A stretch of DNA of 64,000 bases from Streptacidiphilus sp. P02-A3a (GTDB lineage: Bacteria; Actinomycetota; Actinomycetes; Streptomycetales; Streptomycetaceae): contig NZ_CP048289.1 of assembly GCF_014084105.1 (NCBI RefSeq), forward strand, positions 3,481,922 to 3,545,921, written 5' to 3'. Both the position numbers and the translations under genes were made by a program. Below are positions 1 to 64,000 of the stretch, piece after piece. The number at the start of each line of letters is the position of its first letter. Position 1 is the first letter of the stretch. Below the pieces are notes generated by a model. The model worked only from the letters and a program-made list of their open reading frames with translations. It ran no database searches and was not told the origin of the DNA.

Positions 1-1490
1 ACCCCGATGTAGCCGATCCGGCCGACTACCGGGATGTTCGCGGAGCTGCCGCCGAAGTGCGAGTGCGGGTTTCCGGCCGCCGCCACGCCGTAGGCGGTGA
101 TGGTGCCGTACGCCATGCCCGCCGCCCACCCGGCGAGCAGCGCCCAGTGGTGGAACCAGCGGCTGAACAGGCCGCTGACGACGGTCGGGAAGATCTGCAG
201 GATCCAGATCCCGCCGAGCAGTTGCAGGTTGATCGAGAACTGCTTGTCGATGCCGAGGACGAAGCCCAGCGCTCCCAGCTTCACCAGCAGCGAGACCACC
301 TTGGCCACCTGGGTCTGCTGCGCCGGGGTGGCGTCCGGTTTGAAGAACTCCCGGTAGATGTTCCGGGTGAACAGGTTGGCGGCGGCGATCGACATGATCG
401 CGGCCGGGACCAGCGCGCCGATCCCGATCGCGGCGAAGGCCACCCCGGCGAACCAGGACGGGAACATCTGCTGGAACAGCTGCGGCACCGCGAGCTGCGC
501 GTTGTAGCCGGTGACGCCCTTGCCGACGCCCGCCGCGATCGCCATGAAGCCGAGCAGCGACAGCAGCCCCAGCATCAGCGAGTAGGCGGGCAGGATCGCC
601 AGGTTGCGGCGCACGGTGTTGCGGTCCTTCGCGGCCAGCACGCCGGTGGCCGAGTGCGGGTACATGAACAGCGCCAGCGCCGATCCCAGCGCCAGCGTGG
701 CGTACGACCACTGGGCGCTGGGGCCGGGCAGCAGCGAGCCGCGCGGCTTGCCGGTCACCGGGCTCTTCTTCGCCAGCGCCGCCGCCGCGTCGTGGAACAC
801 GCTGCCGTAGCCGCCGAGTCGGATCGGGATGTAGATGACCGCCACGATCACCACGATGTAGACCAGGGTGTCCTTGACGAAGGCGATCAGCGCGGGCGCG
901 CGCAGCCCGGAGGAGTAGGTGTAGGCGGCGAGCACCGCGAACGCGATCAGCAGCGGCAGGTCCTTGGCCAGACCGCTGCTGCCGCCGATGTGCATGGTGT
1001 CCAACACGGCCTGGATGCCCACCAGTTGCAGGGCGATGTAGGGCATGGTGGCGAGGATCCCGGTGAGCGCCACGGCCAGTGCGAGCGAACGCGAGCCGTA
1101 GCGTCCGCGGGCGAAGTCGGCCAGCGTGACGTAGCCGCGGCTGCGCGCCACCGACCACAGCCGGGGCAGGAACAGGAACACCAGCGGCCAGGCGATGATC
1201 GTGTAGGGGACGGCGTAGAAGCCCGCCGCGCCCACCCCGTAGATCAGCGCGGGCACGGCGATGAAGGTGTACGCCGTGTAGAGGTCCCCGCCGAGCAGGA
1301 ACCAGCTGACGACGGTGCCGAAGCCGCGTCCGCCGAGGCCCCACTCGTCCAGGTGCAGCGCGTCGGAGGGGCGCCGCCAGCGGGCGGCGAAGAAGCCGAT
1401 GACCGTGACGGCGGCGAAGAGCACCAGGAAGACGGTCAGTGAGACGGCGTTGATGTGGCCGCCCGCCGCGAGCGCGGCTGCCCCGGTCAT
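1..1490 (-). CDS. mctP: Sodium:solute symporter, MctP-like (partial)
   Basis: Membrane carrier of the SSS family, probably taking up short monocarboxylates such as acetate, pyruvate or lactate by cation symport. Reading down from the ATG at 1490 gives MTGAAALAAGGHINAV followed by repeated hydrophobic segments. The stretch GDLYTAYTFIAVPALIYG and a following TLADFARGRYGS segment match the MctP branch. The 3' end lies outside the window; about 496 codons are present, close to the usual 530-560. The start overlaps the stop of the DUF3311 gene by 4 nt, the normal arrangement for this transporter and its small partner. The family is secure; the exact substrate is inferred. Confidence 0.9.
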   Translation of the reverse strand, partial: MTGAAALAAGGHINAVSLTVFLVLFAAVTVIGFFAARWRRPSDALHLDEWGLGGRGFGTVVSWFLLGGDLYTAYTFIAVPALIYGVGAAGFYAVPYTIIAWPLVFLFLPRLWSVARSRGYVTLADFARGRYGSRSLALAVALTGILATMPYIALQLVGIQAVLDTMHIGGSSGLAKDLPLLIAFAVLAAYTYSSGLRAPALIAFVKDTLVYIVVIVAVIYIPIRLGGYGSVFHDAAAALAKKSPVTGKPRGSLLPGPSAQWSYATLALGSALALFMYPHSATGVLAAKDRNTVRRNLAILPAYSLMLGLLSLLGFMAIAAGVGKGVTGYNAQLAVPQLFQQMFPSWFAGVAFAAIGIGALVPAAIMSIAAANLFTRNIYREFFKPDATPAQQTQVAKVVSLLVKLGALGFVLGIDKQFSINLQLLGGIWILQIFPTVVSGLFSRWFHHWALLAGWAAGMAYGTITAYGVAAAGNPHSHFGGSSANIPVVGRIGYIG

Positions 1491-1771
1491 CGCCCGGCCT
1501 CCGTCCGTCGCGGCCCGCGTCGGGCTTCCTCGCGCCGGATCAGCAGGTAGGCGGCGCCGGTGAGGACGGCGGCGATGATCACCCAGAGCAGCTGGTACCA
1601 GTAGAAGAAGGGGATGCCGATGAACGAGGGTGAGGTTCTGGCGTAGGAGTTGACCCAGAGCAGCGCCACCACCGGGGCCAGCAGCAGTAATGCGCAGGCG
1701 ACCCGGGTCGGGGTGACCACGGGCAGTGGCGGCGGTACGGGCGGCGGGGCGGTCTGCGCGGTATCGGCCAT
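1487..1771 (-). CDS. DUF3311 small membrane protein
   Basis: A 94-residue protein with two predicted membrane segments: residues about 25-42 (VACALLLLAPVVALLWV) and about 57-78 (YWYQLLWVIIAAVLTGAAYL). A short basic tail, RREEARRGPRR, follows. This is the DUF3311 pattern. Such proteins are known to sit directly upstream of SSS-family solute symporters, as here, where the genes overlap by 4 nt and must be co-transcribed. It is probably an accessory subunit or stabiliser of the symporter; no biochemical role is visible in the sequence. Confidence 0.9.
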   Translation of the reverse strand: MADTAQTAPPPVPPPLPVVTPTRVACALLLLAPVVALLWVNSYARTSPSFIGIPFFYWYQLLWVIIAAVLTGAAYLLIRREEARRGPRRTEAGR

Positions 1772-2003
1772 GGACTACTCCGGTGGCTGTGCCCGGCGGC
1801 GCCCACGGCGGACTGCGGTCCTCCCCCGAGACGCCACCGGTGCGTGGACAGAGGTGACTCCCGGAATCTAGGTCATTGTCGCGCTCGCGTCAGCCATTCC
1901 CCCGTGATTTCCCGGCATCCGCCGAGCGGACGCGCCGACACGCCGGGTTGACGCCGCCTCGGCTCGCGGACGCGCCGCCGGTTCCCGGTCGGCGGCCCGG
2001 GGG

Positions 2004-2658
2004 TCACTGGCCGTCGGGGGAGCCGCCGTAGGCGTTGGGGGTGGGCAGGTCGGAGCAGATGTCCTGGTCGCCGCTGCGGCTCTCGGCGCTGATCGAGGGG
2101 GACGGGTCGGCCGACGGTCCGTCGGGGGCGGTGATCATCTGGATGTAGTGGGTCTTGAGGCCCTTGACGCTTTCGGCCAGGGAGACCATGGCGGGGAGTG
2201 GGTCCAGGGTGCTGTCGACGGTGAGGTTGCTGGTGAGGGCGTCGCCGACGCCGTGGCGGTCGCGGACGAATTCGAGTGCCTGGGCGCCCTTGACCACGTG
2301 GTGGCCGGCGCTGAGGACCAGGCCGCTGTAGTTCGGGTCGTTGATACCGGGTGGTGGTACGCAGACGGTAACGCCGTTGACCGCGTCGGTCAGCGACTGG
2401 AAGGCGTTGAAGGTGAGTTCGACGGTCGGCCTTCGAGGCGGCGGGCCGGTTCCGGACCCAGGACAGGCTGATGGTGTCGATCCGGCCGGTGAGGCTGAGC
2501 ACGAGACAGGCGCCGACCCCGGCGGTGAGCACGGCCACCCCGGCGGTGGACCAGGCGGTGACCCTGAGGATCCGCCGCCGGGTGCTGCCCGGGGCCGCCT
2601 CCGGGTCCTCAGGGCGCGGGCTGCGGTCGCCGGGGCGCGGGCCGGGGTCGTCGCTCAT
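2004..2658 (-). pseudogene. LCP-family (LytR-CpsA-Psr) protein, internally deleted
   Basis: The 5' frame starts at 2658 and encodes a charged cytoplasmic tail, a membrane segment (VLTAGVGACLVLSLTG) and a short linker, then turns into arginine-rich nonsense. In another frame the end of an LCP catalytic domain is clear: VELTFNAFQSLTDAVNGV, then KGAQALEFVRDRHGVGD, running to a stop at 2004. Intact LCP proteins have roughly 100 residues between the membrane anchor and this point, including the DSR/R phosphate-binding motifs. Those are absent, as is the usual arginine-rich LGRIxRQQ stretch after GVGD. The gene therefore lost DNA and its frame. LCP enzymes attach teichoic acids or arabinogalactan-type polymers to the wall; this copy cannot. 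Confidence 0.8.
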
Positions 2659-2745
2659 GCGGGGTACTCGCTGGTGGTCACCCCACAGATCGTTCCACAG
2701 TTGCGCAACTTAGCAAGTATGAGCGGGTGGTCGGCGGTTCCCGCG

Positions 2746-3630
2746 CTACCAGCGGACGCCGTGGATGTCCGTCGGCCGCTGGCGCAGCCCCTGGGCGCGG
2801 ACCGTCAGCCGTCGCAGCCGCTCGGCCATCTCCGCCGCCGGGAGCCGCCTGCGGTCGCCGTGGCCCGGCAGCAGCCACTCGAAGCGCAGTTGGTCGGCGG
2901 TGCGGGCCAGCGAGGTGGCCAGCTCCTCGATCGAGTACCAGGCGACGGTGTCGAACACCTCGACGTCCGCCGTCGTGCGCGACCAGTACAGGCTGTCACC
3001 GCTGAAGCAGTACCGGTCGTCCGCCAGGTAGAGCACGCTGCCCAGGGTGTGCCCGGGCAGCGGGACGGCGGTGACGCCCGGTCCGACGGCGGTCGGTCCG
3101 GTGCCGCGCAGCACCCGGTCGGCGTCCGGCGCGGCGGCCAGGTCGCCCTCGTGGATCCACAGCCGGGCGCCGAAGCGGTCGGCGTACCGGCGGCCGTGCG
3201 CCGCGTGGTCGCGGTGGGTGAGCAGGACGTCGGTGACCGGGCCGAGCGCCGCGTACCGGTCGGCCAGTAGCGGGCTCCAGCGGGGGGTGTCCACCATCAT
3301 GGTGCCGCCGTCCGGGCGGCGCAGCAGGTAGGAGTTGGCCCCGGCGGTGCGCCGGGAGTTGTGGCCGCAGAGCAGCACGGCGTCGTCCAGGGCCAGCGGG
3401 TAGGGGTCGCCGGCCGGGGACAGCGGCGCCGACGAGCGGATCGAGCGGGTGTGGCAGGCGTGCGCGGCGGCCAGTAACCGCCCGGTCTCGGCCTGCCCGC
3501 GCGGCTGGCGCAGCACGACCGACCGCCCGTCCCGGACCCCGATCAGGTCCGGGGCGAGCTGCCGGGCGACATCGCAGTTGGTGCAGCGCTCGTCGACGAA
3601 CCAGCCGCCCTGCTCCGGTTCCGTGTTCAT
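2746..3630 (-). CDS. MBL-fold hydrolase with N-terminal ferredoxin-like domain
   Basis: A 294-residue fusion. Residues 1-65 resemble a small ferredoxin, with C16-x2-C19 and C59 as possible iron-sulfur ligands. Residues 85-280 are a metallo-beta-lactamase fold with THRDHAAHG at 138-146, a PGHT metal histidine near 194, GDS at 211-213 and a late LPGHGD. This supports a binuclear metal hydrolase or redox-linked enzyme, possibly acting on thioesters or sulfur compounds. It lies 156 nt downstream of the cystathionine beta-synthase gene on the same strand, which hints at a sulfur link but does not prove one. Substrate unknown. Confidence 0.8.
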   Translation of the reverse strand: MNTEPEQGGWFVDERCTNCDVARQLAPDLIGVRDGRSVVLRQPRGQAETGRLLAAAHACHTRSIRSSAPLSPAGDPYPLALDDAVLLCGHNSRRTAGANSYLLRRPDGGTMMVDTPRWSPLLADRYAALGPVTDVLLTHRDHAAHGRRYADRFGARLWIHEGDLAAAPDADRVLRGTGPTAVGPGVTAVPLPGHTLGSVLYLADDRYCFSGDSLYWSRTTADVEVFDTVAWYSIEELATSLARTADQLRFEWLLPGHGDRRRLPAAEMAERLRRLTVRAQGLRQRPTDIHGVRW

Positions 3631-3786
3631 GGCTCGACTCCCGTCGGTACCGCGCCCGTGGGCCGGGCGCCCGGTACAGGCATATCCCGGGAGGGGCCGG
3701 GATCGGAAGGGGTACGAACCGTTTTCCGGTGGGGCGATCGCGGGGCGACCGGTGGGGCGATCGCGGATTCGGCTTCGGCGGGCGGC

Positions 3787-5187
3787 TCAGCCCGTCAGCC
3801 GGGAGCGGTGCACCAGCGAGACCGCGCGGCCGTCCACCAGCACCACCGCCGCGCTGTGCGCCGCGCCGAGCGCGGCCAGGGCGTCGGACAGCGGCTGGCC
3901 GACGCCCACGGTCGGCAGCACCGGGCCGAGCAGCGCGGTCAGCGGGTCGTCCGGGCGGGCCCGGCCCTCGGCGAGCGCCGCCTCCACCGCCGAGCCGTCG
4001 ATCGAGCCGGTGACCTCGCTGGCGCTGACCGGGTGCCGCCGCTCCTGGCGCTCCAGCGCCACCGGGGCGACCCCGCCCGGGACCGGGCGCAGGGCGGCCA
4101 GCGCCTCGCCGAGGGTGGCCCGGGAGGAGACGGTGGTCAGCGGCGCCGGGTCGAGCACCGAGCGCACGGTCGGCTCCTTGTCGTCCGCGTCGCGCGGTTC
4201 CTCCAGGAAGCCCCACTGTCGCAGCCAGTCGTCGCTCAGCGCCTTGGACAGGTACGACCGGCCGGAGTCCGGCAGCAGCACCACCACCAGGTCCTCCGGT
4301 CCCAGGCCGCGGGCCGTGCGGAGCGCCGCGGCCAGCGCGGTGCCCGACGACGGTCCGGCCAGCAGCCCCTCCTCGCGTGCGAGTTGACGAGCCGTCAGCA
4401 GCGACTCGCGGTCCGGGATCCGCTCGAAGCGGTCTACCACCCCGGGGTGGAACGACTCCGGCCACAGGTCCTCCACCGTCCCCGGGTGGACGAAGTGGCC
4501 GATGCTCTCGACGAAGTACGGGCTGCCGTCGCCGCCGGAGTAGACCGAGGACTCCGGGTCCGCGCCGATCACGCTGACCCGGCCCGCGGACACCTGCTTC
4601 AGGTAGGCGCCGGTGCCGCTGATGGTGCCGCCGGTGCCCACCCCGGCCACGAAGTGGGTGATCCGGCCGCCGGTCTGCTCCCAGATCTCCGGCCCGGTGG
4701 TCCGCACGTGGGCGTCCGGGTTGGCCGGGTTGTCGTACTGGTTGGCCAGCCAGGCGCCGGGGATCTCCTCGGCGAGCCGCCGGACCACCTGGAACAGGTG
4801 GTCCGGGTGCTCCTTGGGCAGCGAGGTGGGCGCCAGCAGCACCTCGGCCCCGTAGGCCCGCAGGATGTCGCTCTTCTCCCGGGCCGACCGGTCGGAGACG
4901 CCGACCAGCACCCGGTAGCCGCGCTGCCGACCGATGATGGCCAGGCCGATCCCGGTGTTGCCGGAGGTGGCCTCGATGATCGTGCCACCCGGCCGGAGCA
5001 GCCCGGCGCGCTCGGCGGCCTGCACCATCGACAGCGCGGCCCGGTCCTTGACGCTGCCGCCGATGCTGAGGAACTCCGCCTTGGCGTAGACCGGCGCGCC
5101 GCCCCCGTCACCGAGTCCGGACAGCCGGGACAGCCGGAACAGCGGCGTCCCGCCGATCGCGTCGGTGACCGATTCGTAGACCGCCAT
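3787..5187 (-). CDS. cbs: Cystathionine beta-synthase
   Basis: PLP enzyme of transsulfuration that joins serine and homocysteine to cystathionine. Of 466 residues, about 1-330 are a fold-type II PLP domain with the pyridoxal lysine in GGSVKDRAA, the phosphate-binding stretch TSGNTGIG and GVGTGGTISG. The C-terminal 120 residues resemble a weak CBS-domain pair, giving the length typical of actinobacterial CBS rather than the shorter O-acetylserine sulfhydrylase. GCAGGAGG lies 9 nt before the ATG, supporting the start. The ferredoxin-MBL gene follows on the same strand. Confidence 0.92.
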   Translation of the reverse strand: MAVYESVTDAIGGTPLFRLSRLSGLGDGGGAPVYAKAEFLSIGGSVKDRAALSMVQAAERAGLLRPGGTIIEATSGNTGIGLAIIGRQRGYRVLVGVSDRSAREKSDILRAYGAEVLLAPTSLPKEHPDHLFQVVRRLAEEIPGAWLANQYDNPANPDAHVRTTGPEIWEQTGGRITHFVAGVGTGGTISGTGAYLKQVSAGRVSVIGADPESSVYSGGDGSPYFVESIGHFVHPGTVEDLWPESFHPGVVDRFERIPDRESLLTARQLAREEGLLAGPSSGTALAAALRTARGLGPEDLVVVLLPDSGRSYLSKALSDDWLRQWGFLEEPRDADDKEPTVRSVLDPAPLTTVSSRATLGEALAALRPVPGGVAPVALERQERRHPVSASEVTGSIDGSAVEAALAEGRARPDDPLTALLGPVLPTVGVGQPLSDALAALGAAHSAAVVLVDGRAVSLVHRSRLTG

Positions 5188-5269
5188 CAGTGGGGACCTC
5201 CTGCACGAGTGCGCTGCTCCGGGCCGCTCCAGTGTGGACCATGGGCACCGACGGCGGGGTGCCGGACCG

Positions 5270-6085
5270 TCAGTGCTGCCGCTCCGTCGGGATCTTCACC
5301 CCCGCCTCGACCGCGAACGGCAGCCGGTTCTCGGCCGGCGGCAGCGGGCAGGTGGCGAGGTCGGTGTAGGCGCAGGGGAGGTTGCCCGCCCGGTTGAAGT
5401 CGATCACCACCGCGCCCTGCTCGTCCGGAGCGGGCACGGCGATGGTGCGGTTGGCGGCGTAGGTGGTCACCCCGGAGGTGGCGTCGGTGAACAGCAGTTG
5501 CAGGCTGCCGGGCTCCCGGCCGTTGAACGCGGTCAACCGGTGGACCGCGCCGTCGAGTTCGAACTCGACCTGACCGGGGGAGTCGTAGACGTGCTGAAGG
5601 CCCTCGACCGCCGCACCCACGGTCACCGGGCGCGGCTCCGGGTAGGGCAGGTAGCGGCCGGTGCGGACCCAGCGCGGGTCCGGCTGGTAGCTGGGGGTGC
5701 TGGTGAAGCCGGTGCGCAGCGGGTTGTCCGGGTGGCGCGGGCGCAGGATGTCGTGGCCGCCGCGCTTGGCGACCTCGATCACCGCCGCGCCGGATCCGGC
5801 GTGCACGCTGACGCGCTCGCCGAGCACGCCGAAGCTGTGCCGTCCGTGCACGGCGACGCCGTCCACGGTCAGCTCCTCGCCCTCGTCCAGCTCGACCACC
5901 ACGCCCTCGGCGGTGCTGGACCAGGCCCCGGGGGCGTCCTCGAAGCGGGTCGGCTCGGCGTCCAGCCAGCGCAGGCTGGTCACCGCGAGGAAGCCGTGCG
6001 GGGCGGCGAACTGCCGGTCGTGTTCGCGGTACCACTCCTCCCACTGCTGGACGAACTCCACCCGGTCGATCTCCTGGACTGTCAT
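5270..6085 (-). CDS. DUF1684 family protein
   Basis: A 271-residue soluble protein of the DUF1684 family, recognised from the N-terminal VEFVQQWEEWYREHDRQFA, FLAVTSLRWLD and the late block DFNRAGNLPCAYTDLATCPLPP, which ends in the family's NRLPFAVEAGVK motif. Function is unknown. An upstream ATG at 6118 exists, but AAGGAG sits 9 nt before the ATG at 6085, so the shorter start is preferred. It is divergent from the marR gene and shares its operator-bearing intergenic region, so the MarR protein may control it. Confidence 0.82.
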   Translation of the reverse strand: MTVQEIDRVEFVQQWEEWYREHDRQFAAPHGFLAVTSLRWLDAEPTRFEDAPGAWSSTAEGVVVELDEGEELTVDGVAVHGRHSFGVLGERVSVHAGSGAAVIEVAKRGGHDILRPRHPDNPLRTGFTSTPSYQPDPRWVRTGRYLPYPEPRPVTVGAAVEGLQHVYDSPGQVEFELDGAVHRLTAFNGREPGSLQLLFTDATSGVTTYAANRTIAVPAPDEQGAVVIDFNRAGNLPCAYTDLATCPLPPAENRLPFAVEAGVKIPTERQH

Positions 6086-6190
6086 CGTCTTCTGCTCCTT
6101 GTCGCGGCTGCTGAGCATGATCCTGCCCGCGGCTCGTTAACCGCGTGCTGCGGCAGCATGTCGCGATTCCGGAATCGTCCAGGTATTTTC

Positions 6191-6216
6191 CTATGTGGGA
6201 TAGCTATGTAGCATAG
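6191..6216. promoter_or_regulatory. Tandem palindromes, probable MarR operator
   Basis: Two adjacent imperfect palindromes lie just before the marR start: CTAT-5 nt-ATAG at 6191-6203 and CTATG-TAG-CATAG at 6204-6216. They are AT-rich in a GC-rich background and sit in the divergent region between the DUF1684 and marR-MFS genes. That is the usual place for autoregulation by a MarR protein. The sequence is seen directly; binding is inferred. Confidence 0.6.
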
Positions 6217-6221
6217 GTGTT

Positions 6222-6674
6222 ATGGACGACGACGAGGTGCGCGGGTTCCGGACGCAGATGAAGCTGCTCCAGCAGCGGCTGCGGCAGGAGGCGCTGCCGG
6301 TGCAGGGGATCACCCGGACGGCCCTGCAGGTGCTGGCCGCGCTGGTGCGGCTGCCCGAGGGGTCGCAGCCCGGCCAGGTCGCCCAGGAGCTGCGGATGAC
6401 CAGCTCCAACGTCGCCGCCGCGCTGCGCGAACTGGAGGCCGCCGGCTACCTCCGCCGCCGCCGGGACGAGGCCGACGCGCGCCGGGTGCTGGTGTTCGTC
6501 ACCGAGCCCGGCCGGGCGCTGCTGGCCGACGTCCGGGGCGAGCGGGACACCTGGCTCGGGCGGGCCACCGCCGCGCTGCTGGACCAGGACGAGCAGCGGC
6601 TGCTGCTGGCGGCGGGCGCGCTGATGCAGCGCCTGGCCGAGTTCGAGCAGACCGCCCCCGGGGAGCCCGGATGA
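6222..6674 (+). CDS. MarR-family transcriptional regulator
   Basis: A 150-residue winged-helix repressor. The recognition region reads GQVAQELRMTSSNVAAALRELEAAGYLRRRRDEADARRV, with the wing containing the family's DxRR-type DEADARRVLV motif; helices on both sides form the dimer interface. It starts directly after a pair of palindromes and overlaps the next gene, an MFS exporter, by 4 nt (ATGA). It most likely represses itself and the exporter until a small aromatic or drug-like ligand binds; the ligand is unknown. Confidence 0.88.
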   Translation: MDDDEVRGFRTQMKLLQQRLRQEALPVQGITRTALQVLAALVRLPEGSQPGQVAQELRMTSSNVAAALRELEAAGYLRRRRDEADARRVLVFVTEPGRALLADVRGERDTWLGRATAALLDQDEQRLLLAAGALMQRLAEFEQTAPGEPG

Positions 6675-8077
6675 CCGCCGGGGCGACCACGGGCGCGATA
6701 CCCGACGCCGGGCCGCTGGCCCGGGCCCTGTCCTCGCTGTCGGTGCGCAACTACCGGCTGTACTTCTGGGGTTACTCGATCTCGGTCGCCGGTACCTGGA
6801 TGCAGACGCTGGCGCTGGCCTTCCTGGTGCTGCGGCTCACCGGCAGCGGCGCCGACCTGGGCGTGACCACCGCCGCCCGCTACCTGCCGCTGGTGCTGCT
6901 CGGCCCGTTCGGCGGGCTGGTCGCCGACCGCTACGACAAGCGCCGACTGCTGTACCTCACCCAGTCCGCCTCGGCGCTGGTCGCGGTGGCGTTCGCGGTG
7001 CTCTCCGCCCTGGGCCGGGCCGACGTCGCGACCGTGGTCGGTCTCTCGCTCGCGCTCGGGGTGCTCACGGTCTTCGACAACCCGGCCCGGCAGAGCCTGA
7101 TCGGCGAGCTCGTGCCGCGCGACCGGCTGGCCAACGCGGTCACGCTGAACTCGGTGTCGGTGAACCTGGCCCGGGTGCTCGGTGCGGCGGTCGGCGGCGC
7201 GCTGGTCGCCGCCGTCGGCCTGACCGCCTGCTTCGCGCTGAACGCGGTGTCGTTCCTGGCCGTGCTGGCCAGCCTGGCGATGATGCGCGCGTCCGAACTG
7301 ACCCCGGTGGCCCGGCCGCCGCGGGAGAAGGGCCAGGTCCGCGCCGGACTGCGGTACGCCGGGCGGACCCCCGCGCTGCTGCTGCCGCTGGTGATGCTGA
7401 CCGTCACCGGGACCCTGGCCTACGAGTTCCCGATCACGCTGCCGCTGGTGGCCCGGGGCGCCTTCCACGGCGGGGCCGGGACCTACGGCCTGATGGCGGC
7501 GGTGATGGCGGTGGGCGCGGTCACCGGCGGACTGGTCACCGCCGCCCGGGGGAACCGGCGACGGGCCGGGAACCTGGCCTTCGCCGCCGTCGGCTGGGGC
7601 GTCGCCATCCTGGCGGCGGCCCTCGCGCCGGACCTGGCCTGGGAGCTGGTGGCGCTGCTCTTCGTCGGCTACGGCAGCATCAGCTTCAACTCGCTGTCCA
7701 AGACCGCCCTGCAGCTCGCCGCCGAACCGGCGATGCGCGGCCGGGTGATGGCGCTGTGGGCGCTGGCCTGGGGCGGTACCACGGTCGTCGGCGGGCCGCT
7801 GGTCGGCTGGGCCGCGCAGGAGTTCGGCAGCCGCTCCTCGCTGGTCGTCGGCGGTGTGCCGACGGTGCTGCTCGGACTGGCGATGCTGCCCGCGCTGCGG
7901 CGGATCGACCGCGCCGCCGAGACCCGCCCCACCCCGCCGGTCACCGGCCGGGTACCGACCGCGCCGACACCGACCGCGCCTCCGCCGACCGGTTCGACGC
8001 CGACCGGTTCGGCCGGATCCCCGCCGCCGGACCGGGGTGCGACGCCGGACCGGGGCGCGCCGAGCACCGCCCGCTGA
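6671..8077 (+). CDS. MFS exporter (EntS/MFS_3 type)
   Basis: A 468-residue membrane transporter with about 12 hydrophobic segments. FGGLVADRYDKRR after the second pair of helices is the MFS loop motif. The end of the first half, DNPARQSLIGELVPRDRLANAVTLNS, is typical of the EntS/TIGR00900 branch that exports siderophores or small drugs. The last 50 residues are a low-complexity Pro/Thr/Gly tail that is probably cytoplasmic and disordered. It is translationally coupled to marR, so export of the MarR ligand is the likely job. Confidence 0.86.
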   Translation: MTAGATTGAIPDAGPLARALSSLSVRNYRLYFWGYSISVAGTWMQTLALAFLVLRLTGSGADLGVTTAARYLPLVLLGPFGGLVADRYDKRRLLYLTQSASALVAVAFAVLSALGRADVATVVGLSLALGVLTVFDNPARQSLIGELVPRDRLANAVTLNSVSVNLARVLGAAVGGALVAAVGLTACFALNAVSFLAVLASLAMMRASELTPVARPPREKGQVRAGLRYAGRTPALLLPLVMLTVTGTLAYEFPITLPLVARGAFHGGAGTYGLMAAVMAVGAVTGGLVTAARGNRRRAGNLAFAAVGWGVAILAAALAPDLAWELVALLFVGYGSISFNSLSKTALQLAAEPAMRGRVMALWALAWGGTTVVGGPLVGWAAQEFGSRSSLVVGGVPTVLLGLAMLPALRRIDRAAETRPTPPVTGRVPTAPTPTAPPPTGSTPTGSAGSPPPDRGATPDRGAPSTAR

Positions 8078-8098
8078 GCCGGGCCGAAGCGGGACGGG

Positions 8099-8701
8099 TC
8101 AGCGGGTCAGGCCGTGCAGCAGCAGTTCCGCCAGCTGCTCGTACGCCTCGGCGTCCGCCAGCCCGGTGGACCCGGCCACCTGCCGCTGCTGGATCCGCAC
8201 CATCACCGAAGTGATCACCTCGGCCGCGAAGGCCACGTGCACCTCGCGGAAGTCGCCCCCGGCCACGCCCTCCTCGATCAGCTGCTGCACCCGCCCGGCC
8301 GCCGCCCGGGTGTTGCGCTCGTACACCTCGGCGGCCGGCCCGAACGCCGCCACGTCGTCGAAGAACCGCGGCGAGACCGGCGCGAGCTCCGCCGAGACCG
8401 CGCGCAGGTAGACGGTCAGCCGCCGGGCCGGGGAGGACTCCACCGCCACCGCCGACTCCACCCGGGTGGTCGCCCGCCGGAAGAAGTGCACCACCGCGGC
8501 CCGGACCAGCTGCTCCTTGCTGCCCGCCAGCCCGTAGAGGGTGCGCTTGGAGCAGCGCAGCCGGGCCGCCAGGTCGTCCAGGGTGAATCCGGCGAATCCC
8601 TCGCTGATCAGCAGCGCCACCAGCTCCTCGAACAGCTCGAACCGGCGGGCGGCACCGCGTCCGGTCTGGTTCGGGCCGAGGAGGGCCGGTGTCTGGGTCA
8701 C
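8099..8701 (-). CDS. TetR-family regulator
   Basis: A 200-residue TetR protein with a GTG start at 8701. The helix-turn-helix is at about residues 25-65 (LISEGFAGFTLDDLAARL, then the CSKRTLYGLAGSKEQLV recognition part). It is divergent from the acyl-CoA dehydrogenase and hydroxyacyl-CoA dehydrogenase genes and faces a 9+9 bp inverted repeat. It is probably a local repressor that responds to an acyl-CoA. The ligand is inferred from the neighbours only. Confidence 0.86.
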   Translation of the reverse strand: MTQTPALLGPNQTGRGAARRFELFEELVALLISEGFAGFTLDDLAARLRCSKRTLYGLAGSKEQLVRAAVVHFFRRATTRVESAVAVESSPARRLTVYLRAVSAELAPVSPRFFDDVAAFGPAAEVYERNTRAAAGRVQQLIEEGVAGGDFREVHVAFAAEVITSVMVRIQQRQVAGSTGLADAEAYEQLAELLLHGLTR

Positions 8702-8738
8702 TCGACCAGTATCCCAGCATCGTTTGCGCTACTGTATC

Positions 8739-8766
8739 CGGTACTGACGTACCCGATTCAGTACCG
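8739..8766. promoter_or_regulatory. Perfect inverted repeat, probable TetR operator
   Basis: CGGTACTGA (8739-8747) and its exact complement TCAGTACCG (8758-8766) are separated by 10 nt. The element ends 12 nt before the acyl-CoA dehydrogenase start and lies in the promoter region shared with the tetR gene. Arm length and position fit a TetR dimer site. Binding is inferred. Confidence 0.65.
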
Positions 8767-8778
8767 TTTGGAGCCGTC

Positions 8779-9918
8779 ATGGCTGTGGACCGCCTGCTGC
8801 CCACCCCCGAGGCGGCGGACCTGATCGCCCTCACCAGGGAGATCGCCGACAAGGAGCTCGCCCCCCGGGTCGAGCAGCACGAAGAGGCCGAGAGCTACCC
8901 CGAGGGCCTGTTCACCACCCTGGGCCGGGCCGGACTGCTCGGCCTGGCCTATCCCGAGGAGTTGGGCGGCGGCGGCCAGCCGTACGAGGTCTACCTCCAG
9001 GTGCTGGAGGAACTGGCCGCGCGCTGGGCGGCGGTCGCCGTGGCCGTCAGCGTGCACACCCTGGCCTGCCATCCGCTGTACGCCTACGGCACCGAGCGGC
9101 AGCGGCAGCACTGGCTGCCGCGGATGCTCGCCGGGGAGCTGATCGGCGGCTACAGCCTGTCCGAGCCGCAGGCCGGATCCGACGCCGCCGCGCTGTCCTG
9201 CAAGGCCGAGCGCACCGACGCGGGCTACCGGATCAACGGCACCAAGGCCTGGATCACCCACGGCGGCAAGGCCGACTTCTACGCGCTGTTCGCCCGGACC
9301 GCCCCCGGCAGCCACGGGATCTCCTGCTTCGTCGCGCCCGGCGCGGCCGAGGGGCTGTCCTTCGGCGCCCCCGAGCGGAAGATGGGCCTGCGCGCGGTCC
9401 CCACCACCTCCGCCTACTGGGACGGCGCGGTGATCGACGCCGACCGGCTGATCGGGGACGAGGGCCAGGGCCTGCAGATCGCCTTCAGCGCGCTGGACTC
9501 CGGCCGCCTCGGGATCGCCGCCTGCGCCACCGGCATAGCGCAGGCCGCGCTGGACGCCGCCGTCGACTACGCCAACCAGCGGACCACCTTCGGCCGCCGC
9601 ATCCTCGACCACCAGGGCCTGGGCTTCCTGCTGGCCGACATGGCCGCCGCGGTCGACTCGGCCCGGGCCACCTACCTCGACGCCGCCCGCCGCCGCGACG
9701 CCGGAATGCCCTTCAGCCGCCACGCCAGCGTGGCCAAACTGGTCGCCTCCGACGCCGCCATGAAGGTCACCACCGACGCCGTGCAGGTCCTCGGCGGATA
9801 CGGTTACACCCGGGACTTCCCGGTCGAGCGGTACATGCGCGATGCCAAGATCACCCAGATCTTCGAGGGCACCAACCAGATCCAACGCCTGGTCATCAGC
9901 CGCCAGTTCGCCCGCTGA
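8779..9918 (+). CDS. Acyl-CoA dehydrogenase
   Basis: FAD enzyme that introduces the alpha-beta double bond into an acyl-CoA. The 379 residues contain the flavin/substrate signatures YSLSEPQAGSDAAAL and ITHGGKAD, and the C-terminal GGYGYTRDFPVERYMRD followed by KITQIFEGTNQIQR. Length and motifs fit the short- or branched-chain type. A GTG 90 nt upstream is in frame, but it would run the protein through the operator; GGAG before the ATG at 8779 fixes the start. The SDR that follows could perform a later beta-oxidation step. Confidence 0.9.
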   Translation: MAVDRLLPTPEAADLIALTREIADKELAPRVEQHEEAESYPEGLFTTLGRAGLLGLAYPEELGGGGQPYEVYLQVLEELAARWAAVAVAVSVHTLACHPLYAYGTERQRQHWLPRMLAGELIGGYSLSEPQAGSDAAALSCKAERTDAGYRINGTKAWITHGGKADFYALFARTAPGSHGISCFVAPGAAEGLSFGAPERKMGLRAVPTTSAYWDGAVIDADRLIGDEGQGLQIAFSALDSGRLGIAACATGIAQAALDAAVDYANQRTTFGRRILDHQGLGFLLADMAAAVDSARATYLDAARRRDAGMPFSRHASVAKLVASDAAMKVTTDAVQVLGGYGYTRDFPVERYMRDAKITQIFEGTNQIQRLVISRQFAR

Positions 9919-9964
9919 CCCGCCCCCGTACCCCCCACGAGTTCACTGCCACAAGGAGCCATCC

Positions 9965-10726
9965 ATGGACATCGCCGGATCCGCCGCACTGGTCACCGGC
10001 GCCGCCTCCGGCCTGGGCGCCGCCACCGCCGCCGCCCTGGCCGCGCGCGGCGCCACGGTGTACGGGCTGGACCTGGACAAGGCCGTCGCCGCCGCCGGGG
10101 AGCAGCCCGACGGGGTCGTCCTGCTGGCCGCCGACGTCACCGAGGAGGACCCGGTCCGCGCGGCGCTGGCCCGGATCGACGACGACGGCGCGGAGCTGCG
10201 GCTCGCCGTCAACTGCGCCGGGATCGCCCCCTCGGCCCGGATCCTGGGCCGCGGCGGACCGCACGACCTGGACCTGTTCCGCGCCGTGCTGAACGTCAAC
10301 CTGCTCGGCACCTTCAACGTGATGCGGCTGGCCGCCGAGGCCATCGCCCGCCATCAGCCGGAGGCCGGGGGCCAGCGCGGCGTCATCGTCAACACCGCCT
10401 CGATCGCCGCCTTCGAGGGCCAGATCGGCCAGATCGCCTACGCCGCGTCCAAGGCCGGGGTCGCCGGGATGACCATCACCGCCGCCCGTGACCTGGCCAA
10501 GCACGGCATCCGGGTGGTCACCATCGCCCCCGGCATCGTGGACACCCCGATGATGGCGGGCTTCAGCGAGGAGGTCCGGGCCGGGCTCGGCGCGGGCGTG
10601 CCCTTCCCGCAGCGGCTCGCCCAGCCGAGCGAGTACGCCCGGCTGGTGACCAGCGTCGTCGAGCAGGACTACCTCAACGGCGAGACCATCCGGCTGGACG
10701 GCGCGCTGCGGATGGGCCCGCGCTGA
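9965..10726 (+). CDS. SDR, 3-hydroxyacyl-CoA dehydrogenase (HSD10-like)
   Basis: A 253-residue NAD(P)-dependent short-chain dehydrogenase: TGAASGLG nucleotide motif near residue 11, NCAG, catalytic serine in NTASIAAFEG and YAASK catalytic pair. The overall pattern (DVTEEDPVRAAL, TIAPGIVDTPMM, FPQRLAQPSEYA) matches human HSD10-type 3-hydroxyacyl-CoA dehydrogenases. AAGGAG 8 nt before the ATG sets the start. It lies 46 nt behind the acyl-CoA dehydrogenase, consistent with two steps of a branched- or short-chain beta-oxidation. Confidence 0.86.
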   Translation: MDIAGSAALVTGAASGLGAATAAALAARGATVYGLDLDKAVAAAGEQPDGVVLLAADVTEEDPVRAALARIDDDGAELRLAVNCAGIAPSARILGRGGPHDLDLFRAVLNVNLLGTFNVMRLAAEAIARHQPEAGGQRGVIVNTASIAAFEGQIGQIAYAASKAGVAGMTITAARDLAKHGIRVVTIAPGIVDTPMMAGFSEEVRAGLGAGVPFPQRLAQPSEYARLVTSVVEQDYLNGETIRLDGALRMGPR

Positions 10727-10747
10727 CCCTGCCGCTCGGCTCGGGCG

Positions 10748-11749
10748 TCAGCTGTCGAAACCGGCGTGCACGTGGTCGTGGTGCGTGTTGTCGGAGAAGA
10801 ACTGGTCCGGCGCGCCGCCGCCGAGCGGCCAGGGGCCGCCCACGTTGTAGGACCCGGCGGCGGCAGCGGCCCGCATGAACCCCTCCACCAGGGACCTCGG
10901 GGTCGCCGGGTCCACCACCTGGTGGCCGTCGATCCGCCACACGTCGAAGGCCCGGCCCTTCGGGTGGTCGCTCGGCCGGTCCGTGCCGAACACGTCGAGC
11001 GGATGCCCCGAGCGGACCACGCTCAGCTCCATCCGGTAGCCGCCGGTCAGCGTCAACAGCGCCTCCAGGGCGCTCTGGTGGACGTTGCCGCTGCGCACGT
11101 CCGCCTCGGCGGCGGGCGGCAGGGTGATCGCCGACGAGGCCAGCACCCGCTGCGCCGCCGTCGGCAGTGACCCGGCGGCGGGGCCCGGCCGCGCCGGGTG
11201 CAGCGCGGTCACCGTCCACCGCGGCCGCGCCTGCGACAGCCGGACGTCCACGGTGGTCCCGCCGGGCACGACCAGCCCCCGCGGGCCGCGGGTCCACTGG
11301 CGGCAGACCACCAGCACGCTGGCGGAGTCGCTGAGGATCCCGCCGTACTGCGCCTCCAGCACCTCCAGCGAGGCGGCGGGCGCGTCCGGCAGCAGCGGTC
11401 CGGCCTGGGCGGCCAGCGCCGGGTCGAGACCCAGCGCCGCCACCCGCCCGCGCGCGGCGGCCAGGCCCCGCTGCCCGGTCGGCCAGCTGCCCAGCGCCTC
11501 GATCAGCCGCACCGCCCGCAGCTTGACCTGCGGGTCGATGTCGTTGCTGCTCGGCTGCCACGGCGCGAACTGCGGCAGCGCCGCCGGGGCGGTCCCGGAG
11601 GCCGAGGCGGTCTCGGAGGCGGACGTGGACGGGGTGGCCGGGGCCGGGGTGGCCGGGGCCGGGGCGGCGTGGCCGGAGGCGCACCCGGCCGTGCCCAGGG
11701 CGCCCGCCAGCGCACCGGCGATCAGGCCCCGCCTGCTGAGGGAGTCCAC
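10748..11749 (-). CDS. Exported Tat lipoprotein-like protein, M15-type peptidase fold
   Basis: A 333-residue protein with a twin-arginine-like leader (SLSRRGLIAGALAGALG) and a cysteine in TAGC that could be lipidated. A Pro/Ala/Thr-rich linker follows. The C-terminal third contains SDHPKGRAFD (H262, D269) and HHDHVHAGF (H326, H328), the zinc-ligand pattern of M15/VanY DD-peptidase-like folds. It may trim peptidoglycan peptides outside the membrane. A longer reading from 11947 would lack any sense; GTG at 11749 places the Tat motif at the N-terminus. Confidence 0.68.
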   Translation of the reverse strand: MDSLSRRGLIAGALAGALGTAGCASGHAAPAPATPAPATPSTSASETASASGTAPAALPQFAPWQPSSNDIDPQVKLRAVRLIEALGSWPTGQRGLAAARGRVAALGLDPALAAQAGPLLPDAPAASLEVLEAQYGGILSDSASVLVVCRQWTRGPRGLVVPGGTTVDVRLSQARPRWTVTALHPARPGPAAGSLPTAAQRVLASSAITLPPAAEADVRSGNVHQSALEALLTLTGGYRMELSVVRSGHPLDVFGTDRPSDHPKGRAFDVWRIDGHQVVDPATPRSLVEGFMRAAAAAGSYNVGGPWPLGGGAPDQFFSDNTHHDHVHAGFDS

Positions 11750-11912
11750 CCGGCCAGTCTGCCCGTCCCCGCCCGCCCCGGTACCCGGCTCGCCGGGACC
11801 GTCCGCCGACCGGACCACTACCGGGCGCACCCGAACGGAGCAGCGGCGGGCATCGCCAGGGCACGCTCCGGCTCGCGTTGCGGGGCCCCGGCGCGTCCCG
11901 CAGCCTGGGCGC

Positions 11913-12500
11913 ATGACCCCTGCGAACACCACCGGCCCCGAGGGCACCGTCCTGCGTTACGGGCCGCCGGACTCCGGGCATCTGCTCACCGTCTACGCGG
12001 ACCTGCGCTGCCCGTACTGCAAGCGCCTGGAGAACGGCCTCGGCGCGGTCATGCAGCAGGTGGCGGACGCGGGCCGACTGGCCCTGCACCACCACTTCGC
12101 CACCTTCATCGACGACATGGCCGGGGGCAGCGGATCGCTGCGCGCCCTCGCCGCCCTCGGCGCGGCCGCCGACGAGGGCGACCGGACGTACCTGCACTAC
12201 CTGCGGGTGCTGTACGCCGAACAGCCGCGCGAGGAGGACGACGCCTTCGCCGACCCGGGCACGCTGCTGCGCCTCGCCGGGGAGGTGCCGGACCTGCGCG
12301 GTCCGGAGTTCGACCGCAAGGTCACCGACGGCGTCCACCTGCCCTGGGCCCGGAAGGTCTCGGCGGCCTTCGAGAGCAGCGGGGTGCAGGGGACGCCGAC
12401 GGTGTTCTACGACGGCAGCCCGATCACGGTGCTCAACCCGATGGGCTACGCGGTCACCCCGGAGGCGTTCCTGGCCCAGCTCGCCCCGGTCGCGGATTGA
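11913..12500 (+). CDS. DsbA-like thioredoxin-fold protein
   Basis: A 195-residue thioredoxin-fold protein with the redox motif CPYC in VYADLRCPYCKRLENGLG and the cis-proline region GVQGTPTVFYDG. No clear signal peptide is seen, so it may be cytoplasmic or use an unusual route. It resembles the Thioredoxin_4/DsbA class used in disulfide exchange or as GST-like isomerases. It is divergent from the M15-like gene and ends 7 nt before the convergent nickel/cobalt permease gene. Confidence 0.84.
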   Translation: MTPANTTGPEGTVLRYGPPDSGHLLTVYADLRCPYCKRLENGLGAVMQQVADAGRLALHHHFATFIDDMAGGSGSLRALAALGAAADEGDRTYLHYLRVLYAEQPREEDDAFADPGTLLRLAGEVPDLRGPEFDRKVTDGVHLPWARKVSAAFESSGVQGTPTVFYDGSPITVLNPMGYAVTPEAFLAQLAPVAD

Positions 12501-12507
12501 CGGAGCG

Positions 12508-13653
12508 TCACATCGCGCCGCTGGGCTGCTCGGTGGCCGTCTCGGTGGCGGTCGGGGTGGAGTCCAGGCTCTGCTGCCAGCGCTGTTCGACGTTGCCGAA
12601 GTGCCAGAAGCAGTAGGCGACGAGCCAGGTGGCGGCGAAGAGGACGGCGATGGCGAAGCCGGCTTCGTTGATGTTGAAGTCGGCCATGAAGTCCCAGAAG
12701 CCGCCGCTGAGGTGGAGCTCACTGGTGAGCACGCCGAGGACCTCGATGGTGCCGATGAGGAAGGCGGCGGCGATGGACAGGCCGGTGATCACGAGGTTGT
12801 AGTAGACCTTGCGGACGGGCTTGGCGAAGGCCCAGCCGTAGGCGAAGTTCATGAAGCAGCCGTCGAGGGTGTCGAAGAGGGTCATGCCGCCGGAGAACAG
12901 CAGGGGCAGCGTCAGCACGGCGTAGAAGGGGAGTCCGGAGGTGGCCGCGTAGGCGGTGGCGGCGAGCAGGACGACCTCGGTGGCGGTGTCGAAGCCGATG
13001 CCGAAGATCAGGCCGACGAAGAACATCTGGTAGGTGTGGTTGATGGAGCGCATGAAGCGTCCGAAGAAGCGCCACATCAGTCCGCGGGCCTGGAGTTGGC
13101 GTTCGAGTTCGGCCTCGTCGAAGGTGCCGCGGCGCATGTCGCGGAAGACCTTGGCGATTCCGGCGAGGACGATGAGGTTGAGCAGCGCGATGAGGTAGAG
13201 GAAGCCGGCGGAGGTGAGGGTGCCGAGCATGCCGCCGAGGGTCTCGTAGGTCGAGTTGGGGTCGACCACGGCGCCGAAGACGGCCTTGGCGGCGATGGTG
13301 ATGCCGACGCCGACGACGACCACGATGGTGGAGTGGCCCAGGGCGAAGAAGAAGCCGGTGCCCAGGGGGCGCTTCTTCTCGGCCATGAGTTTGCGGGTGA
13401 CGTTGTCGATCGCCGAGATGTGGTCGGCGTCGAAGGCGTGCCGCGCGCCCAGGGTCCAGGCGGTGAAGGCGACACCCAGGCCGACACCGAGTTTCTGGTA
13501 GTGGAAGTGGTGGGGGAGCACGGTGAAGATGAAGATTCCCCAGCCGAAGCCGTTGAGAGCCAGGATGACCAGGGCCATGATCCCGAGTCTGGCCCATTCG
13601 GCTGGATGCAGGGCGTTGGCGACGGCGCGGTACCTGGCGGTCAGGGCTGACAC
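12508..13653 (-). CDS. NiCoT-family nickel/cobalt permease
   Basis: A 381-residue membrane permease of the HoxN/HupN/NixA family. The family signature RHAFDADHISAIDNVTR is complete, followed by FFALGHSTIVV and GIGFDTATEV; about eight hydrophobic segments are visible. It imports Ni2+ or Co2+. The cobalamin riboswitch upstream strongly suggests cobalt for B12 as the physiological cargo. GAGGAGG lies 7 nt before the GTG start. Confidence 0.93.
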   Translation of the reverse strand: MSALTARYRAVANALHPAEWARLGIMALVILALNGFGWGIFIFTVLPHHFHYQKLGVGLGVAFTAWTLGARHAFDADHISAIDNVTRKLMAEKKRPLGTGFFFALGHSTIVVVVGVGITIAAKAVFGAVVDPNSTYETLGGMLGTLTSAGFLYLIALLNLIVLAGIAKVFRDMRRGTFDEAELERQLQARGLMWRFFGRFMRSINHTYQMFFVGLIFGIGFDTATEVVLLAATAYAATSGLPFYAVLTLPLLFSGGMTLFDTLDGCFMNFAYGWAFAKPVRKVYYNLVITGLSIAAAFLIGTIEVLGVLTSELHLSGGFWDFMADFNINEAGFAIAVLFAATWLVAYCFWHFGNVEQRWQQSLDSTPTATETATEQPSGAM

Positions 13654-13749
13654 TGGGCATCCTCCTCGGGATGCTCGCGGGCAGTGCGGGCCTGGACCGG
13701 CCGTGGCGGCCTGGACTGGACCCGATCTTCCGGCGAGGCGGGGTTCCGT

Positions 13750-13848
13750 GGATGCGGCGACAGGCGACCGGACTCGTCCCCCGAGGGGGCTTCACCGTTG
13801 CGGGACAGTGCCGGATTCCCACCGGCTTCGCTGAGGCAGCACCATCCC
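13750..13848 (-). promoter_or_regulatory. Cobalamin (B12) riboswitch, short form
   Basis: On the minus strand the leader of the nickel/cobalt permease holds the conserved core AAGCCGGTGGGAATCCGG, then CACTGTCCCGCAACGGTGA, and a B12-box-like GAGTCCGGTCGCCTGTCGCC. GGATG at the 5' end (13847-13843) can pair with CATCC at the 3' end to close stem P1, giving about 99 nt. This is the compact cobalamin class. It ends about 100 nt before the start codon, so adenosyl- or other cobalamin should shut off cobalt import. Confidence 0.9.
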
Positions 13849-13935
13849 AACGGCGGCCGGGACCAGGTCAGCGTAGAGGCAGGCGATCTCGGCCTGCAAG
13901 GCTGCATACCTGTTGAGGTGTGCGAGCGAGATCAC

Positions 13936-14007
13936 ACAACCCGCGTCACAACCCGCGTCACAACCCGCGTCACCTCCCGCGTCACCTCCCGCGTCACCTC
14001 CGGCCTG
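13936..14007 (+). repeat. 12-bp tandem repeat
   Basis: Three exact copies of ACAACCCGCGTC (13936-13971), two exact copies of ACCTCCCGCGTC (13972-13995) and one decayed copy lie end to end. They sit between the stop of the hypothetical gene at 14022 and the riboswitch leader of the permease. No spacer structure is present, so it is not CRISPR. Copy number may vary between strains. It could also affect termination of the upstream gene. Confidence 0.85.
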
Positions 14008-14021
14008 GCCCCGGCTCGACC

Positions 14022-14669
14022 TCAGGCGCGGGAGGGGAGCAGCAGCGCGGAGCCGCTGTGCCAGGGCAGCCGCTGCTCCAGCGGCACCTCGACCCGGGCC
14101 CCGGGCGCGCGCTCGCCGGACTCGCGCGGCCCCCGCTCGCGGTCGAGGACCAGCGCCTCCAGGCACTGGCCCCGGCGCATCAGTCCGACCTGCCGGGTCT
14201 CGCGGTACGGGCAGCTCGGCGTGTGCGCGGGGTGCTCGTCGAAGGCGTCCGGGTAGCTGTCCGGCGGCATCCCGCCGTCGGCGGGCAGCGGCTCCGGGCC
14301 GGTCGCCAGGTACGCGCCCAGGTCGGCCAGGCCGCGGATCTCGGCCAGCGGCACGGCCGCCGCGCACAGCGGGCAGGGGTCGAGCAGGAAGAACGACTCG
14401 TCGTCGTAGGACGGGTCGAGGTAGCTGAAGGTGTAGCCGAGCGGTGCCTCGTCCGGGTCGACGACGTGCAGGATCAGCGGTTCCAGCGGCAGCGAGCGGC
14501 GGTCGCGGGCCCGCTCCGGGCGCACCAGGCGCGGGTCGACGCCGAGCAGGGACGCCAGTTGGCCGACGACCCGGGCGGTGTCGGCCGCGACGCCGTCCTC
14601 GGGGGACAGGTGTCCGCGTTGCTGCTGCGTCAGCCGGTACGCGGCCGTGGCACGTGTGGCGATGCTCAT
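14022..14669 (-). CDS. Conserved hypothetical protein
   Basis: A 215-residue protein of unknown function. It has an acidic middle, a DPCPLC cysteine pair, a later SCPYRE and GQCLEALVLDRE, which could be a small metal site. No signal peptide or membrane segment is visible. The ATG at 14669 is chosen because the sequence upstream to 14966 reads as non-coding promoter DNA. It is divergent from the amine-transport operon and is probably unrelated to it. Confidence 0.6.
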   Translation of the reverse strand: MSIATRATAAYRLTQQQRGHLSPEDGVAADTARVVGQLASLLGVDPRLVRPERARDRRSLPLEPLILHVVDPDEAPLGYTFSYLDPSYDDESFFLLDPCPLCAAAVPLAEIRGLADLGAYLATGPEPLPADGGMPPDSYPDAFDEHPAHTPSCPYRETRQVGLMRRGQCLEALVLDRERGPRESGERAPGARVEVPLEQRLPWHSGSALLLPSRA

Positions 14670-14964
14670 GCGGTCGACCCTAGATGCACCCAAAGCCGCC
14701 CAACAAGAGCCCGTGGCGAAGAATATTGATTGAAACAAGGTTGATCCAAGCACAAGTGAGCATGAAGTACCCCCCTGTGAGCGCCGAGGGCGGGTTCGGT
14801 GGTGGGCCTGGGCCGGGCCTGGACCGGGTCCCGAGTTGGGTCTTGACCGTAGCGCGGCGGAGTGCCAGATTGACCACATCCAGCTAATGGTCTGGCCATA
14901 GCCCATTGAATTCTGCTGCACCGCACCTGTGTCCCCCACACACGAAGCAAGGAGCGTGGCGTTC
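14670..14964. promoter_or_regulatory. Divergent promoter region
   Basis: A 295-nt non-coding stretch between the hypothetical gene and the permease operon, noticeably more AT-rich at 14700-14770 (for example GAAGAATATTGATTG). AAGGAG lies 10 nt before the permease ATG at 14965. No palindrome stood out clearly enough to call an operator. Confidence 0.45.
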
Positions 14965-16572
14965 ATGCCCGAAGACGCAGCGGCCCCCGTGCCGCCGCCG
15001 CGGAGTGAAGCGAGACCCCCGGCCGCCGACCAGGTCCGGTCGGCCGACGAGCAGCGACTCCACGAACTGGGCTACACCCAGGAGTTGGCCCGGTCGATGT
15101 CCGGCTTCTCCAACTTCGCGGTGTCCTTCTCGATCATCTCCGTCCTCTCCGGCTGCCTGACCCTCTACGGCTTCGGGATGAGCACCGGCGGCCCGGCCGA
15201 GATCACCTGGGGCTGGCCGGTCGTCGGCGCGATGACCCTGTTCGTCGGACTGGCGATGGCCGAGGTCTGCTCCAGCTACCCGACCGCGGGCGGGCTCTAC
15301 TACTGGGCCGCCCGGCTCGCCCCCAGCAACGGACCGGCGTGGAGCTGGTTCACCGGCTGGTTCAACTTCATGGGTCAGGTGGCGGTCACCGCCGGAGTGG
15401 ACTTCGGCGCCGCCTTCTTCACCAACGCCCTGCTGGAGATGCAGTTCGGCTTCTCCGCCACGCCCGGCCACACCATCATGGTCTTCGCGGTGATCCTGGT
15501 CGCCCACGGCCTGCTGAACACCCTGGGCGTGCGGCTGGTCGCGGTGTTCAACAACGTCAGCGTCTGGTGGCACCTGCTCGGGGTGCTGATCATCGTCGGT
15601 GTCCTGGTGGCGGTGCCCTCGCACCACGCCTCCGCCTCCTTCGTGTTCACCCACTTCGTCAACAAGACCGGCTTCGCGCACCCCTTCTACGTCGCGCTGC
15701 TCGGCCTGCTGCTGGCCCAGTACACCTTCACCGGCTACGACGCCTCGGCGCACATGACCGAGGAGACCCAGGACGCGGCCCGCTCCGGACCGCGCGGCAT
15801 CGTGATGTCGATCCTGGTCTCGCTCGGCGCGGGCTGGGTGCTGCTGCTCGGCCTGACCTTCGCCATCCAGAACTACAGCGGCGAGCTCAACAGCGCCACC
15901 GGCGTCCCGCCCGCGCAGATCTTCATCGACGCGATCGGCAACACCGGCGCCAAGTTCCTGCTGCTGATCGTGATCGGCGCGCAGTTCTTCTGCGGCATGG
16001 CCTCGGTCACCGCCAACTCCCGGATGATCTACGCCTTCTCCCGCGACGGCGCGCTGCCGGGCTCGAAGCTGTGGCACCGGATCAACGGACGCACCCGCAC
16101 CCCCACCAACGCCGTCTGGCTGGCCGCCGGTGGCGCGTTCCTGCTCGGCGTACCCGACCTGTGGAACGCCACCGCCTACGCCGCCGTCACCTCCGTGTCG
16201 GTGATCGGCCTGTACATCGCCTACGCCATCCCGGTGCTGCTGCGGCTGCGCCAGGGCGAGGCGTTCGAGCGCGGCCCGTGGCACCTGGGACGCTGGAGCA
16301 GACTGGTGGGCGTCATCGCCGTCGGCTGGACGGCGGTGATCTCGGTGCTGTTCATGCTGCCCACCGTCAGCCCGATCACGGCGACCTCGTTCAACTACAC
16401 ACCGGTGGCGGTGCTGGCGGTCCTCGGCTTCGCCGGGGTGTGGTGGCTGGTCTCCGCCCGCCGCTGGTTCACCGGCCCCAAGGTCCAGGGCACCCCGAGG
16501 AACTTGCCGAGATCGAGCGAGAACTGGAGAACCCATGAGCAACCCCGGACGGCTGACCCTGGCCCGACTTGA
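14965..16572 (+). CDS. APC-family amino acid/amine permease
   Basis: A 535-residue importer with about 12 membrane segments. The first, FSNFAVSFSIISVLSG, is preceded by the GYTQELARSMSGF motif typical of GABA/choline-type APC permeases (ACT family). TFTGYDASAHMTEETQDA is the conserved loop of this group. Its 3' end overlaps the glutamine-synthetase-like gene by 38 nt, so the cargo is probably the amine that enzyme acts on: a mono- or polyamine, or ethanolamine. A GTG at 14929 is in frame, but the ribosome site favours 14965. Confidence 0.88.
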   Translation: MPEDAAAPVPPPRSEARPPAADQVRSADEQRLHELGYTQELARSMSGFSNFAVSFSIISVLSGCLTLYGFGMSTGGPAEITWGWPVVGAMTLFVGLAMAEVCSSYPTAGGLYYWAARLAPSNGPAWSWFTGWFNFMGQVAVTAGVDFGAAFFTNALLEMQFGFSATPGHTIMVFAVILVAHGLLNTLGVRLVAVFNNVSVWWHLLGVLIIVGVLVAVPSHHASASFVFTHFVNKTGFAHPFYVALLGLLLAQYTFTGYDASAHMTEETQDAARSGPRGIVMSILVSLGAGWVLLLGLTFAIQNYSGELNSATGVPPAQIFIDAIGNTGAKFLLLIVIGAQFFCGMASVTANSRMIYAFSRDGALPGSKLWHRINGRTRTPTNAVWLAAGGAFLLGVPDLWNATAYAAVTSVSVIGLYIAYAIPVLLRLRQGEAFERGPWHLGRWSRLVGVIAVGWTAVISVLFMLPTVSPITATSFNYTPVAVLAVLGFAGVWWLVSARRWFTGPKVQGTPRNLPRSSENWRTHEQPRTADPGPT

Positions 16573-17896
16573 GGCCCTGGTCGCCGACGGCAGCGTGGAC
16601 ACCGTCGTGCTGGCGATGACCGACATGCAGGGACGCCTCCAGGGCAAGCGCCTGGCGGCCGACTTCTTCCTCAGCGACGTCGTCCCGCACGCCGCCGAGG
16701 CCTGCGGCTACCTGCTGGCCGTCGACACCGACATGAACACCGTGGACGGCTACGAGCTGTCCTCCTGGGAGACCGGCTACGGCGACCTGGTGCTGCGACC
16801 AGACCTGTCCACGCTGCGGATGGTCCCCTGGCACCCGGGCACGGCCATGGTCCAGTGCGACGTCCTGGACCACCACGGCGAGGCGGTCGCGGTCTCGCCC
16901 CGGCAGATCCTGCGCCGCCAGCAGGAGCGGCTGGCCGCGCACGGCCTGCACGCCTACGCCGGGACCGAGTTGGAGTTCATCGTCTTCCGCGACAGCTACG
17001 AGCAGGCGTGGGAGCGGAACTACCAGAAGCTGGTACCGGTCAACCAGTACAACGTGGACTACTCGATCCTGGGCACCGGGCGGGTCGAGCCGCTGCTGCG
17101 CCGGCTGCGCAACTCGATGAGCGGGGCCGGGCTGACCGTCGAGTCGGCCAAGGGCGAGTGCAACCTGGGCCAGCACGAGATCGCCTTCAAGTACAACGAG
17201 GCGCTGGCCGCCTGCGACGACCACTCGGTCTACAAGACCGGGGCCAAGGAGATCGCCGCGCAGGAGGGGGTGAGCCTGACCTTCATGGCCAAGTACGACG
17301 AGCACGAGGGCAACTCCTGCCACATCCACCTGAGCCTGCGCGACGACGACGGCCGCCCGGCCATGGCGGGGGAGGGCCCGCACGGCTTCTCCCCGCTGAT
17401 GGAGCACTTCCTGGCCGGGCAACTGGCCTGCCTGGCGGACTTCTCGCTGCTGCTCGCCCCGACCGTGAACGCCTACAAGCGGTACGTCCCCGGCAGCTTC
17501 GCGCCCACCGCCATCGCCTGGGGCCGGGACAACCGGACCTGCGCGCTGCGGGTGGTCGGCCACGGGGCCTCGCTCCGCTTCGAGAACCGGGTGCCCGGCG
17601 GCGACGTCAACCCCTACCTCGCGGTGGCCGCGCTGATCGCCGCCGGGCTGCACGGCCTGGAGCAGGAGCTGCCGCTGGAACCGGAGTTCACCGGCAACGC
17701 CTACGCCTCCGACGCCCCCCGGGTGCCCGCCAACCTGCGTGACGCGGTGGACGCCTTCGCCCGTAGCGCGGTCGCCGAGCGGGCCTTCGGCAAGGACGTG
17801 GTCGACCACTACACCAACGCCGGGCGGATCGAACTGGCGGCCTTCGACGCGGCGGTGACCGACTGGGAGCGGCGCCGCGGATTCGAGCGGCTGTGA
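16535..17896 (+). CDS. Glutamine-synthetase-like gamma-glutamyl-amine ligase
   Basis: A 453-residue GS-family enzyme. Metal and glutamate-site motifs are visible: GTELEFIVF, ECNLGQHEI, GNSCHIHLSL and NRTCALRVVGHG, then RFENRVPGGDVNPYLA. It lacks the adenylylation-loop tyrosine pattern of true GlnA-I and clusters by context with PuuA/GlnA3/GlnA4-type enzymes. These join glutamate to an amine instead of ammonia. Flanking permease, amidase-type hydrolase and aldehyde dehydrogenase genes support amine catabolism. The exact amine cannot be read from the sequence. Confidence 0.88.
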   Translation: MSNPGRLTLARLEALVADGSVDTVVLAMTDMQGRLQGKRLAADFFLSDVVPHAAEACGYLLAVDTDMNTVDGYELSSWETGYGDLVLRPDLSTLRMVPWHPGTAMVQCDVLDHHGEAVAVSPRQILRRQQERLAAHGLHAYAGTELEFIVFRDSYEQAWERNYQKLVPVNQYNVDYSILGTGRVEPLLRRLRNSMSGAGLTVESAKGECNLGQHEIAFKYNEALAACDDHSVYKTGAKEIAAQEGVSLTFMAKYDEHEGNSCHIHLSLRDDDGRPAMAGEGPHGFSPLMEHFLAGQLACLADFSLLLAPTVNAYKRYVPGSFAPTAIAWGRDNRTCALRVVGHGASLRFENRVPGGDVNPYLAVAALIAAGLHGLEQELPLEPEFTGNAYASDAPRVPANLRDAVDAFARSAVAERAFGKDVVDHYTNAGRIELAAFDAAVTDWERRRGFERL

Positions 17897-18636
17897 TGAC
17901 CGGCACCCGCCCGCTGATCGGGATCACCAGCTACCTGGACGAGGCGTCCTGGGGGGTGTGGCGGCAGCGCGCCGCGCTGCTCCCGCACACCTACGTCGCC
18001 GCGGTCACCACCGCCGGGGCCACCGCCGTGCTGCTGCCGCCGCAGCCGGACGGCGCCGAGGACCTGGTGGCCAGGCTCGACGGACTGGTCGTCGCGGGCG
18101 GCCCCGACGTCGACCCGGCGCGCTACCGGGCGACGGCCGACCCGCGTACCGACCAGCCGCACACCGCCCGCGACAGCTGGGAGTTGGAGCTGCTGCGGGC
18201 CGCGCTCGGGCGCGACCTGCCGGTGCTCGGGGTGTGCCGGGGGATGCAACTGCTGAACGTCGCCCTCGGCGGACGGCTGGTGCAGCACCTGCCGGACCGG
18301 GTGGGCGACGCCAGCCACCAGCCCGCCCGCGCGGTCTTCGGCGAGCTGACCGCGCGGGTCCGGCCGGGCAGCCTGCTCGGCGGCATCGTCGGCGACTCGG
18401 TCGGCGTGCGCTGCTACCACCACCAGGCGGTCGCCGAACTCGGTGCCGGGCTGCGGCCGACGGCGTGGAGCGAGGACGAGACGGTGGAGGCGATCGAGCT
18501 CCCCGACCGCCGCTTCGTCCTCGGCGTCCAGTGGCACCCGGAGACCGACCCGGGCGACCCCCGCCTGTTCGGGGCCCTGGTGGCCCAGGCCCGGACCACC
18601 AGGGCCCCGGCACCGGCCGCCGGAGAACCCACCTGA
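17896..18636 (+). CDS. Gamma-glutamyl-amide hydrolase (peptidase C26)
   Basis: A 246-residue class-I glutamine-amidotransferase-like hydrolase related to PuuD. The nucleophile is the cysteine in LGVCRGMQLLN (about residue 114), and the His-Glu pair is in QWHPE. It would free the product from glutamate at the end of a gamma-glutamylated amine pathway. The start overlaps the preceding stop as TGATG; GTG at 17893 is an equal alternative. An Ala/Pro tail precedes a tandem repeat that begins at the stop codon. Confidence 0.88.
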   Translation: MTGTRPLIGITSYLDEASWGVWRQRAALLPHTYVAAVTTAGATAVLLPPQPDGAEDLVARLDGLVVAGGPDVDPARYRATADPRTDQPHTARDSWELELLRAALGRDLPVLGVCRGMQLLNVALGGRLVQHLPDRVGDASHQPARAVFGELTARVRPGSLLGGIVGDSVGVRCYHHQAVAELGAGLRPTAWSEDETVEAIELPDRRFVLGVQWHPETDPGDPRLFGALVAQARTTRAPAPAAGEPT

Positions 18637-18702
18637 CCCACCCGCCACCGACCCACCCGCCACCGACCCACCCGCCACCCGCCACCGACCCACCCGCCAC
18701 CG
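18636..18702 (+). repeat. 15-bp tandem repeat in operon
   Basis: Units of ACCCACCCGCCACCG run at 18636-18650, 18651-18665, 18666-18687 (with a 7-nt internal duplication) and 18688-18702. The array fills the gap between the hydrolase stop and the aldehyde dehydrogenase ribosome site. The C-rich RNA is predicted to be poorly structured and might keep the intergenic region open. Slippage variants between strains are likely. Confidence 0.85.
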
Positions 18703-18727
18703 CGAGCCGAAAGGGAACACCCCACCC

Positions 18728-20128
18728 ATGACCGAACCCCTGCCCGCTGCCCCCGCCAGTACGGCACCGCCCTACGACGTGGTCAATCCGGCGACGGAGA
18801 AAGTCATCGAGACCGTGGCGATGGCGGATCTGGCCGCCACCGACGCCGCCATCGCCCGGGCCCGGGCCGCCTACCAGGACTGGCGCCGGGTGGCGCCCGC
18901 CGACCGGGCGCGGCTGCTGCGGGCCTTCGCCGCCGCGGTCGACGCCGACCGCGAGCGGCTGGCCCGGCTGGAGGTGGCCAACGCGGGCCACACCATCGGC
19001 AACGCCCGCTGGGAGGCGGGCAACGCGCGCGACGTGATCGAGTACTACGCCGCCGCGCCCGAGCGCAACATGGGTCGGCAGATCCCGGTCCAGGGCGGGA
19101 TCGACGTCACCTTCAAGGAGCCGCTGGGCGTGGTCGGGGTGATCGTGCCGTGGAACTTCCCGCTGCCGATCGCCGCCTGGGGCCTGGCCCCGGCGCTCGC
19201 GGCCGGGAACACGGTGGTGCTCAAGCCCGCCGAGCTCACCCCGCTGACCGCGCTGCGGCTGGCCGAACTGGCGCTGGAGGCCGGGATCCCGCCGGGGGTG
19301 TTCCAGGTGCTGCCGGGCCACGGTCCGCTGGTCGGGGCGCGCTTCGCCACCCATCCGGACGTCCGCAAGGTCGTCTTCACCGGTTCCACGGCCGTCGGCA
19401 AGCAGCTGATGGCCGCCTGCGCGGCCCAGGTCAAGCCGATCACGCTGGAACTCGGCGGCAAGAGCGCCAACATCGTCTTCGCCGACTCCGACCTGGAGGC
19501 GGCGGCGGCCAGCGCGCCCGGGGCGGTCTTCGACAACGCCGGGCAGGACTGCTGCGCGCGGTCCCGGATCCTGGTCCAGAGCTCGGTGTTCGACGCGTTC
19601 ATGGCCCGGTTCGAGACCGCGGTGGCGGCGGTACGGGTCGGCGACCCGGCGCTGGAGGACACCGCGATGGGGCCGCTGATCTCCGCCGCGCACCGGACCC
19701 GGGTGGCCGGCTACGTGCCCGAGGGGGCCGACGTGGCCTTCCGCGGCAGCGTCCCGGAGGGGCCGGGGTTCTGGTTCCCGCCCACGGTGCTGCTGCCGGG
19801 ATCGCACCAGGACCCGGCGTTCACCGAGGAGATCTTCGGCCCGGTGGTCACCGTCGTCCCGTTCACGGACGAGGCCGACGCGGTGCGCATCGCCAACGAC
19901 ACCGATTACGGCCTGTCCGGCTCCATCTGGACCCGCGACCTGGGCCGCGCGCTGCGGGTCGCCCGCGCTGTCGAGTCCGGCAACCTGTCGGTCAACTCGC
20001 ACTCCTCGGTGCGCTACTCCACGCCCTTCGGCGGCTTCAAGCAGTCGGGCCTCGGCCGGGAACTCGGCCCGGACGCGCTCGACTCGTTCACCGAGACCAA
20101 GAACGTCTTCATCTCCACGGAGGGATAG
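18728..20128 (+). CDS. NAD(P)-dependent aldehyde dehydrogenase
   Basis: A 466-residue ALDH with the NAD-site stretch VPWNFPLPIAAWGLAPALAA, glutamate E241 in ELGGKSAN, catalytic C275 in NAGQDCC, and EIFGPVV. In this operon it would oxidise a gamma-glutamyl-aldehyde to the acid, as PuuC does. GGGAAC before the ATG is a weak ribosome site. A lactaldehyde or succinate-semialdehyde role remains possible because the fucose genes are close. Confidence 0.88.
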   Translation: MTEPLPAAPASTAPPYDVVNPATEKVIETVAMADLAATDAAIARARAAYQDWRRVAPADRARLLRAFAAAVDADRERLARLEVANAGHTIGNARWEAGNARDVIEYYAAAPERNMGRQIPVQGGIDVTFKEPLGVVGVIVPWNFPLPIAAWGLAPALAAGNTVVLKPAELTPLTALRLAELALEAGIPPGVFQVLPGHGPLVGARFATHPDVRKVVFTGSTAVGKQLMAACAAQVKPITLELGGKSANIVFADSDLEAAAASAPGAVFDNAGQDCCARSRILVQSSVFDAFMARFETAVAAVRVGDPALEDTAMGPLISAAHRTRVAGYVPEGADVAFRGSVPEGPGFWFPPTVLLPGSHQDPAFTEEIFGPVVTVVPFTDEADAVRIANDTDYGLSGSIWTRDLGRALRVARAVESGNLSVNSHSSVRYSTPFGGFKQSGLGRELGPDALDSFTETKNVFISTEG

Positions 20129-20134
20129 CACACC

Positions 20135-20902
20135 ATGAGCAACCGACTGGACGGCCGCGTCGCCGTCATCACCGGAGCCGGCAGCGGCATCGGCCTCGCC
20201 AGCGCCCGGCGCCTGGCGTCCGAGGGGGCCAAGGTCGTCTGCGTGGACCTGGACCAGGTCTCCGGCAAGCGGGCCGCGGACGAGGTGGACGGCCTGTTCG
20301 TGCAGGCCGACGTCACCGACGAGGACGCGGTCCGGGGCATGTACGAGACCGCGGTCGCCGAGTTCGGCCGCCTGGACATCGCCTTCAACAACGCCGGGAT
20401 CTCCCCGCCGGAGGACGACTCGATCCTGACCACCGGCCTGGACGCCTGGCGCCGGGTGCAGGAGGTGAACCTCACCAGCGTCTACCTGTGCTGCAAGTAC
20501 GCCATCCCGCACATGCAGCGGCAGGGCAAGGGCTCGATCATCAACACCGCCTCGTTCGTGGCGCTGATGGGCGCGGCCACCTCGCAGATCTCCTACAGCG
20601 CCTCCAAGGGCGGGGTGCTGTCGATGTCCCGGGAACTCGGCGTCCAGTTCGGGCGCGAGGGGATCCGGGTCAACGCGCTGTGCCCGGGGCCGGTCAACAC
20701 CCCGCTGCTACAGGAGCTGTTCGCCAAGGACCCGGAGCGGGCCGCCCGCCGCCTGGTGCACATCCCGATGGGCCGGTTCGCCGAGCCGGACGAGATCGCC
20801 GCCGCCGTCGCCTTCCTGGCCAGCGACGACTCCTCGTTCATGACCGCCAACACCTTCCTGGTCGACGGCGGCATCTCGGCCGCGTACGTGACCCCGTTGT
20901 AG
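20135..20902 (+). CDS. Short-chain dehydrogenase/reductase
   Basis: A 255-residue classical [11 protein letters not shown] near residue 14, NNAG, NTASFVALMG with the catalytic serine, and YSASK. The C-terminal LASDDSSFMTANTFLVDGG is typical. It starts 6 nt after the aldehyde dehydrogenase. In an ethanolamine-type pathway it could oxidise gamma-glutamyl-ethanolamide to the aldehyde that the ALDH then uses. It could instead be a general beta-ketoacyl reductase-like enzyme. Confidence 0.85.
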   Translation: MSNRLDGRVAVITGAGSGIGLASARRLASEGAKVVCVDLDQVSGKRAADEVDGLFVQADVTDEDAVRGMYETAVAEFGRLDIAFNNAGISPPEDDSILTTGLDAWRRVQEVNLTSVYLCCKYAIPHMQRQGKGSIINTASFVALMGAATSQISYSASKGGVLSMSRELGVQFGREGIRVNALCPGPVNTPLLQELFAKDPERAARRLVHIPMGRFAEPDEIAAAVAFLASDDSSFMTANTFLVDGGISAAYVTPL

Positions 20903-20918
20903 GACCGTCCGGCCGTGG

Positions 20919-20949
20919 CCCCAATGGAGCTTTGTCCAGTCCATTGGGG
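20919..20949. promoter_or_regulatory. 10+10 bp perfect inverted repeat before GntR gene
   Basis: CCCCAATGGA (20919-20928) and TCCATTGGGG (20940-20949) are exact complements with an 11-nt spacer. The element is 36 nt before the GntR start. It may be the autoregulatory operator of that protein, or a terminator-like hairpin for the amine operon that ends at 20902. No T-run follows, so the operator reading is preferred. Confidence 0.6.
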
Positions 20950-20984
20950 TTAGGCTGGGCGCCCATGCCCAGGGAGGGACGACG

Positions 20985-21740
20985 ATGGGGCAACAGATCG
21001 CACTGGGCGGTGACCTGGAGCGGCGTGACCTGGTCAGCGAGGCGGTCTTCCGCCCGGTGCGGACCGGCAACGCCTTCGAGGAGACGGTCGAGCGGCTGCT
21101 GCACGCCATCAAGCTGGGCCTGGTCGCCCACGGCGACAGCCTGCCCCCGGAGCGCGAACTGGCGACCCGGCTCGGCGTCAGCCGGGTCACCCTGCGCGAG
21201 GCGATCCGGGCGCTCCAGCAGGCCGGGTACGTCGAGTCACGCCGGGGCCGCTACGGCGGCACCTTCGTCACCTACCAGCCCGCCGAGCCCGGGCAGGGCG
21301 ACCTCCGCCGGATCGCCGCCGACCTGGGCGAGGACATCGACGACGCGCTGCGCTACCGCCAGGTGCTGGAGCCCGGAGCCTGCGCGCTGACCGCCGCCCG
21401 GGCACTGACCGGGGAGCAGCGGCACTACCTGCAGGCCCGGCTGGACGACGTGGCCCGGGCCGACAGCGCCGGCTACCGGCTGATGGACTCCCGCTTCCAC
21501 CTGGCCATCGCCGAGATGGCCGGATCGCCCTCGCTGTACGTCAGCATCGAGAGCACCCGGCTGCGGCTGAACGACCTGCTGAACGCGATTCCGCTGCTCC
21601 AGCCCAACATCGAGCACTCGGAGCGGCAGCACCGGGCGATCCTCACCGCCATCCTCACCGGCGACGCCGAGGCCGCCTACCGCGAGATGGAGCAGCACGT
21701 GACCGGCACCGCCTCACTGCTGCGCGGCTTCCTGGGCTGA
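20985..21740 (+). CDS. FadR/FCD-type GntR regulator
   Basis: A 251-residue regulator. Residues about 25-95 are a GntR winged helix (LPPERELATRLGVSRVTLRE). The rest is an all-helical FCD ligand domain with DSRFHLAIAEMAGS and the metal-ligand pattern ending in EHSERQHRAIL. It sits between the amine and fucose operons, so it may govern either or both. The fucose promoter contains two related half-palindromic sites that could be its targets. The ligand is likely a carboxylate such as L-lactate or a fuconate intermediate (inference). Confidence 0.88.
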   Translation: MGQQIALGGDLERRDLVSEAVFRPVRTGNAFEETVERLLHAIKLGLVAHGDSLPPERELATRLGVSRVTLREAIRALQQAGYVESRRGRYGGTFVTYQPAEPGQGDLRRIAADLGEDIDDALRYRQVLEPGACALTAARALTGEQRHYLQARLDDVARADSAGYRLMDSRFHLAIAEMAGSPSLYVSIESTRLRLNDLLNAIPLLQPNIEHSERQHRAILTAILTGDAEAAYREMEQHVTGTASLLRGFLG

Positions 21741-21807
21741 GCCCTCCCCGAACGTTCCCGGCGGCATCCTCGTCGGCGGCCCCAGTGATCCTGCGATCCG
21801 GCAGAGA

Positions 21808-21892
21808 CATCGGATGAATAATTCAAGCGGCTCTTGAAAGGGTGGTCACTGGCGTTCTAAGGTCTGTCCATCGGCGGTATTCGTCAGATGAA
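21808..21892 (+). promoter_or_regulatory. Fucose operon promoter with two operator-like sites
   Basis: A promoter-like pair TTGAAA (21834-21839) and TAAGGT (21858-21863), 18 nt apart, is framed by two related sequences. These are CATCGGATGAAT (21808-21819) upstream and CGTCAGATGAAT (21882-21893) downstream; the latter lies in the near-palindrome TTCGTC-A-GATGAA (21880-21892). Placement on both sides of the promoter is what a looping or blocking GntR repressor would use. The motif is seen; control by the adjacent GntR protein is inferred. Confidence 0.55.
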
Positions 21893-21938
21893 TCATCGGC
21901 CGCCGGACCGACAGACCCCGCAGGAAAGCAGAGGCCCC

Positions 21939-23273
21939 GTGACCGCCCGGATCACCGCCGTCGACACCTACGACATCCGGTTCCCCACCTCGCGCGAGCT
22001 CGACGGCTCCGACGCGATGAACCCCGACCCCGACTACTCGGCGGCCTACCTGGTGCTGCGCACCGACGCCGGGGACGGCCTGGAGGGGCACGGCTTCACC
22101 TTCACCATCGGCCGGGGCAACGACGTCCAGGTCGCCGCGATCGAGGCGATGCGCCCCTACATCGTCGGACGTTCCGTCAGCGAGCTTTGCGCCGACCCGG
22201 GTTCACTCAGCCGCGACCTGGTCGGCGACAGCCAACTGCGCTGGCTCGGACCGGAGAAGGGGGTGATGCACATGGCGATCGGCGCCGTCGTCAACGCCGT
22301 CTGGGACCTCGCCGCCAAGCGCGCCGACCAACCCCTGTGGCGGCTGCTGGCCGACGCCGAACCCGAGTGGCTGGTCTCCCAGGTCGACTTCCGCTACATC
22401 GACGACGCGCTCACCCCGGAACAGGCCCTGGAGCTGCTGCGCTCGGCCCGGCCCGGGCGGGCCGAGCGGGAACAGCAGCTGCTGCGGCGCGGCTACCCCG
22501 GCTACACCACCTCGCCCGGCTGGCTCGGCTACTCCGACGAGAAGCTGACCCGGCTCGCCCGCAAGGCGCTGGCCGACGGCTTCACCCAGATCAAGCTGAA
22601 GGTCGGCGCCGACCTGGCCGACGACGTCCGCCGCTGCCGGGCCGCCCGCGCGGCCGTCGGCCCCGGTGTCCGCATCGCCATCGACGCCAACCAGCGCTGG
22701 GGCGTCGCCGAGGGCATCGCCTGGACCCGGGCCCTGGCCGAGTTCGACCCGTACTGGATCGAGGAGCCCACCAGCCCGGACGACATCCTCGGCCACGCCG
22801 CCATCCGCACCGGGGTCGCCCCGATCCGGGTCGCCACCGGCGAGCACGTGCAGAACCGGGTCGTCTTCAAGCAGCTGCTCCAGGCCGGGGCGGTGGACGT
22901 GGTGCAGATCGACGCGGCCCGGGTCGGCGGCGTCAACGAGAACCTGGCCATCCTGCTGCTCGCCGCCCGGTTCGGGGTCCCGGTCTGCCCGCACGCGGGC
23001 GGCGTCGGCCTCTGCGAACTGGTGCAGCACCTGTCCATGTTCGACTTCGTGGCGCTCTCCGGTACCACCGAGGACCGCGTCATCGAGCACGTCGACCACC
23101 TGCACGAGCACTTCCTGGCACCGGTGCGGATGGACCAGGGCCACTTCCGCGCGCCCACCGCCCCCGGGTTCTCGGCCCAGATGCACGCCGGGTCGATCAG
23201 CAGGTACACCTATCCTGACGGCGAGTTCTGGGCCGCCGACCTGGCCGAGAGGGAAGAGGCGAAGGCTGTATGA
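21939..23273 (+). CDS. fucD: L-fuconate dehydratase
   Basis: Enolase-superfamily enzyme (444 residues) that dehydrates L-fuconate to 2-keto-3-deoxy-L-fuconate. It contains the catalytic lysine segment QIKLKVG, metal ligands in [18 protein letters not shown] and GEHVQNR, and [11 protein letters not shown] near the end. The long N-terminal [20 protein letters not shown] segment is characteristic of fuconate dehydratases. The GTG at 21939 gives the family length; an in-frame ATG at 21888 overlaps the operator. First gene of an eight-gene overlapping operon. Confidence 0.93.
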
Positions 23274-24040
23274 GGGACTTCGACGGACTGCGTGCCATCG
23301 TCACCGGCGGTGCCTCCGGCATCGGCCGGGCCACCGCCCTGCTGCTGCGCGAACGCGGCGCCGAGGTCGCGGTGCTGGACCTCGATCCGGACGCGGCGCC
23401 CGAGCCGCTGCACGCGCTGCGCGCCGACGTCGCCGACGACGCCTCGGTGCGCGCCGCGGTGGCCGAGGCGATCGGCCTGCTCGGCGGGCTGGACATCCTG
23501 GTCAACAACGCCGGGATCGGCGCCGCCGGCACGGTCGAGGACAACCCCGACGAGCAGTGGCACCGGGTACTGGACGTCAACGTGCTTGGCATCGTGCGGA
23601 CCACCCGCGCGGCGCTGCCGCGGCTGCGGGCCTCGAACCACGCGGCGATCGTCAACACCTGCTCGATCGCCGCCACCGCCGGGCTGCCGCAGCGGGCGCT
23701 GTACTCGGCCAGCAAGGGCGCGGTGCTGTCGCTGACCCTGGCCATGGCCGCCGACCACGTCCGCGAGGGCATCCGGGTCAACTGCGTCAACCCCGGCACC
23801 GCGGACACCCCCTGGGTCGGCCGACTGCTCGACGCCGCCGACGACCCGGCCGCCGAGCGGGCGGCGCTCAACGCCCGCCAGCCGATGGGCCGACTGGTCA
23901 CCGCCGACGAGGTCGCCGCCGCCATCGCCTACCTGGCGAGCCCGGCCGCCGCCTCGGTCACCGGGACCGCGCTCGCCGTCGACGGCGGCATGCAGGGCCT
24001 GCGGGTACGGCCCGCCGCGACCGGCGAGGAGACCCGATGA
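23270..24040 (+). CDS. SDR, 2-keto-3-deoxy-L-fuconate dehydrogenase
   Basis: A 256-residue SDR with [14 protein letters not shown], the serine in [15 protein letters not shown] and [17 protein letters not shown]. The last stretch is found in the dehydrogenases that oxidise 2-keto-3-deoxy-L-fuconate to the 2,4-diketo acid. Its 4-nt overlap with the fuconate dehydratase supports that step. The exact substrate is inferred from order and motif. Confidence 0.86.
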
Positions 24041-25020
24041 GGTCCACCGCCCTGGGGCACGGCGACGTCCAGGTGACCGACCTGGCCTTCGGCGCCGCCG
24101 CACTCGGCAACCTCTTCACCGAGGTCGGCGCGGCCGAGGCCGAGGCCGCGCTGCTGACCGCCTGGGACGCGGGCATCAGGTACTTCGACACCGCCCCGCA
24201 CTACGGCCTGGGCCTGTCCGAACGCCGGGTCGGCGCCGCGCTGCGGCAGCGGCCCCGCGACTCCTACACCCTGTCGACCAAGGTCGGCCGCCTGCTGGAG
24301 CCCACCCCGGACGCCACCGGCGACGACCTGGCCAGCGGCTTCGCGGTCCCCTCCAGCCACCGCCGGGTCTGGGACTTCAGCGCCGACGGCGTGCTCCGCA
24401 GCATCGAGGCCAGCCTGGAACGGCTGGGCCTGGACCGGATCGACGTGGCCTACCTGCACGACCCGGACGACCACCCCGCGCAGGCGCTGGACCAGGCCTA
24501 CCCGGCGCTGGAGCGGCTGCGGGCCGAGGGCGTGGTCGGCGCGATCGGCGCCGGGATGAACCAGTCGGCGCTGCTCACCAGGTTCGTCCGGGAGACCGAC
24601 GTGGACGTGGTGCTGCTGGCCGGCCGGTACACCCTGCTCGACCAGGACGGACTGGCCGAGCTGCTGCCCGAGGCCGCGCGTCGGGGCACCTCGGTGGTGG
24701 TCGGCGGGGTGTTCAACTCCGGTCTGCTGGCCGACCCGCGCCCCGGCGCCAGCTACGACTACGCCCCGGCGGCGCAGCCGCTGCTGGAGCGGGCGCTGCG
24801 GATCCAGGCGGTCTGCGAGCGGCACGGCGTGCCGCTGCGCGCCGCCGCGCTGCGCTTCCCCTTCGGCCACCCCGCCGTCCGCAGCGTGCTGGTGGGGATG
24901 CGGTCGGCGGCGGAGGTGCGCGACGCGGTCGCCATGGCCGAGCGGCCCGTGCCCGGGGAGCTGTGGCAGGAGCTGCGGGCCGAGGGCCTGCTGCCGCTGG
25001 AGGCGCCGGTATGCGGGTAG
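24037..25020 (+). CDS. Aldo/keto reductase, L-fucose dehydrogenase type
   Basis: A 327-residue AKR of the group that includes D-threo-aldose/L-fucose 1-dehydrogenases: NLFTEVGAAEAEAALLTAWDAG, then the catalytic FDTAPHYGLGLSERRVG, YLHDPDDHPAQ and VVVGGVFNSGLL. It would oxidise L-fucose to L-fucono-lactone, the first step of the oxidative route. Overlaps the SDR by 4 nt and lutA by 10 nt. Confidence 0.88.
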   Translation: MRSTALGHGDVQVTDLAFGAAALGNLFTEVGAAEAEAALLTAWDAGIRYFDTAPHYGLGLSERRVGAALRQRPRDSYTLSTKVGRLLEPTPDATGDDLASGFAVPSSHRRVWDFSADGVLRSIEASLERLGLDRIDVAYLHDPDDHPAQALDQAYPALERLRAEGVVGAIGAGMNQSALLTRFVRETDVDVVLLAGRYTLLDQDGLAELLPEAARRGTSVVVGGVFNSGLLADPRPGASYDYAPAAQPLLERALRIQAVCERHGVPLRAAALRFPFGHPAVRSVLVGMRSAAEVRDAVAMAERPVPGELWQELRAEGLLPLEAPVCG

Positions 25021-25715
25021 CCCTGTTCATCACCTGCTTCAACGACACCCTCTACCCGGACACCGGCAAGGCCGTGGTCCGGCTGCTGCGACGGCTCGGC
25101 CACCAGGTGGAGTTCCCGGCCGACCAGACCTGCTGCGGCCAGATGCACCTCAACACCGGCTACCGCCGCGAGGCCGCCCCGCTGGCCCGGCACTTCGCCG
25201 AGGTCTTCGCCGGGTACGACGCCGTGGTCAGCCCCTCGGCCTCCTGCGCGGGCATGGTCAGGGACAGTCACCAGGAACTGACGGGCCATCAACCGCCGTC
25301 GGTGTACGAACTGGTGGAGTTCCTGGTGGACGTGCTCGGGGTGACCGACGTGGGCGCGTACTACCCGCACAAGGTCGCCTACCACCCCACCTGCCACTCG
25401 CTGCGCGGCCTCGGCCTGGGCGAGAAGCCGCTGCGGCTGCTGCGCGCGGTACGCGGGCTGGAACTGGTCCCGCTCCCGGCGGCGGACTCCTGCTGCGGCT
25501 TCGGCGGCACCTTCGCGCTGAAGAACGCCGACACCTCCAACGCGATGCTCGCCGACAAGACCCTCGCGGTGCGCGGCTGCGGCGCCGAGGTGCTGTGCGC
25601 GGCGGACAACTCCTGCCTGATGCACATCGGCGGCGGCCTCTCCCGGCAGGGCGCCGACGTGCGGACGCTGCACCTGGCCGAGATCCTGGCCGCCACGGAA
25701 GGGGACCAGGGATGA
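25011..25715 (+). CDS. lutA: LutA, lactate-oxidising complex subunit
   Basis: A 234-residue subunit of the LutABC L-lactate dehydrogenase complex. Two CCG iron-sulfur/heterodisulfide-type motifs are present: TCCGQMHLNTG near residue 39 and SCCGFGGTF in the second half. Homologues of LutA (YkgE) carry electrons during oxidation of L-lactate to pyruvate. It begins inside the last codons of the aldo-keto reductase gene and overlaps lutB by 4 nt. Confidence 0.92.
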   Translation: MRVALFITCFNDTLYPDTGKAVVRLLRRLGHQVEFPADQTCCGQMHLNTGYRREAAPLARHFAEVFAGYDAVVSPSASCAGMVRDSHQELTGHQPPSVYELVEFLVDVLGVTDVGAYYPHKVAYHPTCHSLRGLGLGEKPLRLLRAVRGLELVPLPAADSCCGFGGTFALKNADTSNAMLADKTLAVRGCGAEVLCAADNSCLMHIGGGLSRQGADVRTLHLAEILAATEGDQG

Positions 25716-27205
25716 CCAAGCCCGACAACACCGTGTGGCTGGGCGCGCCCGCCTTCCCGGTGGCCGCCCGCGCGGCCCTGGCCGACGGTCAGTTGCGGTC
25801 CAACCTGAGGCACGCCACCACCACCATCCGCGACAAGCGCCTCGCGGTCACCGGCGAACTCGACGACTGGGAGCGGCTGCGCGACGCCGGAGCCGCGCTC
25901 AAGCGGCGGACGCTACGTCATCTGGACAGCTATCTCCTCCAGTTGGAGGAGTCGGTGACCCGCGCGGGCGGCGTGGTGCACTGGGCCGCGGACGCGGACG
26001 AGGCGAACCGGATCGTCACCGGACTGGTCCGGGCGGCGGGCGCCGGCGAGGTGGTCAAGGTCAAGTCGATGGCCACGCAGGAGATCGGACTGAACGAGGC
26101 GCTGGCCGAGGCCGGGATCGCCGCCTACGAGACCGACCTGGCCGAGCTGATCGTGCAGTTGGGCCACGACCGGCCCTCGCACATCCTGGTGCCCGCGATC
26201 CACCGCAACCGCTCCGAGATCCGCGACATCTTCGAGCGGGAGATGGGCAGTTGGGGCCGTGCCGCGCCCGCGGGGCTGACCGACGACCCGGCCGCGCTGG
26301 CCGAGGCGGCCCGGCTGCACCTGCGGGAGAAGTTCCTGCGGGCCAAGGTCGCCGTCTCCGGGGCGAACTTCGCCATCGCCGAGAACGGCACGGTCGGCGT
26401 GGTCGAGTCCGAGGGCAACGGCCGGATGTGCCTGACCCTGCCGCGGACGCTGATCACCGTGATGGGCATCGAGAAGGTGCTGCCCGCCTGGTCCGACCTG
26501 GAGGTGTTCCTGCAACTGCTGCCGCGCTCCTCCACCGGCGAGCGGATGAACCCGTACACCTCCACCTGGACCGGGGTCACCCCCGGTGACGGGCCGCAGG
26601 ACTTCCACCTGGTGCTGCTCGACAACGGCCGCACCGACACCCTGGCCGACACCGTCGGCCGCCAGGCGCTGGCCTGCATCCGCTGCTCGGCCTGCCTCAA
26701 CGTCTGCCCGGTCTACGAGCGGACCGGCGGCCACGCCTACGGCTCGGTCTACCCGGGCCCCATCGGCGCCGTACTCACCCCGCAACTCGTCGGCGTCGGC
26801 GGTGACACCAACGGCGCCGCGGCCTCGCTGCCGTTCGCCTCGACCCTGTGCGGAGCCTGCTACGAGGCCTGCCCGGTGAAGATCGACATCCCCCGGGTGC
26901 TGGTCCACCTGCGGGCGCGGGTGGTCGAGTCGAAGCGGGCCCGGCGGCGGACGCCCACCGCCGAGGCACTGGCGATGCGGGCGGCCGGGATGGTGCTCGC
27001 GGAGCCCGCCCGGCTGCGGGCGGCGCAGCGCGCGGCCCGGATCGGCGGCCGGTTGGTCGCCCGGAGGGGCAGGATCGGCGCGCTGCCGCTCCCCGCCCCG
27101 CTGAACGGCTGGTCGAAGACCCGGGACCTGCCGCAGCCACCCGCGGAGACCTTCCGCGACTGGTGGCAGCGGACCGGCAACACCGCTCAGGAGAACGAGA
27201 CATGA
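25712..27205 (+). CDS. lutB: LutB, iron-sulfur subunit of lactate oxidation
   Basis: A 497-residue protein with an N-terminal LUD domain (VVKVKSMATQEIGLNEAL, FAIAENGTVGVVESEGN) and a C-terminal two-cluster ferredoxin region. The clusters are CIRCSACLNVCPVY and CGACYEACPVKIDIP, each giving a C-x2-C-x2-C-x3-C-type 4Fe-4S site. This is the YkgF/LutB architecture. Coupled to lutA and lutC by 4-nt overlaps. Confidence 0.93.
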   Translation: MTKPDNTVWLGAPAFPVAARAALADGQLRSNLRHATTTIRDKRLAVTGELDDWERLRDAGAALKRRTLRHLDSYLLQLEESVTRAGGVVHWAADADEANRIVTGLVRAAGAGEVVKVKSMATQEIGLNEALAEAGIAAYETDLAELIVQLGHDRPSHILVPAIHRNRSEIRDIFEREMGSWGRAAPAGLTDDPAALAEAARLHLREKFLRAKVAVSGANFAIAENGTVGVVESEGNGRMCLTLPRTLITVMGIEKVLPAWSDLEVFLQLLPRSSTGERMNPYTSTWTGVTPGDGPQDFHLVLLDNGRTDTLADTVGRQALACIRCSACLNVCPVYERTGGHAYGSVYPGPIGAVLTPQLVGVGGDTNGAAASLPFASTLCGACYEACPVKIDIPRVLVHLRARVVESKRARRRTPTAEALAMRAAGMVLAEPARLRAAQRAARIGGRLVARRGRIGALPLPAPLNGWSKTRDLPQPPAETFRDWWQRTGNTAQENET

Positions 27206-27855
27206 CGACACGTGAGACCGTTCTGGCCCGGATCAGGAGCGCGCTCGCGGACGTCCCCGAGCAGGAGACGCCGGAGCTGGTCGCGGTGCCGCGCGACTAC
27301 CGGCGCAGCCACGCCGACGAGGACGTGGTGGCGCTGTTCGCCGAGCGGGTCGCCGACTACCGCGCCCGGGTGCTGCGGGTCGGCCGGTCCGAGGCGCGGG
27401 CGGCGGTCGCCGGACTGCTGGCCGAGCGCGGCGTGCGGACGCTGGTGGTGCCGTCCGGCTTCCCCGAGGAGCTGCTGCCCCCCGGTCCGTGGCAGTGCCT
27501 GGCGGACACCCCGCCGCTGGACGTCACCGCCCTGGACGCCGCCGACGGGGTGCTCACCACCGCCGCCCTCGGCATCGCGGTCACCGGCACCCTGGTCCTG
27601 GACGCCGGTCCCGGCCAGGGGCGGCGCGCGCTGACGCTGCTGCCCGACTACCACCTGTGCGTGATCCGCGAGGAGCAGATCCTCGGCGACGTGCCGGAGG
27701 CGATCGCCGCGCTCGACCCGGCCCGGCCGCTGACCTTCGTCTCCGGCCCCTCGGCCACCAGCGACATCGAGTTGCAGCGGGTGGAGGGGGTGCACGGTCC
27801 GCGCACCCTGCACGTCCTGGTCATCGCCGATTCCCCCACCGTGGAGCCCGCATGA
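27202..27855 (+). CDS. lutC: LutC, lactate utilisation protein
   Basis: A 217-residue single LUD-domain protein (YkgG/LutC). The ALGIAVTGTLVLDAGPGQGRR and FVSGPSATSDIE stretches are family hallmarks. It completes the LutABC set that oxidises L-lactate to pyruvate. Cotranscribed with lutAB and the fucose genes. Confidence 0.92.
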   Translation: MTTRETVLARIRSALADVPEQETPELVAVPRDYRRSHADEDVVALFAERVADYRARVLRVGRSEARAAVAGLLAERGVRTLVVPSGFPEELLPPGPWQCLADTPPLDVTALDAADGVLTTAALGIAVTGTLVLDAGPGQGRRALTLLPDYHLCVIREEQILGDVPEAIAALDPARPLTFVSGPSATSDIELQRVEGVHGPRTLHVLVIADSPTVEPA

Positions 27856-28163
27856 GAACCGCCCTGCACACCAGGGTCCGCACCGACCGGATCGAGGAGT
27901 ACGAACAGGCCCACCGCGAGGTGCCGGTGGAACTGACCGACGCCATCCGCGCGGCCGGGTGCCGCTCCTGGACGATCTGGCGCAGCGGGGCCGACCTGTT
28001 CCACCTGATCGACTGCGACGACTACGGTCAACTGATCAGCCACCTCAGTGATCTGACTGTCAATCAGGTCTGGCAGGAGCGGATGGGAGAGCTGCTGGAG
28101 GTGGTCCACGACTACGGCGACGGCGGCGCGGACGCCGCGCTGCCGGTGGTGTGGCAGCTGTGA
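27852..28163 (+). CDS. L-fucose/L-rhamnose mutarotase (RhaM family)
   Basis: A 103-residue ferredoxin-like fold protein of the RhaM/FucU-like mutarotase group: RTDRIEEYEQAHREVP, then WTIWRSGADLFHLIDC and a late VWQERM. It interconverts anomers of a 6-deoxy sugar, speeding substrate supply to the fucose dehydrogenase. Overlaps lutC and the lactonase gene by 4 nt each. Confidence 0.86.
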   Translation: MRTALHTRVRTDRIEEYEQAHREVPVELTDAIRAAGCRSWTIWRSGADLFHLIDCDDYGQLISHLSDLTVNQVWQERMGELLEVVHDYGDGGADAALPVVWQL

Positions 28164-29053
28164 CCGGCCGCACCCCGGCCGACGCGGCGGCACCGCTCGT
28201 CGACGCCCACCACCACCTGTGGGACCTGTCCGTGCGTGACCAGGACTGGATCACCGGACCGGAGTTGGCGCCGCTGCGGCGGGACTTCCTGATCGACGAG
28301 TTCGAGCGGACCGCCCGCGCCGGCGGTGTCGACGCCTCGGTGCTGGTGCAGACCGTGTGCGTCGCGGCGGAGACCCCGGAGCTGCTGGCCGTCGCCGCCG
28401 CCGGAGAGCTGGTGGCGGGTGTGGTCGGCTGGACCGACCTGACCGCGCCCGGGATCGCCGACACCCTGGCCGAGCTGCGGCAACTACCGGGCGGCGCGGC
28501 CCTGGTGGGCCTGCGGCACCAGGTCCAGGGGGAGCCGGACCCGCGCTGGCTGCTGCGTCCGGAGGTACTCCGGGGTCTGCGCCAGGTCGCCGCGGCCGGT
28601 CTGGTCTACGACCTGGTGCTGCTTCCGGAGCAGCTTCCGGCGGCGATCGAGGCGGCGAAAGCCCTGCCGGAGCTGACCTTTGTGCTGGACCACCTGGCGA
28701 AGCCGCCGATCGCCACCGGCGAACTGCGGCCCTGGGCCGAGCGGATCACCGCGCTGGCCGCGCTGCCGAACACCGTCTGCAAACTCTCCGGCCTGGTCAC
28801 CGAGGCCGACTGGTCCGGCTGTTGGAGCAGCGCCGACCTGCGGCCGTACGCGGACACGGTGCTGCGGGCCTTCGGCCCGGAGCGGCTGATGTTCGGCTCC
28901 GACTGGCCGGTGTGCACGCTCGCCGCCGACTATCCGCAGGTGCTGGACATCGCACGGGAGTTGACCTCGGCCCTGGGCCCGGACGAGCGTGCCGCCGTCT
29001 TCGGCGGCACCGCCGTCCGGACCTACGGCCTGCCGGATCCCGCCGCGCGCTGA
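28160..29053 (+). CDS. L-fuconolactonase (amidohydrolase)
   Basis: A 297-residue amidohydrolase_2/COG3618 enzyme. The metal motif VDAHHHLWDLS is at the N-terminus; GLRHQVQGEPDP, VLDHLAKPPI and MFGSDWPVCTLA follow in the expected order. The family opens L-fucono- or L-rhamnono-lactone to the acid, so it links the dehydrogenase to the dehydratase. The start is chosen as the GTG that overlaps the mutarotase stop (GTGA); a GTG 9 nt earlier is possible. Confidence 0.9.
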   Translation: MTGRTPADAAAPLVDAHHHLWDLSVRDQDWITGPELAPLRRDFLIDEFERTARAGGVDASVLVQTVCVAAETPELLAVAAAGELVAGVVGWTDLTAPGIADTLAELRQLPGGAALVGLRHQVQGEPDPRWLLRPEVLRGLRQVAAAGLVYDLVLLPEQLPAAIEAAKALPELTFVLDHLAKPPIATGELRPWAERITALAALPNTVCKLSGLVTEADWSGCWSSADLRPYADTVLRAFGPERLMFGSDWPVCTLAADYPQVLDIARELTSALGPDERAAVFGGTAVRTYGLPDPAAR

Positions 29054-29120
29054 CCGGCTGCCGCCCGGCAGCCGGGGGCCGCGACGAGCGGAGGCCGCGG
29101 ACCGGGTCCGCGACCTCCGC
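29054..29120. terminator. Two hairpins between convergent genes
   Basis: CCGGCTGCCG (29054-29063) pairs with CGGCAGCCGG (29066-29075). A second stem joins GCGGAGGCCGCGGACC (29088-29103) to its near-complement at 29105-29120 with one mismatch. They sit between the ends of the fucose operon and the opposing GH16 gene and would serve both. No U-run is present, as is common in these bacteria. Confidence 0.7.
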
Positions 29121-29139
29121 CGGGTGGCGCCGTGAGCGG

Positions 29140-31200
29140 TCAGCCGCTGAAGGCTTGGAGCTCCCACAGCGAGTAGCCGTACTGCGTGGCCCGCGCGGTG
29201 CCGTACATGCGCAGGTAGCGTCCACTGCCGGAGACGTTCAGCGTCTGGGTGCCGCCGGTCCCGGTGGTGGTGGAGTAGATCGGGGTCCAGTTCGTTCCGT
29301 CGTTGGAGGTCTGGATCTGGAAGGCGGTCGCGTACGCGGTCTCCCAGTACAGCGTCACCTGGCAGATCGACTGGGTGGAGCCCAGGTCCACCTCCAGCCA
29401 CTGCGGGTCGGAGAACGCGCTGGACCAGCGGGTGCCGGTGGTGTTGCCGTCGAACGCCTCCTGCGGGGTGAAGCTGGAGTTCTGCGAGGAGGAGGCGGTC
29501 GCCGGCTTGTTCAGGGCGATGTCGGTGGTACCGCAACCGCCCCCGGCCGCGTTGACCGTCCAGCTGAACGAGGTGGATCCGGTGGCGCCGGTGGAGTCGG
29601 TGGCGGTGACCGTGACGGCCGAGGTGCCCGCCGCGGTCGGGGTGCCGGAGATCAGGCCGGTCGCGGAGTTGATCGACAGCCCGGCGGGCAGCCCGCTGGC
29701 GCTGTACGTCAGCGACTGCCCGGCGGCCGAGTCACTGGCCTGCACCTGGAGGCTTGCGGCGGTGCCGACGGTCGAGGTCTGGCTGCCGGGACCGGTGACG
29801 CTGACCGTGTTGCTGGTGCCGCCGCCGCCTCCGGTGGGCAGCGTCCACTGCTGGTCGGCGGTGTCGGCGCAGGTCTCGATGTCCAGCCTGGCGGTGGTGT
29901 TGCTGCCCGGATCGGTGAGGCACAGACCGGAGTTGGGGTTCACCAGCTCGCCGTTGGACTGGTGGGACCAGCCCTGGGCGTTGGTGCCGTTGCACGGGTA
30001 CCAGTCGACGTCGGTGCCGCTGGTGGTCCCGGCGCTGACCACGTCCAGGCAACCGCCCTGGACCCGTACCGTGTTGTCGCTGTACGGCGACCACTGCTCA
30101 CCCGGATCGCCGTCGCAGGCGCTCAGCCCGATCGGGTTGCCCTCGGTGTTGAGCACGTTCTCGTTGACCAGGCACTGCCCGTTCAGCCCGGTGACCTCGC
30201 CGGTGGCGGAGGCGGTCGCGGTCGGGGTGGAGTTGCCGCCCTGCTCGTAGACCGCCACGTACGCCACGCTCATCGACGCGCCGGAGGTGGTCGCCGCGGT
30301 CGGGGTGGTGGAGCCGTAGACCCCGTCCGGGTAGTTGCCGCCCATGGCGAGGTCCCAGATGATGAAGAAGCCGTGGTCCACGGCCTCCTGCCAGGCCGTG
30401 GTGCCCACCGAGGCCTCGGTGATGGTCTCCTCGACCGTGCCGTCCATCAGGAACTGCATGGTCTCCGCGCTGGTGTTGGTCCGGTTCACGATCACCGAGT
30501 AGGTGTGGTAGCCGGTCTGGCAGCTGGAGCTGGTGTTGGGACAGGCGATCAGCGCGTGGCCGCTGCTGCCCGCCGCGTCGTGCAGGGTCTGCGACGCCTG
30601 GTTGGAGCCGTTGACGTCCTCCATCATGTCGATCTCGCCGGAGGTGGGCCAGCCGCCGCCGGCCCGCATCGGCGAGCCGAGGGCCCAGAACGCGGGCCAG
30701 TAGCCGAGGCCGTTGGCCGGGTTCGGCTGCTCGATCGAGGCGGTCATCTCCAGCTCGCCGCCGGCCGGGGCCTGGAAGTCGTCGCGGGTGCTCTCCAGCC
30801 GGGCGGAGTTCCAGGTGCCGTTGTTGTCGGTGGCCTTGAGCACCAGGTGCCCGTTGCCGTCGAGGTAGGCGTTGTTGGTGGAGTTGGTGGTCTGCTCGAT
30901 CTCACCGGTGCCGTAACCGGTGCCGATGTCGTAGAACCAGTTCGCGGCGGAGGGCGCGGAACCCGCCGGACCGGCGAAGTTGTCGCCGAACACGGTCGTC
31001 CAGCCGGCCGAGGCGGCGGGCACCGTGTCGGCCAGTGCGGCGGGCGCGACGGCCAGGGTGGCGGTCACCGTGCCGCCGAGGCAGGCGGCGAACAGCGCCG
31101 CGGTGGTCAGTAGTGAGCGAAGCCTGGGCGAGCCGGATATCCGCTCGCGTGACTTCGCCCGGCGGCCGGAGTCCCGGCCACTGCGTGATAGGGCGAACAT
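29140..31200 (-). CDS. Secreted GH16 beta-glucanase, multi-module
   Basis: A 686-residue exported enzyme. An arginine-rich signal peptide with cleavage near ALA-D58 is followed by a GH16 domain (about 65-330) with the catalytic ExDxxE at E189-D191-E194 (SGEIDMMED). Next come a ricin-type CBM13 (about 345-460), an Ig-like putative domain (about 470-550) and a C-terminal F5/8-type CBM32 (about 555-686). Laminarin or other beta-1,3-glucans are the likely target. AAGGGA precedes the ATG. Confidence 0.9.
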   Translation of the reverse strand: MFALSRSGRDSGRRAKSRERISGSPRLRSLLTTAALFAACLGGTVTATLAVAPAALADTVPAASAGWTTVFGDNFAGPAGSAPSAANWFYDIGTGYGTGEIEQTTNSTNNAYLDGNGHLVLKATDNNGTWNSARLESTRDDFQAPAGGELEMTASIEQPNPANGLGYWPAFWALGSPMRAGGGWPTSGEIDMMEDVNGSNQASQTLHDAAGSSGHALIACPNTSSSCQTGYHTYSVIVNRTNTSAETMQFLMDGTVEETITEASVGTTAWQEAVDHGFFIIWDLAMGGNYPDGVYGSTTPTAATTSGASMSVAYVAVYEQGGNSTPTATASATGEVTGLNGQCLVNENVLNTEGNPIGLSACDGDPGEQWSPYSDNTVRVQGGCLDVVSAGTTSGTDVDWYPCNGTNAQGWSHQSNGELVNPNSGLCLTDPGSNTTARLDIETCADTADQQWTLPTGGGGGTSNTVSVTGPGSQTSTVGTAASLQVQASDSAAGQSLTYSASGLPAGLSINSATGLISGTPTAAGTSAVTVTATDSTGATGSTSFSWTVNAAGGGCGTTDIALNKPATASSSQNSSFTPQEAFDGNTTGTRWSSAFSDPQWLEVDLGSTQSICQVTLYWETAYATAFQIQTSNDGTNWTPIYSTTTGTGGTQTLNVSGSGRYLRMYGTARATQYGYSLWELQAFSG

Positions 31201-31317
31201 GTCCCTTTCCCTTCAGCGCTGATCGCGCTTTCTCGAATCGGCGTCGGGGCATGGCGATGCACGGCACGGCTGTGCCGGAACAGGGCAGCCCATGGCGCCG
31301 GTGGTGGGTGACGAGAA

Positions 31318-31372
31318 GCGAGAGAGCGCTCTCTCGCAGCTGATTTCTACGGCTAGGTTACGAACATGTCAA
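31318..31372 (-). promoter_or_regulatory. GH16 promoter with 20-bp palindromic operator
   Basis: On the minus strand TTGACA (31372-31367) and TAGAAA (31349-31344) are 17 nt apart, a consensus-like promoter. Immediately downstream lies the perfect 20-bp palindrome GCGAGAGAGCGCTCTCTCGC (31318-31337). Its GAGCGCTC core is that of LacI-family sites such as CebR boxes in Streptomyces. Repression by a LacI-type sugar regulator is inferred. The start codon is about 120 nt further down. Confidence 0.75.
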
Positions 31373-31538
31373 GGCATCGCGCACAAGTCGCGAAAAGTAC
31401 CCGCCCCCACCGGACCGCCGTGCGAGCCACGGCAGCTGACGCCGGCGCAGCTCCCCGGCGGACCGCCCCGAGGTCCGCGCCCCACCCGGGCGGCGCTCGG
31501 GCCGGGCGGTCGGCGGCCCGCGGGTCGACAATGGGAGC

Positions 31539-33074
31539 ATGCCGCTTCAGCAGGTCGCCGCCGTGTCGCGGGCCCTGGCCGCCGAACCGGGCCGCAGGGC
31601 CAAGGTGTCGCTGCTGGCCGGGCTGCTGCGCGGCCTCGGCCCGGACGACCTGCGGGCCGCCGTCGGACTGCTGTCCGGCGAGTCGAAGCGGATGCGGGTC
31701 GGTGTCGGCCCGGCCGCGCTGCGGGACCTCCCACCCCCGGCCGACCAGGCGGAGCTGGGCATCGCCGAGGCCGAGGCGGCGCTGCGCGCCCTCGCCCAGG
31801 TGCACGGCTCCGGCGCGCAGGCCGAGCGCCGCCGCCTGCTCACCGGCCTGTTCGCCCGGGCCACCGCCGAGGAGCAGGCGCTGCTGAGCGGGGTGCTCGT
31901 CGGCGACCTGCGCCAGGGCGCGCTGGACGCGGTGATGGGCGACGCCGTCGCCGCCGCGGCCGGGGTCCCGGCGGTGGAGGTCCGCCGGGCGCTGATGTTC
32001 CGCGACTCCGCCGCCGAGGTCGCCGCCGCCGCGATGGACGGCGGCGCCGACGCGCTGCGCGCCTTCGGCCTTGAGGTGGGGCACCCGTTCCGGCCGATGC
32101 TCGCCGCCTCCGCGCCCGACGTCGGCGCGGCCCTGGAGCGGCTGCGCCCGGCCGCGCTGGAGTGGAAGCTCGACGGCATCCGGGTCCAGGTGCACCGCGA
32201 CGGCGACCGGATCAGCGTGTACACCCGCAGCCTGGACGACATCACCGCGCGGGTGCCGGAGGTGGTCGAGGCGGCCCGGGCGCTGCCGCTGCGCTCGGCG
32301 GTGCTGGACGGCGAGGCGCTGGCCCTGGCGGCGGACGGCAGGCCCCGGCCGTTCCAGGTCACCGCCGCCCGTACCGCCTCCCGCCAGGACGTGGACGCGC
32401 TGCGGGCCGAGGTCCCGCTCGGCGTCTTCTTCTTCGACCTGCTCCACCGCGACGGCCTCGACCTGCTGGACCAGCCGGAGTCCCGGCGCTTCGCCGAACT
32501 GGCGGCGGTGGTGCCGCCGGAGCTGCGGGTGCCGCGCCTGGTCACCGGCGACGACCTGGCCGCCCGGGCCTTCTTCGACGACGCCCTCGCGCACGGGCAC
32601 GAGGGCGTCGTGGCCAAGGACCCGGACTCCCGCTAGACCGCCGGGCGGCGCGGGGCCGGGTGGATCAAGGTCAAGCCACGGCACACGCTCGACCTGGTGG
32701 TGCTCGCGGCGGAGTGGGGCAGCGGACGCCGCCGGGGGCTGCTCAGCAACCTCCACCTGGGGGCCCGGGGCGACGGCACGCCGGGGCTGGGGGAGTGGGT
32801 GATGCTCGGCAAGACCTTCAAGGGCCTCACCGACGAGACCCTGGCCTTCCAGACCCGGGAGCTGCTGGCCCGGGAGGTGGGCCGGGACGACTGGGTGGTG
32901 CGGGTCCGGCCGGAACTCGTCGTCGAGATCGCCTTCGACGGCGTGCAGCGCAGCCCCCGCTACCCGGCCGGGCTGACCCTGCGCTTCGCCCGGGTGCTGC
33001 GCTACCGCCCGGACAAGCGTCCCCAGGAGGCCGACTCGATCGCCGACGTCCAGCGGCTCGCGGAAGGCGGTTGA
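31539..33074 (+). pseudogene. ATP-dependent DNA ligase with in-frame TAG
   Basis: Reading from the ATG at 31539 gives a LigB-like ligase: helical N-terminal domain, adenylation lysine K210 in EWKLDGIRVQVH, motif III FFFDLLHRDG and motif IV EGVVAKDP. Codon 366 (32634-32636) is TAG. The same frame then continues without interruption to 33074 through [19 protein letters not shown] (motif V) and an OB-fold. Related ligases usually have tyrosine at the stop position, so a TAC-to-TAG change fits. Without motif V the product should be inactive, unless the stop is read through or is a sequence error. Confidence 0.85.
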
Positions 33075-33099
33075 CCCGTCACAGGACGCCGTGCCGGTG

Positions 33100-34941
33100 T
33101 CACGGCGCCTCCTCGCGGTCCAGCTCCTCGTCCAGCGCGATGGCCGCGCTGATCAGCGCGAGGTGGGTGAACGCCTGCGGGAAGTTGCCCAGTTGCTCAC
33201 CGGTGGGGCCGATCTCCTCGGCGAACAGGCCGACATGGTTGGCGTAGGTGAGCATCTTGTCGAAGGCGTACCGCGCCTGGTCCAGGCGGCCCGCCCGGGC
33301 CAGGGCGTCCACGTAGAGGAAGCTGCACAGGTTGAAGGTGCCCTCCGATCCGCGCAACCCGTCCGGTGAGGCGGCCGGGTTGTAGCGGTAGACCAGGGAG
33401 TCGGAGACCAGCTCCTGGTCCATCGCGTCGAGGGTGGACAGCCAGGCCGGGTCCTTCGGCGAGATGAAGCCCACCAGCGGCATCAGCAGCAGCGAGGCGT
33501 CCAGCACATCGGTGGCGTAGTGCTGGACGAAGGCCTGCCGCTTCTCGCTCCAGCCGCGTTCCAGCAGCTGGCGCATGACGGCGTCGCGGGCGCCGGTCCA
33601 GCGCGGGAGGTCGGCGGGGCGGGCGTAGCTGGTCGCCAGCCGGATCCCGCGGTCGAAGGCGACCCAGCACATCAGCCGGCTGTAGCTGAAGTCCTGTCGG
33701 CCGCCCCGGGTCTCCCAGATGCCCTCGTCGGGTCGGTCCCAGTTGTCCGCGAGCCAGTCCAGCAGGTCGGCGTTGGCCTGCCAGGCCCGGTGGCCGGTGG
33801 TGGCGGCCAGGTCGGTGGCCTGGGCGATGGCGTACGCGGCCTCCCCGTAGATGTCGAGCTGGAGCTGGTCGGCCGCGCCGTTGCCGACCCGGACCGGGGC
33901 GGAGCCCCGGTAGCCCTCCAGGTGGTCCAGGACCTCCTCGCCCAGACGCGGGTCGCCGTCCACCCGGTACATGATCTGCAGCGGTTCGCCGGAGACGGTG
34001 TCCCCGGCCCGCAGCCGGTCGCTGAGCCAGTGCCGGTAGGCGTCCGCCTCCTCGGTGAAGCCGAGGTCGATCAGCGCCCGCACCGACAGCGAGGCGTCGC
34101 GGATCCAGGTGTACCGGTAGTCCCAGTTGCGTTCGCCGCCGACCTGCTCGGGCAGGCCCATGGTGGCGGCGGCGATCGGGGCGCCGGTGGGGGCGTAGGT
34201 GAGCAGCTTGAGGGTGATCGCCGAGCGGTGCACCTGCTGCTGCCAGCGGCCCCGGTAGCGGCAGTGCCGGATCCAGTCGTGCCAGTAGCCCCGGGTCGCG
34301 TCGAAGGCGGCGTGCGCGGCGTCGACGGTGAACGGCGCGGGCGGCCCGCCCTCGGCGGAGCAGGAGGTCAGTGCGACGGCGGCGACCTGGCCCGCGCTCA
34401 GCGTGAAGTCGGCGGTCACGTCCGGGTGGTTCGGGTCGTTGTTGTCGTGCCGCAGCTCGATCGGGGCCGTCGCCTGCAGGTACAGGTCGCTGTGCGGACC
34501 GTGGAAGACCGCGTCACCGCCGCGTGCCCCCAGCCGGTGCGGGGCGCGGCCGTAGTCGAAGCGGGGGCGGCAGCCCAGGGTGAACCGCATGGTTCCGCGC
34601 ACCACCCGGGCCGCGCGCAGCACCGTGTGCCGGTCGTCGGCCGTGTGCGGGTCGTTGACCGGCATGAAGTCGATGACCTCGCCCACGCCGTTCGGCGTCA
34701 GGAAGCGGGTGACCAGGATCGCGGTGTCGGAGAGGTAGATCTGGTGGACGGTGGCGTCCGGTTCGGCGGCGGCCAGCAGGCACTCCCCGCCGCGTTCGCG
34801 GTCCAGCAGGGCCGCGAAGACGCTCGGGGAGTCGAAGCGCGGGGTGCACCACCAGTCCAGCACACCCCCGGTGGACACCAGGGCCGCCGTCTGCAGGTCC
34901 CCGACCAGGCCGTGGTCGGCGATCGGCGGGTATTCGTCCAT
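33100..34941 (-). CDS. GH15-family glycosidase, trehalase-like
   Basis: A 613-residue cytoplasmic enzyme with no signal peptide. The N-terminal IADHGLVGDLQTAALVSTGGVLDWWC and the catalytic regions RNWDYRYTWIRDASL, DEGIWETRGG and EEIGPTGEQLGNFPQAFTH place it among actinobacterial GH15 trehalase/glucoamylase-like proteins. It probably splits trehalose or short alpha-glucans inside the cell. The PLDc_N/SHOCT gene lies 46 nt upstream on the same strand and may be cotranscribed. Confidence 0.87.
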   Translation of the reverse strand: MDEYPPIADHGLVGDLQTAALVSTGGVLDWWCTPRFDSPSVFAALLDRERGGECLLAAAEPDATVHQIYLSDTAILVTRFLTPNGVGEVIDFMPVNDPHTADDRHTVLRAARVVRGTMRFTLGCRPRFDYGRAPHRLGARGGDAVFHGPHSDLYLQATAPIELRHDNNDPNHPDVTADFTLSAGQVAAVALTSCSAEGGPPAPFTVDAAHAAFDATRGYWHDWIRHCRYRGRWQQQVHRSAITLKLLTYAPTGAPIAAATMGLPEQVGGERNWDYRYTWIRDASLSVRALIDLGFTEEADAYRHWLSDRLRAGDTVSGEPLQIMYRVDGDPRLGEEVLDHLEGYRGSAPVRVGNGAADQLQLDIYGEAAYAIAQATDLAATTGHRAWQANADLLDWLADNWDRPDEGIWETRGGRQDFSYSRLMCWVAFDRGIRLATSYARPADLPRWTGARDAVMRQLLERGWSEKRQAFVQHYATDVLDASLLLMPLVGFISPKDPAWLSTLDAMDQELVSDSLVYRYNPAASPDGLRGSEGTFNLCSFLYVDALARAGRLDQARYAFDKMLTYANHVGLFAEEIGPTGEQLGNFPQAFTHLALISAAIALDEELDREEAP

Positions 34942-34987
34942 CGGGATCCCTTCGCTGCGGGTGCGGGCGGCGTCCGGCGGGGCCCGG

Positions 34988-35380
34988 TCAGGCGGCCAGG
35001 ATCTTGGCCTTGGCCTGCTGGTACTCGGCCTCGGTGAGGGCCCCCTTGTCCTTCAGCTCGGCCAGCCTGGCCAGCTCGTCCACGCTGCCGCCGCCGCTCG
35101 GTCCCGCCGCCTGCCGGACGTAGTCCTGGAACGCCCGCTGCTGCTGCTCGGCCCGGGCGACGGAGCGTCGGCCCATGTCGCCGCCGTGGACGATCACGTA
35201 GATCAGCACCCCCAGGAACGGCAGGATCAGCACCAGGACCAGCCACAGCGCCTTGTTCCAACCGCTGCTCTCGTGGTTGCGGAAGATGTCTCCGATGACC
35301 CGGAACAGCAGGAAGAACCACATGATCCAGAGGAAGAACTCAAGCATCGTCCAGAACACGTCGAGCAGCGGGTAGTTCAT
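34988..35380 (-). CDS. PLDc_N and SHOCT domain membrane protein
   Basis: A 130-residue protein. Two membrane helices at about 8-28 and 40-65 with NKALWLVLVLILPFLGVLIYV form the PLDc_N (cardiolipin-synthase-N-like) domain. The C-terminal 30 residues (LARLAELKDKGALTEAEYQQAKAKIL) are a SHOCT oligomerisation motif. Widespread in actinobacteria, function unknown; possibly a small membrane-stress or scaffold protein. Confidence 0.85.
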   Translation of the reverse strand: MNYPLLDVFWTMLEFFLWIMWFFLLFRVIGDIFRNHESSGWNKALWLVLVLILPFLGVLIYVIVHGGDMGRRSVARAEQQQRAFQDYVRQAAGPSGGGSVDELARLAELKDKGALTEAEYQQAKAKILAA

Positions 35381-35539
35381 CGTCCGGTCTCCTGTCGCTC
35401 ACGCAACTCAGCCGCCCCCGCGCCACCGGGCACCGGGTGTGCACGGTGCAACGCAACGGACATAGATAGTAATACCAGGACAAACGCTGCACCGCGCGGC
35501 GTCGGCCCTGTCCGGCGGTGTGGGGCGGCGGACGCGAAA

Positions 35540-35582
35540 CGGGCGGGCCCGGCCGCTGGAGTCCAGCGGCCGGGCCCGCCCG
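35540..35582 (-). terminator. 20-bp perfect hairpin terminator
   Basis: A stem of 20 bp with a 3-nt loop (AGT at 35560-35562) lies 16 nt beyond the amylase stop. The left arm starts CGGGCGGGCCCGG and the right arm mirrors it exactly. Strong, no U-run; it should end the amylase transcript and may also work for the opposite direction. Confidence 0.8.
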
Positions 35583-35597
35583 GGGCGGAGCGGTGGA

Positions 35598-37808
35598 TCA
35601 CTGCCAGGTGTCGCTCAGCGTGGCCGAACCGGACGCGCCGGTGGTGTAGCCGCGGTTGGCGCCGTCCTCCCAGGTGACGTTCCCGGAGCCGTCCTTGACG
35701 ATGAACTTGTACTGGAAGGCGGTGTCCGCCGGGAGCGACACGGTCACCGACCAGTCCGGGTAGTTCTGCGAGGAGAGCGGCAGGGCGCTGCCGGTGGCCC
35801 AGTCGCCCAGCGCCGGGATCGAGCCGACCAGGTAGACGTTCTGGCCGGGGACGGTGGTCTCGTCCTCGTCGAAGGTGACGCTGACCTGCCCGGGGCCGCT
35901 GCTCGGACTCGCCGTCGGTGTGGTGCCGGGGCTGCCCCAGGTGTCGCTGACCGCCCCCGCCGCACTGCCGCTGTCGGCGCTCTGGTTGCCGCCCGGCTCC
36001 CAGGTCACGTTCCCCGAGCCGTCCTTCTCCAGGTACTTGTACTGGAACGCGGTGCCGGACGGGAGGTCGACGGTCGCGGTCCAGGTGGAGCCGGACTGGG
36101 TCATCGGGATCGCGGTGGCGGTGTCCCAGTCGCCGAGCGCGCTGATGGAGCCGGTCAGGTAGACGCTCTCGCCGCTGGGCGCTCCGGCGACGGTGAAGGT
36201 CTCGGCGACGGTGCCGCCGCTCGGCGTCGCGGTGGCGCTCGCGCTCGCGCTCGCCGAGGGCGTCGGCGTCGCCGAACCGCCGCCGCTGGGCGCGCCGGTG
36301 TAGACGGCCACCGAGTCGTCGGCGGGGACGGTCACGGTGGCCTGGCCGGAGCCGTTGACGCTGACCGCCGGGCCGGTGCAACTGCCCGAGGCGCCCGGGT
36401 CGCCGTGGATGATGTCGCAGTAACTGCCTTCGGGGAGGCCGGTGGTGAAGGTCTCGGTGACCGCGCTGCCGCTGTTGTTGATCGCGATCCAGGAGCTGCT
36501 GCCCCGACTGAAGGCGATGGCGTTGCCACCGTTGTCCCACCAGTTGGCGACCGGCTGGCCCTGGGCGGCGTTGTGCCAGCCGACCATGTTGGCGATGCCG
36601 GTCACCCGGTCGGTGCAGACCCAGGCGCTGGAGGAGCAGTCGGTGTCGGTGACGAAGCCGTTGGCGTCGGACGGCGGCGAGGCGTTGGGGTCGCTGAAGG
36701 AGAAGCCGGAGTAGACCGTCGGCTGCACGCCGTAGCCCCAGGCCAGCATGAACTCGGTGGCCAGCGTGTACTGGCTTCCGTCCTGGTAGTTCAGCGTGGA
36801 GCCGTCGCGCTCGGTGTCGTGGTTGGCCACCATGGCGCCGTCCTTGTCGCTCGGCTCCAGCCCCCAACTCTGGCCGAACGTCTTCAGGTTGGCGATGTCA
36901 CCCTGGAACTGCGCCTTCAACGCGTCGGCGTAGTCGAAACCGATGACGCTGCCGTTGCCCTCGAACGCGGCGGGTGCCAGGTTGCCGGTGCCGCCGAGGG
37001 CGACCTCCTGCAGGACGTAGGGGCGCTGACCCCACAGGGTGTTGTTCAGCCGGGACTCGATGTTGGCCATGTCGGCCTGGTTGATGTGCTTGGCCGAGTC
37101 GATCCGGAAGCCGTCGACCCCGTCGGCGATAAGGGAGTTGAGGTATCCGGCGATCTTGGCCCGGACGTCGTCGGTCTCGGTGTAGAGGTCGGCCAGGCCC
37201 TCCAGGTCGCACTCCTGCACCTGGGTCTGGCTGTTCCAGTCCTGGATGGACATGTCCGAGTTGGGGCAGTTGGCCGGTGAGGTGTGGAAGTCGGCCGAGG
37301 TGTAGGGGACCTCGTTGTAGCTCGGGCCGGAGACGTTGAAGCTGTCGCCGCCGTAGGAGTCGGTGCTGGTCTGGTTGGTCCCGGACATGTGGTTGATCAC
37401 CGCGTCGGCGTAGACCTTCACCCCGGCGTTGTGGCAGGTGGTCACCATGGCCTGGAACTGGGCGGCGTCGCCCATCCGGCTGTTGAGGTCGTAGCCGACC
37501 GGCTGGTAGACGTCCCACCAGTCATGGGTCGCGCCGGGGATGCGGATCGAGTCCTCCGGCGGGGCCACCTGGACCGCGCCGTAGCCCTTGGGGCCGAGCA
37601 CGTCGGTGCATTCGGCGGCCACGGACGGCCAGTTCCATTCGAAGAGGTTGGCGATGACGTCGCCGCCGTTGCCGCCGCCCGTCGTCTCGGTGGCGTGGGC
37701 CGTACTCTGCAGGGCGATCGGCACGCACGAGCCCGCTATCAGCGCGGCGGCGGCGACGGCCGTGCGCCAGGCGCGTCGGTGCGTGGGACGGGGGAGGGTG
37801 GTTCGCAT
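35598..37808 (-). CDS. Secreted alpha-amylase (GH13) with two CBM20
   Basis: A 736-residue exported enzyme. The signal peptide ends near STAHA-38. The GH13 barrel shows nucleophile D237 (GFRIDSAKH), acid E268 (QEVALGG) and D331 (ANHDTERD), followed by the beta-rich C domain. Two starch-binding CBM20 modules follow (about 540-640 and 650-736), joined by Ser/Thr/Ala/Pro linkers. Most Streptomyces amylases carry one CBM20, so the doubling is notable. The ATG at 37808 has GGGAG 8 nt upstream; longer reading frames to 38018 cross the promoter. Confidence 0.92.
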   Translation of the reverse strand: MRTTLPRPTHRRAWRTAVAAAALIAGSCVPIALQSTAHATETTGGGNGGDVIANLFEWNWPSVAAECTDVLGPKGYGAVQVAPPEDSIRIPGATHDWWDVYQPVGYDLNSRMGDAAQFQAMVTTCHNAGVKVYADAVINHMSGTNQTSTDSYGGDSFNVSGPSYNEVPYTSADFHTSPANCPNSDMSIQDWNSQTQVQECDLEGLADLYTETDDVRAKIAGYLNSLIADGVDGFRIDSAKHINQADMANIESRLNNTLWGQRPYVLQEVALGGTGNLAPAAFEGNGSVIGFDYADALKAQFQGDIANLKTFGQSWGLEPSDKDGAMVANHDTERDGSTLNYQDGSQYTLATEFMLAWGYGVQPTVYSGFSFSDPNASPPSDANGFVTDTDCSSSAWVCTDRVTGIANMVGWHNAAQGQPVANWWDNGGNAIAFSRGSSSWIAINNSGSAVTETFTTGLPEGSYCDIIHGDPGASGSCTGPAVSVNGSGQATVTVPADDSVAVYTGAPSGGGSATPTPSASASASATATPSGGTVAETFTVAGAPSGESVYLTGSISALGDWDTATAIPMTQSGSTWTATVDLPSGTAFQYKYLEKDGSGNVTWEPGGNQSADSGSAAGAVSDTWGSPGTTPTASPSSGPGQVSVTFDEDETTVPGQNVYLVGSIPALGDWATGSALPLSSQNYPDWSVTVSLPADTAFQYKFIVKDGSGNVTWEDGANRGYTTGASGSATLSDTWQ

Positions 37809-37989
37809 GGATGGGGCTCCCATGGTGGGTGGGGCGGATCGGCGCTGCGGTACTGCGGTGACCGGGGCTGTGGGCGCGGCCGGTGTGCGGTCGCGGCCGG
37901 AACGTCCTGATCCGTTCCGGCCGCGACCCCTGCGGGGTGCTCGTACGCCGTCTCCCTCCCGCGTGGGCGGCGGTGCCGGGCGAGAGTTG

Positions 37990-38042
37990 ACCTTGCCGGG
38001 TCCTGACAGTGGCGTCAAGAGCTGAATGCAAGATATTTCAGC
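37990..38042 (-). promoter_or_regulatory. Amylase promoter and operator-like repeat
   Basis: On the minus strand TTGACG (38018-38013) and CAAGGT (37995-37990) are 17 nt apart. Just upstream lies the inverted repeat GCTGAA (38021-38026) / TTCAGC (38037-38042) with a 10-nt spacer. Part of it (GCTGAAAT) matches the stronger palindrome before the glucoamylase gene, suggesting shared control by a MalR/LacI-type starch regulator (inference). Confidence 0.5.
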
Positions 38043-38055
38043 GATTCATGAAAGT

Positions 38056-41000
38056 TCAGCAGCCGCCGTACCCCTCCCAGTTGGCCACGGTGGCGTTGAC
38101 GGTGCCGCCGTTGACGCTCATGCTGCGGTTGCCCACGTAGGCGCAGCCGCTGGTCTCCTCGTTGTTGGACCAGTTGCCGTTGAGGGTGAACTTGTAGGCG
38201 AGGGTCGCGGCCTTGGCGGCGGTGAGGGTGACCGTGAAGTGGGTGGCGTCCACCCGGGTCATCAGGACGCCGTTGGCAGCCCAGTCGGCCTGGCCCTCAC
38301 CGAGCGCCGAGAGGTTCCCGGCGAGGTAGACCTGAGCGCTGGCGGGGGTGCTCGTCGGGACGGTGACGTTCACCGTCTCGGTGACGGCGCTGCCGCTCGC
38401 GGTCGGCGTGGGGGTGGGCGTCGGCGTCGGGGTGGGCGTGGGCGTGGGTGTCGGGGTGGGTGTGGGGGTCGGCGTCGGCGTCGGAACGCTGCCGCAGGTG
38501 AGGGGGCCCTTCCAGTTGGCCACGGTGTCGTCGGTGGTGCCGCCGTTGATGGCCAGCGTGCGGTTGCCGACGTATCCGCAACCGCTGGTCTCCTCGTTGT
38601 CGGCCCAGTTCGCGCCGATCGTGTACTTGTACTGGAGCGTGGTCGATCCGGTCGCGGTGATGGTGGTGGTCCAGTGGGTGGCGTCGACCCGGGTGAGGGC
38701 GATGCCGCTGGCGGCCCAGTCCGGCAGTCCGGTGCCCAGCGCGGACAGGGTGCCGTCCAGGTAGACCGTCAGCCCGGTCTGGTCGGTGTAGGCGGGCACG
38801 GTGACGTCGACCACCTCGACGTTGTCCGCCGTGGTGGAGACGCTGATGCTGTTGGACGCGGCGGATTCGTTGCCGTCGCTGTCGAAGGCGGTCACGTAGT
38901 AGGTGTAGAGGGTGGTCGGGCTGAGCCCGGTGTCGCTGTAGCCGGTGGTGGTGCTGCTGCCGATCAGCGCCGCGGTGCCGCTGCCGGTGGCCCGGTAGAT
39001 GTTGTATCCGGCGACCGTCCCACCGGCCGTGTCGGTGGCCGCGTCCCAGGTCAGGGCGACGGTGCTGCTGGTGGCGGCGGAACTGTCCAGCACGGTGGGG
39101 GCGTTCGGCGGCGGGCCAGCCGCCTTGGTCGTCACACTGAGGCTGCTGGACGCCGGGGAGGCGCCGATGTTGTTGTACGCGACGACGTAGTAGGTGTAGG
39201 TGGTGGCGGGCGTCAGGCCGGTGTCGCTGAAGCTGGTGTTGGGCGTGGTGGCCGTCGGCGTGGCCGTGCCGGAACCGGTGGACCGGTAGACCTTGTACCC
39301 CGCGGCCAGTGGTGCGCCGGTCCAGGACAGGGTGACTCCGGTGGTGTGCACGGTGCTCGCGGCCAGCCCGGTCGGTGCGACGGGCGCGCTGGTGACCGGC
39401 GTGGAGCAGGAGTCGAAGGTCTGGCACACCACGGTCGGGGTGTCCACGTCCTGGCCCGCCGAGATGTCCACGGCCAGCCGGACGTACTGGGCCATGGCCC
39501 ACATCAGCGGGGTGGCCGAGTTGTCGGGCTTGCCGGAGGTGAAGCCGTTGGTGCCGGTGGCGCCGCCCCAGACCTGCTCGGAGATCTGGTAGTCCGACGC
39601 GGCGTCAGCCATGGTCTGCAACGCCGACTGGGCCCCCGTCAGGTTGTTGTCGGCGACGTCGTACTCGCCGCGTTCACCGGTGAGCACCGGCCACGGGTTG
39701 CCGGTGCCGGAGCCGGTGTAGTCGGCGCCGGAGGCGTTCTCGCCGTAGCCGTCGAAGTCGTAGCGGTGGTCGATCAGGCCCTCGGGGGTGCTGACGCCGA
39801 TCTCCGCGTCGGTCACGGCCAGGGAGTCGCTGATCTCGGTCGAGGTGGCGGGCAGCACGCCGAGCCGGACCAGGTCCAGGAAGCCCTGGTCGACCACGGT
39901 CCGGTCGTCGTGGCTGCCGCCGCCGTTCGCCAGGCCGATGGTGGCGCCGGAGTTCGGCTGCCCGTCCGGGGTGACCCGCAGGAAGTAACTGCCGTTCCCG
40001 TACGAGCCGGTGGTGGTGTAGGTCCAGCCGGCCAGCTCGGAGGCCCAGAGCTTGGCGGTGGCCAGCCAGGAGGTGGCGTCGGCGGTGTCGCCGTTGGTGG
40101 TGGCGATCTGCGCGGCGCAGACCAGGCCGGCGATCTCGGCGGCGATGGTGGCCGGGGAGTACCCGCCGATCTCCTCCCAGCGGTCCTCGCCGGTGGTGGG
40201 CCCGTTGGCGGTGATGAAGCCCGCCAGCAGCTTGATCTTGGCGTAGTCACCGGCCGAGGTGCGGCCGAGCTGGTACGCCAGGATGATCGGGTCGGCCTCC
40301 TCGTCCTCCTGGTTGCCGCCGAACATCACATTGCCGTTCAGCCAGGTGTTCTGCTTGACCTGGCCGTTCGCCTCCTCCTGGTAGTCGAAGATGTAGGTCA
40401 GCGCGTCGTCGGCGTCCTGCTTGTCGCCGACCGCCAGCAGCGCGGACGCCATCTGGTACTCGTCCCTGGTCCACACCAGGTGGTAGCCGTGGCCTCCGGC
40501 GCTGTCGGCGCTGACCGAGCCGCCCCACGGGGTGGACGGGGAGGCCACGAACGCGCCGACGTAGTTCTTGTCCTCGTCGGCCTTCACCTCCATCAGCGAC
40601 ACCTGGTACTGGGTGAGCAGCGCCGGGCTGGAACTGACCGACGCCGGTGGCGAGTCGAGTCCCGCGTTCCAACTGTGCCAACCGGCCTGGAAGGAGGTCT
40701 CGGTGGCGGCGAAGCCGACGGCCAGCGAGGCGGACGCGTCGGCGACGGCCGCGGCCGTGGTGGTGTCGAAGGCCAGCGCCAGGGTGAAGGTGGTCGAGCC
40801 GGAGGCCGCGACCGGTATCCGCGCGGTCTGGTCGATGTGCCCGGCGCTGGCGACCCCGGTGTACGCGCTGGTCAACGCGTGTCCGCTGGTCAGCTGGGCG
40901 CTGCCGCTGCCGGTGGTGCCCACGTAGCCGGTGGAGGCGGCGGTGAACGGCACCGAGGCCGAGAGGGCGCTGGCGACCGGGCCGTTGGCGGCGACCAGGT

Positions 41001-41631
41001 CACCGCTGGCGGAGTCGGTGCTGCCGGTGTTGCCGCTGCCCTGGTCGTTCAGCTGCGGCAGGTAGTCCGCGTACAGCGACAGCGGGGTGGCGGTGTTGTT
41101 GGTGAAGGTGGTGTTCACCAGGATCACCGAGCGGGCCGGGTCGGCCACGTAGGTCTTGGTGATGGTGTACTTGCCGCTGGTCGCGGTGTTGGTCTGGGTC
41201 CAGGTCAGCGAGTCCGGATCGGCCAGCGAGATGGCGTGGGTGGTGTCGCTGATCTCGTTGTCGGTGAAACTCGACCCGTCGGTGACGTAGAACTGCAGCC
41301 CGTAGCTGTCCGGGTTGTCCGTCTGCGGGTAGTAGACGTTCTGCAGCGCCCCGTTGGCGAGCATGTACCAGACCTTGGAGGTCGGACTGATCGCGGTGGC
41401 GTAGCCCTGGGTGCCCAGCGGTTCGTTCCAGGTGGAGGCCGAGCCGGGGCCGCCGGGGGCGGTGGCGGCCTGGGCGGGCGGGGCCGCCGCGCCCAGGCCG
41501 CCGACGAGGGCGAGCGACAGGCTCGCCACGACCGCGCTCCAACGGAGCCGGTGGCGGGCCCTCGTGCGGGTCGGCGCCGGTCTTGGTGAGGGCGCGCGGA
41601 CGCGCCCGACGCGGTGCAGGGACATGCTCAC
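38056..41631 (-). CDS. Secreted GH15 glucoamylase/glucodextranase, multi-module
   Basis: A 1191-residue exported exo-glucosidase. Signal peptide to about AQA-56; glucodextranase N-type beta domain (about 60-330); alpha/alpha barrel (about 340-730) with DRWEEIGGYSP (acid at E486/E487) and GERGEY (base E653). Two fibronectin III domains follow (about 750-940), then two related beta-sandwich modules of about 100 residues, each with an NNEETSGC- or DNEETSGC-like motif. A Pro-Thr linker separates the two modules. It removes glucose from starch or dextrin outside the cell. The two end modules are probably starch-binding. Confidence 0.9.
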   Translation of the reverse strand: MSMSLHRVGRVRAPSPRPAPTRTRARHRLRWSAVVASLSLALVGGLGAAAPPAQAATAPGGPGSASTWNEPLGTQGYATAISPTSKVWYMLANGALQNVYYPQTDNPDSYGLQFYVTDGSSFTDNEISDTTHAISLADPDSLTWTQTNTATSGKYTITKTYVADPARSVILVNTTFTNNTATPLSLYADYLPQLNDQGSGNTGSTDSASGDLVAANGPVASALSASVPFTAASTGYVGTTGSGSAQLTSGHALTSAYTGVASAGHIDQTARIPVAASGSTTFTLALAFDTTTAAAVADASASLAVGFAATETSFQAGWHSWNAGLDSPPASVSSSPALLTQYQVSLMEVKADEDKNYVGAFVASPSTPWGGSVSADSAGGHGYHLVWTRDEYQMASALLAVGDKQDADDALTYIFDYQEEANGQVKQNTWLNGNVMFGGNQEDEEADPIILAYQLGRTSAGDYAKIKLLAGFITANGPTTGEDRWEEIGGYSPATIAAEIAGLVCAAQIATTNGDTADATSWLATAKLWASELAGWTYTTTGSYGNGSYFLRVTPDGQPNSGATIGLANGGGSHDDRTVVDQGFLDLVRLGVLPATSTEISDSLAVTDAEIGVSTPEGLIDHRYDFDGYGENASGADYTGSGTGNPWPVLTGERGEYDVADNNLTGAQSALQTMADAASDYQISEQVWGGATGTNGFTSGKPDNSATPLMWAMAQYVRLAVDISAGQDVDTPTVVCQTFDSCSTPVTSAPVAPTGLAASTVHTTGVTLSWTGAPLAAGYKVYRSTGSGTATPTATTPNTSFSDTGLTPATTYTYYVVAYNNIGASPASSSLSVTTKAAGPPPNAPTVLDSSAATSSTVALTWDAATDTAGGTVAGYNIYRATGSGTAALIGSSTTTGYSDTGLSPTTLYTYYVTAFDSDGNESAASNSISVSTTADNVEVVDVTVPAYTDQTGLTVYLDGTLSALGTGLPDWAASGIALTRVDATHWTTTITATGSTTLQYKYTIGANWADNEETSGCGYVGNRTLAINGGTTDDTVANWKGPLTCGSVPTPTPTPTPTPTPTPTPTPTPTPTPTPTASGSAVTETVNVTVPTSTPASAQVYLAGNLSALGEGQADWAANGVLMTRVDATHFTVTLTAAKAATLAYKFTLNGNWSNNEETSGCAYVGNRSMSVNGGTVNATVANWEGYGGC
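38401..38484 (-). repeat. Pro-Thr dipeptide linker repeat
   Basis: About fourteen Pro-Thr pairs encoded by a near-perfect 6-nt repeat connect the last two modules of the glucoamylase. The DNA is slippage-prone, so linker length may vary among strains. Such linkers are commonly O-mannosylated in actinobacteria. Confidence 0.85.
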
Positions 41632-41766
41632 TCCAGCGTTTCGGGTGGTGGGTGCTGGATCACTGGCCCGACCGGCGTGGTCTCGCCGGGGCCGCGCTGC
41701 CCGCGCGCGGCTGCCATCACGCAGGCGGTCCGCGGCGAGCAGTAACCGTGGTGCGGCAGGAAAGGT

Positions 41767-41913
41767 CTTGCTGAAATTTCCAGCAAGCGCGGCTTAACGT
41801 ACTGGCGGCAAAGTGCATTGACCAGACCCCGTACGAAAATTTCCTGAACACATCCGCGCCGCGGTGGCGGGCCGGGGCAGTGGGTGAGCAGATCTGGTTT
41901 CAAGGCTTGAAAC
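41767..41913 (-). promoter_or_regulatory. Glucoamylase upstream region with two palindromes
   Basis: Part of the 353-nt gap before the glucoamylase gene. CTTGCTG (41767-41773) and CAGCAAG (41781-41787) form a perfect 7-bp inverted repeat with spacer AAATTTC, a LacI/MalR-like operator. Further up, GTTTCAAG-G-CTTGAAAC (41897-41913) is an exact 17-bp palindrome. The first is well placed for MalR-type control of starch enzymes; the second has no obvious owner. No gene is visible in the rest of the gap. Confidence 0.6.
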
Positions 41914-41984
41914 AAGCGGTTCGCGGGCGGGCCGCCGGTGACGGCCGGACCGGCGTCGCGCGCGCGGTCACACGGGCCGGTGGC

Positions 41985-42539
41985 TCAGCGGTGGATCAGC
42001 CGGTACAGGTCGCCCGGGGTGACGTCACCGGGGATCCGCCCGTCGGCGAACAGGTGTACCCCGGCGTCCTGGTAGCACTGGTCCACCAGTTGCGAGCAGA
42101 TCATGTGGTGGGTGTCGGCCACGTAGCGCTTGACGGCCGGCAGCCGCAGGTGGAACCGGGCCAGCGCGATCGAGCCGTAGTCGAGGAACGAGTACGGTAC
42201 GCCGACGTAGCGGTGGGCCGCCGCGACCAGCGCCTCCCGCTGCTCCTCGGTGAGCGCGATCCGGCCGGTGGACCAGTACGGTGAGCACCCGTCGTACTCG
42301 GTCAGCGGCGACAGCCGCGCGCCGCCCGGCTCGGCCTCGACGAGATCCCCGTCACCGAGGTAGATGAAGGCGTGCTCGTAGTTGGCGTAGCCGTCGCCAT
42401 TGAGCCACTGTCCGAGGCGGATGAGGCGGCCGACGTCGCCCGCGATCCGGATCACGGCGAAGTCTCCGGGCAGCGGCTGCGGTGGTCCGGGCTGCGGTGG
42501 TTCCGCTTGCGGTGGTCCAGCCTGCGGTGATCCAGTCAT
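41985..42539 (-). CDS. Permuted papain-fold hydrolase (YiiX/NlpC-P60-like)
   Basis: A 184-residue protein. After a Gln/Pro-rich head, GDFAVIRIAGDVGRLI and YEHAFIYLGDGDLVEAEPGG give the histidine half of a permuted NlpC/P60 fold. ICSQLVDQCYQDAG supplies the cysteine half, and PGDVTPGDLYRL ends the domain. This order is that of the YiiX/YaeF (C92) group, which may act on lipids or peptides. No signal peptide is seen. Substrate unknown. Confidence 0.75.
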   Translation of the reverse strand: MTGSPQAGPPQAEPPQPGPPQPLPGDFAVIRIAGDVGRLIRLGQWLNGDGYANYEHAFIYLGDGDLVEAEPGGARLSPLTEYDGCSPYWSTGRIALTEEQREALVAAAHRYVGVPYSFLDYGSIALARFHLRLPAVKRYVADTHHMICSQLVDQCYQDAGVHLFADGRIPGDVTPGDLYRLIHR

Positions 42540-42674
42540 CGGAGCTCTCCTCGCTCGTCGCTGGAGTACTACTCAGGGGTAGTGTGCGACCGGCGGCGGT
42601 CGGGCGATAGTCGCTCGAAGGGGTGAACTGGCCGGATCCGGGCTGTTGCCGAGTGCTCACATAGGATCACCGGC

Positions 42675-43427
42675 ATGAGTCCATTCACAGGCATCGCAGT
42701 GGTCACGGGAGCCGGTTCCGGCATCGGGCGGCACACCGCCCTGGCTCTGTCGGAGGCGGGCTGGGCGGTGGCGCTGGCCGGGCGCCGGGCGGAGCCGCTG
42801 CGGGAGACCGCCGCGGCCGCCGACACCGAGGCGACGCTGGTGGTGCCGACCGATGTCACCCGCCCGGAGTCGGTGGACGCCCTCTTCGCCGCCGTCCGCG
42901 ACCGCTTCGGCCGCCTGGACCTGCTCTTCAACAACGCCGGAGTGGCCGCCCCGGCCGCGCCGCTGGAGGACCTCGGGTACGAGCAGTGGCGCGCCGTCGT
43001 GGACACCAACCTCACCGGCGCGTTCCTGTGCGCGCAGGGCGCCTACCGGCTGATGCGCGACCAGACGCCGCAGGGCGGGCGCATCATCAACAACGGCTCC
43101 GTCTCGGCGCGGAGCCCGCGCCCCGACAGCGTCGCCTACACCGCGACCAAGCACGCGATCACCGGGCTGACCAAGTCCCTGGCGCTGGACGGCCGCCGGT
43201 ACCGGATCGCCTGCGGTCAGATCGACATCGGCAACGCCGCCACCGAGATGACCCAGCGGATGACCGCCGGAATCCTCCAGGCCGACGGCCGCACGGCGGT
43301 CGAGCCCACCATGGACGTGCGGGACGTGGCGCGCACCGTGGTCCACATGGCCTCGCTGCCGCTTGAGGCCAACATCCCCTTCCTCACCGTGATGGCGACC
43401 ACGATGCCGCTGCTGGGACGCGGCTGA
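42675..43427 (+). CDS. Short-chain dehydrogenase/reductase
   Basis: A 250-residue classical [11 protein letters not shown] near residue 11, NNAGVA, the serine in [12 protein letters not shown] and YTATK. The NGS-S-P-RPDS pattern and the late [15 protein letters not shown] resemble a common actinobacterial SDR family of unknown substrate. Monocistronic by appearance. Confidence 0.84.
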
Positions 43428-43541
43428 GCGGGCCGTGCGAGAAAACAGGTTGCGTCGGGCGCGGGGCTGGCTAGCATGAGTCCGTCGCACGATCCCCGGG
43501 CGGGAGCTGCCCGGTGGGAACGAGAGAGGAGGTGCGTCGGC

Positions 43542-43616
43542 ATGGTCACGGCCACGATGTGGCGCGCTCACTCATGCGCGCCGGACGCCTCTTCTCGTTA
43601 CTCGCCCGCCGGCTGA
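43542..43616 (+). CDS. Possible 24-residue leader peptide
   Basis: A small frame MVTATMWRAHSCAPDASSRY plus four residues starts at 43542 behind GAGGAGG with good spacing. It ends 54 nt before the RIO-kinase start. Codon pattern alone cannot prove translation, but the ribosome site is strong and the frame leads directly into the kinase leader. Attenuation or translational coupling is a possibility. Could equally be chance. Confidence 0.35.
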   Translation: MVTATMWRAHSCAPDASSRYSPAG

Positions 43617-43669
43617 CGACGCCCTCGTAGGTGCTCTCCCGGTGGGCCCTCCCACAGGAGATCACCGCA

Positions 43670-44680
43670 GTGCGTGAGCGCTTCGCAGACAGCGATTCTT
43701 TTACCCGCATCCGTGCCAGGGGCAGCAACCGACGTCGGCAGGGCGTCGAGGAGCAGGGCTACGACGGCGCCTTCGAGGAGTACGCCGCACAGTTCTGGCC
43801 GCAGGCCGCCCCGGACGCCGGTCACGGCGACGACGGACCGGAGCAGTACGACGGCGACGAGGGCTTCGCGGCCCCCGGCCGCACCGGCGACGGGCCGCCC
43901 GAGGGCGACCGCTGGTCCACCTGGGACCGGTCGACCCCCACGGAGAAGGGCCCGGAGCCGCGTCCGGACTGGGTGGTGACCGAGCTGGCCGCCGTCGACA
44001 CCGAACTCGGCATCGTGAAGACCGGCAAGGAGGCCGACGTCTTCCTGATCGAGCGGGCCGTGCCCGGGACCGACCGGCGCACGCTGATGGCCGCCAAGCG
44101 GTACCGCGACGGCCAGCACCGGATGTTCCACCGCGATTCGGGCTATCTGGAGGGGCGTGCCCACAAGGAGTCCCGGATCAGCCGGGCCATGGCCAAGCGG
44201 ACCTCCTTCGGCAAGGAGGCCATCGCCGGGCAGTGGGCCGCCGCCGAGTTCGCGGCACTGTCGCGGCTGTGGGAGTCCGGCGCGGCGGTGCCCTATCCGG
44301 TGCAGATCCTGGGCACCGAGATCCTGATGGAGTTCATCGGCGACCAGTCCGGTGCGGCCGCCCCCCGACTGGCCCAACTCCGTTCCGAGGAAGCCGATCT
44401 GGACGACCTGTGGGAGCAGCTCGGCGCCAGCCTGTCGCTGCTCGCCCGGGACGGCCGGGCCCACGGCGACCTGTCGGCCTACAACATCCTGGTGCACCAG
44501 GGGCGGTTGGTGATCATCGACGTACCGCAGATCGTGGACGTCATCGCCAACCCGAGGGGCCGCGCGTTCCTGGAGCGCGATGTCCGCAACGTCGGCGCCT
44601 GGTTCGTCTCCCGGGGGCTGGCCGAGCGGCGGGTGGAGGAGCTGACGCGGGTGCTGGCCTTCGACGCCAGGCTCGACTGA
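43670..44680 (+). CDS. RIO-type serine protein kinase
   Basis: A 336-residue RIO-family kinase. After a basic head (RIRARGSNRRRQG) and an acidic linker, GIVKTGKEADVFLIER is the RIO-type nucleotide loop and AAKRYRDGQHRMF contains the ATP lysine. HGDLSAYNILVHQG is the catalytic loop and VIIDVPQIVD the metal-binding loop. Archaeal and eukaryotic RIO kinases act in ribosome maturation; the bacterial role is not settled. GTG at 43670 with AGGAG upstream is chosen over an earlier in-frame ATG at 43631. Confidence 0.88.
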   Translation: MRERFADSDSFTRIRARGSNRRRQGVEEQGYDGAFEEYAAQFWPQAAPDAGHGDDGPEQYDGDEGFAAPGRTGDGPPEGDRWSTWDRSTPTEKGPEPRPDWVVTELAAVDTELGIVKTGKEADVFLIERAVPGTDRRTLMAAKRYRDGQHRMFHRDSGYLEGRAHKESRISRAMAKRTSFGKEAIAGQWAAAEFAALSRLWESGAAVPYPVQILGTEILMEFIGDQSGAAAPRLAQLRSEEADLDDLWEQLGASLSLLARDGRAHGDLSAYNILVHQGRLVIIDVPQIVDVIANPRGRAFLERDVRNVGAWFVSRGLAERRVEELTRVLAFDARLD

Positions 44681-44743
44681 GCCCGCACCGGTCGGCGCTC
44701 CGGCCGCTGCCGCCCTGGTGGCCCGTCCCGGGTGACCCCGCCG

Positions 44744-45136
44744 TCACCCGGTGCGGGTCGCCCGGGAGGCGGTGGTCAGCGCCTCCCGGTCGGCGGTGGC
44801 CAGGGCGGTGTTGAGCACGGCGGCGACGCCGAGGAGCCAGGCCGGGCCGGGGTGGCCGAGGGACTGGCAGGCCAGCACGGCCGCGCCGAAGACCACCGCC
44901 TTGACCAGCAGCACCAGCGGGATCGCGACCGGGAACGTGGCCTTGGGGGCGGCGAACAGGCCCCACAGGACCATCGCGGCGATCGGGGCGCCGAGGCCCA
45001 GGGTCAGGTGCGCCGCCGGCCCGTGGCCGGTGCGGAACCCCCACCAGCCGAGGGCCCCGACGGCGGCGAGTTCCAGCAGGAAGGCGAGCGCTTCGTTGGC
45101 GAGGTGCAGCGGGGTGGGGAGCGAGGGGAGGGCCAT
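44744..45136 (-). CDS. YrdB-family (DUF2568) membrane protein
   Basis: A 130-residue protein with four hydrophobic segments: LANEALAFLLELAAVGALG opens the domain and WLLGVAAVLNTALA ends it. WGLFAAPKATFP is the family's central motif. Function unknown. The ATG at 45136 is preferred; the longer frame to 45238 would cross an inverted-repeat array that looks regulatory. Confidence 0.85.
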   Translation of the reverse strand: MALPSLPTPLHLANEALAFLLELAAVGALGWWGFRTGHGPAAHLTLGLGAPIAAMVLWGLFAAPKATFPVAIPLVLLVKAVVFGAAVLACQSLGHPGPAWLLGVAAVLNTALATADREALTTASRATRTG

Positions 45137-45182
45137 GGCCGATCTCACCTGTTTTCTGCGTGGCACTGCGCCGACATGAATG

Positions 45183-45252
45183 CGAGAGCACTGCTCTTGC
45201 TCAAGAGCAGAGTTCCATGTTTCGGTGCTCCAGTGCAAGAGCAGTGCTCTCG
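45183..45252. promoter_or_regulatory. 18-bp inverted repeat array
   Basis: CGAGAGCACTGCTCTTGC (45183-45200) and its exact complement (45235-45252) flank a 34-nt centre. Nested within it, CTGCTCTTG-CT-CAAGAGCAG (45191-45210) is a tight palindrome, and CAAGAGCAG recurs at 45236-45244. The array lies 47-116 nt upstream of the yrdB-type gene. It looks like multiple sites for a dimeric repressor, though one large hairpin at the end of the C39 peptidase gene is also possible. Confidence 0.65.
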
Positions 45253-45275
45253 TTTCAGTTCGGCGCTCTCCAGTT

Positions 45276-45947
45276 TCAGCGGACGACCACGGCCATGTAT
45301 CCGTAGCTGGCGTACCCGGCGGTGAACCGCGCCGTGCTGATCCAGTAGTGCCCGCGCGCCGGGTCGTAGACCTCGACCTTGTCGGGGGCGACGGTGGTCA
45401 CCGTCACCGCGTGCTCGGCCGGTCCGGCGTAGGGGACCAGGCGGCCGTCGTAGGCCCGGTACCAGGAGGGCGTCCGGTTCCGCCAGAGGTAGTCCACCCA
45501 GACCACCGCCGGGTGCCCGGCGTTGACCAGCGCGGCCAGCAGGTCCGGTGCCACGCCGTGGCCCTCGATCAGCACCGTCAGCCCGAAGGAGCGCGCCGCC
45601 GCCGCGATCGGCGGGGCGTAGACCCCGAAGCCGGTACCGGCGCGCTCCGAGCCGTCGGGGTCGCCGACGAACGCGCGGTAGGGGTCGCCGGAGTGCGGGC
45701 CGGAACGGCCGAACCCGGCGTGGTCGAGGTCGACCCCGATCCGGGCCAGCACCGCCCGGTCGGCGTACTCCAGCCCGCGCGCGGCCAGCACCATCCGCAG
45801 CGCCGCCGCCTCGCAGTCGTCGTGCAGCTGCTGGTGGAACCACGGCATGACCCGTGGCCCGTCCGCCGCCGCGAGGGCCGAGCCCGGCAGTGCGGCCGCG
45901 CCGAGGACGGCCAGGATCCCGGCAATGACCCGCGCCCTGATGTTCAT
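45276..45947 (-). CDS. Secreted C39-like cysteine peptidase
   Basis: A 223-residue protein with a clear signal peptide (IAGILAVLGAAALPGSALA). The C39/YvpB-type catalytic residues are visible: cysteine in DDCEAAALRM, histidine in GPAEHAVTV and aspartate in VYDPARGHYW. It likely cleaves peptides outside the cell. No partner ABC exporter is seen, so it is not a bacteriocin leader peptidase. Confidence 0.83.
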   Translation of the reverse strand: MNIRARVIAGILAVLGAAALPGSALAAADGPRVMPWFHQQLHDDCEAAALRMVLAARGLEYADRAVLARIGVDLDHAGFGRSGPHSGDPYRAFVGDPDGSERAGTGFGVYAPPIAAAARSFGLTVLIEGHGVAPDLLAALVNAGHPAVVWVDYLWRNRTPSWYRAYDGRLVPYAGPAEHAVTVTTVAPDKVEVYDPARGHYWISTARFTAGYASYGYMAVVVR

Positions 45948-46058
45948 CCCGACCGAGGCTACGAGTCGCCCCCGGATCCGGCCGCGCGGACGCCGCCGGG
46001 CAAACGGGTGAAACCCCGGCCCGGGTCCGAACGCACGCGTATGGCCCCCGGGCCCATG

Positions 46059-46075
46059 TCTGACGTACCGTCAGA
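46059..46075. promoter_or_regulatory. Inverted repeat TCTGACG-TAC-CGTCAGA
   Basis: Perfect 7-bp arms with a 3-nt centre lie 29 nt before the ATG of the next gene. Size and position fit a TetR-type operator. No TetR gene is adjacent, so the regulator would act from elsewhere. Confidence 0.55.
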
Positions 46076-46104
46076 AGCCGCCGATCCCCTGGGAGGCCGC
46101 CGAG

Positions 46105-47244
46105 ATGTCCGCACAGTCGCCGCGTCCGGTGCCGCTGGACGAGTACCCCGTGCACCAGGTGCCGCTGTCGATGCGGTACGTCGCCACCGGTGACCGCAAC
46201 GCCTACGACCGCTGCGTCTTCCAGGTCTTCGACCACGGTGGAGCGGCGCTGCTGATGGCCGGGCTCGGGGTGTACCCGAACACCGGGGTCATCGACGCCT
46301 ACGCCACCCTGCGGGTGGGGGACCGGCTGTATGCCGTGCGGGCGTCGGACGCCCTCGGTGAGGACCGGATGGACCTCACGGTCGGACCGCTGCGGATCGA
46401 GGTCCGGCGTCCGCTGCACACGCTGCGGCTGGTGTGCGAGGCGGACCCGGCCGATCCGCGGGGCCTCTCCTTCGACCTGACCTGGCAGGCCGAGTTCCCC
46501 CCGCTCTGGGAGCCGCACCACCTCGGCCGCACCGGCGACCGGCTGACCCTGGAGGGTCGCCGCTTCGTGCAGGCCGGAGCGCCGAGCGGCGCCATCCGGG
46601 CGGCCGGGGTCGAGCACCGGGTCACCCCGGACGGCTGGACCGGTACCCGCGACCGCAGTTGGGGCGTCCGGCCGATCCCCGGCGAGCAGCCGGGCCGCGC
46701 CGCCGACGAGTACCGCACCGAGGGCTTCCACTGGATCTGGTGCCCGGTCCGGTTCCGCGACCGCTTCCTGATGGTGATCGTCCAGGAGGACGCCGACGGC
46801 TACCGCACCCTCAACGAGGCCGTCCTCGTCCACCCGGAGGCCGCCGGACGGCCCGACGAACAACTCGGCTGGCCCCAGGCCGACATCCGCTACCGACCCG
46901 GCACCCGCACCCCGGTCGCGGCGGTGCTGCGGCTGAGCGACTCCGCCCGCAGGCAACGGGAGCTGCGAGCACGGCTCCTGACGGGCAGTCCGCTGGCGGT
47001 CGGAGCCGGGTACCCGCCCGCGCGGGACTGGCAGCACGGCACCTGGCAGGGCCGGGGCTGGGTCGACCGCCGGACGTACGACCTCCTTGATCCGGCCGCC
47101 CTGGGCCTGGCCGGATACGGAGTCACCGACCACACCGCCCGTTTCACCCTGGACGGCGAGGTGGGGTACGGCATCTTCGAGCACGGCAGTTTCGGCCGCC
47201 ACGACCCCAGCGGCTTCGCCGACTTCGGTTCCGTGGCTCCCTGA
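46105..47244 (+). CDS. Conserved hypothetical protein, lipocalin/CrtC-like
   Basis: A 379-residue soluble protein with no known domain that I can name securely. It has a beta-rich pattern, GFHWIWCPVRFRDRFLMVIVQED and GTRDRSWGVRP, which recalls the AttH/CrtC-like (DUF7064/7065-type) proteins often found beside APH-like kinases in lipid-catabolic loci. The next gene, 32 nt on, is such a kinase. GGGAGG precedes the ATG. Confidence 0.6.
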   Translation: MSAQSPRPVPLDEYPVHQVPLSMRYVATGDRNAYDRCVFQVFDHGGAALLMAGLGVYPNTGVIDAYATLRVGDRLYAVRASDALGEDRMDLTVGPLRIEVRRPLHTLRLVCEADPADPRGLSFDLTWQAEFPPLWEPHHLGRTGDRLTLEGRRFVQAGAPSGAIRAAGVEHRVTPDGWTGTRDRSWGVRPIPGEQPGRAADEYRTEGFHWIWCPVRFRDRFLMVIVQEDADGYRTLNEAVLVHPEAAGRPDEQLGWPQADIRYRPGTRTPVAAVLRLSDSARRQRELRARLLTGSPLAVGAGYPPARDWQHGTWQGRGWVDRRTYDLLDPAALGLAGYGVTDHTARFTLDGEVGYGIFEHGSFGRHDPSGFADFGSVAP

Positions 47245-47276
47245 TCAGTCGTCACCAGCCCCACCAGGGAGTCGAG

Positions 47277-48386
47277 ATGGCCACACCGGGCAGGCCCCGA
47301 CCGCGCACCACCACTCGCGACCAGGCCGAGTTGCGACGCCGCCTGGCCGCCTGGGTCGGCCGCTGGCAGCCGGGCGCCACCGTCGGCGGCCTGGAGGTGC
47401 CACCGGGCAACGGCATGTCCAGCGAGACCGTGCTGTTCGAGCTGCGCGACCCGGACGGCACCGCCCGGCGCTGCGTGCTGCGCCTCGCCGCCGATCCGGA
47501 CGCCTACGCGGTCTTCCCCGTCTACGACATGGAGCGCCAGTACCGCGTCATCCGTCTGGTGGCCGCGCGGACGACGGTGCCGGTACCCCGGCTGCTGCGA
47601 CTGGAGACGGATCCGGAGCCGTTGGGCGCGGCCGGGTTCGTGATGGAGCGGGTGGAGGGCCGGGTGCCCCCGGACGTCATGCCGTACACCTACGGCGGCA
47701 ACTGGCTGTTCGACGCCACCGGGGCGGAGCGGGGACGGCTGGAGCGGTCCACGGTGGCGGTACTGGCCGAGCTGCACCGGATCACCCCCGCCGACGGTGC
47801 CGGGTTCCTGGCGGGCGCCCCCGGCTCCGCCCTGCGGAACCATGTGCGCGCCCAGCGGGACTACTACACCTGGGTGGTGACCGGCCGTCAGCGATCGCCG
47901 CTGATCGAGCGCGGGTTCGCCCGGCTGGAGCAGCTGTGGCCCAGGGACGAGGGGGAGCCCGTGCTCAGCTGGGGCGATGCCCGGGTCGGCAACATCATCT
48001 ACCAGGGGTTCACCCCGGCGGCGGTACTGGACTGGGAGATGGCCGCCGTCGGCCCGAGGGAGCTCGACCTGGGCTGGCTGGTCTACCTGCACCGCTTCTT
48101 CCAGGACCTGACCGAGGCCTCGGGGCTGCCCGGCCTGCCGGACTTCCTGGAGCGCGGCCGGGTGGCCGCCGACTACGCCGAGGCCACCGGGTACCGGCCG
48201 CGCGACCTCGACTTCTACACCCTGTACGCGGCCCTGCGGCACGCCGTGGTGATGCTGCGGATCGCGTACCGGCAGCTCCACTTCGGTGAGAGCACCCTGC
48301 CGCGGGGCGCGCGCGGGGCCGAGGTGGACCAGCTGATCCTGCACCGGGCGACGCTGGAGGCGATGATCGCCGACCGCTACTGGTGA
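47277..48386 (+). CDS. APH-family phosphotransferase-like protein
   Basis: A 369-residue aminoglycoside-phosphotransferase fold. The catalytic loop LSWGDARVGNIIYQGF and the metal-binding DWEMAAVGPRELDLGW are intact, and the N-lobe has RCVLRLA. It matches the ACAD10 N-terminal-type kinases linked to hydroxyacyl-CoA breakdown rather than antibiotic resistance. Probably cotranscribed with the upstream CrtC-like gene. Confidence 0.82.
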   Translation: MATPGRPRPRTTTRDQAELRRRLAAWVGRWQPGATVGGLEVPPGNGMSSETVLFELRDPDGTARRCVLRLAADPDAYAVFPVYDMERQYRVIRLVAARTTVPVPRLLRLETDPEPLGAAGFVMERVEGRVPPDVMPYTYGGNWLFDATGAERGRLERSTVAVLAELHRITPADGAGFLAGAPGSALRNHVRAQRDYYTWVVTGRQRSPLIERGFARLEQLWPRDEGEPVLSWGDARVGNIIYQGFTPAAVLDWEMAAVGPRELDLGWLVYLHRFFQDLTEASGLPGLPDFLERGRVAADYAEATGYRPRDLDFYTLYAALRHAVVMLRIAYRQLHFGESTLPRGARGAEVDQLILHRATLEAMIADRYW

Positions 48387-48435
48387 ACCCGGCGGCACCG
48401 CCCCTACCCGGATCCCCCGGCGCGTTGCACCCGCA

Positions 48436-48461
48436 GATATCTGATGATTTGTCATCATATC
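48436..48461. promoter_or_regulatory. AT-rich inverted repeat before DD-carboxypeptidase
   Basis: TGATGA (48442-48447) and TCATCA (48452-48457) flank TTTG, with GATAT/ATATC extending the arms at 48436 and 48461 with a 2-nt offset. It stands out against the GC-rich surroundings, about 80 nt before the dacB-type start. Probable operator; owner unknown. Confidence 0.5.
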
Positions 48462-48540
48462 CGAAAGTAGTCGTCCGTCGTCGGCCCGGTGTCGGCCCGG
48501 ACGTGCGGACGTGCGGACGCGAGGACGCGGGAGGCCCGGC

Positions 48541-49782
48541 GTGGCACGCAGGCGGTGGACGGTGGCGGCGCTCCCGGTGCTGCTCTGCGCGGCGCTGGCG
48601 GTCGGCGGTCCCGGCGCCGCCGGGGCGGTCGGCGCCTCCGGCGGCGACCGGGGCCTGGCGGCCGACCTCGGCGCGCGCTTCCCCCGGGCCGGTCTCGGCC
48701 CCGGCGCGGTCGGTGAGGTCGTCGACGCGGCCTCGGGCGCGCAGCTGTGGTCCAGCGGCGCGGCCACCGGCCGGATGCCCGCCTCCACCGCCAAGCTCGC
48801 CACCGCCGTCGCCGCGCTCACCCTCCTCGGCCCCGACCACACCGAGCTGACCAGCACCCGCTACCGCGCCGCCGACCACACCCTCTACCTGGTCGGCGGC
48901 GGGGACCCGGACCTCGACCAGGACGCCCTGGGCGCGCTCGCCGCCGACACCGCCACGGCGCTGAAGGCGCGCGGACTGACCCAGGTGACGCTGCGCTTCG
49001 ACGACTCGCTCTTCCCCGCCCCCGAGCCCTCCCCGGGCTGGCTGCCCGACTACTACCCGTACGAACTCGCCCCGGTCCGGGCGCTGGCGCTGGTGGGGGA
49101 GCGGTCGGCGGACACCGCGCTGTCGGCGGCCGTCAGCTTCGGCCGACGGCTCGCCGCCGCGGGCGTGGAGTCGGCCGCGCCCAGCCGCGCCCCGGCCCCG
49201 CCGGACGCCGCGCCGCTGGCCGAGCGCGGCTCGCCGCCGCTGTGGCAGGCGGTCGAGTACATGCTCAAGGTCAGTGACAACAACGTCGCCGAGGAGCTGC
49301 TGCGGCTCACCGCGCTGGCCAGGCACTCCGCCGCGAACTGGCAGGACGGCACCGCCGCCGTCCGCGCCGTGCTCGGCGGCTACCGGGTGCCGCTGGACGG
49401 CACCGCCCTCTACGACGGCAGCGGCCTGTCCCGCGCCGACCGGATGACCCCGCGCGCGCTCGGCGCCATCGCCGCGCTCACCGTCCGGCCCGAGCTGGGA
49501 CGGCTGCTCTGGCCGGTCTTCGCCGGACTGCCGGTGGCGGGCCGGGACGGCACCCTCGCCCGCGCGAACCACCGCTTCGACACGCCGCCGAGCAGCTGCG
49601 CCGCCGGACTGGTGCACGCCAAGACCGGGACGCTGCACGACGCCTCGGCGCTGGCCGGGGTGGCCCGGGGACCGGACGGCCGCTGGCGGGCCTTCGCCTT
49701 CCTGGAGAACGGCGCGGTCGCCACCGCCGCCGCCCGCCGCGGCCTGGACGCGCTCGCGGCCACCGTCACCGGCTGCTGGTAG
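48541..49782 (+). CDS. dacB: D-Ala-D-Ala carboxypeptidase, PBP4 (S13) type
   Basis: A 413-residue exported penicillin-binding protein. A signal peptide (VAALPVLLCAALAVGGPGAAGA) precedes the active-site SxxK (ASTAKL), SDN (KVSDNN) and KTG (HAKTGTL) motifs in order. It trims or cuts peptidoglycan cross-links outside the membrane. GTG at 48541 with GGGAGG 6 nt upstream is the preferred start over a GTG at 48511. Confidence 0.92.
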   Translation: MARRRWTVAALPVLLCAALAVGGPGAAGAVGASGGDRGLAADLGARFPRAGLGPGAVGEVVDAASGAQLWSSGAATGRMPASTAKLATAVAALTLLGPDHTELTSTRYRAADHTLYLVGGGDPDLDQDALGALAADTATALKARGLTQVTLRFDDSLFPAPEPSPGWLPDYYPYELAPVRALALVGERSADTALSAAVSFGRRLAAAGVESAAPSRAPAPPDAAPLAERGSPPLWQAVEYMLKVSDNNVAEELLRLTALARHSAANWQDGTAAVRAVLGGYRVPLDGTALYDGSGLSRADRMTPRALGAIAALTVRPELGRLLWPVFAGLPVAGRDGTLARANHRFDTPPSSCAAGLVHAKTGTLHDASALAGVARGPDGRWRAFAFLENGAVATAAARRGLDALAATVTGCW

Positions 49783-49891
49783 GCGGCGGCGCGCTCCCGC
49801 GCGGCGGCGTCGGTGCGGGCTGTCGGCGGTGCCGGATAGGGTTGGGCACGTCCTGGCGGACGCGTACCAGTTCTGTGGCAGGGAGGGTCCA

Positions 49892-50683
49892 ATGGATCGC
49901 TCGCGGGGCCTGATGGCCGTTCACGCACATCCGGACGACGAGTCGTTGTGGACCGGCGGCGTCCTCGCCCAGCATGTCGCGGAGGGCCGACCCACTGCCG
50001 TGATCACCTGCACCAACGGCGAGCCGGCCGAGGGCGAGGGGTTCGCCGCCCCGGGCACCCGGGTCAAGGAGCTGGCCCAGGCCATCGGCCTGCTCGGGGT
50101 CGCCGAGTCGGGCCTGCTCCGGTACCGGGACTCCGGCCACCAGGGGCGCGGCCCCGGCTCGCTCTGCGACGCGCCCTTCGACGACCTGGTCGGCGACCTG
50201 GTGGCGCGGATCCGCTCGTTCCGCCCGGCGGCGGTGGCCAGCTACGACGCCTACGGCATGTACGGCCACCCCGACCACATCCGGGTGCACCGGGCGGTGC
50301 TGGTCGCGGTCGAGGCGGCGGCCCGCCCGCAGCTGTGGCCGCAGGCCGGGGCGGCCTGGGCGGTCGACTCGCTGTGGCTGGCCACCGTCCCCGACTCGAT
50401 GGTCCAGCGGCTGCTCACGCTGGGCCTGGAGTCCGCGATCCCGTCCACCCCGGACGCCCAGGTCAGCGTCGCGCTGGACGTCCGGCCCTGGCTGGACCTC
50501 AAGTGGGAGGCGGTGCGGGCGCACGCCTCCGAGTTCGCCCGGGGCTCCCGGATCGCCGCCTTCGAGGAACCCCGGCTGCGGGAGCTCTGCCTGGGCCGCG
50601 AGTGGTTCATCCACCGCCCGGGCCCGGGCGCGAGCGGCGGCCGCCGCTGGACCCCCGGCGCGCTGCTCGCCGACCTGACCTGA
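49892..50683 (+). CDS. PIG-L/LmbE deacetylase, MshB-like
   Basis: A 263-residue zinc deacetylase. The metal motif AHPDDE is at residues about 12-17 and the second histidine in YGHPDHIRVH. The layout is that of MshB/Mca, which deacetylate mycothiol precursors or cleave mycothiol conjugates. It is shorter than typical MshB, so another N-acetyl-sugar substrate is possible. ATG at 49892 with GGGAGG before it sets the start. Confidence 0.84.
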   Translation: MDRSRGLMAVHAHPDDESLWTGGVLAQHVAEGRPTAVITCTNGEPAEGEGFAAPGTRVKELAQAIGLLGVAESGLLRYRDSGHQGRGPGSLCDAPFDDLVGDLVARIRSFRPAAVASYDAYGMYGHPDHIRVHRAVLVAVEAAARPQLWPQAGAAWAVDSLWLATVPDSMVQRLLTLGLESAIPSTPDAQVSVALDVRPWLDLKWEAVRAHASEFARGSRIAAFEEPRLRELCLGREWFIHRPGPGASGGRRWTPGALLADLT

Positions 50684-50774
50684 CCGCCGCGCCGAAGCCG
50701 GGGCCGACGCCGAGACCTGAGGAGCCGGGGCCGGGGCGCCGGGCGCGCGGAGTCAGCAGCCCGGCGGCCGTGCC

Positions 50775-52106
50775 TCAGCGGCCGTGCCCGGCCGTGTGCC
50801 GGACGGCGGCCGGGGCGATCCGGGACGCCGCGTAGCGGGTGCCGACCACGAAGCGCATCATCGGCCCGAACGCCGGGGCGGCCAGGTTGCCGGTGAAGTA
50901 CAGCCCAGGGACGCTCGATTCGAAGTCGGAGGAGAGCCGGGGACCGAGCGCGCCCGGGACCCGGACCAGGTCGGCGCGCAGCTCCGGCGACAGGAACCGG
51001 GTCGCCTCGATGTCGATGGTGTAGCCGGTCGCCGCCAGCACGTGGTCGACCGTCAGCTCGGCCGGTCCGTCGCCACTGCCGGTGAGCCGCAGCCGGATGC
51101 CGTCCGGCCCGGGCGTGGCCTCGGCCACCTCGCGACCGGTGTGGATGTTGACCGGACCGTCCACCCGCTCCCGCAGCCACCAGCCACCGGACGGGCCGAG
51201 CACCCGCCGCAGGATGTAGCGACGGGTCCGCGCGGGCAGCCTGCGGACCAGCTCCGGGATGCCGCAGATGACCGCGAGCGCCCAGCCGGTGCCCAGCGGG
51301 GAGGCCGGTTTGACGATCCGCTGGAGCAGACCGCGGGTCAGCACCGGCCGACCGCCGAAGATCACCCGCTCGGCGCGGACCAGCACGTCCACCGTCGCCC
51401 CTGACTCCCGCATCAGCGCCGCGCTCTCCAGCGCCGACTGGCCGCCGCCGATCACCGCGACCCGCCTGCCCCGGAAGACCGACAGGTCGGCGTGCTGGCT
51501 GGTGTGCGAGAGCAGCGCGTCGGCGGCCGGTCCGTCCGGCGCCAGGTGGGCCAGCGTCTGCGGGATCCGGGCCAGCCCGGTCAGCCCGGAGGCGACCACC
51601 ACGGCCGAGGCGGTGAACACCTCGCCGTCCTGGAGCCGGACGGTGAAGCCACGCCGGGCCCCGGCCCCGGGACCACCGGCGCGGGTCACCGACGCCACCC
51701 GGGACTCCTCGACCGCCCCCACGTGCCGCTCCTGGAACCACTGGCCGTAGCGGACGAACAGCGTGCACGGGATCGGGGTGAGCTCGGTGAGCTGCGGCTC
51801 GCCCAGCTCCCGGACGAAGTCGGCCAGTTCGGCCCCGGGCAGCGGCGCGGCCAGGTCGACGGCGTCCGGGGTGGACTTGAGGAACATCCCGGACGCCATG
51901 TCGTGCCGCCAACTGCCCATCACCACGCCGAACACCCGCACCGGAGCGCCGGACGCCCGCAGGTGGGCGGCGACCGACAGGCCGTACGGTCCCGCGCCGA
52001 TCACCACCACGGGCGCCGCCCCGGTGCGCTCCGCCTCGGCCCGGTCCTGCTCCGGGGTCTCGGCCCGCTCCGGAGTCTGATCCTGTTTGGAAAGTGGCTG
52101 GACCAC
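50775..52106 (-). CDS. FAD-dependent monooxygenase-like oxidoreductase
   Basis: A 443-residue flavoprotein with two Rossmann motifs: VVVIGAGPYGLSVAAHL for FAD and RVAVIGGGQSALESA for NADPH. The C-terminal VLAATGYTIDIEATRFL is the ATG-type motif of flavin monooxygenases. It may hydroxylate a small amine or ketone. Monocistronic, between the deacetylase and the drug exporter; substrate unknown. Confidence 0.83.
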   Translation of the reverse strand: MVQPLSKQDQTPERAETPEQDRAEAERTGAAPVVVIGAGPYGLSVAAHLRASGAPVRVFGVVMGSWRHDMASGMFLKSTPDAVDLAAPLPGAELADFVRELGEPQLTELTPIPCTLFVRYGQWFQERHVGAVEESRVASVTRAGGPGAGARRGFTVRLQDGEVFTASAVVVASGLTGLARIPQTLAHLAPDGPAADALLSHTSQHADLSVFRGRRVAVIGGGQSALESAALMRESGATVDVLVRAERVIFGGRPVLTRGLLQRIVKPASPLGTGWALAVICGIPELVRRLPARTRRYILRRVLGPSGGWWLRERVDGPVNIHTGREVAEATPGPDGIRLRLTGSGDGPAELTVDHVLAATGYTIDIEATRFLSPELRADLVRVPGALGPRLSSDFESSVPGLYFTGNLAAPAFGPMMRFVVGTRYAASRIAPAAVRHTAGHGR

Positions 52107-52295
52107 CGAACCCCCAGATCATCGGCGTACGCCTCTCCCCAGGGCGCACGGCGGGGAGGGCGCCCCCAGCCCGGCCGAGCCGGGTGGTTGACCGGTGGTG
52201 ACGACCTCGATCCCCAGTGTGATCCATGGCCGGGCGGATTGGCAGGACTTCGGCGAAACCAGCCGGTTCAGCCGCCCGCCGTCCGAACTCCGGCC

Positions 52296-53960
52296 TCAGG
52301 CGGCGGACTTCGTCAGCTCCCCGGCCGCGTCCGGCAGCGGGTCCGCGGCCGTTTCCGGCGCGGCGTCCGCCTCCGGCGCCGTGTCCGCGCCCGCCGTGTC
52401 GGCGCCCGCCGCGTTCCGGCGGCGGCCCCGCAGCAGCGCCCAGACCAGGGCCGCCGCGCCGATCAGCAGCGCGCCGGAGAGCACCGCCGCCAGGTTCATC
52501 CCGTGGGTGAACGCCTCCCGGGCGCTGTGCCGCAGGGCGTCGCCGGTCGCCGGGGGGAGGGTCCCGGCGGTCTGCACCGCCCCGCCCAGCGAGTCCCGGG
52601 CGTCGGCGGCGGCCGGGCCGGTGACCCCGGCGGGCAGCACCAGGCCGGAGCGGTAGACGGCGGCCAGCACCGAACCCACCAGCGCGATGCCGAGCGCGGT
52701 GCCCAGCTCGTACGCGGTCTCCGAGACCGCGCCCGCCGCACCGGCCTTCTCCTTGGGCGCGGAGTTGAGCACCATGGTCGTGGAGAGCGCGTAGACGGCG
52801 CCCTCGGCGACCCCGGTGACCAGGAAGACCACGGCGATCAGCAGGTACGAGGTGTCGGCGTGGACCCAGCCGAGCGCGCCCAGCCCCAGCCCCATCGCCA
52901 GCAGCCCCCCGGCGAACGCCGCCCGCTGCCCGCAGCGCCGGGCCAGCCAGGCCGCGATCAGCCCGCCGGCGACGGAGCCCGCGAAGGCCGGCATGTCGGC
53001 CAGTCCGGCCCGCAACGGCGAGTAGCCGCGTACCAGTTGGAAGTACTGGGAGAGGAAGAAGATGACCCCGGCCAGCCCGATCAGGGCGATCAGTGAGCCG
53101 AGCGCGGCGGCGGTGAACCGCCGGTCGGCGAACAGCCGGACGTCCAGCAGCGGCACCGGCAGCCGCAGCTGCCGCCGGACGAACCAGGTCAGGCAGAGCA
53201 CGCCGAGGACGCCCGCGGCGATCACCGCCGGTTGCCCGGCCGCGCCCACCGCGGCCTCCTTGACCGCGTACACCACGCCGATGACGCCGACCAGGGACAG
53301 GCCGACGCTGGGCAGGTCCCAGACGCCCGCGTGCGGGTCGCGGGACTCGGGCAGCAGCTGCCGCCCGAGCACCAGCAGCAGGATCACCAGCGGGATGTTG
53401 ATCAGGAAGACCGAGCCCCACCAGAAGTGCTCCAGCACCAGTCCGCCGAGCAGCGGTCCGGCGGCGGCCCCGGCGGTCGCGGCGGCGCCCCAGATGCCGA
53501 TGGCCTTGGCCCGCTCGCGCTCGTCCGGGAAGAGGTTGCGGATCAGCGAGAGGGTGGACGGCATGATGGTGGCCCCGGCGACGCCGAGCAGCGCCCGGGC
53601 GGCGATCAGCCAGCCCGCGCCGGGGGCGTACGCGGCGAGCACGGAGGCCGCGCCGAAGGCGGCGGTGCCGATCAGCAGCAGTCGGCGGCGGCCGATCCGG
53701 TCGCTGAGCGAGCCCATACTGACCAGCAGTCCGGCCAGGACGAAGGAGTAGCTGTCGCCGATCCACAGCAGCTGGGTGGCGGAGGGGTGCAGGCTCTCGC
53801 TGATGAACGGGATGGCCAGGAACAGCACGGTGGCGTCGACGGCCACCAGCAGCACGGCCAGGACCAGCACGGCGAGGGCGGTCCAGCGCCTGCGGGCGCT
53901 GAACGGCTGGGTACTTCGGCCGGTGGCAGGGGTCTGCGGGGTGATTCGTTCGGTGGTCAT
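52296..53960 (-). CDS. DHA2-family drug exporter (14 TM)
   Basis: A 554-residue MFS efflux pump of the EmrB/QacA group. It has about 14 membrane segments, the D1-type VAVDATVLFLAIPFI, SLSDRIGRRR loop motif and GIWGAAATAGAAAGPLLGG motif C. A long Ala/Asp/Pro tail follows. It exports toxic cations or antibiotics. The start overlaps the tetR stop by 4 nt, so both are one operon. Confidence 0.9.
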   Translation of the reverse strand: MTTERITPQTPATGRSTQPFSARRRWTALAVLVLAVLLVAVDATVLFLAIPFISESLHPSATQLLWIGDSYSFVLAGLLVSMGSLSDRIGRRRLLLIGTAAFGAASVLAAYAPGAGWLIAARALLGVAGATIMPSTLSLIRNLFPDERERAKAIGIWGAAATAGAAAGPLLGGLVLEHFWWGSVFLINIPLVILLLVLGRQLLPESRDPHAGVWDLPSVGLSLVGVIGVVYAVKEAAVGAAGQPAVIAAGVLGVLCLTWFVRRQLRLPVPLLDVRLFADRRFTAAALGSLIALIGLAGVIFFLSQYFQLVRGYSPLRAGLADMPAFAGSVAGGLIAAWLARRCGQRAAFAGGLLAMGLGLGALGWVHADTSYLLIAVVFLVTGVAEGAVYALSTTMVLNSAPKEKAGAAGAVSETAYELGTALGIALVGSVLAAVYRSGLVLPAGVTGPAAADARDSLGGAVQTAGTLPPATGDALRHSAREAFTHGMNLAAVLSGALLIGAAALVWALLRGRRRNAAGADTAGADTAPEADAAPETAADPLPDAAGELTKSAA

Positions 53961-54508
53961 CGCGGGTCTCTCCGGAGGGCGCCGCCGAGGAAGAGCTCGG
54001 TCAGGGCGTGGTTGCTGTCGCGGGGGGCCAGGCGTCCGTCCTGGACGGCCCAGCCGACGCCCGCGAGCAGGTCGAAAAAGGCTTCGCTCAGCCAGGCGGC
54101 CGGAAGCTCGATGCGGAAGGCGCCGGACTTCTGTCCGCGCAGGAACAGCGCGGCGACCCGCGCGTCCACGGCGTCCCACTCCGCGTTGATGGAGTCGTCG
54201 TCGAACAGTCGGCTCTCGCCGGTGAGGAAGGCCGCCAGGCTGGCCTCGGGGATGACCGCCTCGGCCAGGCGGCGGACCGCGTCGACCGGGTCGCCCCGGT
54301 CCAGGTCGGCCGCGTCCAGCGCGGCGGCCATCCGGCGCAGCGCGTGCGCGCCGACCTCACGGACCAGGGCGTCGCGGCCGGGGAACATCCGGTGCAGGGT
54401 GGCGCGGCTGATACCGGCCGCCCGCGCGATCTCGTCCATGGCGGCGGTGGGCTGCCGGGAGAGCACGCCGACGGCGGTGTGGAGTACTGCGTCACGATCC
54501 GTGGCCAT
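53957..54508 (-). CDS. TetR-family repressor of the exporter
   Basis: A 183-residue TetR protein with its helix-turn-helix at about residues 8-50 (MDEIARAAGISRATLHRMFPG). It is upstream of the DHA2 pump in the same operon and faces a palindrome at its own promoter. A drug-responsive repressor is the simplest reading. Confidence 0.87.
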   Translation of the reverse strand: MATDRDAVLHTAVGVLSRQPTAAMDEIARAAGISRATLHRMFPGRDALVREVGAHALRRMAAALDAADLDRGDPVDAVRRLAEAVIPEASLAAFLTGESRLFDDDSINAEWDAVDARVAALFLRGQKSGAFRIELPAAWLSEAFFDLLAGVGWAVQDGRLAPRDSNHALTELFLGGALRRDPR

Positions 54509-54526
54509 GACGCAAGAGTAGCTCAG

Positions 54527-54546
54527 ATGAGACTCGTCTGTCTCAT
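54527..54546. promoter_or_regulatory. TetR operator before tetR-pump operon
   Basis: ATGAGAC (54527-54533) and GTCTCAT (54540-54546) are perfect arms around 6 nt, directly upstream of the tetR start. Related GTCTC/GACGTCTC half-sites follow. Position and arm length fit autoregulation. Confidence 0.65.
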
Positions 54547-54589
54547 GCGATACGTAGACGTCTCTATGATGCGCGCGCTCCTGGTCGGA

Positions 54590-55350
54590 TCAGTCGCCCC
54601 GCAGCGCCCGGTAGGCCGGGGCCAGCAGCGACTCCAGCGAGCGGCCCCGGATCACGATCCCGGACGGCCCCAGCGCCGCCAGCGGGTCGGCGCCGCCCGG
54701 CTGCTCCGCCTCGGCCGCCGCCCGCAGGGTCCGGTGGCGGCTGCCCTCCTGCCAGAAGTCCGCCAGGCAGTCCGCCAGCGGGCGGTCCGCCGCCGCCTCG
54801 GCCGCGGGCTCGGCGGTGGCCGCGTGCGCCTCCCGGACGTGCCGCTGTAGCCGCCCCCGGTCGCGCCCGCGCCAGGCGGGCAGCAGGAACGGGTCCGCGT
54901 CGAACGCCGCCGCCAGCGCGCCCAGCACCGCCGCCAGATGGCGGCAGGTCGGCGACCACTCCGGGCAGGAGCACTCCGCCGCCAGGTCCCGGGCCCGCGC
55001 CGGGAGCAGCGACAGGCCCGCCCGGGCCAGGACCGCGTCCAGCCGCTCCGGGAACTCGCCGTCGAGCAGCTGCTCACGGGCCTCCTGGTCGGCGGCGATC
55101 GCCTGCTCCGCCCGGGTCCAGCGGACCCGATCGAACACCGGCAGCTCGATCCAGACCTCGTACCCGCCGCCCGCCGAGTCCGGCACCCGCGCCCGGACCA
55201 CCCCGGGACCGACGTCGAGGCCGTCCACCCGCAGCGCGGCCGCGGCCTCCCGGACAGCGCTCGCGGTCAGCCCGGCCCCGAAGCCCCCGCCGCCGGGAGA
55301 CGTGACCCGCTCCAGGAACCGGTCGGACCACGCCCCGGCCTCGGCCCCGC

Positions 55351-55354
<4 letters not shown>
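54590..55354 (-). CDS. SWIM zinc-finger protein
   Basis: A 254-residue protein with a SWIM motif at residues 128-139: C128-x-C130, C137-x-H139 in ECSCPEWSPTCRHL. The rest is helical and Arg/Ala-rich. SWIM proteins commonly pair with SNF2 helicases; here the start overlaps the SNF2 stop by 4 nt. It probably helps the helicase bind nucleic acid. Confidence 0.9.
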
Positions 55355-58569
<3,215 letters not shown>

Positions 58570-58954
58570 CGCCCGGCGCTCCCGGGCCGTGCGGCAGCGG
58601 CGGACCGGCCGGGCACGGACGCGGGGGCGCGGCGGTCCGGCGGCCGGGCAATGACGGGCTGCTGGTTCACGGGCCGGGGGCTCCCAGGGTGCGGCGGCCG
58701 GGGGTCCCGCTGACGTCCGGCTCGACACCAGCCTACGGAGCCCCACTGACAGCGGCTCCACGGACAGCGGCCCCACGGACAGACCTCACGGACAGCGGCC
58801 CCACCGGCAGGGAGCCACGGGTGACCGGCGCCGGGCCGGACTGCGCCGCCCGGCGGATCGTCGGGGCCCGCCCGGGCGTGGTGCCGGGACCCGGGCGGTC
58901 CCGGGACGTCTGCTGGGAGGACAACCCGCCCTCGCGACCGATTGGAAGCAGTCT
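58570..58954. repeat. Divergent intergenic region with 15-bp repeat
   Basis: This 385-nt gap separates the SNF2 gene from the surface-protein gene. At 58744-58801 lie four imperfect tandem units resembling CACGGACAGCGGCCC. Two are nearly exact, one has two substitutions and one is shortened. No gene or other clear site was seen in the rest. Confidence 0.7.
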
Positions 58955-60295
58955 GTGCGCAGCACCGCCCGCGGCAATCCCCTCATGGCCGGCACGATCA
59001 CGGTCCTCGGCCTGGCGGTCACCGCCGCCCTGGCAGTCACCGGCTCCGCCGCCGGCGCGGTCACCGGCACCGGTCCGCTGGAGCCCCCGCTGGGGGCGTG
59101 CACCGGACCGGCCTGCCCGGGGACCTACCCGCCGCCCAACAACGGCGACTTCGCCGGGCGCGACGCCTCGATCAACGTCTTCGTCGGCGCCGACTACCGG
59201 GTCCGCGGCCGGGCTGCCGAGGTCGAGGGCAAGGTGGTCACCCTCGGCGGCCTGACCGTGGACAAGAGCGGCGGCGGCGCGTTCAACATGGCCGTGGTCG
59301 GTGTCGGCTCCCGGGTGCCCCCGCCGGACGGCACCGACTTCGTGGTGGTCGGCGGCGCGGTCGACGCCGTCCCCGGCAACACCGTCTACGTGGGCGGCTC
59401 CGACTCGACCACCACCGCCTACGGCGACCTGCGCCACGGCGGCTCGCTGACCGGTACCGTCAACGTCGCCGCGCCCGGCCGGGCGGTGCGCGACGCCGCG
59501 GCCGCCGCCCCGTACCGCCACCTGCGGCGGGTGATCGAGGAGCGCTCGCACTGCGCCGCCGAGGCGGAGGCGACCGGCACGGTCACCGTCTCGCCGAGCG
59601 AGGCGACGTTCGCCGGGGACGGCAGCAGTGCGCTCCAGGTGTTCGACGTCACCGGCGACCTGGGCACCGTCGGACACCAGATCGGGCTGAACTTCACCGG
59701 GATCCCGGCCGGGGCCACGGTGCTGGTGAACCTTCGCTCCGAGCACCCGGTGATCAACACCTACACCGGCACCGGGCTGCCCGGGGACCAGCTCACCGAG
59801 CTGCGGCCGAAGCTGATGTGGAACTTCCCGACCGCCGCCACCGTGCACATCACCGGCGGCGCGCAGTTCCAGGGCTCGGTGCTGGCCGGGAACCCGAACG
59901 GGGTGACCACCCTGTCCAGCCCGGGGATGAACGGGCGGATCTACCTGGCGGGCGGCCTGGTCCAGGAGGGCGTCGGCGGCTACGAGCTGCACGCCTACGA
60001 CTTCACCGGCGACCTGCCGCTGTGCGGCGTCAAGCCGGAGCCCAGCGAGTCGGTCACGCCCACGGTGAAGCCGTCCGGCAGCACCAGCGCGCACCCGAGC
60101 GAGTCGGTGACGCCGAAGCCGAGCCACAGCCACCACCGCCCCGAGCCCTCGGGTTCGCGGAGCCCCGGCGGCGAGCTGGCCAACACCGGGGCGGACGACT
60201 CCGGCGGGCTGCTGGTCGCGGTGCCGGTGGCCGGGCTGCTGCTCACCGGCGCGGGCGTGCTCTGGCTGGGCCGCCGCCGCGGCAGCCACTCCTGA
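58955..60295 (+). CDS. Sortase-anchored surface protein (choice-of-anchor A type)
   Basis: A 446-residue exported protein. An N-terminal signal (ITVLGLAVTAALAVTGSAAGA) precedes a large beta-rich domain with FAGRDASINVFVGADY and the family motif GAQFQGSVLAGN, the choice-of-anchor A domain. A Ser/Thr/Pro/His linker leads to the sorting signal LANTG (about 408-412), a membrane segment and RRRGSHS. LAxTG is typical of class E sortases in Streptomyces. It is a wall-displayed protein of unknown function. Confidence 0.88.
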   Translation: MRSTARGNPLMAGTITVLGLAVTAALAVTGSAAGAVTGTGPLEPPLGACTGPACPGTYPPPNNGDFAGRDASINVFVGADYRVRGRAAEVEGKVVTLGGLTVDKSGGGAFNMAVVGVGSRVPPPDGTDFVVVGGAVDAVPGNTVYVGGSDSTTTAYGDLRHGGSLTGTVNVAAPGRAVRDAAAAAPYRHLRRVIEERSHCAAEAEATGTVTVSPSEATFAGDGSSALQVFDVTGDLGTVGHQIGLNFTGIPAGATVLVNLRSEHPVINTYTGTGLPGDQLTELRPKLMWNFPTAATVHITGGAQFQGSVLAGNPNGVTTLSSPGMNGRIYLAGGLVQEGVGGYELHAYDFTGDLPLCGVKPEPSESVTPTVKPSGSTSAHPSESVTPKPSHSHHRPEPSGSRSPGGELANTGADDSGGLLVAVPVAGLLLTGAGVLWLGRRRGSHS

Positions 60296-60319
60296 CCGCA
60301 GGTCAGCCGCGGCGGCACC

Positions 60320-60364
60320 GAAGGCCGCTGCCCCGCCGGATCGTCCGGCGGGGCAGCGGCCTTC
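60320..60364. terminator. 21-bp perfect hairpin terminator
   Basis: Arms of 21 nt (60320-60340 and 60344-60364) around the loop TCG give an uninterrupted GC-rich stem. It lies between the convergent surface-protein and sepF genes and should stop both transcripts. No U-run. Confidence 0.85.
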
Positions 60365-60392
60365 GAGTGGGTCGGCTCAGCTCTGGTGGCGC

Positions 60393-60788
60393 TCAGCTCT
60401 GGTTGTAGAAGCCGTTGTCGTCGCGCGGGTTGTCGATCACCAGCACCTCGACCTCCGGCGGCGCGAGCAGGAACACCCGCTTGGCGATCCGCTCGATGCT
60501 GCCGCGGGTGCCGAAGACCAGGCCGGAGGCGAAGTCCACCAGTCGCTTGGCGTCGCCGTCCGGCATCTCGGTCAGGTCCATGATCACGGGAGTGCCGACC
60601 CGCACGTGCTCGCCGATCACCCGGGCCGACTCGAAGCCGGTCGGCCGGACCGAGGTGATCTGCGGGGCCTGCGGGGCCGGGGCGAACTCGGGGGAGTCCC
60701 AGGGCTCCTCGTAGTCCGGGACCGCCACCGGATAACTCCCGGACGGCGCCAGCCACCCGCGGTAGTCGTCACGCAGTGCTGCTCCCAT
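60393..60788 (-). CDS. sepF: SepF-family cell-division protein (paralogue)
   Basis: A 131-residue SepF-like protein. The C-terminal core (ESARVIGEHVRVGTPVIMD, DAKRLVDFASGLVFG, then the family's GSIERIAKRVFLLAPPEVEV) is complete, while the N-terminal membrane-binding helix is short. SepF normally tethers FtsZ to the membrane. It is away from the division cluster, so this is probably one of the extra sepF copies known in Streptomyces. The ATG at 60788 has GGGAGG upstream; ATG at 60803 is an alternative. Confidence 0.88.
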   Translation of the reverse strand: MGAALRDDYRGWLAPSGSYPVAVPDYEEPWDSPEFAPAPQAPQITSVRPTGFESARVIGEHVRVGTPVIMDLTEMPDGDAKRLVDFASGLVFGTRGSIERIAKRVFLLAPPEVEVLVIDNPRDDNGFYNQS

Positions 60789-60803
60789 GCCGTGCCTCCC
60801 CAT

Positions 60804-61181
60804 CTGTGCTGCTGCCCCGTAATACGCACGCGGTACCGCGTGCGGTTGCGCTGTGCGCGGTGTTTTCAGTACGGGTGTTTCCGTACTGTCCCACCGTGCT
60901 GTCTGAGTATCGCATTGATCACCGACAAGGCACCCGTCCGGAGGTGCCGCCGCGCCGTTCGCATCAACCGATCTGACGTGCTGTTCAGACGCCCGTACGA
61001 GCCAATCGGATTCGTTCGCACGTCTGTACGATTATTGTTCGCTGATTATGCTGAGCCGAGCGAGGACGGGTTTTCGCTCGTACGGGTGCGGGCAAGCTCC
61101 CGCAATCGCCGATTGCGCGGTCTTTCCCGCCCGCTCCCTGACGCCCCATCATTGCGGCTGGGTCAATCCAGGACCAGTGGA
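60804..61181 (-). promoter_or_regulatory. sepF upstream region with palindromes
   Basis: This 378-nt gap holds the perfect 20-bp palindrome CGCACGCGGTACCGCGTGCG (60825-60844), about 40 nt before the sepF start. Behind it is the inverted repeat CAGTACGG/CCGTACTG (60867-60874, 60881-60888). Several loose GTACG sequences and an AT-richer stretch near 61030-61045 follow. The palindromes are likely operators. No gene seen. Confidence 0.6.
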
Positions 61182-62447
61182 TTACCCAATCAAACCAATG
61201 TTGTCGCCCGTTCCGGACGTCTGCCCGGTACCCGGCGCCGCAACCGCCCCCGCCGCCTCAATCGCACCGCCGCCGCCGCCGCCGTCGCCGCCCGGCCCGG
61301 AGCGGGCGACCACCGGGGCGAGCACCGGCGCGCCGAAGACCAGACCCAGCGTCAGGATCGTCACCAGTGCGAAGGACACCGGCAGCGAGGCGGCCTGGGC
61401 CACCCAGCCGATGGTGGCCGGGGCGAGCAGGCCCGAGGTGTACGTCACCGTCGCCACGCCCGCGATCGCGCGGCTCGGGTTGTCCCCGCTGTGTCCCGCC
61501 GCCGCGAAGCACAGCGGCACCACCACCGCGATCCCGATCCCGAGCAGCGCGAAGCCGAGGATCGCCGGGACCGGCGTGCGGGAGACCACCACCAGCACCC
61601 CGCCCAGCGCCGCGACCACCCCGCCGACGCGCACCGCCCGCACCGGCCCCAGCCGCCGCACCGCCGCGTCGCCGGACAGCCGGCTCACCGCCATCATGCA
61701 GGCGAAGGCCGTGTAGCTGGCGGCGGCCACCCCGGCCGACGCCCCGGCGGTGCCGCGCAGGTAGACCCCGCTCCAGTCGCCACTGGCCCCCTCCGCGAAC
61801 ACCGCGCAGAAGCCGACCATGCCGATCGCCCAGGCCGAACGCGGCGGCAGCGCGAACCGGGGCGGCGCCTCCGCGTCCGGCGCGGAGCGGACGTCCAGCA
61901 GGCCCCGGCTGGCCAGCACCCCCAGCCCGGCCAGCAGCACCGCCATCCCCGCCAGGTGCCAGCGGGCGTCCCAGCCCAGGCTCGCCGCGAGCACGCCCAC
62001 CGCCGAACCGGCCAGACCGCCGACGCTCCACATCCCGTGCAGCCCGGACATGATGGAGCGGCCGTGGCGCCGCTCCACCTCCACCCCCTGGGCGTTCATC
62101 GCCACGTCGGCGGTACCGGCGCAGGCGCCGAACACCAGCAGGCAGACCACCAGCACCGGCAGGTCCGGCGCCAGCGCCGGCAGCGCCAGCGCCAGGCACC
62201 ACAGCGAGATCAGCAGCCGTACCGCCGAGCGGTGGCCGCGCGCGTGCACCAGCCGCCCGGCCAGCGGCATCGCCAGTGAGGAGCCGATGGCCGGGGCCAT
62301 CAGCGCGATCCCCAACTCGCCCGCGTCGAGGTGCAGGTTTCCCTTGATCCAGGGGATCCGGGTGGCGAAGGTCGCGGCCACCGCGCCGTGGACGGCGAAC
62401 ACGGCCGACACCGCCCGTCGTGCGCGACGTATCTCTGGTTCACTCAC
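61182..62447 (-). CDS. MFS transporter
   Basis: A 421-residue MFS protein with about 12 membrane segments. HGAVAATFATRIPWIKGNLHLDAGELG and GLHGMWSVGGLAGSAVG mark the YfmO/FucP-like branch of sugar or drug MFS carriers. A Gly-rich tail ends it. GTG at 62447 is chosen; the longer frame to 62594 has no membrane-protein features. Substrate unclear. Confidence 0.82.
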   Translation of the reverse strand: MSEPEIRRARRAVSAVFAVHGAVAATFATRIPWIKGNLHLDAGELGIALMAPAIGSSLAMPLAGRLVHARGHRSAVRLLISLWCLALALPALAPDLPVLVVCLLVFGACAGTADVAMNAQGVEVERRHGRSIMSGLHGMWSVGGLAGSAVGVLAASLGWDARWHLAGMAVLLAGLGVLASRGLLDVRSAPDAEAPPRFALPPRSAWAIGMVGFCAVFAEGASGDWSGVYLRGTAGASAGVAAASYTAFACMMAVSRLSGDAAVRRLGPVRAVRVGGVVAALGGVLVVVSRTPVPAILGFALLGIGIAVVVPLCFAAAGHSGDNPSRAIAGVATVTYTSGLLAPATIGWVAQAASLPVSFALVTILTLGLVFGAPVLAPVVARSGPGGDGGGGGGAIEAAGAVAAPGTGQTSGTGDNIGLIG

Positions 62448-62656
62448 GACGGGGACCCCCAGGGGCGATGGGAACAAGGGAGGCCACTGTACCGGTGCAG
62501 CAGCCGCTGGCCTGGGGATACGTCCGATGGGTGATACCGGGGGCGGCGCCCGGGCCGGGCCGGGCCGGGCGCGACGGACTGGCAGCTCGCACATGCGAGG
62601 CCAGTGGAGCCCTCAACCTTGCTTGTGCAATGCTACGAATGACGAGGAGATGGCAG

Positions 62657-63073
62657 ATGCGACAAGATGTACGCCATGTGAACAGCTACCGGATCGGCGA
62701 AGCGGCAACCCTGCTCGGCGTCAGTGCGGACACCATGCGCCGATGGGTCGACGCGGGCCGGGTGGCCGCCGAACGGGACGAGCACGGGCACCGGATCATC
62801 CCCGGCGCCAGGCTCGCCGCCTTCGCCCGGGAACTGGCCAGCCCTGAGGCCGCCGAGCGGGAAGGCCTGCCCTCCTCCGCCCGGAACCGGTTCCGGGGCA
62901 TCGTCACCGAGGTCGTGCTCGGTGACGTGATGGCCCAGGTCGAGATCCAGGCCGGACCGCACCGGGTGGTGTCGCTCATCAGTCGCGCGTCGGCCGAGGA
63001 GCTGCGCCTGGAACCGGGGACCCCGGCCACCGCTGTGATCAAGTCGACCAACGTGGTCGTCGAGCGAACCTGA
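62657..63073 (+). CDS. HTH-Mop (TOBE) molybdate-binding regulator
   Basis: A 138-residue fusion. Residues about 8-60 are a MerR/excisionase-type helix-turn-helix (YRIGEAATLLGVSADTMRRWVDAGRV). The rest is a single Mop/TOBE domain (NRFRGIVTEVVLGDVMAQVEIQAGPHRVVSLIS) that binds molybdate. It sits 40 nt before modA, so it probably senses molybdate and controls the transporter. GAGGAG precedes the ATG at 62657; an ATG at 62639 is also in frame. Confidence 0.88.
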   Translation: MRQDVRHVNSYRIGEAATLLGVSADTMRRWVDAGRVAAERDEHGHRIIPGARLAAFARELASPEAAEREGLPSSARNRFRGIVTEVVLGDVMAQVEIQAGPHRVVSLISRASAEELRLEPGTPATAVIKSTNVVVERT

Positions 63074-63113
63074 CCGAAATCCCATGACCCACTTACTCCT
63101 TGGGGGCCCCTCC

Positions 63114-63962
63114 ATGACCGCCGCACTCTCCGGCCGCGCCACCCGCGCCGCCGCCGCCCTCACCGCGGCTGCCGCCCTGCTCACCCTGAGCGCCTGCGGA
63201 TCGAGCAGCACATCGGCCAGTCCCGCCTCCAGCGCCGACGCCTCGGCCTCTTCCTCCGCCTCCTCGGCCGCGAGCACCCCGGCGGTGACCGGCAAGATCA
63301 CCGTCTTCGCCGCGGCCTCGCTCCAGCAGGTGTTCACCACCCTCGGCAAGCAGTTCGAGGCCGCGCACCCCGGCGCCAAGGTCAGCTTCAACTTCAGCGG
63401 CAGCGGCACCCTCGCCGCCAGCATCACCTCCGGCGCCCCCGCCGACGTCTTCGCCGCCGCCAGCGACGCGACCATGGCCACCGTCACCAAGGCCAGTGAC
63501 ACCGCCGCCGCTCCGGCGACCTTCACCAAGAACATCCTGGAGATCGCGGTCGCCCCCGGGAACCCGAAGCACATCACCAGCCTGGCCGACCTGACCAAGC
63601 CCGGCATCAAGGTGGCGCTGTGCGCCGCGACCGAGCCGTGCGGCGCCGCCGCGGTCACCGCGCTGGCCGACGCCAAGGTCAAGCTCAAGCCGGTCACCTA
63701 CGAGCAGGACGTCACCAGCGCCCAGAACGTGGTCCAGCTCGGCGAGGTCGACGCCTCCCTGGTCTACCGCACCAACGTCCTCGGCGCCGGGGGCAAGATC
63801 GACGGCGTGAACTTCGCCACCGCCGCCGCGGCCGTGACCGACTACCCGATCGCGGTGCTCAAGAACGCCCCGAACAGCGCGGGCGCCCAGGCGTTCGTCG
63901 ACTTCGTGCTCTCGCCCCAGGGCCAGCAGGTTCTCACCGCGGCGGGCTTCGAGCAGCCGTGA
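63114..63962 (+). CDS. modA: Molybdate ABC transporter binding protein
   Basis: A 282-residue lipoprotein with signal and lipobox LSAC (AALLTLSACGSS). A Ser/Ala linker leads to the ModA domain: ITVFAAASLQQVF, FNFSGSGTLAASITSGAPADVFAAAS and PIAVLKNAPNSAGA. It binds molybdate outside the membrane for import by ModBC. ATG at 63114 is chosen over 63084 because the lipobox is then at a usual distance. Confidence 0.93.
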   Translation: MTAALSGRATRAAAALTAAAALLTLSACGSSSTSASPASSADASASSSASSAASTPAVTGKITVFAAASLQQVFTTLGKQFEAAHPGAKVSFNFSGSGTLAASITSGAPADVFAAASDATMATVTKASDTAAAPATFTKNILEIAVAPGNPKHITSLADLTKPGIKVALCAATEPCGAAAVTALADAKVKLKPVTYEQDVTSAQNVVQLGEVDASLVYRTNVLGAGGKIDGVNFATAAAAVTDYPIAVLKNAPNSAGAQAFVDFVLSPQGQQVLTAAGFEQP

Positions 63963-64000
63963 CCTCGGAAACCACCGCGCCGGGCGGGGGGCGGGCCGCA
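63959..64000 (+). CDS. modB: Molybdate ABC permease start (partial)
   Basis: The first 14 codons (GTG start overlapping the modA stop as GTGA, reading MTSETTAPGGGRAA) enter the window end. Position right after modA makes ModB the natural call, but no diagnostic residue is present yet. Confidence 0.5.
   Translation, partial: MTSETTAPGGGRAA

Follow-up and report, generated by a model that had tools for sequence, protein, structure and literature searches.

When L-fucose is oxidised by a non-phosphorylating route, each sugar molecule gives rise to one L-lactate, which has to be re-oxidised as a by-product. According to the accessible text of PMC11199699, route 3 of this pathway comprises FucM, FucA, FucB, FucC, FucF and FucG, and KDF dehydrogenases are known from Xanthomonas campestris, Herbaspirillum huttiense and Acidovorax avenae; that portion of the paper mentions no lactate oxidase in the route 3 cluster. 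In actinobacteria, fclABCDE "fucolactone" clusters were predicted in 8 gut genomes, and in Streptomyces sp. HGB0020 a fucose ABC system co-clusters with the fcl genes (PMC5583593, 2017, in part); the same portion mentions neither lutABC nor L-lactate oxidation, and the term "L-lactate" is absent from it. L-rhamnose regulons containing lldD or lldEFG were described in Actinomycetales and Rhodobacterales in the part of PMC3870299 (2013) at hand. Already in print, then, are lldEFG in L-rhamnose regulons (2013) and actinobacterial fcl clusters with an ABC importer (2017). In the literature searched, we found no coupling of fucose (fcl) genes to LutABC.

We analysed a stretch of 64,000 nucleotides from the soil actinobacterium Streptacidiphilus sp. 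P02-A3a (hereafter the window). It carries eight intact ORFs, all on one strand, in which neighbours overlap by 4-10 nt (Table 1). Six of the seven junctions have a 4-nt overlap (ATGA five times, GTGA once), and the AKR/lutA junction has one of 10 nt. An earlier sequence-only reading had described this overlapping run, and we amended the fucD and lactonase starts. The start of fucD is probably GTG 21939 rather than ATG 21888, because AGGAAAG stands at 21922 and the 1YEY alignment begins at residue 5; ATG 21888 is also less likely because it is located within the palindrome at 21879-21893. The lactonase may start at GTG 28160, giving the 4-nt overlap, or at GTG 28151. A scan of 20900-29400 returned 0 promoters and 0 terminators, and we infer co-transcription of the eight genes.

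Table 1. Features of the L-fucose operon and its upstream region (window coordinates).
Feature	Position	Strand	Evidence or remark
Operator-like palindrome AGACATCGGATGAAT	21805..21819	.	2 mismatches to ATACATCSGATGTAT
Second palindrome ATTCGTCAGATGAAT, just 5' of coding region	21879..21893	.	only exact genome site of ATTCRTCNGAYGAAT
fucD (FucC), L-fuconate dehydratase	21939..23273	+	phmmer 1YEY 6.2e-209; Pfam MR_MLE
SDR, predicted L-2-keto-3-deoxyfuconate 4-dehydrogenase (FucF)	23270..24040	+	conserved in fuc loci
AKR, predicted L-fucose 1-dehydrogenase (FucA)	24037..25020	+	Pfam Aldo_ket_red
lutA, CCG-domain Fe-S protein	25011..25715	+	PF02754, 5.5e-33
lutB, LUD plus 4Fe-4S protein	25712..27205	+	TIGR00273 6.6e-133; LUD + LutB_C
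lutC, LUD-domain protein	27202..27855	+	PF02589 9.4e-23
rhaM/YiiL-family mutarotase, predicted L-fucose mutarotase (FucM)	27852..28163	+	PF05336 1.9e-17
L-fucono-1,5-lactonase (FucB), amidohydrolase family	28160..29053	+	NF052480 1.1e-69; 4DLF 6.9e-54

We consider it quite probable that this operon oxidises L-fucose without phosphorylation, that LutABC oxidises the resulting L-lactate, and that the missing hydrolase is an FAH protein encoded at 8.112 Mb. The eight-gene run would then be the principal operon in a regulon for non-phosphorylating L-fucose catabolism. The FAH hydrolase, encoded 4.6 Mb away, would cleave the diketo acid to pyruvate and L-lactate, and LutABC from the same run would oxidise this internal L-lactate to pyruvate, passing the electrons to respiration. 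An operon with its own lactate oxidase thus predicts two pyruvate per L-fucose. The sequence-only reading had proposed the same route, with LutABC as the likely oxidase, and it is backed by the comparison of gene orders, by the LutABC tree and by a palindrome that the loci share. The individual catalytic steps in the organism, its regulator and the LutABC substrate are all inferred.

The arrangement, which that reading had suggested seeking in databases, recurs in relatives and so is not peculiar to the window. A frequent order there is FAH-fucD-SDR-AKR-lutABC-mut-lac with an RbsABC-type importer adjoining. By our script criteria, an FAH gene immediately precedes fucD in the same orientation in 29 of the 80 named FucD loci. 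lutABC accompanies the fuc genes in 9 of these 80 loci and in half (7/14) of the genomes of the window's own genus; the other 71, some of which are cut by contig ends, did not show the complete lutABC set. At the genome level, the association between FucD and LutB was not significant (394 genomes, 46 with both; Fisher p 0.096).

The three lut products are a CCG protein, a LUD/4Fe-4S/LutB_C protein and a LUD protein, in that order (Pfam, NCBIfam). LutB falls just under the TIGR00273 cut-off (443.7 versus 444.8 bits), as does a generic Streptomyces LutB (L116; 444.5 bits), and LutC has no NCBIfam match among the best 25 per protein. Phylogenetically, the LutABC of 11 of 13 fuc loci formed one clade (support 100/99) apart from generic Streptomyces LutABC, and the window's LutABC lies inside it (one long row of 30, L127, was left out of the tree). 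This placement bears on whether LutABC is a general system for external L-lactate that a rearrangement accident put into the fuc operon. Such an origin would fit the fact that no LUD-domain match in the genome lies outside the operon's lut genes, while each of the 40 genomes from the same family in the class sample, this one among them, has a LutB; it would also fit the closest LutB (87%, G414), which sits on 19.9 kb of sequence devoid of fuc genes. We nevertheless regard it as unlikely: in the tree, the window's LutABC groups with those of fuc operons instead of the generic ones, 7 of the 9 named genomes with a fuc-lut operon have a further LutB match elsewhere, and no lactate permease was seen beside the window's LutABC in the ORFs read, unlike in L111. 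The genome also encodes four FMN_dh proteins of full length that could be alternative L-lactate oxidisers; none reached the cut-off of the NCBIfam models listed, two of the four having been supplied as domain pieces only. Predicted disposal of L-lactate is the best reading of LutABC that the sequences offer.

The gene identities proposed earlier were backed by Pfam and NCBIfam (MR_MLE, SDR, AKR, CCG, LUD plus LutB_C, LUD, rhaM mutarotase and Amidohydro_2), with no operon protein at a curated NCBIfam cut-off among the best 25 matches per protein. FucD aligns over residues 5-438 with 1YEY, an L-fuconate dehydratase and its closest solved relative. The lactonase matches 4DLF, the characterised lactonase, and scores 235.2 bits against the L-fucono-1,5-lactonase model NF052480; its assignment is at the family level because the cut-off is 400. 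The SDR shares 68-84% identity with those of 11 other fuc loci. Its top solved relative is an uncharacterised oxidoreductase and no KDF dehydrogenase entry; 8XWK/8Y4J/8Y11 and 2AG5 are matched, none as the top hit. The AKR is predicted to be the L-fucose 1-dehydrogenase from its family membership, and its top solved relatives carry the name L-galactose dehydrogenase. That name would suit a different natural substrate, L-galactose or D-arabinose, with a product other than L-lactate and a different role for LutABC; FucD enzymes are promiscuous, and GH95 glycosidases include alpha-L-galactosidases too. We think this rather improbable, given the L-fuconate dehydratase and L-fucono-1,5-lactonase matches, the alpha-L-fucosidase genes (PF01120) adjoining the operon in two loci (L109 and L027), and a lactate-oxidase cassette that agrees with L-lactate as the product.

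The sequence-only reading had called the route self-contained in one transcript, which is wrong here, and had suggested a genome-wide search for an FAH-type hydrolase and an importer, which yielded candidates at 8.112 Mb and 3.31-3.32 Mb. The orphan FAH gene (G000:C1:8111998-8112861), about 4.6 Mb from the operon, has the L-2,4-diketo-3-deoxyrhamnonate hydrolase 8GSR as its best solved relative (3.3e-70). Its product clusters with 27 FAHs of relatives' fuc/lut loci and not with three other own FAHs, with moderate support (88/89); the fifth own FAH was left out of this tree. Within that grouping it does not join the clade formed by the FAHs of the congeners' operons. We therefore rejected the idea that the congeners' own FAH had moved to 8.112 Mb; more probably, another FAH lineage displaced it.

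A palindrome links the two loci. ATACATCSGATGTAT, the palindrome of relatives' fuc promoters, occurs with up to 2 mismatches at 3 sites in the 9.33-Mb genome (0.43 expected): one before fucD and two flanking the FAH gene on either side, one site being 52 bp upstream of the codon at which FAH starts. The 8GSR match, the grouping and these palindromes suggest that the orphan FAH, a predicted 2,4-diketo-3-deoxy-fuconate hydrolase, is most likely the hydrolase absent from the operon. Allowing up to 3 mismatches gave 12 sites (about 10 expected; 5 for the reversed-pattern control). Two of the 3-mismatch sites precede a GH95 gene; because such counts are near expectation, these sites are weak alone and lean on synteny with L062, a locus of Streptacidiphilus jiangxiensis with the same operon. 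Ahead of the GH95 gene of L062 itself, the search at this threshold gave no site, and two fuc-lut loci (L109 and L123) likewise have no palindrome within 3 mismatches. No fucose gene was seen around the first-pattern sites at 1.43, 2.53, 8.44 and 8.94 Mb or the 3-mismatch sites at 0.31, 2.75, 7.73, 7.99 and 9.29 Mb; sites near 0.78, 3.19, 4.13, 6.75 and 8.98 Mb were left out of the survey.

For uptake, the best candidate is the set of GH95 glycosidase and ABC importer genes at 3.31-3.32 Mb, which in a congener are located near the operon. For the RbsB-type importer protein of the relatives, the genome has no close match (two at E up to 1e-10, with 28-29% identity). As a fucose regulator we rejected the adjacent GntR/FadR gene (20985-21740), which shares 31-33% identity with FadRs beside relatives' fuc clusters and, by a reading of translations, also comes after a polyamine-like gene cluster. 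A FadR at G000:C1:5992936-5993637, with 81% identity to the FadR near the L049 fuc cluster, is a better candidate. That the operon is a decaying remnant, its route no longer working once the locus had lost its importer, regulator and hydrolase genes, is the least credible alternative: five congener loci (L167, L169, L170, L171 and L172) keep FAH and RbsABC at the operon, the own genome lacks a close RbsB match and L064 offers a precedent with lutABC reduced to fragments, but all eight ORFs are intact and operator-like sites are kept at fucD and the orphan FAH.

LutABC also occurs with FAHs of this group in loci without fucD, directly behind the FAH in L115 and three genes on from it in L168. 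The pair in L115 adjoins a FadR-type regulator, and its LutABC belongs to the generic clade. A single origin of fuc-type LutABC was not rejected against two origins (p-AU 0.176). Tentatively, fuc-type LutABC might be a specialised lineage that with FAH forms a reusable module for splitting off L-lactate and oxidising it immediately on different sugar routes, with the fuc operons, L168 and the L115 pair as instances; it would have been recruited repeatedly and be losable through deletion, as in L064. We think this possible though doubtful.

Overall, our analysis suggests what role an orphan FAH gene may have in actinobacteria, together with an operator palindrome and a candidate regulator. Compared with LutABC/LldEFG L-lactate utilisation operons, the window shares the three protein families and their order, whereas its clade is separate from the generic actinobacterial LutABC sampled and no adjacent lactate permease was seen. 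The L-rhamnose regulons, as far as the accessible part of PMC3870299 describes them, are phosphorylative (RhaEW); the window's system is predicted to be non-phosphorylating and to serve L-fucose, and it forms one run of overlapping genes. With the fcl clusters (PMC5583593, in part) it shares the phylum and the predicted route from fucolactone to lactate and pyruvate. The importer adjoins the genes in those clusters, as in the window's relatives, whereas in the window's genome the locus holds neither importer nor hydrolase. With route 3, as presented in the available text of PMC11199699, the system here has in common the predicted enzyme set and the predicted products, pyruvate and L-lactate; it differs in having lutABC inserted into the operon and the hydrolase gene elsewhere.

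The eight overlapping genes described in the sequence-only reading are present, all intact and on the same strand, with overlaps of 4 nt at six junctions and 10 nt between AKR and lutA. The gene order is fucD (L-fuconate dehydratase), SDR, AKR, lutA, lutB, lutC, a rhaM-type mutarotase (mut) and an amidohydrolase lactonase (lac). Pfam and NCBIfam profile matches backed the gene families of all eight, with none of the listed NCBIfam matches reaching its cut-off. The L-fuconate dehydratase 1YEY aligned end to end with the window FucD (6.2e-209), and 4DLF matched the lactonase (6.9e-54). Overall, this operon type is real and recurrent in related actinobacteria, and to judge from the sequence its function is most likely the one first proposed, L-fucose oxidation with LutABC disposing of L-lactate. 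The route is not self-contained in one transcript, as had been claimed: the regulon is dispersed, with a hydrolase candidate and uptake candidates outside the operon.

Coordinates of the operon, its neighbours and related features
Feature	Position	Strand	Remarks
fuc-lutABC operon	window 21939-29053	+	eight genes
Upstream gene group	window 14929-21740		APC permease, glutamine-synthetase-like, C26 peptidase-like, aldehyde dehydrogenase, SDR, FadR (labels from translations); looks like a putative polyamine or ethanolamine catabolic cluster
FadR-type regulator gene	window 20985-21740	+	FCD and GntR domains; upstream of operon
Long ORF	window 29140-31200	-	downstream of operon; translation read as a putative GH16-like/lectin protein
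ATTCGTCAGATGAAT	window 21879		palindrome
ATACATCSGATGTAT site	window 21805		up to 2 mismatches
ATACATCSGATGTAT site	G000:C1:8111898-8111912		exact, genome's only exact copy; 85 bp past FAH stop, between convergent genes
Candidate hydrolase FAH	own genome 8111998-8112861	-	GTG start
ATACATCSGATGTAT site	own genome 8112914		52 bp ahead of FAH GTG start
Uptake candidates	own genome 3.312-3.324 Mb		ABC, LacI and GH95 genes
lut fragments	L064:13109-13964		Streptomyces griseoflavus
FAH-lutABC	L115:7511-11559		genome G232
lutABC	L166:8915-11800		genome G414
FAH-SDR-AKR-lutABC	L168:8445-16774		second locus of G413

The gene order was searched for in the best 80 FucD loci out of at least 596 relatives, from named genomes in one scan, with gene content mapped by tblastn. 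Lut-bearing fucose operons recur: lutA, lutB and lutC were all present in nine of the 80 (L027, L028, L040, L049, L051, L062, L080, L082 and L084), from Streptomyces (three), Kitasatospora, Actinocorallia, Peterkaempfera, Streptacidiphilus, Actinoplanes and Catenulispora. In eight, lutABC follows the AKR gene, the exception being L027, where the mutarotase gene precedes lutABC. The full order FAH-fucD-SDR-AKR-lutA-lutB-lutC-mut-lac, led by the candidate diketo-acid hydrolase (FAH), was found in five (L028, L040, L049, L051 and L062). Of the 394 genomes in a class sample, 98 had FucD (E up to 1e-100) and 156 had LutB (E up to 1e-60); 46 had both, and the association was not significant (Fisher p 0.096). 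For 43 of these 46 (all except G095, G301 and G393), coordinates placed fucD and lutB within 10 kb in four: the window's own G000, G126, G216 and G313.

Among 14 genomes of the window's genus, its own included, eight encode a LutB at least 80% identical to the window's, and seven of these carry it beside fuc genes (own, Streptacidiphilus jiangxiensis L062/G408, L167, L169, L170, L171 and L172). The LutB positions of G408 coincide with those in the L062 genome, which points to the genus. At the last five, a divergent RbsABC-type importer adjoins FAH. The eighth genome, G414, has the LutABC nearest to the window's (LutB 87%) at L166, where no fuc genes were found near lutABC in the 19.9 kb fetched. 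L168 also has a zinc-type dehydrogenase and, per translations, ABC importer genes nearby; fucD, mutarotase and lactonase had no match in this locus.

The operon's lutB and lutC are the only LUD-domain matches in their own genome. Of the nine named genomes whose fuc operon includes lut genes, seven show an additional LutB match. In a LutB tree of 30 rows, 11 of the 13 from fuc loci formed one clade (98/95), and the remaining two, L123 and L125 from other families, a separate one. A concatenated LutABC tree (29 rows, L127 left out) supported the fuc-locus clades at 100/99 and 100/100. Two origins of the fuc-type LutABC were preferred, and one origin was not rejected (p-AU 0.176). The generic clade takes in L110 (the second copy of G216) and L115. 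At L115, an FAH that groups with relatives' fuc-locus FAHs lies directly 5' of lutABC, divergent from a FadR-type regulator per translations; its genome had no FucD match at E 1e-100. In the L064 fuc operon, only pieces of lutA, lutB and lutC are left, lying between the AKR and mutarotase genes. This is a decayed lut cassette, and the cassette can therefore be lost.

The hydrolase had not been seen in the window and is absent from the operon, but a genome search revealed five FAH-family genes, one of them a candidate with no fucose gene seen adjoining it. Its closest solved relative is the L-2,4-diketo-3-deoxyrhamnonate hydrolase 8GSR (3.3e-70). According to the accessible text of PMC11199699, the rhamnose route shares a diketo intermediate with the fucose route, and LRA6, the hydrolase of the rhamnose route, is a close phylogenetic relative of FucG. 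A 31-row FAH tree held 27 rows from relatives' loci (25 fucD-bearing, plus L115 and L168) and four own FAHs, the fifth (3.607 Mb) lying outside it. The candidate joined the 27 relatives' rows, apart from the three other own FAHs, with moderate support (88/89); the clade of congeners' operon FAHs excludes it.

Nowhere else in the genome is the pattern of the palindrome ATTCGTCAGATGAAT matched exactly. We scanned 700 bp upstream of the first fuc gene in the 80 loci with the window-derived pattern ATTCRTCNGAYGAAT, allowing up to 2 mismatches. There were 46 sites in 57,966 bp of upstream DNA versus 8 in the other 1,591,983 bp, and upstream sites occurred in 25 of the 80 loci and 20 of the 29 FAH-first loci. 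The relatives' consensus ATACATCSGATGTAT, read from those ATTCRTCNGAYGAAT sites, gave 47 upstream sites versus 14 elsewhere (28 of 80 loci; 21 of 29 FAH-first), a count that is partly circular. With up to 3 mismatches allowed, the fuc-lut loci L109 and L123 still contained no site. In the window's 9.33 Mb genome, ATACATCSGATGTAT with up to 2 mismatches matched three sites, where a dinucleotide model of the window predicts 0.43. The exact copy, already known before the consensus was fixed, occupies a non-promoter position, an odd place for an operator.

As for the importer, likewise not seen before, the relatives' RbsB-type binding protein had no close match in the genome (best 28-29%). A separate region encodes a GH95 glycosidase, a LacI regulator and an ABC binding protein with its permease. 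Genes within ~8 kb of the L062 fuc operon share 67% identity with the binding protein, 60% with LacI and 73% with GH95. Ahead of the GH95 gene are two operator-like sites, both weak. PF01120 alpha-L-fucosidase had no match in the genome; such genes adjoin the operon in L109 and L027.

A published precedent exists for each half of the arrangement, actinobacterial fcl clusters and LutABC coupling in L-rhamnose metabolism. No fuc operon with lutABC was found in the literature searched, most of it covered as listings and with little of it from subscription journals. The route is described in PMC11199699, PMC13406643 and PMC10444878, in whose available portions no linked lactate oxidase was found. 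In the accessible text of PMC5583593, from which the term "L-lactate" is absent, 8 actinobacterial genomes are reported to have the fucolactone genes fclABCDE, with a fucose ABC system adjoining the fcl genes of Streptomyces sp. HGB0020; the importer-bearing cluster type is therefore already in print. RhaR regulons, as excerpted from PMC3870299, include lldD and lldEFG, which is the same idea as the lut-bearing fuc operon, but for L-rhamnose.
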